Below the pieces are notes generated by a model. It did no database searches, was not told where the DNA came from, and worked only from the letters and a program-made list of their open reading frames with translations. Of a DNA stretch of 31,158 bases, positions 1-31,158 are shown piece by piece. The translations under genes and the position numbers were made by a program. The stretch is from a virus, in IMG/VR virus record IMGVR_UViG_3300027752_000066, positions 1-31,158 of that record; one strand, given 5' to 3'. How positions within the stretch are numbered: the stretch's first letter is position 1; each line of letters opens with the position of its first letter.

Positions 1-137
1 AAAAATATATATAAAATAAAAATAAACAAATATATATAAAATAAAAATAAAGACTTAGGAAAAATAATCTATTTTTTTTGCCTTATACTTGTAAATTTTT
101 CAACTCCTCTTGAGCCAAAGTATGATACATAAACAGT
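1..137. repeat. Terminal direct repeat, left copy
   Basis: Bases 1-137 recur at 31022-31158. The only difference I find is position 11 (A here, T at 31032), so 12-137 is an exact 126-base match. The repeat runs through the end of the holin gene into AT-rich non-coding sequence. This is what a circular contig or a terminally redundant phage genome gives; an assembly overlap cannot be told from a physical terminal repeat by sequence alone. The unit genome is about 31,021 bp. Confidence 0.93.
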
Positions 138-512
138 TATTAAAAGGCTTTTAAGTAAATCAATCCATTCAGTACTTACACCGAAATCTATATTTAAAGA
201 ATCTAATAGTATTAAAAATATCATTGATACAGTTAGAAATATTAATGCCAAAGGTCTTGTATTTTTAGACAACCAAGAATCAGAAGCCATATCAGAAGTC
301 CACCTTTTTGTAACTTCCTGCATTTCTATAATATCTATTTCTAATAGCTTTAAAGCGGTTTCTTTATCTGAAACACTTAGTTCTTCATCTTTAGTAATTA
401 AGTCTTTTAAAACCCCTAAAAAACCATTGTCAGGTAAAATTTCGCCTATTTTGGAACCTGCTCCAATTAGGAACTTACCAACTTTAGTTTCAGAAAATTT
501 TTTCTTTGGCAT
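69..512 (-). CDS. Putative phage holin, two membrane segments
   Basis: A 147-residue protein that probably permeabilises the inner membrane so the endolysin can reach the cell wall. The N-terminal 80 residues are soluble and charged, followed by hydrophobic segments at about 87-106 (rich in L, I, F) and 117-132, and a basic tail ending RQKK. Length and layout fit the Bacteroidota phage holin type. Its ATG overlaps the stop of the upstream mini-gene (TAATG), and the M15 endolysin lies just beyond, making a lysis cassette at the end of the late region. The holin role is inferred from topology and position; no catalytic motif is expected. Confidence 0.72.
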   Translation of the reverse strand: MPKKKFSETKVGKFLIGAGSKIGEILPDNGFLGVLKDLITKDEELSVSDKETALKLLEIDIIEMQEVTKRWTSDMASDSWLSKNTRPLALIFLTVSMIFLILLDSLNIDFGVSTEWIDLLKSLLITVYVSYFGSRGVEKFTSIRQKK

Positions 513-667
513 TACTCTTTTTTATTTTCATTTAATAAATACCATTTATGTAAAGTGTATAAAATTGATACGCTCAACAAAACGATTTTTAAGAATACAT
601 CTATATTTGTCATTGATAATCCAAATGTTCCTGCATTAATTGCTAAAAGTTTGTAGTCGTTTGCCAT
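512..667 (-). CDS. Single-TM mini-protein in lysis cassette
   Basis: A 51-codon gene starting MANDYKLLAI, filling the gap between endolysin and holin. It has one hydrophobic stretch around residues 23-40 (FLKIVLLSVSILYTL) followed by a charged tail (NENKKE). Its TAA overlaps the holin ATG (TAATG), so the two are probably translationally coupled. The size and position suggest a second holin, antiholin or spanin-like component. There is no lipobox cysteine, so an o-spanin is unlikely. That it is a gene is well supported by packing; its function is only inferred. Confidence 0.7.
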   Translation of the reverse strand: MANDYKLLAINAGTFGLSMTNIDVFLKIVLLSVSILYTLHKWYLLNENKKE

Positions 668-671
668 TGTT

Positions 672-1121
672 TTAGTCTTTGTAAGTGAAATATTTTCCTT
701 TTCTCTTTGTAACTAAAACTTGTTTTCTATTTTCCTTTTCAGAAACATAAGAAACGTGTAGCCATTTAGGTTCAACACCAAACTCCCAAATTAATTGGTC
801 AAAGTCTAAATTGTCTTTTATGTAGTGAAACATCTCAAGGTTACTTTTCCCTCCTAAAGATGTAATATCTACTGCTTGACCTTTTAAGTGGCTTGAAGTT
901 TTAGAGCCTTTTAAAGCACTATTTAATTCCTCAGACCTAAACATACTGTTTACCTTTATTGGTTCCTCTACCCACGCCCTAAGAGGTTCAAAAACGTTCT
1001 CTGCTAACAGTACCATATTTGCAATGTCATCTTCGCTTGGTTTGTTTGCAATACCTTTTTGTTTAGCATAATCAGAATTAACTGATTCCCTGTAAGAAAT
1101 ATATTTACTTATCTTTTTCAT
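672..1121 (-). CDS. Endolysin, M15 family D-Ala-D-Ala peptidase
   Basis: A 149-residue zinc peptidase of the Peptidase_M15_3 type, which cleaves peptidoglycan cross-links. The signature SSHLKGQAVDI at 76-86 supplies His78 and Asp85, and a second metal-ligand His122 is in KWLHVSY. The motif FRSEELNSALKGSKTSSH is typical of the family. No signal peptide is visible, so export would depend on the holin. The start overlaps the end of the upstream coiled-coil gene by 17 nt. The single-domain size, without a separate wall-binding domain, is usual for phages of Gram-negative hosts. Confidence 0.88.
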   Translation of the reverse strand: MKKISKYISYRESVNSDYAKQKGIANKPSEDDIANMVLLAENVFEPLRAWVEEPIKVNSMFRSEELNSALKGSKTSSHLKGQAVDITSLGGKSNLEMFHYIKDNLDFDQLIWEFGVEPKWLHVSYVSEKENRKQVLVTKRKGKYFTYKD

Positions 1122-1344
1122 CTTTAGTTATTTTATATGACCCATCAGTAAGGTCAATGTTTATTTCACCATAAAGTTCTTCAAGTTCTTTTTTGGTTTC
1201 AACTTGAGCATTTATTAATTCAGCGTAATAGTGGTTTAATGTGTGGCTTTGAGTTTCAAGTAAACCTAAGTCGTGTAAGATTGCTGATTTCTTTTGCTCT
1301 TGGTCTTTTAAAGTTTGTAATTGTTCTTTTGTAATTTTTAACAT
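1105..1344 (-). CDS. Small coiled-coil protein, unknown function
   Basis: A 79-residue protein, highly charged, with heptad-like leucines through residues 1-60 (LKITKEQLQTLKDQEQKKSA and onward), predicting a long alpha-helical coiled coil. It sits between the tail fibre and the endolysin and overlaps the endolysin start by 17 nt. Small helical proteins in this position are common in Bacteroidota phages; roles could be fibre attachment or lysis control, but nothing in the sequence decides. No membrane segment. Confidence 0.75.
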   Translation of the reverse strand: MLKITKEQLQTLKDQEQKKSAILHDLGLLETQSHTLNHYYAELINAQVETKKELEELYGEINIDLTDGSYKITKDEKDK

Positions 1345-1390
1345 TTTATTTTTAAATTATGATTATTCAGTAAATGTACGAATTTTAAAA

Positions 1391-4300
1391 TTACTGTCTT
1401 ATTTGTTTCTTTAATTCCTCAATTTCTGCTTTTAATTCTTTTACCGAATTTATAAGTGCAAAAGTTAAAGCGTGTCCATCAAAATTATACAATTCTGTTT
1501 CTTCTTCATCGGTTTCGTTTAATTTAGCATTATAAGTTTTTATAGTTTCAGGAAATATTTTAATCATATCCTGTGCTATAATTCCTACATTGTCTTTTAT
1601 TTTATCAAAACCTGCTTTTCCATTATAATCAAAAGTTTTAGTATTTACTTGTAAAATTTCATTTAATCCTTTTTCATAAGGTTTTATATTTTCTTTAACT
1701 CTTTCATCAGATACAACTATCCAAAGAGAACTTGAAGGTTTTGCTGCTGAATTAGTGCTTAATTGAAGTTGATAAGAAGGAGTATTCCCAATACCTATGT
1801 AACCATTGGATTTTATAGTTAAATGGTTTGTATAATTTATTTCATCAGTAGAATATCCGAAATACATTAACCCACTTTGAGCCCACCATTTCCATTGTTG
1901 TCCGTAATTACTTCTATTTAAAACAAAACCACCATTTGAGTAGTTAGTGTTTTTAAGTTCTATATTTGGACTTGAAGAACCCTGAACAGTAAGTTCGTGA
2001 GAAGGAATATCCGTTCCAATACCTACGTTACCTGAATTATCCACTGTAACATCTTGACCTCCACTTGCCCATAAAGACAACTTATTGTCTGAATGATTAA
2101 ATCTCACTCTCCCTGAAAATTGAGAACCTGCATCCCCAAACAATAACTCCGATTGATTAGCACCTACTATTGAAACAAATGCTCTACTACTATTTGATGA
2201 TTCAAAAATAGCAGAAGTTCCTGAAGTTGGTGTCCAAGTTCTTACAGTATTACCTGCTACAACATTTAATTGAGCCTGTGGGTCACTTGTTCCAATACCT
2301 ACGTTACCACTTCTTAAAACAATAGAATCTTCATTGTTTGGTACTTTAAAAGACATATAAGGACTTCCTCCTGAAGTTGATTTTATCTTAATACCCATAT
2401 CGAATGCAGTACTACTATTTGCCCCCATTCTAAGAGCGTATGCGTCTTGATTTGAAGAGTATGCAATGGGAGTAGCGTAAATAGAACCTTGTACTTCAAG
2501 TTTTTCTAATGGACTATCAGTTCCAATACCTACACTTCCATCTAATAATTGAGTAAATGCAGTTGTTTGTGAGGATGAACCAAAGTGAAATTTACCATCA
2601 GATGCTTTCCATATTCTATGCGATGCTGCTGCTGCACTTGTAATAGCTATTCCATCACCTGCTCCGTTTCCTTTTTGCTTAATAATTAAAGTACCTCCTG
2701 ATGTATTAACTCCAACTCCTCCGTCAATAGTTGTAGGTGATGTAAATGTCTTTGTACCGCTTATTGTTTGCGTGGTGTTTGTAGTTACATAATTACTTAA
2801 ATCTTGGTCGCCTGTATTTGTTCCGCTTGTATTTGCTAATCTTGTAGAACTTGTACTATCAAATGAGATTTTAGAGTTGTTTGTAGTTATATTATTTGCT
2901 TGAGTAGATGTTATTCCTACCTTAGAATTATTTGTAATAATATCAGCAGACTGTTGAGAGGTTATACCAACCTTTGAGGTGTTTGCAATAATTTGAGATT
3001 GCTCACTACTCGTAATGCCTACCTTACTGTTATTGGTTGAAATGTCATTAGCCTGTTGAGAGGTTATTCCGACCTTTGCGTTATTAGTTGTTATATTATT
3101 TGCTTGTGTTAATGTTATTCCTGTCTTAAAGTTGTTAGTATTAATATCATTCGCTTGTTGAGTTGTAATTCCTACCTTAGCGGTATTTGCAGATACATCA
3201 TAATTAGAAGAAACCAATGCATCCGTATATCCTACCTTCGCATTGTTTGCAGTTATATCAGAAGCCTGTTGTGAAGTAATACCTGTTTTAAGCGTGTTTG
3301 CAGCAACCGCTGAATTATTAGATACTAAGTTAGGTAAATTTGTAAGTGTTGGATAAAAAGCATTGTAATCCGCTTCTACTGCTAAAATATTCCCTATTCT
3401 ACCAAATACAGTCTTAACATCATCCGTGTTGTCTATTTTCTGCCAAGCAATACCATTTGAAACAATCCAATCTCCTATCTCATAAGAAACGCTTAAATAC
3501 GTTCCTGCAGTTGATACAATATAATAGTTTCCATTTACTGTTGTTGGGTTAGGTAATGTTGGGTTATCTGTGTTTGCGTTCCAAGTTCCAACGTATGATA
3601 ATTGTCCAATAATTGATGCAGGTAAATATTGCTCTAAAATCTTCCCATTTGCATCCAAAGGAACATAACCACTTGCTTGTCCTTTATTAGCTAAAAATTC
3701 AGCAGTACTATTTATTGTAGATATATTATTATTAATATCAATAATATCAAGTACGTTTGTAGATATATCGTTTGTATTTGAAACTATCTCATTGAAATTA
3801 TTTGTAATATTAGTTGTATTGGTAGTTATTGCAGTTGATTGTGCAGGTGTAATTCCTACTTTTGCAGTATTTGCTACAACGCTTGAATTAGCAGAAACCA
3901 ACGCTTCTGTATAACCTACCTTTAAAGTGTTTGCATCTATCTCAGAAATCTGTGATGCAGAAATACCATCCTTTAAATTGTTTGCTTCAATATCACTTGC
4001 TTGTTGAGTAGTAATGCCCACTTTTGCGGTGTTGGCAACTACATCAGAATTTGCAGAAACAAGTGCATCAGTATAACCAACTTTAGAATTGTTTATATTT
4101 ATGTCAGATGCTTGAACGCTTGTAATTCCTACCTTAGCGGTGTTACTTACAATGTCAGCAGCTTGACTTGAAGTAATACCTGTCTTTGCGTTATTGGTTG
4201 TGATATCAGATGCTTGTTGTGGAGTGATACCAACCTTTGCAGTATTTAATGCAATAGCAGTTACATTTAAACCTATTTGTGTAGTGTTTAATCCAATAGC

Positions 4301-4756
4301 AGATTCCAAAGTAGAACCTGAAATAATTACAGAAGTACCGCTAACAGTTGTAGAAATGCCACCTAATCCATTCAAGTAAAATACTTGACTATCTAAGTCA
4401 ATAGAACCATTACTTCCTGAATTTCCACTAAAGGCTAATGCAGCAGCAGTAAAAGATGAATCTACATAATTCTTAACAGATAAAGTTGTAGGTACTGAAG
4501 TATTATTTGCAAAGTTTTCAATACCATCTGTTGAGGTTATAAATTTAGAAATCTCAATATTAGAAATGTCTTTTAAGTTACCAAACTGAATATTGTTTGT
4601 TACTTTAAAGTTTCCTAAATTGTCTAAAAATAAGCCTGTTTGGTTTCCTGCTCCATCTGTTAATTCTTTTTGTACTGCACCTATAATTCCATTATCTAAA
4701 GTTTTAATTAAACCTTGGTAAGTATCTGATATTTTGGTGTTAAATAAAGTAGCCAT
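1391..4756 (-). CDS. Tail fibre with C-terminal S74 intramolecular chaperone
   Basis: A 1,121-residue host-recognition fibre. Two arrays of 17-residue units with the core N-T/N-x-K-V-G-I-T (about residues 160-345 and 480-650), with occasional 20-residue variants containing GYTDALVSAN, suggest a long trimeric rod. Between them is a GTWNANTDNPTLP...GDWIV segment seen in other phage fibres. After about 700 come three VGIGT-x-x-P repeats of the type found ahead of self-processing domains. The C-terminus (about 1010-1121) begins SDERVKENI and ends in a coiled coil, matching Peptidase_S74, the chaperone that trimerises the fibre and then cuts itself off at the Ser of the SDER motif. Third-longest reach from capsid genes and next to lysis genes, as expected. 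Confidence 0.9.
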   Translation of the reverse strand: MATLFNTKISDTYQGLIKTLDNGIIGAVQKELTDGAGNQTGLFLDNLGNFKVTNNIQFGNLKDISNIEISKFITSTDGIENFANNTSVPTTLSVKNYVDSSFTAAALAFSGNSGSNGSIDLDSQVFYLNGLGGISTTVSGTSVIISGSTLESAIGLNTTQIGLNVTAIALNTAKVGITPQQASDITTNNAKTGITSSQAADIVSNTAKVGITSVQASDININNSKVGYTDALVSANSDVVANTAKVGITTQQASDIEANNLKDGISASQISEIDANTLKVGYTEALVSANSSVVANTAKVGITPAQSTAITTNTTNITNNFNEIVSNTNDISTNVLDIIDINNNISTINSTAEFLANKGQASGYVPLDANGKILEQYLPASIIGQLSYVGTWNANTDNPTLPNPTTVNGNYYIVSTAGTYLSVSYEIGDWIVSNGIAWQKIDNTDDVKTVFGRIGNILAVEADYNAFYPTLTNLPNLVSNNSAVAANTLKTGITSQQASDITANNAKVGYTDALVSSNYDVSANTAKVGITTQQANDINTNNFKTGITLTQANNITTNNAKVGITSQQANDISTNNSKVGITSSEQSQIIANTSKVGITSQQSADIITNNSKVGITSTQANNITTNNSKISFDSTSSTRLANTSGTNTGDQDLSNYVTTNTTQTISGTKTFTSPTTIDGGVGVNTSGGTLIIKQKGNGAGDGIAITSAAAASHRIWKASDGKFHFGSSSQTTAFTQLLDGSVGIGTDSPLEKLEVQGSIYATPIAYSSNQDAYALRMGANSSTAFDMGIKIKSTSGGSPYMSFKVPNNEDSIVLRSGNVGIGTSDPQAQLNVVAGNTVRTWTPTSGTSAIFESSNSSRAFVSIVGANQSELLFGDAGSQFSGRVRFNHSDNKLSLWASGGQDVTVDNSGNVGIGTDIPSHELTVQGSSSPNIELKNTNYSNGGFVLNRSNYGQQWKWWAQSGLMYFGYSTDEINYTNHLTIKSNGYIGIGNTPSYQLQLSTNSAAKPSSSLWIVVSDERVKENIKPYEKGLNEILQVNTKTFDYNGKAGFDKIKDNVGIIAQDMIKIFPETIKTYNAKLNETDEEETELYNFDGHALTFALINSVKELKAEIEELKKQIRQ

Positions 4757-4769
4757 TGTATTTTTTATT

Positions 4770-5807
4770 TTAAATTATTCCACCATCTGTGATTGTCCAA
4801 TTATTAGGTGTCGATGTTAAAACCCCTCTTGCAGTTTGTCCTGCTGCTGAATATGTAATTGTTGCTGCTCCAAAATCAACACCTGCTTGAACAGTTAATG
4901 CAGACCATCCATTTAAAATTGCGTCATAATTGGTTGTAGAAAGTGCTGTTAAATCAAACATACCAATCATATCAGCCACACTACTAACGTTCCACGTACT
5001 AATGTTTTGGTTGAAAGATGATGCAGAATAAAACATATAACTCATATCATTAACACTACTTGTATCCCAAGAACTTATATCTTGGTTAAAAGCAAGTGCT
5101 TGTTGAAACATAGCATTAATTTTTGTAACACTACTTGTGTCCCAATTATTCAATGGTTGATTAAAAACATCAGCACCAATAAACATACCTTGCATAAAAA
5201 TAACACTACTTACATTCCAAGCGTTTAAAGGTTGGTCAAATAAGTTTGCATCTAAAAACATATTGTTCACATTAGTAACACTACTCACATCCCAATTTCC
5301 AATAGGTTGATTAAATACAAGTGCTGCAAAAAACATTTTAGCCATATCAGTAACATTACTCACATCCCAAGAACCAATTGGTTGATTGAAAGAATTGGCT
5401 CCAAAAAACATCTCACGCATATTATTAACATTACCTGTATTCCAACCGCCAATATTTTGATTAAAAGCATTACATTCCCTAAACATAGTGTTCATAGTAG
5501 AAACACTACTCACATCCCAATTTGAAATATCGTCATTAAAAGTAGTTTTATCTCTAAATAATTCTGACATATCAGTAATAGCAGAAACATTCCAAGTATT
5601 AATTTGCCCATAGTCACATATTGCAGAAGCATTATCTGAAACCCATAAATCTACTGCGGTCTGTAATTGAGTTTTAGTACTAAACGGATAACTTGCGCCC
5701 TCAAAACAACCTGCATTACATTGGTCAAACTGTGATGTAGGTAATGAATTTTTATTAGAATCATCTCCCCACCAACTACTACAATAAATTTTTCCCCAAT
5801 TCGCCAT
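4770..5807 (-). CDS. BspA-like (DUF285) repeat protein, putative receptor-binding virion protein
   Basis: A 345-residue protein built mainly of about nine 25-residue repeats with the core F-N-Q-x-I-x-x-W-D-V-S-S-V-x-x-M-x-x-M-F (about residues 75-300). This is the BspA/DUF285 repeat known from surface proteins of Bacteroidota, Mycoplasma and others. A cysteine-bearing N-terminus (CSSWWGDDSN) and a C-terminal TPNNWTITDGG segment flank the array. No signal peptide is evident, and the gene lies 13 nt upstream of the tail fibre, so it is probably a structural adhesin on the virion instead of a secreted host protein. The receptor-binding role is inferred from repeats and position. Confidence 0.78.
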   Translation of the reverse strand: MANWGKIYCSSWWGDDSNKNSLPTSQFDQCNAGCFEGASYPFSTKTQLQTAVDLWVSDNASAICDYGQINTWNVSAITDMSELFRDKTTFNDDISNWDVSSVSTMNTMFRECNAFNQNIGGWNTGNVNNMREMFFGANSFNQPIGSWDVSNVTDMAKMFFAALVFNQPIGNWDVSSVTNVNNMFLDANLFDQPLNAWNVSSVIFMQGMFIGADVFNQPLNNWDTSSVTKINAMFQQALAFNQDISSWDTSSVNDMSYMFYSASSFNQNISTWNVSSVADMIGMFDLTALSTTNYDAILNGWSALTVQAGVDFGAATITYSAAGQTARGVLTSTPNNWTITDGGII

Positions 5808-5895
5808 TTTTTTTAGTTTTATTTTTTTCTTGCTTCTTTAAAAAAGCCTTTAATTTTTCTATATTTTTTTCCTTTGGCTTGTATGTTAAAATCAT
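5779..5895 (-). CDS. Lys-rich 38-residue mini-protein (possible gene)
   Basis: A short reading frame whose ATG overlaps the stop of the adaptor gene (ATGA) and whose last 29 nt overlap the start of the BspA-like gene. The product begins MILTYKPKEKNIEKLKAF and is about one third lysine. The coupling to the upstream stop is the main support; lysine richness could simply reflect A-rich sequence. No function can be proposed. Confidence 0.4.
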   Translation of the reverse strand: MILTYKPKEKNIEKLKAFLKKQEKNKTKKNGELGKNLL

Positions 5896-6398
5896 AATAC
5901 CCATCCGTTAAAAGTAGCGTTACTTGATGGATAAATGTCATCGTTGCTATTGTTAGTGTATTCAGGATAGGTAGTTTGGTTAAAACTCATAAAGTCTATA
6001 AAACGTCTTGAATACCATTCCGCATTCGTTCTTGCTTTTTCTACCAAGTAATCAACTTCATCCTTACTAACTGTTTCAGAATTTTCAGAGCGATGTTTAA
6101 ACATACCTCCATTACGGATTTGATAAGAAGCAAAAGGAATATAATCAACCTGTGAAAACCAAATTAACATTGGCACCACATAGTCATCCAATAATGTTTT
6201 CCACCTTGCATTTACAGGTAAATCAATATCAGGAATTGCAGCACTTAATGCATTGTACATTTTAGTTCCTAAATAATTCTGAATATGAATTTCTTGCGAT
6301 AATTTGATGAACATCAGGTACTTATCCGTGTCCACATTTCCGTCAATGATAGAATTTCTTACTAAGTCGCTCCTGTTTATAAATAATACTGTTGCCAT
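5892..6398 (-). CDS. Head-tail adaptor-like protein (DUF6712-type)
   Basis: A 168-residue protein resembling the DUF6712 family of Bacteroidota phages: start MATVLFINRSDLVRNS, conserved YLGTKMYNAL and the later DDYVVPMLIWFSQ helix. It lies directly after the portal gene, the usual place for the adaptor that docks under the portal ring (gp6-like). Largely helical with a disordered Asn-rich C-terminal tail. Family recognition is from memory and the adaptor role rests on position, so treat it as likely, not proven. Confidence 0.65.
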   Translation of the reverse strand: MATVLFINRSDLVRNSIIDGNVDTDKYLMFIKLSQEIHIQNYLGTKMYNALSAAIPDIDLPVNARWKTLLDDYVVPMLIWFSQVDYIPFASYQIRNGGMFKHRSENSETVSKDEVDYLVEKARTNAEWYSRRFIDFMSFNQTTYPEYTNNSNDDIYPSSNATFNGWVL

Positions 6399-6410
6399 AG
6401 TTCTTTTTTT

Positions 6411-8222
6411 TTATTGTGGATATGCTCCTCTGTTAGGCATATTTATTGGAGCGATTTTTGCATCTTCATATTGTTTCCCTTTAGGCTTATATGTACTTGG
6501 AATAGTATCAGCCTTTTTACCTCTTGTGATATACTTTTCAGTTTTAGATTTCATTCTGTAAAGTTCCTCTTGCCAATAGTGTCCACAGTAAATACCGCCC
6601 TTAAATTTAAAAAGCGAATAATTCTCTCCCTTATGTCCAAAGTTGTTATTTATACCCTGAAAACTTGCTTGGTCAATATCCTCTTTTCTATAAACAACAC
6701 CTTTAGAAGTTCTACCCATCATTGTCTTGCAGAAATCTCTACTGTTTTCAGAACTAACTCTTTGCTGATATGTGTATCTTATTTTATAAAAAGATTTATC
6801 AATTTTACTTTCTCCATTTGGTTTTGACTTTATAAAACCTGCCAATTTTTCAACAACAGAAAGTTTCTTTTTAATTTTAGACTTTGCCCATTCATCAGTT
6901 GAAATATTATCATCTCCATATTCCCGAACATCTACCAATTCATAGTCATCTCCAATTTGTTGTGATTCAAGTGATTCAAGTAATTCTTCGCCTTGTTCAT
7001 CGGTTAATTCACTTGAGAACTTTTGCATTTCTACACCTGTTTCCTCCTCAATATCTTCTTTTGATTGTATTTCAGTATCTACTTCTGTAAACTCTAATGG
7101 TTGTAAGGTCGTAAAGTAGAGGTTTAAGCTAATATCGTTAAAAGATAGTATGTCATCAAAGGAATCTATTAAAAGTTCCTGAAAAGGTCTAATAACAGTG
7201 TTATCCATTAATAAAGATGCAGTTTTTATTTCATCTGAATTACTTGAGAAACCTGAACTTGTCCTAATACCTAATAAAAAAGGTGATACAATTCTATGGC
7301 TAACCTGAATTTTAGATTGAGATTCTTCTGATAAAAATTGGTACTGATTATGTGCATCAGATAATTGAACAGGTGTTATTTCTGCTTGGCTTTCTTTATT
7401 ATCATTAAAAGCAAGTATAAATTTACCTGCATTTGAACTCCCTGAAAACTTTTCAGCAATTTTACGCTCTATTAATTGTCTTTCCTCTTGATTTGGTGTT
7501 CCATTATTGAAGTTGATTAACATACTTGGTGCCAAACCATTCATAATATTGTTCAAATGGAAGTTTGAAACCTCCTCCTCTAATTCTGCATATTGTAAAC
7601 CACCTTGATAGTCCACAGGAGAGTAGTAATAAAAGCCTGATTTGTAAGGTTTTACATAATATATCTCTATATTTTCGTTTGACATACCATAAGCAGGTAT
7701 TCTTAATGGGTCATCGCTTCTTTTAATGTTTGCCCAATCTTTAAAATAGTAGTAAGCAGGGATATCTCCATCATCATTACACTTTTCTGCTCTTAATGTT
7801 TCAATAGGCATATGCTCAATCCGTGCAATAGTCTTTCTATCCTTAGAATATATGATTTGCATCGCACATTGTCCCATTAATTTAAGGTCATAACATAGTT
7901 TTCTAACAACATTCTTTTTAAATAAAGAAATCATTTGAGCATACTCGTTAGGTTTCTTATTTGCATCTGTTGCATTTAAACCTTTTCCGTAAATAGCTTG
8001 GCTAATTCCATTAATAGCAGCGTTATTTGTTGGACTGCCATTATATCTGTCAATTAAATATTGAAAATAGTTATTATCAGAACCATACTCGATATAGTCC
8101 TCACCATTTACTTCTTTTATTTCAGGACTTGTGTATGTACTTAAATTAACAAATCCAAATTCTGAAACTTTTGATGCAGCCTTAAATTGACCTTTATCGT
8201 TTCTTAATCTTGTGTTTTTCAT
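6411..8222 (-). CDS. Portal protein with C-terminal extension
   Basis: A 603-residue protein that should form the dodecameric portal ring for DNA packaging and ejection. Residues about 40-400 carry portal-like features: the YLIDRYNGSPTNNAAING segment, KLMGQCAMQIIY, the acidic helix region and RIVSPFLLGIRT near 315. A Glu/Asp-rich linker (about 400-455) leads to an extra basic domain (about 460-603) containing SRDFCKTMMGR and GGIYCGHYWQEELYRM, conserved-looking Cys/His residues outside a normal portal core. The start overlaps the upstream stop (ATGA). The gene lies after capsid and tail tube, an unusual order. Confidence 0.75.
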   Translation of the reverse strand: MKNTRLRNDKGQFKAASKVSEFGFVNLSTYTSPEIKEVNGEDYIEYGSDNNYFQYLIDRYNGSPTNNAAINGISQAIYGKGLNATDANKKPNEYAQMISLFKKNVVRKLCYDLKLMGQCAMQIIYSKDRKTIARIEHMPIETLRAEKCNDDGDIPAYYYFKDWANIKRSDDPLRIPAYGMSNENIEIYYVKPYKSGFYYYSPVDYQGGLQYAELEEEVSNFHLNNIMNGLAPSMLINFNNGTPNQEERQLIERKIAEKFSGSSNAGKFILAFNDNKESQAEITPVQLSDAHNQYQFLSEESQSKIQVSHRIVSPFLLGIRTSSGFSSNSDEIKTASLLMDNTVIRPFQELLIDSFDDILSFNDISLNLYFTTLQPLEFTEVDTEIQSKEDIEEETGVEMQKFSSELTDEQGEELLESLESQQIGDDYELVDVREYGDDNISTDEWAKSKIKKKLSVVEKLAGFIKSKPNGESKIDKSFYKIRYTYQQRVSSENSRDFCKTMMGRTSKGVVYRKEDIDQASFQGINNNFGHKGENYSLFKFKGGIYCGHYWQEELYRMKSKTEKYITRGKKADTIPSTYKPKGKQYEDAKIAPINMPNRGAYPQ

Positions 8223-8710
8223 CTTACTATGTATTGATTTTTTGAGCCATTATAAGTTACATAAACCTCCTCTGTTGGAATAAAGAAAATAGGGTCATAT
8301 TCATTATTATAACCTTCGTAGCTTAAATACCTGTCTTTATTTAATTGATAGTACTCATTATTTTCTTGATTAATTGTTTGGTTTGTACAGAAAATCCAAT
8401 CCTTATAAAAGTCTGTTGTTGAAACCTCCTCGTTCCATATTTGATTAGATAAATCCCATAACTCATAATTCGTATTCCAAATATTATAATCAGAGTATAA
8501 ATGTAAGTCAAAAAAATGGTTTTCCCTTAATGCAGGATTGAAAATATTACTAAAGGTCAAGTAGTTACCTACCCTAACCGCATCGGTTACATTATAGAAA
8601 ACACTTGTATTAGTGCTATCATCCCTTACTGACATTGTAAAAGAACCCTGATAATCTCTTGGTATTACAGATAGGGTTTGTGAAAGTCCTGATGCGTTTA
8701 AAATTATCAT
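8219..8710 (-). CDS. Hypothetical virion-region protein, 163 aa
   Basis: I place the start at 8710 (MIILNASGLSQTL). The longer frame back to 8770 would begin inside the terminator of the upstream gene and would translate its T-tract. The late-leader motif ACGTTATATAGGTATATG sits exactly before 8710, which decides the start. The product is rich in aromatic residues and Asn (many Y, F, W, N), suggesting a beta-structured protein. Between tail tube and portal, and overlapping the portal start. A role in head-tail connection is plausible; I do not recognise the family. Confidence 0.72.
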   Translation of the reverse strand: MIILNASGLSQTLSVIPRDYQGSFTMSVRDDSTNTSVFYNVTDAVRVGNYLTFSNIFNPALRENHFFDLHLYSDYNIWNTNYELWDLSNQIWNEEVSTTDFYKDWIFCTNQTINQENNEYYQLNKDRYLSYEGYNNEYDPIFFIPTEEVYVTYNGSKNQYIVR

Positions 8711-8728
8711 ATACCTATATAACGTAAA
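8711..8728 (-). promoter_or_regulatory. Late-leader motif at the 163-aa gene
   Basis: The minus strand reads TTTACGTTATATAGGTAT directly before ATG at 8710. It supports the shorter start for this gene. Confidence 0.45.
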
Positions 8729-8757
8729 ATAAAATCTTATTTGTGAAATTGTTAAGC

Positions 8758-8784
8758 AAAAAAAAAGCACCCCGTAAAGGATGC
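8758..8784 (-). terminator. Terminator after the tail tube gene
   Basis: On the minus strand GCATCC-TTTAC-GGGGTGC forms a short stem (with one T-G pair) followed by a run of nine T. It begins 26 nt past the stop of the tail tube gene. Confidence 0.8.
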
Positions 8785-8809
8785 CTGATTTTTAACACTA
8801 AAAAGAGTA

Positions 8810-9343
8810 TTATACTGCCGTTGGGTCTATCTGCGTAGCATCTCCTGTAACCGCTGCTGATAAGAAATAAGGTGCAGTTTCCTCCATACCTTCAAACGTC
8901 AAAGTAAAGCCTGAAAGGTCTCCTGCTGCTGCTCCTGTAACCACAGTTCCACCTGTAACTTCAAGCCCATTTTCAAAGCCACAAAGGAAGCTATTTCCGT
9001 AGTAGTCTACTACAACTGCATAAGGTCTTGAAACCGCAAGAGTTTGTAATTCAGATTGTGTTTTAGCATCTAAATATGTCAAAGTCAAACTTAGTGTTTG
9101 AGTGTAGAAAGTAGTTCCGTTTTCTCTTGAACTCGTTACCGAAGTTTCTAAAGATGAATTTCCTTTTACATCATATTCAAACCAAGTTGGAGCGGGTGTT
9201 CCATTTACAATAGTTGCTTCTTTTGTAGTTGCATCAACTGTAATACTATCAATCGTTCCATAGTCAGCAAATAATACTGTTTTAATTCCTCCAAATGCTG
9301 ATTTGCAAGGAACTTTTCTACCTGTCGTAAGAGTACAAGCCAT
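8810..9343 (-). CDS. Putative major tail tube protein
   Basis: A 177-residue beta-rich protein starting MACTLTTGRKVPCKSAFGG, poor in Lys/Arg and rich in Thr, Val and Gly. Composition, size and a C-terminal Ala/Thr-rich tail fit siphovirus tube subunits, and it follows the capsid gene with strong terminators on both sides, implying a separately controlled high-abundance product. Codon use is richer in GC than its neighbours, as is the capsid gene, which is common for abundant virion proteins. An alternative is a capsid decoration protein; position alone does not exclude it. Confidence 0.55.
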   Translation of the reverse strand: MACTLTTGRKVPCKSAFGGIKTVLFADYGTIDSITVDATTKEATIVNGTPAPTWFEYDVKGNSSLETSVTSSRENGTTFYTQTLSLTLTYLDAKTQSELQTLAVSRPYAVVVDYYGNSFLCGFENGLEVTGGTVVTGAAAGDLSGFTLTFEGMEETAPYFLSAAVTGDATQIDPTAV

Positions 9344-9361
9344 AATTTATATTTGTTTTAT

Positions 9362-9393
9362 AAAAAAAAGGGATAGGCAGAACCCACCCCTTT
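9362..9393 (-). terminator. Terminator after the major capsid gene
   Basis: On the minus strand AAAGGGGTGGG-TTCTG-CCTATCCCTTT forms an 11-bp stem (two G-T pairs) then a T-run of eight in total. Together with the terminator at 8758 it brackets the tail tube gene, so capsid and tube mRNA levels may be set independently. Confidence 0.85.
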
Positions 9394-9414
9394 AATATTG
9401 ATTAATTATTAATT

Positions 9415-10389
9415 TTAAGCGTAAGATACGATATCTTCTGCAATACCAAACTGTACTGCACTTGTAAATCTCATTACCATTCTAACATTGTTAGATGCAT
9501 CAAGGTCTGCCATATCTAAAACCTTCACGGTATTTGACGAATTTAAAAGTCCTGTTCCAAAATACAAGTTTGAACGTTGTGCTCCATAAATTTTATCATC
9601 TGATAATCCCTGTGCAACAAAGATTTTAACACCATTGATAGAAAGAGAACCATTGTTCCACCATTGCGTACCTTGTGCGTTTGTACCATTTGCTCCTAAG
9701 CCATTTGCTGCAAATCCACCTAATGCTTGAACATATAATTTAGCTGCTTTAGTGCTAACATAAACATAAAAATCTTCTTTACCATATAAAGAGTTTGGTA
9801 TAACTTCTACAACGTCTGATAATTTTTCAATGATGTTTGCTGATGTTAAAGCAACACTTGTAAGTGCTTGACCTGCGGGAACATCTCCTGCTACTACTGC
9901 TGCTGCAATTAACTTCTCAAAACCATCAAATGATGTGTGAGTTGCTCCTGCGGTATCACCTTGCCAAATGTTAAACTCTGTATTTTGTGCTACTTCTGCT
10001 GCAACGTGTGCAATCATAAAGTCTGCAAATTTAGGAGGTAAAGACTGTCCCAAACCATAGCCCATAGATTGACTTTCCCAATCGTTTACAAAGTCATACT
10101 TACACAATTGTAGATTTACTTGTAATTCTTTTGGCTCAATTATTCTTTCAGTTAATGTTACAGAACTGTTAGGTGAAAAATCACACCCTGCTGCACTTAC
10201 TAAAGAACCTGTTGCTAATTTCTTAATCACTTCTTTAAAAGAAATGTTTGCCTTTACAGTTAATCCACCATCATCAATAGTAGATGCAGATAGTAAAGAT
10301 GCAGCGATATACTCACCTGCAAACTCTCCCGCATAAGTTGTAGTTATGTTGGTAGTAGTTGCTAATTGTACTTTGTTTAATTTACTCAT
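9415..10389 (-). CDS. Major capsid protein
   Basis: A 324-residue protein that should form the icosahedral shell. It directly follows the protease and scaffold genes, has the low-charge, Ala/Gly/Asn-rich composition of capsid subunits, and ends with a beta-strand tail (VMRFTSAVQFGIAEDIVSYA). The segments FVNDWESQSM (about 100) and NIWQGDTAG (about 140) resemble Bacteroidota phage capsid proteins. An HK97-like fold is expected but cannot be verified by eye. A terminator hairpin starts 22 nt after the stop. Confidence 0.82.
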   Translation of the reverse strand: MSKLNKVQLATTTNITTTYAGEFAGEYIAASLLSASTIDDGGLTVKANISFKEVIKKLATGSLVSAAGCDFSPNSSVTLTERIIEPKELQVNLQLCKYDFVNDWESQSMGYGLGQSLPPKFADFMIAHVAAEVAQNTEFNIWQGDTAGATHTSFDGFEKLIAAAVVAGDVPAGQALTSVALTSANIIEKLSDVVEVIPNSLYGKEDFYVYVSTKAAKLYVQALGGFAANGLGANGTNAQGTQWWNNGSLSINGVKIFVAQGLSDDKIYGAQRSNLYFGTGLLNSSNTVKVLDMADLDASNNVRMVMRFTSAVQFGIAEDIVSYA

Positions 10390-10409
10390 TTTTTCTTATT
10401 TTTAAATTT

Positions 10410-11060
10410 TTATTTGTTTTGGTTTAATCTGTTTAATACTCTTTCTAATGCAGTCTGTCCCATTTTACTTTTTCCAAACTCTACCTTGTTAGGCTTAGGT
10501 ACTGATTCTTTTTCAGGATTGTGTTTTATTGGGTCTGCTGATGCTTGAGATAAATCTTCTGAAAACTCCTCTTTTACTGTACGAGTTTTTAAGACACCTG
10601 AATTTGCTTCCAAATCCTGCTCCTCAACATCTTCCATTTTAGATTCTTTGTTTTCCTTTAGGCTTGAAATTGCATCTTCAAGGTTTTGGATTCTTTTCTC
10701 CATTCCTTCCCAATCAGCAACATCTGCCATTTCTTTTTCCTTTTCCTCGTAGTCCTCAACTTCTAAGTCAGCAGTTTCAGCAGGTGTTTCTTCAGCAGGA
10801 ACCTCATCGCTTACTTCTTTTATTTCAGCAATTATACCTTCCTCGCTAACAACTAACAACCTACCATCTTCAAGGATATACTCACCAACAGGTAAAGCAA
10901 CCTTCTCTTTAGATTCGTCATCGGTAATAATAAATACTTCCTTTCCATCTTCAAAAGAATCGGAGGTAATTACAGTACCGTTTTCCAACTTCATTTCTTC
11001 AAGTTTTACCTCGATGTTTAGAAGTGTTTTAATTTGGTTTAACATTTCATTTGATTTCAT
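10410..11060 (-). CDS. Putative capsid scaffold protein
   Basis: A 216-residue, very acidic protein (about 75-155 is Glu-rich with a helical coiled-coil stretch EKRIQNLEDAISSLKE) and a basic C-terminal end (TALERVLNRLNQNK). Acidic, helical and ending in a basic capsid-binding tail is typical of scaffolds, and it sits between the XkdF-type protease and the capsid gene. The protease presumably removes it during maturation. Preceded by a late-leader motif that abuts the ATG. Confidence 0.75.
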   Translation of the reverse strand: MKSNEMLNQIKTLLNIEVKLEEMKLENGTVITSDSFEDGKEVFIITDDESKEKVALPVGEYILEDGRLLVVSEEGIIAEIKEVSDEVPAEETPAETADLEVEDYEEKEKEMADVADWEGMEKRIQNLEDAISSLKENKESKMEDVEEQDLEANSGVLKTRTVKEEFSEDLSQASADPIKHNPEKESVPKPNKVEFGKSKMGQTALERVLNRLNQNK

Positions 11061-11096
11061 ATTTATATAACGGATTTAATTTTAATATTTGCGTTT
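11061..11096 (-). promoter_or_regulatory. Late-leader motif abutting the scaffold start
   Basis: The minus strand contains GCAAATATTAAAATTAAA followed by TCCGTTATATAAATATG. It fills the gap after the Cys-rich 53-residue gene. Confidence 0.55.
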
Positions 11097-11258
11097 TTAC
11101 TCTGTTCTTGTTATAACTCCAATGCCCTGTGCCCTCATAGAGCCATCACAACACTTTATTGAATAAGTATTAGTATCCCAACATAAACACGCCCTGCCAC
11201 TATTATTTGGACTTGTTCGACTTGGTATAAATTGTGAATTATTTTTATTTCTTGCCAT
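11097..11258 (-). CDS. Cys-rich 53-residue protein of the capsid cluster
   Basis: A gene hidden between protease and scaffold. Its ATG overlaps the protease stop (TAATG) and it ends 37 nt before the scaffold. The product begins MARNKNNSQFIP and has a compact core ACLCWDTNTYSIKCCDG followed by RAQGIG. The C-x-C ... C-C spacing suggests metal binding or a disulphide knot. I believe similar proteins occur next to capsid genes in other Bacteroidota phages, but no function is known to me. Confidence 0.75.
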   Translation of the reverse strand: MARNKNNSQFIPSRTSPNNSGRACLCWDTNTYSIKCCDGSMRAQGIGVITRTE

Positions 11259-11851
11259 TACTTAGAAGTTAAAATATTTTTAATTTCATTTAATAGTAAG
11301 TCATCTTTTGACATTTCATTTTTAGCAGAATCCTTCATTTCCATTTTATCCGCAAAATAGCCTTCAATACTGAAACCCTTGACCTTTTTCGTTTTCACAT
11401 ACTCTTGCCAAACATCATCGTTGTTTACTTTTACTGCACCCATCCAAGTACCAACAGGAACGTCAATTCCATACAAAGCACTTTTATCTTTTTCTTTATC
11501 CTCTACAATCCAAGTCTGTACCAAACTCAAACCTTTAAGTTGGTCTTTGTGTTCTAAAGTTGAATTATTTTGATTGCTATTTTGTAGGTACATTTGAGAT
11601 GCCTTTTCAACAGTATCCTTTGAAAAAAAGATGTAGTATTCACCTTCATCTCCATTTCTATAAATAGGTTTGTCAGGTATTAATAAAGCACCCATCAATA
11701 AACGCTTCTCTTTACTTATTTCTGCAAGTTTTATTTCCTGATTTTTTAAAGCAATAAAGTCAGATTCTATGGCAGGATTTTCTACAATTGAAATTGCTTC
11801 AACTCCGATTTCATCTTGCTCATCTCCAAGTACTAATTCTATAATTCTCAT
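11258..11851 (-). CDS. Prohead protease, XkdF-like (Peptidase_S78_2 type)
   Basis: A 197-residue putative serine protease that processes scaffold and capsid proteins during head maturation. Recognisable features: MGALLIPDKPIYR (53-65), YYIFFSKDTVEKAS (72-85), STLEHKD with candidate catalytic His101, VGTWMGAVKV (133-142) and KGFSIEGYF with candidate Ser161. This matches the XkdF-type putative protease domain. The C-terminal 30 residues form a charged helical tail. Upstream lies a 35-nt gap with a late-leader motif abutting the ATG. Genes for a Cys-rich protein, scaffold and capsid follow in order. Confidence 0.82.
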   Translation of the reverse strand: MRIIELVLGDEQDEIGVEAISIVENPAIESDFIALKNQEIKLAEISKEKRLLMGALLIPDKPIYRNGDEGEYYIFFSKDTVEKASQMYLQNSNQNNSTLEHKDQLKGLSLVQTWIVEDKEKDKSALYGIDVPVGTWMGAVKVNNDDVWQEYVKTKKVKGFSIEGYFADKMEMKDSAKNEMSKDDLLLNEIKNILTSK

Positions 11852-11886
11852 ATTTATATAACGTATTTAATTTTTGTATTTGCTTT
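11852..11886 (-). promoter_or_regulatory. Late-leader motif abutting the protease start
   Basis: The minus strand contains GCAAATACAAAAATTAAA followed by TACGTTATATAAATATG. It fills the whole gap between tape measure and protease. It shares more than 30 of 40 positions with the scaffold leader. Confidence 0.55.
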
Positions 11887-14028
11887 TTAACCTATTGATG
11901 CATCTTGAATCACATTTCTATCCATCTCTTGAGCAGTACTTACATCTCCTGCAACTACAAATGCTTTTACAGGTTGTGCTTTTTGACTACCTATTGCATC
12001 TGCCAATTGGTTTGTTTCCGATGAACCAACTATATTAAATGCAGGAGGTTGAGGTGGTGCAGACTGTGAAGCACCCGCTGCAGGATTTGTTGCTGCTCCT
12101 CCCCCCGAAGATGGGTTTGTTGCCATAATAGACTTAACAGATTTAAAACCAATAGCAGCGGTTGATGCAATGTTTACAAGTTTCATAGCAAAGCCAAAAG
12201 GTGTAGTAGTCTTTGTAGCTAATTCAGCGGTAATACCTTGATAGGTGTTTATTAATGCTGATGCTGCTGCTGCTGCTTTTCCTGCTTTAGAATTTTCCCC
12301 TAAAATACCTGCTATTTTACCAAATGCAGAACCAACTGCTAAAATTTTTGTTTTTCTTAATTCATCTTCATCTGCTGCTTCAATATCTGCATATTTTTTA
12401 ATAATTGCAGCACGTTGTTCTTCTGTACCTTCTAACCTTTCAAGTTCAGCTAAAGATTCTGCTTTTTTCTCCTCTAATGTTAGTTCTTTATCCTCAATTT
12501 CTTTTTCTATAAACGCTGCTAATTTTTCGTCTTTTATTAACTGCTCATTATCTTCAATTACTTTTTTCTTTTCCTTAAATGCTGCATCCACATCAAGTAG
12601 CATCTGATTCTTTGCTTCCTCTGATAATTTTAAATCTTCTATTGCCTTTATTCTATCTTCTTTTTCTTTTTCAATAGCAGCAAATTTATTTTCTTTATCA
12701 GTTTCTATTAATGAATCCTTAAAGTCCTGCACCGCTTTTGCATCTGCAATTGCTTGGTCATCAAGTGCTTTTCTTTCTGCTGCTGCCTCCCTTTGTGCTC
12801 CAACTATTTGAGCAGTAACAGTTTTTGCCTTTGTAAGTTTTGCAGTTTCTAAGTCTATTAGTTTTGCCCTTAGTTGTGCTTCCTCGTTTAAATCTTCTGT
12901 TGTGGATTTTCCTAAATTATTTTCTGCTATTTTAGCCTTTAACCTTAACTCAGCAAGTTTAACTTCTTTGTTTGTTATTTCTTCATCAATCTTTCCTGCT
13001 TCTTTTAAGAAATCAATCCTTTGTTGTGCGGTGTAAAGTTCTTTATTTGCAGCCTTGTCTAATAGGTCAGCACGTTTTCTATTTGCTTCTGCTCTTTCAA
13101 TACCTAATTTACGTTCTAATTTATTTGCTTCTGCTCTTTGGTCTGCAATTTTAGCTGCTGCATTCCCTTCTTTTATTATTTCCGATGATAATTCTTTAGT
13201 AGCTTCTGTAACCTTTCCAATAGTATCTTTAACACCTGTTAATGTATCAACATAAGAACTACCTGCTTTTTTAGCATCATCCATCGCACCACCGAAATCT
13301 CCGCTAAATACCTTTTTAATCGCACTACCTAAAAAGCCTATTGTTTCAATTGCACTTGAAATTCTATTAGTAATGTTTTTTACAAATGCATCTTTAAAAT
13401 CAATAAGTGCTTGTTTTGGGTTTTCAAATACTGATATAATAAGTTCACCTAATGAAGCCAATCTATCTGTAAAGACACTGACAACTGAACCAATTACACC
13501 CATCATTTTAGCAAACTTATTTTGCCCTTCCTCTGATGATGTAAAAGCAGCGGTTAAAGATGTTAAAAGAATTAATAAAGCACCTATACCTGTTCCAATA
13601 ATAGCAATCTTCATAAGGTTGAAACCCTTAGTTGCACCGCCTACTGTTTTTGTAAGGTTAGTAAATCCCGAAATTGCACCGCCTGTTTTTTGGTCAATAA
13701 TACCAAGAACCCCACTGTAATCTGCTGCGTTTGCGGTTGATTCCTTTAATTCTTTATTAGCATTTTTACGTTCCTTATTTACGTTTTTTAAGCCATTTTT
13801 TTCCTCTGCTAACCTATCCTTTGTTTTTTCTATTTGGTCGTTTAGTTTCTTTCTACCTGCAAGGTCAGATTTTGATGTTTTTTTTAATTGCTTCTCATAC
13901 TGCAATAGTTCGTTTTCAATTTCATTAATTAACTCCTCTTGTGCCGAAAGGGATTTATTTAATTCATCTACATTTTTCTGTGCAGTTTCCGTTGATACCT
14001 TTAGAGTGTATTCTTTTTCTATTGCCAT
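11887..14028 (-). CDS. Tail tape measure protein
   Basis: A 713-residue protein that sets tail length and helps DNA entry. Residues 1-100 and 290-560 are long, highly charged coiled coils (Lys/Glu/Ala-rich), separated by hydrophobic segments near 135-165 (KIAIIGTGIGALLILLTSL) and followed by another near 565-625. The C-terminal part is Ala/Pro/Ser-rich. If the usual rule of about 1.5 angstrom per residue holds, the tail would be near 107 nm. The start overlaps the preceding mini-gene by 10 nt. Confidence 0.85.
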   Translation of the reverse strand: MAIEKEYTLKVSTETAQKNVDELNKSLSAQEELINEIENELLQYEKQLKKTSKSDLAGRKKLNDQIEKTKDRLAEEKNGLKNVNKERKNANKELKESTANAADYSGVLGIIDQKTGGAISGFTNLTKTVGGATKGFNLMKIAIIGTGIGALLILLTSLTAAFTSSEEGQNKFAKMMGVIGSVVSVFTDRLASLGELIISVFENPKQALIDFKDAFVKNITNRISSAIETIGFLGSAIKKVFSGDFGGAMDDAKKAGSSYVDTLTGVKDTIGKVTEATKELSSEIIKEGNAAAKIADQRAEANKLERKLGIERAEANRKRADLLDKAANKELYTAQQRIDFLKEAGKIDEEITNKEVKLAELRLKAKIAENNLGKSTTEDLNEEAQLRAKLIDLETAKLTKAKTVTAQIVGAQREAAAERKALDDQAIADAKAVQDFKDSLIETDKENKFAAIEKEKEDRIKAIEDLKLSEEAKNQMLLDVDAAFKEKKKVIEDNEQLIKDEKLAAFIEKEIEDKELTLEEKKAESLAELERLEGTEEQRAAIIKKYADIEAADEDELRKTKILAVGSAFGKIAGILGENSKAGKAAAAASALINTYQGITAELATKTTTPFGFAMKLVNIASTAAIGFKSVKSIMATNPSSGGGAATNPAAGASQSAPPQPPAFNIVGSSETNQLADAIGSQKAQPVKAFVVAGDVSTAQEMDRNVIQDASIG

Positions 14029-14159
14029 TTTATAATTGTTCTAACTTGTTTAATCGCTCCTTTAATATCTTTAGGTAAAGCGTATTTACCTTGTGCAATT
14101 TTTATATTTTCAGTATCTCCGTTTGCTATTGTAAGCAAGTCTAATATGTTTTTTATCAT
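14019..14159 (-). CDS. 46-residue protein just upstream of tape measure
   Basis: A small gene between the 737-residue tail protein (TAATG overlap) and the tape measure (10-nt overlap), so it is embedded on both sides in translationally coupled genes. The product starts MIKNILDLLTIANGDTENIK and ends with a basic helix (GAIKQVRTIIKW). No recognisable domain. Position next to the tape measure suggests a tail assembly role. Confidence 0.65.
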   Translation of the reverse strand: MIKNILDLLTIANGDTENIKIAQGKYALPKDIKGAIKQVRTIIKWQ

Positions 14160-16372
14160 TATATAACTATTTTATTTAAAAGTTGCAATTCAGATTTTCC
14201 TGTTTGTAAATTTGTTGTTATACTATTTATATTATAACTTCTTTGATTTATAACCAAAGTATCTGCCAAAGAATAAGTTTGCAAAAAACTTGTACTTAAA
14301 AAAGCATTAACTTTTGTCAATCTTCTGCCACTATTAAAAACCCCACTTATATAATTAAAATAATACTTATTGAACAAACTTTCTTGTTTTACAATTCCTG
14401 CAAATTCATCAATCTCTGCACCAAAGTTTATAGTCCTTCCAAGTTCTGCACTTGAGCCTTCTAAACTATTTGATGGTCTATTATAAGTAGAAAGTGATGC
14501 AGCAGCAGTTACAGAAGCCCCATCGATAAACGAAATTAAATCTGAACCTGTTGATTGATTTACATTTATAAATACTAAGGGAGCAGTAAGTATTGGTCGC
14601 TCATCTTTATCTACACTCCAACCCCATTGTATATTGGTTAAAGAACCTAAGTCTACATCTGTTAAACGCTCATAAACTATTTTATCAAAGTTTGTTTTCA
14701 CTACATATTTTGAACCCCTATCAGTTGTATCAATTCCACTCAAAGAAGTTGAATTTTCTAAGTTTCCGTAAACTGTATTATTTATCTCTGCAAAATTAGT
14801 AGCAAATAAAGTTTTAGGTGCCACATTTCTAAAAGCAATTTCTTCATAAGGAGGAGAAAAATCAACTGAAGAATTAGCTACATCCACTTGACTTGTAATA
14901 TCAATTACGTTTCCTGTTAAATAAAAACTATCTAAAGTCTGAACTTTTATTTTACCATCCGATTGAATAAATGCAGTAAGGTTAAACATCTTAAACAGAC
15001 TTGTTAAATATTCAAGAATAAGCATTTTTGGCATTTGGTCAGCAATAATAATTTCATCTAAAATACCTGTTGGAAGTACATTTGTTATATTGCAATATTC
15101 ATATGAATAATTAAAACCTGAAAGGATATTAACTCCATATCTTTTTTCTAAAATTAAATTTGTAGTATAGGAAAAATTTCCCGATGTAGAGGTTAAAACA
15201 AACCTGAAATTAGAAAAACTACCTGCTGCACCTAAATAAGGTGTCGTAATTGTATGCTCTGTTATTCCATCTGCTGACAAAGAGGTTGCAGAAGAAACTA
15301 CTACTGTTTGACCTGTAATATCTTCTATTGCTAAACTAAAATTACCTCCACCTATACCTATTACTTTCCATTCTACCGCAAAATCAACCGTTACTTGACC
15401 TATTGCAGGATTGAAGGAAAAAGGCTTAATTCTCCACACTCCATTTGTAATTTCGCTATGTTCACAAGCAGGGTAGCTACTGTCATAACGATAGCAAAAA
15501 GGGTTCCAACCTGAATTTGGGTTTGTCATATCTGTAATCACCATTGTATTTATTTGATTACCTGCGTAGCTTTTCCCTATATTTCCTTTAGCCCTACTCA
15601 TCCATAAATACATATTGTCATAGGTTTCATTATAATATGAAGATGTATTATCTGTGTTGAAAAAACTGTCGCCTGTTAGTTCAAAGTTTAATCCATTTCC
15701 AACACCATAAACAGATTCCGTGTATCCTGTAATCCTTTCAAGTATTGCACTAAGTTTTATGGCAGGTTTTAAATCTGTATATTTTACTCCGTGATTCTTA
15801 GTACCTGTACCGGGTGATTTGTAATGTAAGTTTCTTGCATCAGCACCTTCTGTTGCAGTGTCATAATAAAACCTTTCTGTATGTGAAATTAAAGGATATA
15901 TTATGTTTCCTGAAAATAAATTACTCTCTAATCCTAATTTTACATTTGAAATATTGTATTCGTGATTATAAGATGAATTTGCTTCAAAAACATTCTGAAG
16001 CGTAATCTCTTTTAATTTCTTTTTTAAATCAACTGTTTCCCCAAAGAAAGTAATCTTATAATTGTCAGGTCTGTTCTCTTTCATTGAAACACCATTCAAT
16101 GCAATATATCCTTTCCTAAACAAAACGCTATTTAAATAAATTTCAGCAGATTTTTTATCATTTGCATTAAACCCATTTTGAATATTAAAATTATAATAGT
16201 GTTTAAATATTTTGTTGTTTGTGGAACTTGCAGGAACAGAAAAACTCTTGGAAAAATCCGTAAAGATAGAACCAATGTCTTTTACATTCTGAATAGTTTG
16301 AGTTAAAGAAATACTTTCGTCTTTAAATAATTCAACCCTTTCTCCTTCGATATATAGTATTACTGTTTGCAT
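14159..16372 (-). CDS. Large tail protein, putative tail-associated/baseplate component
   Basis: A 737-residue structural protein. The N-terminal 120 residues contain LFKDESISLTQTIQ and IFTDFSKSFSVPAS, features I associate with a conserved Bacteroidota phage tail protein, followed by long beta-rich sequence with many Asn, Ser and Tyr. It abuts the 333-residue gene directly (stop then ATG) and precedes the tape measure. Likely a distal tail or Tal-like hub, by size and context; no enzymatic motif found. Confidence 0.62.
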   Translation of the reverse strand: MQTVILYIEGERVELFKDESISLTQTIQNVKDIGSIFTDFSKSFSVPASSTNNKIFKHYYNFNIQNGFNANDKKSAEIYLNSVLFRKGYIALNGVSMKENRPDNYKITFFGETVDLKKKLKEITLQNVFEANSSYNHEYNISNVKLGLESNLFSGNIIYPLISHTERFYYDTATEGADARNLHYKSPGTGTKNHGVKYTDLKPAIKLSAILERITGYTESVYGVGNGLNFELTGDSFFNTDNTSSYYNETYDNMYLWMSRAKGNIGKSYAGNQINTMVITDMTNPNSGWNPFCYRYDSSYPACEHSEITNGVWRIKPFSFNPAIGQVTVDFAVEWKVIGIGGGNFSLAIEDITGQTVVVSSATSLSADGITEHTITTPYLGAAGSFSNFRFVLTSTSGNFSYTTNLILEKRYGVNILSGFNYSYEYCNITNVLPTGILDEIIIADQMPKMLILEYLTSLFKMFNLTAFIQSDGKIKVQTLDSFYLTGNVIDITSQVDVANSSVDFSPPYEEIAFRNVAPKTLFATNFAEINNTVYGNLENSTSLSGIDTTDRGSKYVVKTNFDKIVYERLTDVDLGSLTNIQWGWSVDKDERPILTAPLVFINVNQSTGSDLISFIDGASVTAAASLSTYNRPSNSLEGSSAELGRTINFGAEIDEFAGIVKQESLFNKYYFNYISGVFNSGRRLTKVNAFLSTSFLQTYSLADTLVINQRSYNINSITTNLQTGKSELQLLNKIVI

Positions 16373-17374
16373 TTACCTTATGTTATTTATGTAGTCAAAA
16401 GCATCTTCAAATTGTATAGTGTATTCTATTAGCCTGTCATTTACAGATGTTTTAATTTCCATATTTGAAGTCTTTACAATTACAGGAACTTGTGTAGTAG
16501 TTCCATTTGCTTCAATCGTTTTTTCAATCCAAACGTACTCACTTAATAATAGTTGCTCAAAATATTCAACTGCAAATTCAGGATAATAACCTGAACTTAA
16601 AGTTTGAGATTGTAAGGCTTGAGTATTAAATATCTTTTTAGAAGCATTTGTTAATCCGTATGTTGTATTACCTCCTGATAAAACTAATGTATTTGACTTG
16701 TAATCAGTACTTGAAGTATTTAGCTTTTTAGATTTTTTTAAGAAGAACCACAAGTCTTGCTGAACTCCGAACTTATTTATAAAAATAACCTTTGTACCTA
16801 TTCCATATTTTGTGCAATCAATTCTTTTCACTATCAAATCATTTCCTGTTCCTGAATTAGGAAAAGTTACAGTAGTACTTGAACCTGTATAAGTTTGGTA
16901 TCCTATTGAATTTGTAGATGAAACATAAGGTATTGTTCCACTTGCATTTTCAGGTACAAATATCTCGTATCTACTTTTTGAATAATCTTTTGATATTAAC
17001 CAAGCAGGAGCAGAATTTAAAAATGGTAGTGTAGGATTAGCACCTTCTAAAAAAGTTCCGTATGCTTCAAACCCAACATCTGATGAGGTTATTGTTGAGC
17101 CTACTATTGTCCCTGTGGCATTCGCTCCTGAATACTTTGTTATTACTGTACTGATTGAAACTGTTTGTGCATTGTAATTTGATACATAACTAATGTCTAA
17201 GTAATCTCTTGAAATCTCTGATATATCAAATGATGCGGTTTCCCCTTGAGCCACGTTTTTTACAATCCTATAAATTAAAACTGTATTGATTGAAATATCA
17301 AGCGATACAGAAAGAACACCCGAAGGTATTAAAGTGGATTTGAATTGTGGGTTTCTTAAAGCTAAATTTGCCAT
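16373..17374 (-). CDS. Tail structural protein, 333 aa
   Basis: A beta-rich protein starting MANLALRNPQFKSTLIPSG, with low charge and many Ser/Thr/Tyr residues. It lies between the gp10-like neck protein and the large 737-residue tail protein, immediately adjacent to the latter. Distal-tail (Dit-like) function is possible from gene order. I do not recognise diagnostic residues, so only a structural tail role is proposed. Confidence 0.58.
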   Translation of the reverse strand: MANLALRNPQFKSTLIPSGVLSVSLDISINTVLIYRIVKNVAQGETASFDISEISRDYLDISYVSNYNAQTVSISTVITKYSGANATGTIVGSTITSSDVGFEAYGTFLEGANPTLPFLNSAPAWLISKDYSKSRYEIFVPENASGTIPYVSSTNSIGYQTYTGSSTTVTFPNSGTGNDLIVKRIDCTKYGIGTKVIFINKFGVQQDLWFFLKKSKKLNTSSTDYKSNTLVLSGGNTTYGLTNASKKIFNTQALQSQTLSSGYYPEFAVEYFEQLLLSEYVWIEKTIEANGTTTQVPVIVKTSNMEIKTSVNDRLIEYTIQFEDAFDYINNIR

Positions 17375-17377
17375 TGT

Positions 17378-17911
17378 TTATTTTTTTTGTCCGAATATTA
17401 TTTGTTTCTCTATGTCCAAAGCAAATGCCTCTATAAGGTCATCAGGGAGGTTATACGCTGCCTTATTAAATGGCTTGGTAAAGAACTCGTTTCCTTTTAA
17501 TCCTTGAGCAAATATGCTCCTCTGTAAAACAAAACCCATACTTATATTACTACCCTTTGCATACTGTCCCTTTTTATTCCTGAACCTTATGTTTTTTTTC
17601 TTTGCCCAATCCGCTAACATCTGCATCGGTGGCATTTTGTTTGTGTACCTAAATCTACTTGTAGGTGCTTTTTGATATCCACCTTTAACCAAACTTGGAT
17701 TTGAACCCCTTACTCCTTCATCTACAAATTGTCCGTAGCTTTCCATTAAGAAGTCTAATAGGAACAGATTTTTTTCAACATCTAATTCATAAGATATAGA
17801 ATTGTAAAGAGCACCATTGCCTTTGTCATCTTTGCTTAAATTAGACTTGGCTTGTTGCACTACATACTTTGCGTATTTTTCTGCTACCTCTTTTAAATTC
17901 TTGTAGTCCAT
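17378..17911 (-). CDS. HK97-gp10-like tail completion/neck protein
   Basis: A 177-residue protein with a helical N-terminus (VAEKYAKYVVQQAKSNLS) and the segment ESYGQFVDEGVRGSNPSL at about 72-89, reminiscent of the FVExGT region of HK97 gp10 family members, which join heads and tails. It carries a basic central region. Its ATG overlaps the stop of the tail terminator-like gene (TAATG). The HK97 gp10 similarity is judged by eye. Confidence 0.58.
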   Translation of the reverse strand: MDYKNLKEVAEKYAKYVVQQAKSNLSKDDKGNGALYNSISYELDVEKNLFLLDFLMESYGQFVDEGVRGSNPSLVKGGYQKAPTSRFRYTNKMPPMQMLADWAKKKNIRFRNKKGQYAKGSNISMGFVLQRSIFAQGLKGNEFFTKPFNKAAYNLPDDLIEAFALDIEKQIIFGQKK

Positions 17912-18381
17912 TAACAGATTAAAATATCATTGTAAACTAAAACCTCCATTGTGCAAGTCCATCCTGCTAATTGGTTTTCAAACCTATCGTAAAAAGGTGT
18001 CATAGTTGAACTACCTTCCACTTGGTACATATCAGTATATAAGTCCCCCATTCTTAATCTTTGGGTCAGCTTATTTACAACCGCAAGTTGAGTGTTTAAA
18101 ATATCCTGCAAGTTGTTGTTTCCGATAAATATATCTTCTGTTTTTTCTTTAGATTGATTTACAATATCACAAGCCAAAATACTTATGTTAAACCTCAACA
18201 CCCTTTGGTCATCAGTTACACTATTTATTATTAAATGTGATAAAGGAAATATATCTTGCTTGTTTAGGTTTACATCTGTAATGTCCCCTGTTGTTACAGT
18301 ATTAACATTCACGTCTTCTAACAGTGCAGTTTTAATTTCTTGTGTAAGTTTGTAAAAACCTCTAACTCCTTCGTTTGCCAT
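17911..18381 (-). CDS. Tail terminator-like protein
   Basis: A 156-residue protein with features recurring in Bacteroidota phages: GFYKLTQEIKTALLED (8-23), NTVTTGDITDVNLNKQDIFPLSH (27-49, invariant-looking K and PLSH) and LAGWTCTMEVLVYN near the end. Located between the tail chaperone and the gp10-like gene, the position of tail terminators that cap the tube. TAATG overlaps on both sides show translational coupling. Confidence 0.6.
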   Translation of the reverse strand: MANEGVRGFYKLTQEIKTALLEDVNVNTVTTGDITDVNLNKQDIFPLSHLIINSVTDDQRVLRFNISILACDIVNQSKEKTEDIFIGNNNLQDILNTQLAVVNKLTQRLRMGDLYTDMYQVEGSSTMTPFYDRFENQLAGWTCTMEVLVYNDILIC

Positions 18382-18638
18382 TACTTAAATTTTTTCTTCA
18401 TTTGTTTATCTTCTAATTCACTTTTGTCCTTCATAAAACTTAACATCATAAAGCACTCGTGAAAGTTTAATTTAATGATATCTTTAAATCTTGTAATATC
18501 CCCTTGAGCGATTCCGTAAATACTTTGGTACCATCCCCATTTGCTTGAGAATTGAGAAACTGAATCAAGACTTCGTTGTCCTCCTGACTGTCCAAATAGT
18601 TCGTCATAGTTTGCGATAATTCCAACCCTAAATTCCAC
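18381..18638 (-). CDS. Tail assembly chaperone, -1 frameshift extension (gpGT-like)
   Basis: An 85-codon open frame beginning right after the T10 tract and overlapping the end of the frame-0 gene. It has no ATG start of its own (first codon GTG). Its C-terminal part, SKWGWYQSIYGIAQGDITRF and ECFMMLSFMKDKSELE, looks like the T domain of tail chaperones. A -1 slip gives a fusion of about 246 residues (161 shared plus 85). Its stop overlaps the next ATG (TAATG). Independent translation is an alternative. Confidence 0.7.
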   Translation of the reverse strand: MEFRVGIIANYDELFGQSGGQRSLDSVSQFSSKWGWYQSIYGIAQGDITRFKDIIKLNFHECFMMLSFMKDKSELEDKQMKKKFK

Positions 18639-19120
18639 AAAAAAAAAATTGATGATAAGACTGCATCCATTGGCATATCCAAAATTGCTTCTGCATTTTC
18701 TAAATTGTGCTCCTCAATACTGTACCTATCTTTTAAGGAAACTAAAATTGGTCTATAAAGTACATTCATAGCCTTTTCAATATTATCCCAATCACCAATG
18801 TAAGTGTCAAGTTCAATGTATTCCCCTAAGCCTAAATCGTGGAGGTTTGGATGAAAACCATAATTAACACCTTTTAAGGCAAACTTTTTTACAAGTGAAG
18901 GCTTAGTATCAAACATCCCTGTTAGCTTACCTGTAATCTCCTCAACATCACTAACCTTTAAAAGCATTACCTTTGTAAGTTCTGCATTGCAAAATATCTC
19001 AATCATTTTAGCATTCAGGAACAAAGTTTCTTTTGTGTTACCTTGAACTGTAAGAAACCTTTTATACTGCCTTAATGTAATCTCATTTAACGATGTAGGA
19101 ATTTTTAGATTCAATTTCAT
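18467..19120 (-). CDS. Tail assembly chaperone, frame-0 product (gpG-like)
   Basis: A 217-residue protein starting MKLNLKIPTSLNEITLRQYK. The core has YIELDTYIGDWDNIEKAMNVLYRP (about 100-124), which I associate with tail chaperones next to tape measure clusters in Bacteroidota phages. At codons 158-161 the message contains T10 (18639-18648). Ribosomes staying in frame finish here with a 57-residue tail; those slipping -1 enter the 18638-18381 frame. A late-leader motif abuts the ATG and a terminator lies just upstream, so this gene probably begins its own transcription or translation unit. Confidence 0.72.
   Translation of the reverse strand: MKLNLKIPTSLNEITLRQYKRFLTVQGNTKETLFLNAKMIEIFCNAELTKVMLLKVSDVEEITGKLTGMFDTKPSLVKKFALKGVNYGFHPNLHDLGLGEYIELDTYIGDWDNIEKAMNVLYRPILVSLKDRYSIEEHNLENAEAILDMPMDAVLSSIFFLWNLGLELSQTMTNYLDSQEDNEVLIQFLNSQANGDGTKVFTESLKGILQDLKISLN
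18639..18648 (-). other. T10 slippery site for -1 frameshifting
   Basis: Ten consecutive T on the coding strand, read ATT TTT TTT TTG in frame 0 (Ile-Phe-Phe-Leu). Slipping back one base yields Phe-Val-Glu-Phe-Arg and continues through the conserved-looking extension. This is the expected layout for the G/GT switch of tail chaperones. A sequencing error in the homopolymer would mimic it. Confidence 0.68.
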
Positions 19121-19150
19121 ATTTATATAACGTGTTTAAATTATGTTTTT
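19121..19150 (-). promoter_or_regulatory. Late-leader motif abutting the tail chaperone start
   Basis: The minus strand ends AAACACGTTATATAAATATG with the ATG as the gene start. Upstream is A-rich (GTAAAAACATAATTT). Nearly identical to the leaders of the scaffold and protease genes. Confidence 0.5.
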
Positions 19151-19166
19151 ACAAAAGTAAAGGTAC

Positions 19167-19197
19167 AAAAAAAATGCATCCGTTTCTGAATGCATTT
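19167..19197 (-). terminator. Rho-independent terminator before the tail chaperone
   Basis: On the minus strand AAATGCATTC-AGAAAC-GGATGCATTT forms a 10-bp stem (one T-G pair) followed by a T-run of about eight. It separates the early cassette ending at 19224 from the tail chaperone starting at 19120. Confidence 0.82.
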
Positions 19198-19223
19198 CTA
19201 ATCGTTTGATTTATAATAGTTTT

Positions 19224-19349
19224 TTACCTCATATCTGCTTCGTGACAGGTAGATGAACAGAAATCCTTATCTGTATCTATCTCAGTTCCACAAGTTCCGC
19301 ATTCGCCACCTTTTCTATCTATTGGGTTTATATCATCGTACCATTCCAT
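19224..19349 (-). CDS. 41-residue zinc-ribbon mini-protein
   Basis: A small gene starting MEWYDDINPIDRKGG, with CGTCG followed by FCSSTCHEADMR, so two Cys pairs (C-x2-C and C-x3-C-H) 13 residues apart form a likely zinc ribbon. Its ATG lies 2 nt after the stop of the 42-residue gene, and a strong terminator follows 27 nt after its own stop, so it closes the promoter-led cassette that starts at 19744. Function unknown; such fingers may bind nucleic acid or protein. Confidence 0.72.
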   Translation of the reverse strand: MEWYDDINPIDRKGGECGTCGTEIDTDKDFCSSTCHEADMR

Positions 19350-19351
19350 AG

Positions 19352-19480
19352 TTATATAACTTTAATTGTTCCGTTTGCAAAGTGCTCACATATTATTCCT
19401 GTTGGCAATACTACAACCAATGTAGGCTTTATATTTAATTCTATTAATTTTGCTTTGATAATTCTTTTAAGTCCTTTCAT
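19352..19480 (-). CDS. 42-residue hypothetical protein
   Basis: Starts MKGLKRIIKAKLIELNIKPT and ends ANGTIKVI. Basic N-terminal helix followed by a hydrophobic strand-like region (LVVVLPTGIICEHF). Located between the 74-residue gene and the zinc-ribbon gene, 2 nt before the latter. The sequence AAACAGATG, a short form of the early leader, directly precedes its ATG. No family recognised. Confidence 0.62.
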   Translation of the reverse strand: MKGLKRIIKAKLIELNIKPTLVVVLPTGIICEHFANGTIKVI

Positions 19481-19495
19481 CTGTTTTGGTTTAAT

Positions 19496-19511
19496 GGGGT
19501 TTTTACACCCC
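19496..19511 (-). terminator. Hairpin after the 74-aa gene, identical to the one at 25197
   Basis: The coding strand reads GGGGTGTAAAAACCCC beginning 8 nt after a stop codon. The same 16 bases follow another early gene at 25197-25212. There is no T-run after this copy, so termination is probably weak; it may act as an RNA stabiliser or partial attenuator. Confidence 0.5.
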
Positions 19512-19519
19512 TTTGTTAT

Positions 19520-19744
19520 TTATTTTAACCTATTATCTGTTGTTAAATGATTGCTCATAAAAGAAAATGTTTGCTCTTTTTGTTTTGGTGCTATACTCAA
19601 CAACCACTCATTCCATTTTTGATTGCTTTCAATATACTTAGGTGTAGATTTAACTTCATTAAATATATTGTTAAAAGTTTTTGGTGAGTATGCAAGGTTT
19701 CTTTCTTTCATTAACTCGTTTGTGATGTCTAAAAATGTTTTCAT
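19520..19744 (-). CDS. 74-residue hypothetical early-type protein
   Basis: Starts MKTFLDITNELMKERNLAYS; helical, moderately charged, no membrane segment or known motif. It has its own Bacteroidota-type promoter (19768-19798) and an AAAACAGAA leader before ATG, so it is probably expressed early although it sits inside the late region immediately after the large terminase. Together with the two mini-genes downstream it forms a discrete three-gene cassette. Confidence 0.72.
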   Translation of the reverse strand: MKTFLDITNELMKERNLAYSPKTFNNIFNEVKSTPKYIESNQKWNEWLLSIAPKQKEQTFSFMSNHLTTDNRLK

Positions 19745-19767
19745 AATATTCTGTTTTAAGTTCCCTA

Positions 19768-19798
19768 CAAATATAAAACATATTTAGTTATAAACAAA
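19768..19798 (-). promoter_or_regulatory. Host-type promoter for the 74-aa gene cassette
   Basis: On the minus strand TTTG (19798-19795), a 19-nt spacer, then TATATTTG (19775-19768), a full match to the Bacteroidota primary sigma consensus TTTG-N19-20-TAnnTTTG. Transcription would start near 19761, about 17 nt ahead of the ATG. Confidence 0.78.
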
Positions 19799-19816
19799 AC
19801 ATTTAATAAGTTATTT

Positions 19817-21025
19817 TTAAGAAATTAAATATTTACCTCTATTTGGGTTTTGTAATTGATATGAAATTGCATACCTGACCGCATCCAAAAGGTGGTTCCA
19901 AGAATCTTGTGGAGTTTTAGATTTCTTTTCAAGCCAAGAGTAATTGTTTAGTTCTTTGATTAAATTAATACTGTTTTCTTCTATGATTAAATCGTAATCC
20001 TGAAGCAATGAAATTCCGTATGTAATTGAACCCTGCCCTTTTATAGATTTGACTATGTTACAACCTTTTGATTTAAGTTCGTGCAAAAGTCGAGGTTCAG
20101 CAGAATCACCTACAATTAAACCATTCTTAGCGTGTTTTAAGTTAAGCACTGCAATCTCTGATGTAGTAAGAGCCTTTAAGTAAAAACATTCTTTTAAATA
20201 GATGATTTTGTTTACTGTATCAATATTAGTTTCTACAAGCGTATTTTCATCTGAAGCGAATCCGTAATCTTGACCAAAGACAGAAACACCTACTTCTTTA
20301 AAAGCACCTATTTTCCAATTATTAAATATAACACCCTCCGCTTTGTTTAGCCAACCCCCAAGCATTTGATGTTTATACTTTTCGGGTCGTCTTTGTTTTA
20401 TGTTTTCTATCTGCTCTAAATAACTTTGAGATAGATTTTCTTCATTGTCTAAATATGTGGTATGTATATAAGTAGTATTTCCTTTTGTTAAGTTTGAACT
20501 TGGTGGCACTCCTTTATCTTCAAAGAATCTTGAATATATAAAATGTTCTTTAGTTGTTGGGTTCAAAATTAATATAACCCTGTTCTGCTGCTTGAGGTTT
20601 CTTACTGATAAATCTATCTTGTCAAATATGTTCTCATCCATAAGTTCTTCTGCTTCATCCATAACCCAAGTGCTAACATTAGTTAAGGACTTCAGGTTTG
20701 CAGTTTGGTCGCCTGATGATGTCTTTATCCCTTTAAATAATATCTTGCTTCCTGAACGCTTATTTACAATCTCATCTTTTGTTATGTGAAAATCCTGCTC
20801 AATATTTAAGGTTTCTATTTTATCTATAAATTCAGGAATGATTGAAATGTATGCTGATGATAAAGTGAATCTTGTAAACAGGATAGTATGCCCTGCTTCA
20901 TAGGTTAGCAACACCAACATTAAGTTTATTGAGTATGACTTTCCTGACCCACGCCCTCCTGTAACTATAAAGTAACGTGAATCTGAATCAGTTATTGGTG
21001 AATACTTTTTATCAACATCTATCAC
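19817..21025 (-). CDS. terL: Terminase large subunit
   Basis: A 402-residue packaging motor. ATPase: Walker A TGGRGSGKS at 22-30, Walker B with catalytic acids WVMDEAEE at 120-127, and the coupling segment ILILNPT at about 151-157. Nuclease: candidate metal-binding Asp at GQDYGF (253), VGDSAEP (307) and LLDAVRYA (381), an RNase H-like triad. Size and layout fit the Terminase_3 (PBSX/P22-like) family. The start overlaps the small terminase stop. It cuts the concatemer and pumps DNA into the prohead through the portal. Confidence 0.94.
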   Translation of the reverse strand: MIDVDKKYSPITDSDSRYFIVTGGRGSGKSYSINLMLVLLTYEAGHTILFTRFTLSSAYISIIPEFIDKIETLNIEQDFHITKDEIVNKRSGSKILFKGIKTSSGDQTANLKSLTNVSTWVMDEAEELMDENIFDKIDLSVRNLKQQNRVILILNPTTKEHFIYSRFFEDKGVPPSSNLTKGNTTYIHTTYLDNEENLSQSYLEQIENIKQRRPEKYKHQMLGGWLNKAEGVIFNNWKIGAFKEVGVSVFGQDYGFASDENTLVETNIDTVNKIIYLKECFYLKALTTSEIAVLNLKHAKNGLIVGDSAEPRLLHELKSKGCNIVKSIKGQGSITYGISLLQDYDLIIEENSINLIKELNNYSWLEKKSKTPQDSWNHLLDAVRYAISYQLQNPNRGKYLIS

Positions 21026-21288
21026 TTAAATTTAATCAGGTCTTTAAAGTTTACACTAAAGCCTTCAGAGGATGTTATATCTACTGATTCTTTTGGTTTG
21101 CCATATCTGTACCCAAAGTATAAAGACATCGCTCTACTGTCCCCTTTGAATATCTGTTTACCAAGTGTTCTAATCACTTCATCGTTATCAATTAGATTGT
21201 CAAGTTTTTCTATTAATTTAACCTCATCTGCTTTTGGTGGTCTACCTGCTCCCGCTCTTACTCCACCATTGTTTTTTCTATTGTCCAT
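21022..21288 (-). CDS. terS: Putative terminase small subunit
   Basis: An 88-residue protein with the N-terminal GGVRAGAGRPPKADE typical of small terminases and related DNA-binding proteins (AT-hook-like GRP), then helices and YFGYRYGKPKES. It overlaps the large subunit start by 4 nt. It should recognise viral DNA and recruit the large subunit. The start of the late region: a copy of the late-leader motif lies 33-49 nt upstream instead of abutting the ATG. Confidence 0.78.
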   Translation of the reverse strand: MDNRKNNGGVRAGAGRPPKADEVKLIEKLDNLIDNDEVIRTLGKQIFKGDSRAMSLYFGYRYGKPKESVDITSSEGFSVNFKDLIKFK

Positions 21289-21307
21289 AATTGAAATTCT
21301 ATTGTTT

Positions 21308-21338
21308 ATTTAATCTTTATACTTATATAACGTATTTC
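21308..21338 (-). promoter_or_regulatory. Late-leader motif upstream of the small terminase
   Basis: The minus strand reads AGAAATACGTTATATAAGTAT, matching the motif at 11060, 11851 and 19120. Here about 30 nt separate it from the ATG, so the motif is not simply a ribosome-binding site. It could be a late promoter or operator at the head of the late region. Confidence 0.5.
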
Positions 21339-21352
21339 TTAATTGTTTTTAT

Positions 21353-21982
21353 TTAAAACATTGTTAGTTGTTGTTGATGTGTCTTTAGTCTTTTCATTGC
21401 TGAATTATAATATTCTGTATCTAATTCACAAGCGGTTAAATCATATCCTAAATTATGACAAGCTAAAGCTATTGAGCCACTTCCCAAATGAGTATCTAAA
21501 ATCTTATTTCCTTCTTTTGCGTAGTTCATTAAAAGCCATTCGTAAAGTTGTGGTGGTTTTTGTGTTGGATGGAACTTTTCAGATTTATTTTTGTAAGCAC
21601 TATATCTAAACATTTTGTTAGCACCATTAAAAGACGTGTGAGCGTATTCGCAATCAGAAAAACTCAAACCTTTAGGTATTTCTTTATCCCAAATTATAAA
21701 CTTTCCACAAACTCCTAAATCAAAATAATTACCTCCCCAAATAATTTGGTCTTTAGAAACTCTTAACAACTCATTAAAATAATTTTTTGTAGGTATTGCA
21801 TTATCCCAATTTTTAGCCTTCCATTTTCTGTTTTTTGCTTTTGATGCTTTTGGAGTGTTACCTATACCCATATTCATATTGGCTAAGTCTATCCCATAAG
21901 GGGGGTCTACTATTGCAAGGTCAAAGTAGTTATCTTCATACCTTGCCATTAGTTGCATATTGTCCTCGTTTGTTATTTTCAT
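21353..21982 (-). CDS. DNA methyltransferase, beta-class amino-MTase
   Basis: A 209-residue SAM-dependent methylase that would modify adenine N6 or cytosine N4. The catalytic motif IV DPPYG is at 26-30, the HPTQKP motif at 138-143 and the SAM-binding motif I DTHLGSGS at 163-170; catalytic motif before the SAM motif is the beta-class order. Short for the class, with only a small central region for target recognition (about 35-65, KAKNRKWKAKNWD). Target unknown. It lies about 5 kb from the MjaI-like nuclease gene, so it is not an obvious operon partner. Confidence 0.88.
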   Translation of the reverse strand: MKITNEDNMQLMARYEDNYFDLAIVDPPYGIDLANMNMGIGNTPKASKAKNRKWKAKNWDNAIPTKNYFNELLRVSKDQIIWGGNYFDLGVCGKFIIWDKEIPKGLSFSDCEYAHTSFNGANKMFRYSAYKNKSEKFHPTQKPPQLYEWLLMNYAKEGNKILDTHLGSGSIALACHNLGYDLTACELDTEYYNSAMKRLKTHQQQLTMF

Positions 21983-21983
21983 T

Positions 21984-22145
21984 TTAATTGGTTTTGTAAT
22001 CTATTGTAATTGTTGCTATTAGCAAATATAACCTAATTGTATTGTATTTAAAGTTTTCATCTGCTTTAATGTATTCGTGTCCCAATAAAAATCTATCGTG
22101 CGGAAAGTGAAAAGCAATCTCAAGTGTCCAATCTTCTACTTCCAT
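21984..22145 (-). CDS. 53-residue hypothetical phage protein
   Basis: Starts MEVEDWTLEIAFHFPHDRFL and ends in a beta-rich run (TIRLYLLIATITIDYKTN). It fits exactly between the DnaA-like gene (10-nt overlap) and the methylase ATG (1 nt gap). The pattern W-x-L-x-I ... LGHEYI ... LYL-x-I-x-T-I-x-I-D is one I associate with small phage proteins of unknown function. No motif for activity. Confidence 0.7.
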   Translation of the reverse strand: MEVEDWTLEIAFHFPHDRFLLGHEYIKADENFKYNTIRLYLLIATITIDYKTN

Positions 22146-22702
22146 TCCCAACTCCTTTTGATTAATTCTAACTTCTGTGCCACTTCATTTTCTTTGTCTT
22201 TAGGTATGTTATTCAATAAATTAAATAGTGGCTTATTCATCAGTTCTTCGTACTTGTCCTTTAGGTTATTGTATTTGTTTGTCACATAATGTACTTGGTC
22301 TATTTGGTCATAATTCAAACCTCCTTTAAATAGAAGCATATTTTCCATCTCATCAAGCATTTTATTATGTTTCTTATAGTAAGGATAATTCTTTTCTAAA
22401 TGCATAACAGTAGCGTGATTCATATGCTTTCCGTTCTCCTTAAAGAAAACTGCTATGTTAGTCCAACGCATTTGCAGCTTGTTTCTTAGAAGGTAGCAAA
22501 CCAACGCTCTACAATCTACATAATCTCTTTTCCTTGTATTGTTATAAATGTTTATTTTTGATAGTGCTATAACCTTATTAGCAACCTCATCAGGTGTACT
22601 GTAATACCTATCTGATTCTATTAATTCTCCTATTGCTTTATTCTTTTTCATTTTGTCTTTTATTGTGTCTTTCATTATGTCCTCGTTTACTTCGTGTTTC
22701 AT
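22136..22702 (-). CDS. DnaA domain IV-like DNA-binding protein
   Basis: A 188-residue protein whose residues about 58-105 resemble the C-terminal DNA-binding domain of the replication initiator DnaA: KRDYVDCRALVCYLLR then NIAVFFKENGKHMNHATVMH, with NHATV in place of the usual DHSTV. There is no AAA+ ATPase part. It may bind the phage origin or a host DnaA-box-like site and recruit the ATPase encoded at 28147-28995, or act as an anti-initiator. The C-terminal 70 residues are helical. Confidence 0.72.
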   Translation of the reverse strand: MKHEVNEDIMKDTIKDKMKKNKAIGELIESDRYYSTPDEVANKVIALSKINIYNNTRKRDYVDCRALVCYLLRNKLQMRWTNIAVFFKENGKHMNHATVMHLEKNYPYYKKHNKMLDEMENMLLFKGGLNYDQIDQVHYVTNKYNNLKDKYEELMNKPLFNLLNNIPKDKENEVAQKLELIKRSWEWK

Positions 22703-22703
22703 A

Positions 22704-23417
22704 TTAATTGGTTCTTAGTTTTAAAAGGTGATAGCATTCTTCAAATTTTTGTCTTGCCTTTCCTTTATATTCTTGTTTAAATAATTCTAACATTCTTTTG
22801 GTATATTGGTATTTTGTATTACAATCTTTTAACCATTTACCTGCAAACACTTTTCCTTTGCCTTTAAAGTATTGCACATTATCAGCGGAATCCCCAATTA
22901 TAAATTGTTCATAGAAATTAAACATTGCTTCATCTTCTGTAATGTCTAAGATTTCTTTGTGTTTATAATGGTAATTGTAAATCAAAGCAGGGAATTGTTT
23001 GTAATCTTTGTCAATAGAAACAATCATTACCTCATCCCTACCGAACTCTTTTGATAAATCATACCAATACCTTGCAACCATATCATCCGTTTCAACTCCA
23101 TACCCCCAAATGCTATCGTAATGGTCTTTTACGTGTTGGTGCATTTCATTTAATAATGGTGGCAACTCTTGTTTTTTTCTGTTTGCTTTATATTCAGGAG
23201 TTATAAGTTTTCTGAAATTTCCTTTAGAACCGCTAAATGTAAGAATCCTATCTATCTCATACATATCTTCCAACCTGTTTACAATAGCCATAAACTGCTC
23301 GTGATACTTATTTGCTGAATCAGATATATCACTGTAATATTTTTCATCATCAGGGTTTTCCCTTTTCTTGTAGCAACTTGCAAAAATTAGACTGTCTGCA
23401 TCTATTAGTAATATCAT
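22704..23417 (-). CDS. 5'-3' exonuclease, FEN/T4 RNase H-like
   Basis: A 237-residue metal-dependent nuclease that should remove RNA primers or resect DNA ends. Acidic ligands are visible at LLIDADSLIF (5-8), GVETDDMVARYW (about 107-118), VSIDKDYKQ (about 133-141) and IGDSADN (about 174-180); the helical arch substrate segment TPEYKANRKKQ is near 73-83. The order is that of the FEN superfamily. Length is below bacterial Pol I 5' domains, like T7 gp6 or T4 RNase H. It probably works with the annealing protein and SSB in recombination-replication. Confidence 0.87.
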   Translation of the reverse strand: MILLIDADSLIFASCYKKRENPDDEKYYSDISDSANKYHEQFMAIVNRLEDMYEIDRILTFSGSKGNFRKLITPEYKANRKKQELPPLLNEMHQHVKDHYDSIWGYGVETDDMVARYWYDLSKEFGRDEVMIVSIDKDYKQFPALIYNYHYKHKEILDITEDEAMFNFYEQFIIGDSADNVQYFKGKGKVFAGKWLKDCNTKYQYTKRMLELFKQEYKGKARQKFEECYHLLKLRTN

Positions 23418-23443
23418 TGTTTTGTTTTTAAATTATATTGTTT

Positions 23444-24289
23444 TTATAAGCCACAATAACCACTGTCGCATTCATTAAAGTCATCATCAAATAATTCTGT
23501 TTGTGTTTTCCATTTAATAATTTCTTTATACCTTATATCACTTCTCCATTTACTTTTATTTGTTTCTTGGTCTGCAAACCATTGCATTTTTTCAGGATGT
23601 TTATTATGCATCTTTTTTAAAAGCAAAGGACTTCTCCACCAACACCCTACACAATTATTCATATAAGCAAATCTAACATCCTTTTCTTTCCAAAACTCTT
23701 CAATAGTATCTTTATATATATTGTCATTAATTAAAGGAAATTCAGGTTTACAATATTTATAAACACCCCAAGAATTACGTCCATCTTTTAACTTTGTGAA
23801 AGTTGCTTTTACTTTTGTAAACCCATCTTCATCTGTTTTATCCATCATTTTAATTGCTCTTCTTGTTTCGTTTGCACGATAACCAAAACGCATTATAACA
23901 GGTTCTTTTACTACATCATACATCCAATGTAAAATTGGTAATGTTTTTAATTCAGTAGTGCAATATCTTGCCATTTTATTTGGCAAATATTTAGTTCCTT
24001 TTTTTGTTGTTATAATAGATTTATCAAAAGTTTTACCTGTAACCCAATCAATCTTAGAACCTATAAACTGCTCCAAGTCTAACATAGTGTAAATAATAGT
24101 GTCCTCTTCTAAAGTTCCTATAAACTCAACCCCTAACCTGTCAGATACTTCTTGCCTTAATTTAGCATCAGGAAACATACATTTTTTGTCATCTGTTCTA
24201 ACTAAAGAAAACACATTGTAATCAGCAGGATAATTAGCTGCAATGTAACTTGATGTTTTACCACCGCTTAAACTGTTTACTTTAATCAT
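23444..24289 (-). CDS. PP-loop ATP pyrophosphatase, PAPS reductase/DndC-like
   Basis: A 281-residue adenine-nucleotide alpha-hydrolase. The PP-loop SGGKTSS is at 8-14, ARYCTTELKTLPI lies near 147-159 and GYRANETRRA near 177-186; a C-terminal pair CVGCWW (about 216-221) and the end ECDSGYCGL supply cysteines that could hold an Fe-S cluster or carry sulphur. Relatives include PAPS reductases and DndC of DNA phosphorothioation. No DndD/E or SspB is present, so full phosphorothioation is unlikely; sulphur transfer to nucleic acid or a nucleotide is possible. Preceded by an unusual leader region. Confidence 0.8.
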   Translation of the reverse strand: MIKVNSLSGGKTSSYIAANYPADYNVFSLVRTDDKKCMFPDAKLRQEVSDRLGVEFIGTLEEDTIIYTMLDLEQFIGSKIDWVTGKTFDKSIITTKKGTKYLPNKMARYCTTELKTLPILHWMYDVVKEPVIMRFGYRANETRRAIKMMDKTDEDGFTKVKATFTKLKDGRNSWGVYKYCKPEFPLINDNIYKDTIEEFWKEKDVRFAYMNNCVGCWWRSPLLLKKMHNKHPEKMQWFADQETNKSKWRSDIRYKEIIKWKTQTELFDDDFNECDSGYCGL

Positions 24290-24292
24290 AGT

Positions 24293-24364
24293 TTATTTGT
24301 TTGTTTTTAAAAAGTGGTGCAGCCATACTCTATAACTTGCGACAGTATTAAAAGTCAGCCACAC
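24293..24364 (-). CDS. Possible 23-codon leader peptide (GTG start)
   Basis: An open frame in the GC-richer gap before the PP-loop gene. It starts GTG after an AAAAGGAGA sequence and ends 3 nt before the next ATG. A decamer AGAGTRTGGCTG occurs twice in it in the same frame, each encoding V-W-L (VWLT and VWLHH). It could be a leader peptide, or the base pattern could be a structured RNA instead of a coding sequence. Low confidence as a gene, but this stretch is unlike its neighbours. Confidence 0.3.
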   Translation of the reverse strand: MWLTFNTVASYRVWLHHFLKTNK

Positions 24365-24377
24365 TCTCCTTTTGTTT

Positions 24378-24437
24378 TTATTCTTTAAATATCTTGGCTA
24401 AAAATATACATAATACAAATGCCAAAAGTAGTTTCAT
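24378..24437 (-). CDS. 19-residue hydrophobic peptide (possible gene)
   Basis: The sequence MKLLLAFVLCIFLAKIFKE starts in a TAATG overlap with the 77-residue gene. It is almost entirely hydrophobic with a basic end, so it would insert in the membrane. Coupling to the upstream stop and the membrane character support it, but its length makes chance occurrence possible. Confidence 0.4.
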   Translation of the reverse strand: MKLLLAFVLCIFLAKIFKE

Positions 24438-24670
24438 TATAATTCTTTTTTAAATTCTTTATACTTTTCTTTTATATATTTATCCTCCTCTTTTACTGCT
24501 CGTTTAGCAAAATCATATAAGGAAGGTATGTCATATAATAATTCCCTTGCGTTTACTTCAATATCAATATAGCCATCTTCAATGTCTAATGTTTTTACTT
24601 GTAAATGTACTACACCTTTAGTGCTATAAATTTGTGTAATTCTGTCTAAAAAAAATTCTTTGTTTTCCAT
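24437..24670 (-). CDS. 77-residue hypothetical early protein
   Basis: Starts MENKEFFLDRITQIYSTKGV; acidic, beta-strand-like first half (VVHLQVKTLDIEDGYIDIEV) and a charged helical second half ending KEYKEFKKEL-like. The AAAACAGAATAAG leader precedes ATG, as in other early genes. Between a 51-residue gene (1 nt away) and the hydrophobic peptide. Unknown function. Confidence 0.7.
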   Translation of the reverse strand: MENKEFFLDRITQIYSTKGVVHLQVKTLDIEDGYIDIEVNARELLYDIPSLYDFAKRAVKEEDKYIKEKYKEFKKEL

Positions 24671-24671
24671 C

Positions 24672-24827
24672 TTATTCTGTTTTTGCGTTAATTTTTAATA
24701 TGTTTTTTTGGTTTTCTTTTAAAACCTTTACTTGTAGGTTTATCATTACATCAGATATCATTGGGTCATTGCTTATGTGCTTCTCAATTTTAATCTTTAT
24801 CTGATTCCATAATTCTTGACTTATCAT
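24672..24827 (-). CDS. 51-residue hypothetical protein
   Basis: Starts MISQELWNQIKIKIEKHISN and continues with a helical, Lys/Ile/Asn-rich sequence. It overlaps the end of the 70-residue upstream gene by 38 nt and ends 1 nt before the 77-residue gene. The overlap is longer than elsewhere in this genome, which lowers confidence a little. No family recognised. Confidence 0.55.
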   Translation of the reverse strand: MISQELWNQIKIKIEKHISNDPMISDVMINLQVKVLKENQKNILKINAKTE

Positions 24828-25002
24828 TTTTTAATGTCTTTAAGATTGTGCTGCTAAATAAATAGTAAAAATATTTTCCGCTTAGTATTGATTTTTCAGT
24901 AGCAATAAACTTTGAGGTCTTTTCTGTTTTTAGGTTTGTGATTCTAATACTTAAACCGCCTTTTCTCCTTGAAGAAATTTGCATATTGTATTCACCCCTC
25001 AT
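24790..25002 (-). CDS. 70-residue hypothetical protein
   Basis: Begins MRGEYNMQISSRRKGGLSIR in a TAATG overlap with the upstream gene. A second in-frame Met at residue 7 (MQISSRR) is an alternative start. Basic, with hydrophobic residues around 43-55. No recognised domain. Ends inside the start of the next gene. Confidence 0.55.
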   Translation of the reverse strand: MRGEYNMQISSRRKGGLSIRITNLKTEKTSKFIATEKSILSGKYFYYLFSSTILKTLKNDKSRIMESDKD

Positions 25003-25178
25003 TACTTTATTAATTTAAGTTCTAACTTTTTAGCAATGTAATTAATATGCTTTTGAGTTTTTGATGACCAAGAACCTAACTGTAATAATTTGTCACCTGC
25101 TATTGTAGCAACGTGGGTAGTATAACTCCAAACCTGATTTCCTCTGATGCTTAAATTTTCTTTGTACTTGTTTAACAT
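25002..25178 (-). CDS. 58-residue small phage domain protein
   Basis: The start is at 25178 (MLNKYKENLSIRGNQ); a longer frame from 25214 would begin within the GGGG hairpin of the upstream terminator and lacks a leader, whereas AAAACAGAACACA precedes 25178. The product contains VWSYTTHVATI and TQKHINYIAKKL, a pattern I associate with a widespread small phage domain of unknown role. Ends in TAATG with the next gene. Confidence 0.72.
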   Translation of the reverse strand: MLNKYKENLSIRGNQVWSYTTHVATIAGDKLLQLGSWSSKTQKHINYIAKKLELKLIK

Positions 25179-25191
25179 TGTGTTCTGTTTT

Positions 25192-25212
25192 AAAAAGGGG
25201 TTTTTACACCCC
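25192..25212 (-). terminator. Terminator after the 125-aa early gene
   Basis: On the minus strand GGGGTGTAAAAACCCC then TTTTT, starting 7 nt after the stop at 25220. The 16-base hairpin is identical to the one at 19496-19511; this copy has the T-run. Confidence 0.78.
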
Positions 25213-25219
25213 ATTATTT

Positions 25220-25597
25220 TTATTTAGCTATTCTAAATCCTTTTCTTAGTGTATTTATTTGGTGTCTATAGTTATTCAAGCTATTAACAAATTTTAACGT
25301 ATCTTTTTTAATATAAAATTTTACATCGTCTATTGTAACACCAAAATACTTTACGTTCTCGCAGAAATCTACATTACTTGCTCTCCACCATTCGTAAGCC
25401 ATATCTGACGAAGATATAACACTTCTAATTGCTTTACCTTGTTCAAGAGTTACATTTTGATAAGAGTGTAATGCAGTATAAATTAATTCGCATTGGTTTT
25501 CAAAAAAAGATAATTCGCTTTCTCCGTCTAATTGCTCTAATAAGTTGCTGTAAGTTGTCATAATTTCTGAATTAATTTTTGTTACTAAAGTTTTCAT
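25220..25597 (-). CDS. 125-residue hypothetical early protein
   Basis: Starts MKTLVTKINSEIMTTYSNLL; helical and mixed-charge, with an aromatic patch MAYEWWRASNVDFC near 66-79. No family recognised. It has its own Bacteroidota-type promoter (25628-25658), an AAAAGCAGAACATT leader and a terminator just after the stop, so it is a discrete early unit. Such stand-alone early genes often encode host-takeover or anti-defence proteins, but that is only inference from context. Confidence 0.75.
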   Translation of the reverse strand: MKTLVTKINSEIMTTYSNLLEQLDGESELSFFENQCELIYTALHSYQNVTLEQGKAIRSVISSSDMAYEWWRASNVDFCENVKYFGVTIDDVKFYIKKDTLKFVNSLNNYRHQINTLRKGFRIAK

Positions 25598-25627
25598 AAT
25601 GTTCTGCTTTTAATTATTAATTATATA

Positions 25628-25658
25628 CAAATATAAACAAAAAAGTTAATAAAACAAC
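25628..25658 (-). promoter_or_regulatory. Host-type promoter for the 125-aa gene
   Basis: On the minus strand GTTG (25658-25655), 19-nt spacer, TATATTTG (25635-25628). The -7 element is a perfect match to TAnnTTTG; -33 differs from TTTG at the first base. Confidence 0.75.
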
Positions 25659-25681
25659 TATTTATTCAAAAAACTTTTAAA

Positions 25682-26122
25682 TTATTTATATTCTTTATTT
25701 AGGTTGATTAATACTGCATCATTCTCTTGAAGCAAATAAACGTCTTTAAGCAATCTTTTCTTTGTCCACATCGTAGTATCAGGACAATACTTTTGAACCG
25801 CTTTAGGCATCTTTAAAGTGTTTAACCAATACATAAAGTTTCCCTTTGGGTCAGCAACAAAATATATCTTAACAACATCATCTCCACCAATAGCCATAAG
25901 AGCATCGTATTTATCTTTTTCAAGCATCTTATCAGGATAATGTTTATTTCTGAATTTCATTTCAATAACACATTTTTTTCCTTTTGGTGTTAATCCATAA
26001 GCATCATATCTTGAGGAATTATCTTCAGGAACTTTTAAATCCCATCCATCAAAGTTTAATATCTGAACAGTTACCTGTTCTAACTTTTTGATTTTACTGA
26101 TTCCCATTATCCCATATAACAT
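25682..26122 (-). CDS. PD-(D/E)XK nuclease-like protein
   Basis: A 146-residue protein with a plausible PD-(D/E)XK core: SRYDAYGLTPKGKKCVIEMKFR carries Asp40, Glu54 and Lys56, i.e. D-(13)-E-x-K. Related small nucleases act as Holliday junction resolvases or VRR-type endonucleases. The second half has FVADPKGNFMYWLN, strands expected in the fold. A second start at residue 6 (MGISKIKKLE) is possible. It overlaps the CxC mini-gene upstream. Likely a recombination or DNA-processing nuclease. Confidence 0.62.
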   Translation of the reverse strand: MLYGIMGISKIKKLEQVTVQILNFDGWDLKVPEDNSSRYDAYGLTPKGKKCVIEMKFRNKHYPDKMLEKDKYDALMAIGGDDVVKIYFVADPKGNFMYWLNTLKMPKAVQKYCPDTTMWTKKRLLKDVYLLQENDAVLINLNKEYK

Positions 26123-26306
26123 TCAACTCTTTGACCCATTGTTTTATTCTCCTTGGGTTGCAGGTGCAGGGTTCACTATATTTATGCTTGTAATATTTAG
26201 CGTGTAGTTCGCACACCATTTTGTATTCAGCATTTGAGATGACTTGTTTTGTTGCCAATCTAAACTGCTCCCAATCTTTTCTGTCGAGTTCTTCAAAATT
26301 TACCAT
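26094..26306 (-). CDS. 70-residue CxCNxRR motif protein
   Basis: Starts MVNFEELDRKDWEQF and contains KYSEPCTCNPRRIKQWVKEL near 43-62. The C-T-C-N-P-R-R core followed by a helix resembles a motif in the adjacent 48-residue protein (CNCNKRRKKF), suggesting paralogy. Length, Cys pair and Arg run hint at a small metal- or nucleic acid-binding protein. Its ATG overlaps the end of the upstream gene and its end overlaps the nuclease start. Confidence 0.7.
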   Translation of the reverse strand: MVNFEELDRKDWEQFRLATKQVISNAEYKMVCELHAKYYKHKYSEPCTCNPRRIKQWVKELNVIWDNGNQ

Positions 26307-26446
26307 CTTTTTATTGTTATTTCATTAAACTTTTTTCTCCTTTTGTTACAATTACATTTCGTTCCTGCAATCTTATGATACAGTTCTACTATAAACTTAA
26401 TTCCTGTGTACTTTGTAAAGTAATAAATTGCGTTCCCTATTTTCAT
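26300..26446 (-). CDS. 48-residue CxCNxRR motif protein
   Basis: Starts MKIGNAIYYFTKYTGIKFIV and has GTKCNCNKRRKKFNEI near 28-43. Stop and next start overlap by 7 nt in different frames. The shared C-x-C-N-x-R-R core with its neighbour supports that both are real. Basic overall; unknown function. Confidence 0.65.
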   Translation of the reverse strand: MKIGNAIYYFTKYTGIKFIVELYHKIAGTKCNCNKRRKKFNEITIKRW

Positions 26447-26458
26447 TTTATTTGTTTT

Positions 26459-26650
26459 TTAATTACACAACTTGAAGTTTTTTAAAAATTCTTTTTTATT
26501 AACCATCATTGGGTTCCAAATATCGTCAAGCCAATATGCCTCTATTGTATGTCCTGTAATGTGAACTCTACATATTTTGCCCTTATTAAAGTTTAAATAG
26601 TCATTTGTTAAAGCGTATTTTTGCCATATTAAAATTTCATTATTTATCAT
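26459..26650 (-). CDS. 63-residue hypothetical protein
   Basis: Starts MINNEILIWQKYALTNDYLN. Beta-rich with two Trp (AYWLDDIWNPMM) and a Cys at the C-terminal LCN end. It lies 12 nt after the DUF5664 gene and 12 nt before the 48-residue gene. No family recognised. Confidence 0.62.
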   Translation of the reverse strand: MINNEILIWQKYALTNDYLNFNKGKICRVHITGHTIEAYWLDDIWNPMMVNKKEFLKNFKLCN

Positions 26651-26662
26651 ATCTGTATTTTT

Positions 26663-27019
26663 TTATTTGTTTTTAAGTTCTAAATGCTTCTGTAAACCTG
26701 CCAACGCCCTCCAAGCTACTTTTGCTAAATGAAGCGTTCCATCCGTATCATACTCCTCTTTTGTGGAATCTAATAGGTGTCTTGTTAATGAATCGTATTC
26801 ACTCCCTGATTTTGACCTATCCCAAGCAAGTGGTTTATTTGGGTTGTGTTGTTCTTGACCTGCAAAGCTGCACTTTGACACTTCTAATAGTGCATCAGGA
26901 AAATAAGTTAAAACCCCTGAAAAAACAGGTAGTGATTTTCTTTTATCCAACTTTTCTACTTGGTCTAATTCTTTGGTAAATTCTTTTGATACTTCTAATA
27001 ACTTTTCTAAACTGTTCAT
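26663..27019 (-). CDS. DUF5664-type dATP/dGTP diphosphohydrolase domain protein
   Basis: A 118-residue all-alpha protein resembling the DUF5664 dATP/dGTP pyrophosphohydrolase N-terminal family: RKSLPVFSGVLTYFPDALLE (27-46), QHNPNKPLAWDRSKSG (57-72), SLTRHLLDS (77-85) and WRALAGLQKHLE (near 103-114). Relatives include MazZ of diaminopurine phages, which removes dGTP/dATP. No PurZ or DatZ homologue is visible here, so base replacement is not indicated; a role in shaping the nucleotide pool or countering defence is inferred. Confidence 0.78.
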   Translation of the reverse strand: MNSLEKLLEVSKEFTKELDQVEKLDKRKSLPVFSGVLTYFPDALLEVSKCSFAGQEQHNPNKPLAWDRSKSGSEYDSLTRHLLDSTKEEYDTDGTLHLAKVAWRALAGLQKHLELKNK

Positions 27020-27024
27020 ACTTT

Positions 27025-27624
27025 TTATTGTTTTATTTCTGTTAAATCAAAATCTTTTGTTGCTGCATCATAATAAATGAAATATACAGGTTTTTTATAT
27101 TTGTTTTCATAATTTTTATGAAGTACTTTAATATTTTCTTTGGTTCTTTGTAACTCCTTATTGTTAGTTGTTTTACTTTTATATGTTAATGGTTTTACTT
27201 GTACTGCAAATGATTCAGTTTCCAAATCAACTGCAAAGTTTACATCTTTATCTTCACCTGCATATGTAACTTTTAAGCCATATTTTTCTTGTAATAATGT
27301 TATTGCACCTGCTTCTTTTCTATAACCATCTACCGACTGCTTAATGACCCTGTGTTTAAAATGTTCTGACCATTGTTTTTTTATTTCATTTTCTTCAATT
27401 TTAGAAAACTTTTCTTTTAAAAAATTAAGAGCAATATTGTAATGGTTTCTTACTTTTGTTTTATTGCATACCTTTTTAAAATAATTATAAAAACTTGTGT
27501 AGGTTATAATTCCATTTTCTTTTTCACACATTTTAATCATCAACATAGTGCTTCCTATACTACTTGCAAAAAACGCTTGTTTGTATTCGTAATTTTTATC
27601 TATTGTTCTGAAATCTATTTTCAC
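27025..27624 (-). CDS. MjaI-like restriction endonuclease
   Basis: A 199-residue protein whose C-terminal half resembles the MjaI restriction endonuclease family: KQSVDGYRKEAGAITLL (95-111, candidate Glu104), DVNFAVDLE with Asp133, and FAVQVKPLTY with Q142-x-K144, a PD-D...QxK variant of the PD-(D/E)XK core. The N-terminus lacks a recognised domain. MjaI recognises CTAG; this window contains no CTAG that I can find. Its ATG overlaps the sigma-factor stop, so it would be expressed with early/middle genes, perhaps degrading host DNA. Family assignment is by eye from memory. Confidence 0.58.
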   Translation of the reverse strand: MKIDFRTIDKNYEYKQAFFASSIGSTMLMIKMCEKENGIITYTSFYNYFKKVCNKTKVRNHYNIALNFLKEKFSKIEENEIKKQWSEHFKHRVIKQSVDGYRKEAGAITLLQEKYGLKVTYAGEDKDVNFAVDLETESFAVQVKPLTYKSKTTNNKELQRTKENIKVLHKNYENKYKKPVYFIYYDAATKDFDLTEIKQ

Positions 27625-28142
27625 AATAATTTTTTTAATTTACTTTTTACTTTGTGATATGTATTGTAAAGTGAATAATATTGTATTTTTGATTTTCTTG
27701 ATAGTTCTGCAATAGTTTCACCGCCTTCAATTATTTCATAAACAACTCTGTCATACCAAATCATATTGGAAAGTGAATTATTTATTTTTTGATACTCCTC
27801 GTCAAAGTCTAACATTACAGAAAAGTTTTCTTTATAGTATTCAGCCTTGTAATTCTCTTTGCTATCAAATTCTTCATCTTCATCTAATCTAACAAATTTA
27901 ACGTTTTTACCTCTCCTTTTTAAGTCTATAAATATTGAGTTTAAAGTTTTAAATATGTAATAGTAATTTATTTCATCTTTGTCATACATTATATCAGTGC
28001 CCCATTTCTGTATTGACTTCTGAATTTTAATGTACATTTCCTGAACTATGTCTTCAGCGGTTTCATCTGAAACTCCAAAAGAGCCAACGATTTCAACCCA
28101 AACTTGATGCTTTTTAAAAATCTCAATTACTTCTTTACTCAT
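27621..28142 (-). CDS. Sigma-70-like RNA polymerase sigma factor
   Basis: A 173-residue protein with sigma region 2 features: AEDIVQEMYIKIQKSI (29-44) and ILKTLNSIFIDLKRRG-like helices near 65-78, then an acidic linker, and a region 4-like helix-turn-helix (about 140-173, ELSRKSKIQYYSLYNTYHKV). This is an ECF-like two-domain sigma. It could redirect host RNA polymerase to late genes, whose shared CGTTATATAA leaders are candidates for its targets. It overlaps the MjaI-like gene by 4 nt. Confidence 0.72.
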   Translation of the reverse strand: MSKEVIEIFKKHQVWVEIVGSFGVSDETAEDIVQEMYIKIQKSIQKWGTDIMYDKDEINYYYIFKTLNSIFIDLKRRGKNVKFVRLDEDEEFDSKENYKAEYYKENFSVMLDFDEEYQKINNSLSNMIWYDRVVYEIIEGGETIAELSRKSKIQYYSLYNTYHKVKSKLKKLL

Positions 28143-28146
28143 TTTT

Positions 28147-28995
28147 TTATTTTAAGGGGTCGTATAAATCCCTGACAACTGTTGGCATACCATAATTATT
28201 AACTTCAAAACTAAATGAAGGAAACTCAAACCCTCTTGAATTTTTACACTTTACAGTAATCCAATCTTTATTCACAGGATTCTTTTCCAACTCAATTTGT
28301 GTTTCTACTTTTTTTGCAAGATAACTTCCAAGGTGTCCTGTCATTTTATCTGAACCAAAATTACTATGTATTACTGTTAATATATGACATTTATATTTAG
28401 TGGAAATTCTCATTAACTTTTGCACAACCTCCACACAATCTTCCTCGTTATTTATGGACTTCACCAAATCAGTAATTCCATCAATTATAACTAAAGAAGG
28501 TTCTTTAATTTTAGTTTTTAAATAGTATTCTATAAAGTCTAATTTATCATTATTGTTTAAAGTTCTTAATGAATAAGTATGATATTTACTTTTATCAATA
28601 CTTGAATCCATTTCAACTATTCTTTTAAATATGTTTTGACAATGCCACTCTCCCTGCTCCGTATCAAAGTGAATAAGGTTTCCGTTACCTCTATGACCTT
28701 TTAAATCCCCTCCACACTTATTTGACCCACTCATAAAAACAGAGCCTAATAATGACACAAAAAACGTTTTCTTTGTTTTAGGTGGTGCACTAATTACTGA
28801 TATATTTCCAAACGTACCAATTGGAACGGGTACCAACATATCACCATCTCTCTTTCTTATAACTCTTTCACCTAATGAAATTGCAACAGGTGGATATTCT
28901 AATTTTTTATTTATATCTATTTTACAATCTTCTTCTAAAAATTGCATATACATCTCTTTCTCCGTTGCTTCCGCTTCTGTCATTCGTCTGTTCAT
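28147..28995 (-). CDS. RecA-fold ATPase (RepA/AAA_25-like)
   Basis: A 282-residue ATPase with an unusual Walker A APPKTKKTF (70-78) and Walker B SLVIID (167-172), followed by a polar strand HILTVIHSN near 205-213. This layout matches the AAA_25/RepA group of hexameric replicative helicases or loaders. In a phage lacking primase and polymerase it probably serves as the replication helicase or loader next to the DnaA-like protein and SSB. The AAAACAGACA leader precedes its ATG. No primase or zinc domain is present. Confidence 0.75.
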   Translation of the reverse strand: MNRRMTEAEATEKEMYMQFLEEDCKIDINKKLEYPPVAISLGERVIRKRDGDMLVPVPIGTFGNISVISAPPKTKKTFFVSLLGSVFMSGSNKCGGDLKGHRGNGNLIHFDTEQGEWHCQNIFKRIVEMDSSIDKSKYHTYSLRTLNNNDKLDFIEYYLKTKIKEPSLVIIDGITDLVKSINNEEDCVEVVQKLMRISTKYKCHILTVIHSNFGSDKMTGHLGSYLAKKVETQIELEKNPVNKDWITVKCKNSRGFEFPSFSFEVNNYGMPTVVRDLYDPLK

Positions 28996-29039
28996 TGTCT
29001 GTTTTGTTTTGTGTTCTTATTAAAGGTAAGCTAATTTAT

Positions 29040-29070
29040 AAAAAAAAAAGGGAAACTTTTACATTTCCCT
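29040..29070 (-). terminator. Terminator after the SSB gene
   Basis: On the minus strand AGGGAAA-TGTAAAAG-TTTCCCT then a run of at least nine T. It lies 9 nt past the SSB stop, so SSB may be expressed at a higher level than the ATPase downstream. Confidence 0.82.
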
Positions 29071-29078
29071 ATCTTTAT

Positions 29079-29384
29079 TTAAAATGGAAAATCTGCTTCC
29101 ACTTCTTGCTTAGCAGCAGCAGGTGCTTTTGCTTCATCCCTTTCAGCGGTTTTAATAACCCCATCTGTCCAAACTACTTTAGCATTTCCAAGAGTAACCT
29201 TTGGCTTTTTAGCTTCACGTTCTTCTCTTGATTGCCCTTCGGTAATCCATACATTGTTTCCGAACTTGGTTTCGTCTTTTACTGTCATAGTAAACTCGTA
29301 ATAAACTGCTCCATCTTCTTTAACGACAAATCTCTCTTTTGGTAATTTGTCCACTCTGATACTTGCTACAATTGTTGCACTCAT
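29079..29384 (-). CDS. ssb: Single-stranded DNA-binding protein
   Basis: A 101-residue protein starting MSATIVASIRVDKLPKERF, beta-rich (OB-fold-like), with an acidic linker and the C-terminal tip EADFPF, which matches the conserved acidic-Phe tail (DDIPF in E. coli) used to dock partner proteins. It follows the Rad52-like gene, as expected for annealing and replication. Compact compared with bacterial SSB (about 175 residues). Binding activity is inferred from the tail and context; the OB fold is judged by pattern. Confidence 0.7.
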   Translation of the reverse strand: MSATIVASIRVDKLPKERFVVKEDGAVYYEFTMTVKDETKFGNNVWITEGQSREEREAKKPKVTLGNAKVVWTDGVIKTAERDEAKAPAAAKQEVEADFPF

Positions 29385-29420
29385 AATTTTAATTTAATTT
29401 AGGTTAATGTTTAATTTTTA

Positions 29421-29516
29421 TTATTCAGTAATATCGAAATCTGCGTGTTCTTTACAACCTGAACATATATCTGTACCATTCCAAGGTACCTCTCCGCAGC
29501 AATTTGATTCTAACAT
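29421..29516 (-). CDS. 31-residue Cys-rich mini-protein
   Basis: Starts MLESNCCGEVPWNGTDICSG and continues CKEHADFDITE. The C-C ... C-x2-C arrangement indicates a zinc knuckle. It lies 1 nt after the Rad52-like gene and 36 nt before SSB, in a gap otherwise unexplained. The pattern resembles other small phage zinc-finger peptides. Function unknown. Confidence 0.65.
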   Translation of the reverse strand: MLESNCCGEVPWNGTDICSGCKEHADFDITE

Positions 29517-29517
29517 A

Positions 29518-30069
29518 TTATTTATATTTTGAAAAAGCACCAAAGTTAAACCTTATTGCACCTTTGTTATCCCTACAAGCCAAACCCATTAATTTATTGC
29601 CATCAAATTCACTGTACCATTTCCAATCCCTTAGCTTTAGATTGTAAGTTTGTTTAACTCTTGAGCCATCATTAATAAACTCATCTGAATTAAGTTTAAT
29701 TTGTATTACAGGATAATCGTATAATTCAATTCCAATTCCAAAATTAAAACAAGCACGTTTAAAACTATCACTTGCCAAACCTTTTTGAGAATCAGCCATA
29801 CTTTCCGTTCCTGTATCTTCTTTAGAAACCCATTGCTTATTTTCAGAATCCCAAACTGAAACAATACAATTTCTATTATCTCTTGTATGTTCTCTTTTCC
29901 AACCTAAAACACCACAAACTTCATTGAGCCTTTTTATATCAACTCTTGCGTCTTTATAGGCTAATATAGTAGCATAACCGCCCTTGTTAATTGATTGCAC
30001 CCTAAAATCAATATCCTGAATTAATAAAGGGTCTGATAATTTTTTTAAATAATCTTGTTCTGTGTTCAT
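29518..30069 (-). CDS. Rad52/Rad22-like single-strand annealing protein
   Basis: A 183-residue recombinase. Key features: FRVQSINKGGYATILAYKDARVD (22-44), RLNEVCGVLGWKREH (47-61), KEDTGTES (83-90) and KGLASDSFKRACFNFGIG (96-113), followed by LYDYP. This is the Rad52/Rad22 (Sak) pattern that anneals ssDNA coated with SSB. Together with FEN exonuclease and SSB it makes a recombination-dependent replication set. Length is close to phage relatives such as ul36 Sak. Confidence 0.86.
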   Translation of the reverse strand: MNTEQDYLKKLSDPLLIQDIDFRVQSINKGGYATILAYKDARVDIKRLNEVCGVLGWKREHTRDNRNCIVSVWDSENKQWVSKEDTGTESMADSQKGLASDSFKRACFNFGIGIELYDYPVIQIKLNSDEFINDGSRVKQTYNLKLRDWKWYSEFDGNKLMGLACRDNKGAIRFNFGAFSKYK

Positions 30070-30087
30070 TTTTCTATTGTTTTATAA

Positions 30088-30231
30088 TTAATTATTTTCG
30101 TCTTGCATTTTTAAACTGTGGTCAAGTTGCATCTCTAAGAATTTAATGTTAGATAATAATGCTTCAATTCTGTTCTCGTACATAACCATTACGCTTTGAG
30201 AGGTTTCCTGTGAAAAGTGTGTGTTCGTCAT
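30088..30231 (-). CDS. 47-residue coiled-coil protein
   Basis: Starts MTNTHFSQETSQSVMVMYEN and continues with a heptad-like helix (ALLSNIKFLEMQLDHSLKMQ). It lies 1 nt after the 49-residue gene and 18 nt before the Rad52-like gene. Reminiscent of its neighbour in size and helicity. Unknown function. Confidence 0.65.
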   Translation of the reverse strand: MTNTHFSQETSQSVMVMYENRIEALLSNIKFLEMQLDHSLKMQDENN

Positions 30232-30232
30232 T

Positions 30233-30382
30233 TTAGTTCTGAATGTTAATTAATATTGATTTCTTGATTTCTAATTCTTTTTTAATTTCTAACTGTGTCC
30301 AAATATCGGAATTTTTAACGGAATAAAGAAGCTGATGCTCTAAATTCATAATCTCTAATTTTAACTTTGTGTCCTGTGTCAT
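30233..30382 (-). CDS. 49-residue coiled-coil protein
   Basis: Starts MTQDTKLKLEIMNLEHQLLY; regularly spaced Leu/Ile suggest a coiled coil, ending EIKKSILINIQN. Preceded by an AAAACAGAAACATT leader and a Bacteroidota promoter (30407-30438), so it heads the first long early operon. Two adjacent short helical proteins may pair. Function unknown. Confidence 0.68.
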   Translation of the reverse strand: MTQDTKLKLEIMNLEHQLLYSVKNSDIWTQLEIKKELEIKKSILINIQN

Positions 30383-30406
30383 AATGTTTCTGTTTTAATT
30401 ATAATA

Positions 30407-30438
30407 CAAATATACAAACATTTTTGTTAATAAACAAA
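30407..30438 (-). promoter_or_regulatory. Host-type promoter for the early replication operon
   Basis: On the minus strand TTTG (30438-30435), 20-nt spacer, TATATTTG (30414-30407). A perfect match to the Bacteroidota consensus. It drives the 49-residue gene, then probably the annealing protein and SSB. Confidence 0.8.
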
Positions 30439-30446
30439 TAAAAAAC

Positions 30447-30482
30447 AAAAAAAAAGAGAATAAAAATTAATTTACCCTCTTT
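30447..30482 (-). terminator. Terminator after the NinG-like gene
   Basis: On the minus strand AAAGAGGGTAAA-TTAATT-TTTATTCTCTTT forms a 12-bp stem if two G-T pairs are allowed, then a T-run. The wobble pairs exist only in the minus-strand RNA, so it acts in that direction. Confidence 0.8.
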
Positions 30483-30510
30483 TTCCCATTAATAACAGAA
30501 CAGAACACTA

Positions 30511-30541
30511 CAAATATAAGACTTTAATTTGGTTCTACAAT
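30511..30541 (-). promoter_or_regulatory. Promoter-like element just ahead of a terminator
   Basis: On the minus strand ATTG (30541-30538), 19-nt spacer, TATATTTG (30518-30511). It overlaps the end of the NinG-like gene and points into the terminator at 30482-30447, leaving no gene between. See findings. Confidence 0.5.
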
Positions 30542-30913
30542 ACTTTTATATTTATTTATTAAATCTTCTAATTCATCATCCGATATTTTAAACACCTGTT
30601 TAGCTTTAATTAAAAGCATTTCAGCAGTTCCCTCTCCATATTTTTGGTCTAATCCTAAACTGAATTTATATTGTTCTCCATATCTAAACACATTGCATCC
30701 TGCACACTGTACTTGGCAGTTTGTTTCATCCCATCTTGTGGAGTAGTGTTTGCGTGATTGAAAATGTCCGTTTTGTAGTTTTTTCCAATGGTCTTGCTTC
30801 CCACAAGTAAAACAGGTTGCTATATCATTAACGGATTCCTTTTGTCTTATATATATACTAAAGACTGTGTCTAACTTTTTTACTATTTTGCTCCTGCTCA
30901 ATTTCTTTTTCAA
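30524..30913 (-). CDS. NinG/Rap-like zinc endonuclease
   Basis: A 129-residue protein of the lambda NinG type, a Holliday-junction or branched-DNA endonuclease. Zinc ligands are visible as CFTCG (34-38) and NCQVQCAGCN (65-74), with NGHFQSRKHYSTRWDETN (48-65) matching the family and the conserved His50. The start is a TTG at 30913, since no ATG is available in frame; an upstream ATT is also possible. Length is short of lambda NinG (about 204), lacking its N-terminal portion. Three near-identical 12-bp repeats lie just upstream. Confidence 0.83.
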   Translation of the reverse strand: MKKKLSRSKIVKKLDTVFSIYIRQKESVNDIATCFTCGKQDHWKKLQNGHFQSRKHYSTRWDETNCQVQCAGCNVFRYGEQYKFSLGLDQKYGEGTAEMLLIKAKQVFKISDDELEDLINKYKSIVEPN

Positions 30914-30921
30914 AATGTCTA

Positions 30922-30957
30922 TTTATAAAAATGTTTATAAAAATGTTTGTAAAAGTT
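30922..30957. repeat. Three 12-bp direct repeats upstream of NinG-like gene
   Basis: TTTATAAAAATG occurs twice in tandem (30922-30933, 30934-30945), followed by a degenerate third copy TTTGTAAAAGTT (30946-30957). They lie 9 nt ahead of the TTG start in the AT-rich gap. They could be operator sites, iteron-like origin repeats or a translation leader. The AT-richness makes chance repetition possible. Confidence 0.55.
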
Positions 30958-31021
30958 TTTTTATTTAAAAAAAAAATAATAACTTTGAATTTTTTAATAT
31001 TTCATATTTAAGATTAAACCT

Positions 31022-31158
31022 AAAAATATATTTAAAATAAAAATAAACAAATATATATAAAATAAAAATAAAGACTTAGGAAAAATAATCTATTTTTTTT
31101 GCCTTATACTTGTAAATTTTTCAACTCCTCTTGAGCCAAAGTATGATACATAAACAGT
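31022..31158. repeat. Terminal direct repeat, right copy
   Basis: Second copy of bases 1-137. Bases 31090-31158 repeat the last 23 codons of the holin gene, so the holin-like coding fragment here is a duplicate end and not another gene. Inside it, a 25-bp AT-rich unit is tandemly duplicated at 31023-31047 and 31048-31072, matching at 23 of 25 positions. Confidence 0.93.

Follow-up and report, generated by a model that had tools for sequence, protein, structure and literature searches.

The window, by which we mean the whole stretch of DNA that was analysed, is a virus record of 31,158 bases with an A+T content of about 69%. Its ends (positions 1-137 and 31022-31158) are near-identical over 137 nt (95% or better), a match that makes a complete genome probable for this contig. 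The minus strand carries the main genes of the window. The genes and the host-type promoter relevant here are:

6411-8222, minus strand: portal (phrog_33693)
8219-8710, minus strand: 163-aa head gene, assigned by synteny (upstream of the portal); no family match
10410-11060, minus strand: scaffold-like protein (phrog_24921; synteny, between the protease and the presumed capsid gene)
11258-11851, minus strand: head maturation protease (Peptidase_S78_2, XkdF-like; Pfam E = 6.5e-13)
18467-19120, minus strand: tail assembly chaperone-like protein (phrog_32199, function unknown), with a conserved T10 run and an open −1 frame
19817-21025, minus strand: TerL (Terminase_3)
21022-21288, minus strand: small terminase-like protein, TerS (phrog_38011, function unknown), overlapping TerL
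25628-25657, minus strand: host-type promoter TTG..TATATTTG, predicted from sequence, with a 30-nt leader to the gene at 25597
27621-28142, minus strand: ECF-type sigma factor, 173 aa, the presumed reader of the five promoters described below (weak HMM matches; AlphaFold model)

Four putative host-type promoters of the form TTG..TATATTTG are predicted in the window, with leaders of 23-40 nt; the other three end at 30407, 22023 and 19768. A 74-aa gene (19520-19744, minus strand), located inside the late region with the large terminase on one side and the tail chaperone on the other, has its own host-type promoter. In the chaperone-like gene, a −1 frame that stays open for 87-88 codons comes after the T10 run (near 18639-18648), and eight relatives share this arrangement with the window, in an identical position. 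It is likely to represent a programmed −1 frameshift, as in other tail chaperones. Additional genes include a match to the MjaI restriction endonuclease family (27025-27624, minus strand; Pfam E = 8e-6) that overlaps the end of the sigma gene, a DNA methyltransferase gene (21353-21982), and a DUF285-repeat gene (4770-5807, minus strand) that contains 75-bp tandem repeats and adjoins a tail gene with an endosialidase chaperone domain.

The original prediction described five minus-strand sites with a shared motif in front of late genes, and all five are present at the places named. The CGTTATATA core has exactly five copies in the window, all on the minus (late-gene) strand and none on the plus strand, against an expectation of 0.21 per window from a first-order Markov simulation. 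The shared core of the consensus given earlier is correct, but its exact form was slightly off, as the scaffold site reads CCGTTATATA and the 8.7-kb site continues GGTAT. A second box had been missed. In all five sites AAA is located exactly 15 nt upstream of CGTT, within the sequences gcAAA, gcAAA, gtAAA, acAAA and taAAA. This bipartite form would be expected 0.013 times in the window. The elements and the hairpin called next to one of them are:

8716-8724, minus strand: −10-like CGTTATATA of P-head, before the 163-aa head gene/portal operon (exact match; PWM, 28.0 bits)
8740-8744, minus strand: −35-like ACAAA of P-head, 15 nt upstream of CGTT (sequence match, PWM, spacing test)
8765-8786, minus strand: terminator-like hairpin just upstream of P-head (called by terminator scan)
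11064-11072, minus strand: −10-like CGTTATATA of P-scaffold (exact match; PWM)
11088-11092, minus strand: −35-like GCAAA of P-scaffold (sequence match, PWM, spacing test)
11855-11863, minus strand: −10-like CGTTATATA of P-protease (exact match; PWM; kept before the protease ATG in most relatives shown)
11879-11883, minus strand: −35-like GCAAA of P-protease (sequence match, relatives, PWM)
19124-19132, minus strand: −10-like CGTTATATA of P-chaperone (exact match; PWM; visible hairpin and T-run upstream)
19148-19152, minus strand: −35-like GTAAA of P-chaperone (sequence match, PWM, spacing test)
21324-21332, minus strand: −10-like CGTTATATA of P-TerS (exact match; PWM)
21348-21352, minus strand: −35-like box of P-TerS, AAA in register (sequence match, PWM, spacing test)

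The gap between the core and the ATG is 3, 3, 3 and 5 nt at four sites and 35 nt at the TerS site, in agreement with the earlier description of a motif that abuts the ATG in four cases and is about 30 nt away in the fifth. Also as described, the TAnnTTTG −7 box of Bacteroidota sigmaA is absent from all five leaders. Two of the sites are preceded by hairpins, the terminator-like one at 8.7 kb and a visible hairpin with a T-run at 19.1 kb. A scan of the window with a position weight matrix (PWM), whose training set included these five sites, scores them at 28-34 bits, with 9.8 bits for the next best position. A relaxed 11-mer with two mismatches is not enriched in the window (27 found, 22.6 expected), so the informative signal is confined to the exact core or the bipartite form. 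A sigma-70 and terminator consensus scan found promoter-like sites only at chance level, and a search of Rfam gave no match. The original observation is confirmed, and the signal is stronger than first reported.

The element RYAAA-N15-CGTTATATA recurs in related IMG/VR contigs, typically with five copies per genome, and more than a hundred related contigs carry the signal in front of virion-building genes. Its targets there are a TerS or ParB-like gene, the tail chaperone, the protease, the scaffold and a head protein, the last of which carries a VIPR motif. The search in related phages that had been proposed along with the motif thus shows that many relatives have it in front of these late genes. 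Over 1.58 Mb, comprising relatives and window, 286 cores are found in 123 loci, compared to 7-63 copies for ten control 9-mers. An ORF start lies within 60 nt of 93% of these cores, mostly at 3-6 nt, while the values for the control 9-mers are 0-46%. Among 57 non-redundant sites, which include about nine background hits, AAA is conserved at positions −18 to −16 from the C. The exact bipartite pattern is present in 19 of 20 records, on one strand per record, and the reversed pattern in none. When ten relatives (about 29-34 kb) were scanned with the PWM, most had five sites, located in front of the gene families that also follow the sites of the window. In a protease scan of IMG/VR, most of 80 loci have TGCAAA(A/T)...ACGTTATATA directly before the protease ATG. 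IMG/VR was also scanned by pattern only, for cores followed by an ATG after 3 nt, and among the matches listed most are located in front of these gene families. The element is missing from one fragment that does encode the sigma, where it precedes neither the ParB-like gene nor a different TerS-like gene.

A diverged version of the element, ACAAA-N14-CGTTAATA, is found in two isolated phages of Nonlabens, P12024S and P12024L, whose protease homologue is about 49% identical to that of the window. Their CGTTA-type sites number seven, and at five of these ACAAA is found 14 nt before CGTT. Seven genes start 11-12 nt after these sites, and CGTT is located exactly at −12 from the ATG in six ORFs. 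Both phages carry a gene annotated as Sigma-70 region 2, and gp33 of P12024S, found through the shared terminase and then confirmed by HMM, passes Sigma70_r2 at 25.2. The relatives of this sigma in IMG/VR show the same CGTTA-type arrangement. In the genomes of Riemerella phage RAP44 and Olleya phage Harreka_1, no CGTT is found before gene starts. Directly upstream of two putative late promoters of P12024S, and pointing away from them, small minus-strand genes are annotated (2750-2980 and 5123-5365); for the gene at 2980, a host-type TATATTTG immediately precedes the ATG.

The sigma gene of the window is located among replication-type genes. Its product matches Sigma70_r2 with E = 0.0064 (16.7 bits, below the gathering cut-off of 24) and TIGR02937 (sigma70-ECF) over residues 18-173 with E = 7e-5 (22.5 bits, cut-off 42.9), and therefore passes neither of the curated Pfam and NCBIfam cut-offs. 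On the other hand, 32 of 34 homologues match an ECF-type family, and their lengths of 151-181 aa fit the ECF type, which has regions 2 and 4 only and is under about 200 aa. The AlphaFold model (pLDDT 81.6, pTM 0.44) has two helical domains joined by a low-confidence linker. ECF sigmas are the top matches to this model in the PDB; their whole-chain TM-scores are low, as would be expected if the two sigma domains are flexibly placed. By sequence profile, the PDB gave only one weak, unrelated match, a tblastn search of INPHARED gave none, and no confirmed relative was present among 84,980 prokaryote species, each represented by one genome. An HMM of the window-clade sigma matches all 12 window-clade records tested and the P12024S/L sigma (E about 4e-8), with no match in RAP44 or Harreka_1. 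All element-bearing genomes checked encode an ECF-type sigma, and the two sigma-less relatives are also without the element. This co-occurrence rests on two clades and two negative genomes (RAP44 and Harreka_1), and it is partly built in, as most genomes were fetched by sigma or protease similarity.

These observations suggest, with good though not full confidence, that the five sites are late promoters used by the phage sigma together with the host core RNA polymerase, with transcription from C+12 and mostly leaderless messages. The −35 box would be RYAAA(W) and the −10 box (A)CGTTATATA, AAA and CGTT being separated by 15 nt, and each promoter would head one virion-gene transcription unit. 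Host sigmaA would read the TTG..TATATTTG promoters, from which the phage sigma would be made early; the sigma would then steer the host core enzyme to the late promoters. Both the recognition by this sigma and the timing are what we infer from the arrangement of genes and sites. Sigma-specific late promoters had been put forward at the outset, and this reading gains support from the fixed bipartite spacing, the conservation before the same late genes, the hairpins at two sites, the co-occurring ECF-type sigma and the parallel element of P12024S/L. A phage RNA polymerase was also considered as the reader; the 23 proteins of the window that were scanned with Pfam include none, and the contig appears to be complete.

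Alternatively, the element could be read by a host ECF sigma, or by a host sigma with a phage activator, the phage sigma having another role. We regard this as unlikely, since all tested genomes in which the element was found also contain the sigma gene, which is absent from the two relatives without the motif, and since element and sigma both differ between the window clade and P12024S. Moreover, an own late sigma is a known strategy of phages 7-11 and phiEco32 (PMC8948821).

The other interpretation offered originally was a translation-initiation signal beside the start codon. Most sites do have the element 3-7 nt before the ATG, and in F. johnsoniae initiation benefits from adenines at −3 and −6 (PMC6847099). 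However, the upstream box remains anchored to CGTT where the ATG is distant. Among non-redundant sites chosen by core and ORF only, AAA is found at N15 in 53 of the 54 that adjoin an ATG; where the ATG is at a distance of 24-40 nt, the count is 10 of 11. As the spacing of AAA is tied to CGTT and not to the ATG, a promoter is far likelier. In addition, the element is found only at the heads of five transcription units, two of them directly after terminator-like hairpins, and is absent from RAP44 and Harreka_1. A translation signal is thus very improbable. Still less credit can be given to a site at which a long late transcript would be processed or bound. Intercistronic sites of this kind could create 5′ ends near the ATGs, but a fixed 15-nt spacing between two AT-rich boxes, the placement after hairpins and a co-occurring sigma gene are unexpected for a cleavage site, and no phage nuclease is tied to the motif. 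Chance, or shared ancestry of AT-rich leaders, might be considered in a window of this A+T content with no enrichment of the relaxed 11-mer, but is practically dismissed by the exact-core counts, one-strand placement, spacing and pattern-only scan, and by five downstream gene families that differ from each other.

For sigma-dependent late promoters, the positions of the transcription starts can be predicted. It had been objected that a −10 element this close to the ATG would leave almost no leader. Where the gap between core and ATG is 3 nt, the C of CGTT is at −12 from the ATG, as would be expected of a −10 element for transcription that starts at the ATG itself. This geometry answers the objection and turns it into a prediction of leaderless mRNAs. 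With the first RNA base 12 nt after the C of CGTT, the predicted start is the A of the ATG for the scaffold (11060), protease (11851) and chaperone (19120), and 8712 for the 163-aa gene, 2 nt before its ATG. For TerS it would be 21320, 32 nt before the ATG at 21288. In P12024S, late transcripts are predicted to start on the A of the ATG, give or take about 1 nt, for gp01 (179), gp05 (3031), gp08 (5412), gp41 (23961), gp44 (25201) and gp45 (26802), and close to the ATG for gp35 (21280).

The base at C+12 is a purine in 33 of 34 sites where 4-7 nt separate core and ATG (binomial P = 1.7e-7) and in 20 of 21 sites with the ATG at least 20 nt from the core (binomial P = 1.4e-4); T is common at C+11. 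Positions near C+12 are also purine-rich, so the start could be off by a base or two. In a set of 167 sites selected for the AAA box, the distances between core and ATG are bimodal, with 108 at 3 nt, 34 at 4-7 nt, 3 below 3 nt, 21 at 20 nt or more, and 1 between. This would give two classes of leaders, one of about 0-4 nt and one of about 19 nt or more, and 1 of 167 sites falls between them. From these positions we infer that transcription most likely starts at C+12 and that most late messages are leaderless or nearly so. Counting against this, the leaderless type accounts for a minority of mRNAs (5.5%) in Flavobacterium psychrophilum (PMC9723704). The late messages could use an initiation route other than that of the normally leadered mRNAs of the host, which have no Shine-Dalgarno (SD) sequence. 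It is conceivable, if somewhat short of an even chance, that the sigma switch is also a translation switch, which would convert the virion programme to leaderless mRNAs.

The closest known system is that of the late promoters and sigma of Salmonella phage 7-11. In that phage, the sigma SaPh711_gp47 acts in the host RNA polymerase and has bipartite late promoters, GTAAtg-16-aCTA, with start sites 6-9 nt from the promoter element (PMC8948821). Both systems have a sigma encoded by the phage and a shared bipartite motif upstream of late operons that is distinct from the host motif. In comparison, the boxes here are RYAAA-15-CGTTATATA, the hosts are Bacteroidota rather than enterobacteria, and most late genes have their ATG directly at the predicted start or no more than about 4 nt from it. 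The phiEco32 sigma phi32_gp36 redirects the host RNA polymerase to middle and late genes (PMC8948821), and its homologue in SU10 has been called an ECF sigma (PMC4281155). This sigma also comes from the phage, but the phiEco32 promoters are a single element, tAATGTAtA, with no −35 box.

The late promoters of T4 have the sequence TATAAATA and no −35 box, and are used with the sigma-like gp55. A phage sigma-like factor for late genes is common to both systems, and some window sites read TATAAATA across the ATG. However, the conserved parts here are CGTT and RYAAA, and TATAAATA is lost in most relatives; a T4-like reading was rejected, as this stretch varies in relatives whereas CGTT and AAA do not. 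Classical ECF promoters have AAC in the −35 box. The element resembles bacterial ECF promoters in its CGT-type −10 box, but its −35 box is RYAAA(W) without AAC, and its spacing is 1-2 nt shorter than theirs. The regulon also differs, consisting of phage virion genes, and no anti-sigma gene was identified here. CGT −10 boxes of the ECF type exist in flavobacteria, for example the F. psychrophilum motif SM6 (PMC9723704). Full-text searches found no earlier description of the element in the literature covered.

From the relation to P12024, the phages studied here probably belong to 'group 1' of the phages of marine Flavobacteriaceae, a group that also contains the Persicivirga phages (PMC5332604). 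The element would provide a promoter code for the late genes of these common uncultured marine flavobacterial phages, and a likely job for a poorly annotated phage sigma gene. The late transcript starts are predicted to the exact base and can be tested in the isolated P12024S and P12024L. By these predictions, virion genes would be routinely expressed from leaderless messages in a phylum without Shine-Dalgarno signals. In raw metagenomic contigs, the element can mark late operons without the need for protein similarity.

Follow-up and report, generated by a model that had tools for sequence, protein, structure and literature searches.

A probable tail assembly chaperone gene and its proposed programmed −1 frame switch on a conserved run of at least nine Ts

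In phage lambda, the short form of the tail assembly chaperone, gpG, coats the tape measure protein, and the gpGT fusion recruits the tail tube subunit. The initial annotation of the locus described here had invoked this principle, and the layout fits it: as in lambda, the gene lies in a tailed phage, its second ORF has no start of its own, and a long and a short product would arise from one start through a −1 switch late in the first ORF. The constraint that we find on run length suits transcriptional slippage at least as well as ribosomal frameshifting.

According to an excerpt of the PRFect paper (PMC10885494), the mean distance from frameshift site to stop is 26 nt in the SEA-PHAGES training data. 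Programmed transcriptional slippage, as excerpted from PMC1088944 and PMC5009743 for Thermus dnaX, IS elements and Shigella type III genes, offers another likeness to our locus: nine or more A or T in a row within coding sequence, followed by a second frame that is long and conserved, with runs of that length avoided elsewhere. Baranov 2005 (PMC1088944) further describes that, in many bacterial genomes, selection against A/T runs shows once these reach nine nucleotides.

We consider it very likely that the locus encodes a probable tail assembly chaperone of a phage, whose gene needs an unbroken stretch of nine or more Ts for a programmed −1 frame switch. The −1 switch that had been proposed is strongly supported by conservation; the chaperone name given with it is plausible.

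Layout of the locus and conservation of the T run

The window, by which we mean the whole stretch of DNA analysed, is a viral record of 31,158 bases. Its relatives include Nonlabens phages and one contig in a Flavobacteriaceae metagenome-assembled genome, and because of these related contigs the host is probably a marine member of the Bacteroidetes, infected by a small phage. The terminase large subunit gene (19817-21025; Pfam Terminase_3, E 9e-35) lies upstream of a 217-aa ORF on the minus strand (18467-19120). This ORF, which we read as the short, gpG-like product of a probable tail assembly chaperone gene, is confirmed with the length of 217 residues that the initial annotation gave, as is the position of the T run: the plus strand carries A10 (18639-18648) between a C and a T, and the minus strand therefore T10. 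Residues 158–162 of frame 0 read ATT TTT TTT TTG TGG, with 56 residues after TTG. The view that a pure T10 is not a usual XXXYYYZ site does not hold, since the in-frame ATT TTT TTT TTG contains two such heptamers with X=Y=T, namely T_TTT_TTT and T_TTT_TTG.

The −1 frame opens inside the T run and comprises 88 codons and a stop (18381-18647, minus; FFFVEFR...KWGWYQSIYGIAQGDI...KKKFK), which would form the C-terminal, gpT-like domain of a fusion. With 158 residues from frame 0, the fusion would measure about 246 aa, in agreement with the length first estimated. The −1 stop (18383-18381) shares bases with the ATG that opens the next gene (156 aa, 17911-18381, minus), as TAATG, which marks the −1 frame as the end of a gene. 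Between the run and the frame-0 stop, the 56-residue frame-0 tail and the −1 domain share the same DNA (18470-18638, minus), an overlap recognised as dual-coded by wobble constraint and stop counts.

Relatives were sampled from viral contigs as the best 80 matches per search (63 in one), many loci sharing a contig. The main set held 537 sequences, including the window, phage P12024S and one genome locus, and removal of identical 270-nt segments left 321 distinct sites. Some search patterns reached into the FF motif at the run; the others lay off the run, and the searches made with these were not selecting for it. Among these best matches, a T run was present at 321 of 321 distinct sites (T9 at 127, T10 at 188, T12 at 6), and T7, T8 or T11 was found at none of the 321. 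Conservation thus concerns a run of at least nine Ts at the switch, and its length, T9 to T12, rather than its codon register: the run starts at codon position 1, 2 or 3 in 47, 267 and 7 of the 321 sites, positions 1 and 3 representing few independent lineages. An extra search, using an alignment of the N-terminal domain only and patterns upstream of the run, returned its 80 best loci; 57 new readable sites, not identical to the earlier ones, all carried T9 or T10, and two of the 80 loci reached the contig edge before the site. An in-frame T_TTT_TTT was present at every readable site (321 + 57 = 378).

The −1 frame after the run spans 79–91 codons at all complete sites of the 321, and 76–88 at the complete sites listed of the further 57. 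Eight positions are invariant in 46 aligned −1 segments (F2, F3, F6, R7, F33, W39, Y40 and L69). At 234 of 317 closed sites the frame-0 tail has a length of 55 or 56 codons, and elsewhere it reaches up to 84; it is 16 or 25 codons in the P12024S-like lineage. As a separate observation, a lone relative (L242:1136-1636) carries T10 and a frame-0 tail of just 6 codons, compared with the usual 55, through natural loss or error.

Named relatives include the phages P12024S and P12024L of Nonlabens (Persicivirga), which share this layout around a T9 run and in which the two halves (genes 38 and 39) are each annotated as a hypothetical protein. The genes are homologous to ours at ~31% identity, lie in the same place after the terminase, have the site CTT TTT TTT TAT CAT TTA and carry a −1 domain with KWSWY/KWGWY. 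They differ from the window in the T9 run and in a frame-0 tail of only 25 codons, which lacks the GDGINQF...LKISLN motif. In P12024S (JQ823122; L083:6001-6695), gene 39 uses as its start an internal ATG midway through the −1 frame, and genes 38 and 39 look like the halves of one frame-switch product.

Selection on both frames and access to the second

The overlap segment codes in two frames, and the frame-0 tail after the run is under selection. We determined diversity in 30 sequences, chosen from 70 as one gap-free group with less than 93% pairwise nucleotide identity. Mean gene diversity at frame-0 codon positions 1/2/3 was 0.225/0.161/0.462 upstream, 0.156/0.241/0.253 in the overlap and 0.086/0.314/0.185 past the frame-0 stop. 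The overlap figures indicate that the wobble positions of frame 0 and of the −1 frame (frame-0 position 2) are both damped. Amino-acid identity within the overlap was 0.613 in frame 0 and 0.693 in the −1 frame, and over the same 30 sequences frame 0 and the −1 frame each held 0 stops, against 218 in the +1 control. When the −1 protein was resampled synonymously, frame 0 stayed open across the overlap in 0.18% of trials; with the frame-0 protein resampled, the −1 frame stayed open in 0.89%. The initial annotation had remarked, as a reservation, that frame 0 continues unusually far. The long continuation is real; it is a second, selected C-terminus and no weakness of the frameshift idea.

How ribosomes would reach the −1 frame can be judged from the 314 sites at which it is complete. 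At 214 of them, no ATG, GTG or TTG occurs within the first 12 −1 codons. In the window, the absence of ATG noted earlier is true near the start of the frame; ATGs do occur late in it (CFMMLSFM), and a GTG directly follows the run, a start that lacks conservation among the relatives. The start of the next gene usually lies inside or adjoins the −1 stop, the distance from stop to ATG being −4 at 146 sites, −1 at 64, −8 at 35 and 0 at 28. The +1 frame meets a stop two codons past the run at 286 of 314 sites. The locus thus consists of two overlapping ORFs, the second without its own start, with an in-frame slippery site at the junction where a −1 switch would join them.

Could the −1 part instead stand as a gene in its own right, initiated here by the GTG right after the run? 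A GTG does stand directly at the run in 87 of the 314 sites and a TTG in 10, and the annotation of P12024S splits the locus into two genes; we nonetheless regard this as very improbable, because most sites offer none of the three start codons in the first 12 codons and the −1 frame is conserved from the run itself onwards. It is less probable still, to the point of being negligible, that an indel error or a decaying pseudogene conceals a single continuous frame. Homopolymers are indeed prone to error and mutation, yet the same two-frame layout recurs in separate assemblies at every readable site of the 378, runs of T9, T10 and T12 in three codon registers all hold the frames apart, and selection acts on both; we regard error and decay as ruled out by the layout and the dual selection. 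A −1 switch at the T run is the reading that requires the fewest assumptions.

Slippage by polymerase or by ribosome

In the mechanism that we infer, from production of the fusion to its chaperone role and the level of slippage, most expression would give the 217-aa frame-0 protein and a minority the ~246-aa fusion of the N-terminal domain (residues 1 to ~160) to a helical C-terminal domain with KWGWY and GDI motifs. If lambda is a guide, the tape measure protein would be coated by the short form, and it would fall to the fusion to bring in the tail tube subunit. RNA polymerase would slip on the T run, and one extra U would bring ribosomes into the −1 frame; ribosomal slippage at the ever-present in-frame U_UUU_UUU may be an alternative or a co-contributor. 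The two levels are near even, with polymerase slightly favoured. A further-reaching reading, to which we give somewhat less than an even chance, is that the host RNA polymerase, slipping on at least nine Ts, sets the ratio of short form to fusion at transcription, with dual-coded DNA behind the run and two separately selected C-termini, in a large chaperone family.

Avoidance of runs elsewhere was estimated from 577 other ORFs (411 kb) of the same loci, the chaperone genes being excluded by coordinates and codon shuffles serving as expectation. T7, T8 and T≥9 occurred 49, 8 and 1 times, compared with 76.0, 37.6 and 12.1 in codon shuffles, and A8 and A≥9 occurred 53 and 9 times, compared with 77.5 and 43.5; the control is imperfect, as T5 in one register was also halved and codon-pair bias is uncontrolled. 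Avoidance thus grows with run length in these ORFs, and replication slippage would likewise drive it. T7 in the T_TTT_TTT register was found 24 times against 43.8 expected, and 25 times against 32.3 in the other registers, a deficit which suggests that ribosomes slip there too.

The alternative to slippage by polymerase is a ribosomal −1 frameshift on U_UUU_UUU (or U_UUU_UUG) in uniform mRNA, as for lambda gpG/gpGT, the long run being a by-product of the heptamer and its flanking codons. It concerns the slippage level only; we give it a little less than an even chance, a figure that overlaps that of our preferred explanation. The slippery heptamer T_TTT_TTT is in frame at every readable site, as any run of nine or more Ts must contain it, so that ribosomes could shift at any of the sites. 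Avoidance of T7 is stronger in that register than in others, the flanking residues (I/L/V and Y/L/W) give some of the run's Ts for free, and the tail chaperone shifts described in an excerpt of PMC5009743 are ribosomal. Against this stands the floor of nine Ts in every register: none of the 378 sites has T7 or T8, though the heptamer would survive in AGT TTT TTT, or in NTT TTT TTT with CTN behind it, and if the Ts on either side of the two central Phe codons were independent fewer than nine would be expected at ~12 of 321 sites (observed 0; relatedness ignored). The run is kept when neighbouring codons change, AGT before the two Phe codons pairing with TTT after them at 7 of 7 sites and CTN after them with TTT before them at 10 of 10, both in few lineages. 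No site among those sampled depends on U_UUU_UUC alone. Nor did 46 representatives show a bias to RNA structure, tested as nested folds, within 60 nt upstream or 110 nt downstream, with mean MFE z between −0.01 and 0.51 on both sides. For these reasons, and because T≥8 is avoided elsewhere, we lean slightly towards slippage by RNA polymerase.

Elsewhere in the window, a 173-aa protein (27621-28142) looks sigma-factor-like by eye, and a P12024S gene at a similar place is annotated with Sigma-70 region 2. The phage may steer the host RNA polymerase, which is also the candidate enzyme for slippage on the T run.

Chaperone identity and comparison with known systems

Identification as a tail assembly chaperone is probable, on the basis of the two-product architecture, a weak fold match and matches to phrog_166. 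Neither Pfam nor NCBIfam families matched the gene product, and searches of the PDB by sequence and fold gave nothing usable, an absence that is no proof of a new fold. All 45 aligned members matched phrog_32199, of unknown function, and 9 of 45 matched phrog_166, 'tail protein'; 5 of 46 −1 pieces matched phrog_38404, also unknown. AlphaFold gave the frame-0 protein a mean pLDDT of 79, with residues 1-160 mostly ~90 and the last 40 ~45, and predicted the −1 segment alone as helical (mean pLDDT 66). A fold search of BFVD returned a weak match to a 'Tail assembly chaperone protein' (A0A8S5V8Z8; E 0.026, prob 0.98, TM ~0.4), and the search of viral models also returned P12024S and many uncultured phage proteins. 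The gene follows the terminase and does not directly precede the tape measure candidate (11887-14028), which lies downstream with four ORFs between and to which no family gives a name. The two-product layout in a tailed phage, together with the weak matches, makes a chaperone likely, but the place of the gene relative to the one for the tape measure protein is an ambiguous guide.

Flavobacterium phage 6H gp10 was recovered as a fold match, with a weak profile match (probability 35, E 0.0004). In 6H (L538:10044-10927, minus), TGT TTT TTC TAT stands at the position of the run with an immediate −1 stop, and past that stop lies an unannotated open frame of 105 codons.

At 1391-5807, the window also encodes a 345-aa protein of repeated 'FNQPIGNWDVSNVT' units beside a 1121-aa protein with repeated 'ITTNNAKVGIT' units. 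The former is presumably like BspA/DUF285, and we take the C-terminus of the latter to resemble the intramolecular chaperone of tail spikes; both are probably receptor-binding parts.

The family constitutes a natural experiment on ribosomal versus polymerase slippage and on the evolution of long dual-coded ends, usually 55 codons after the site and up to 84. It suggests a probable function for many pairs of 'hypothetical proteins' in aquatic phages, with two orphan PHROGs as halves of one product, and the T run with its layout would offer a simple motif for annotating such pairs.

Compared with lambda-type chaperones, the overlap is ~165 nt long (up to ~250 nt) and codes in both frames, a homopolymer of at least nine Ts replaces varied heptamers, and our searches matched the sequence to none of the named chaperone families. 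Unlike slippage in Thermus dnaX, IS elements and Shigella, the run here would serve a tail chaperone, a use not found in the excerpts of the literature searched; those excerpts likewise describe no tail chaperone that depends on slippage during transcription or whose dual-coded end is as long as this one. Frameshifts in tail chaperones are already known; what sets this family apart is the run of at least nine Ts and the long dual-coded end.
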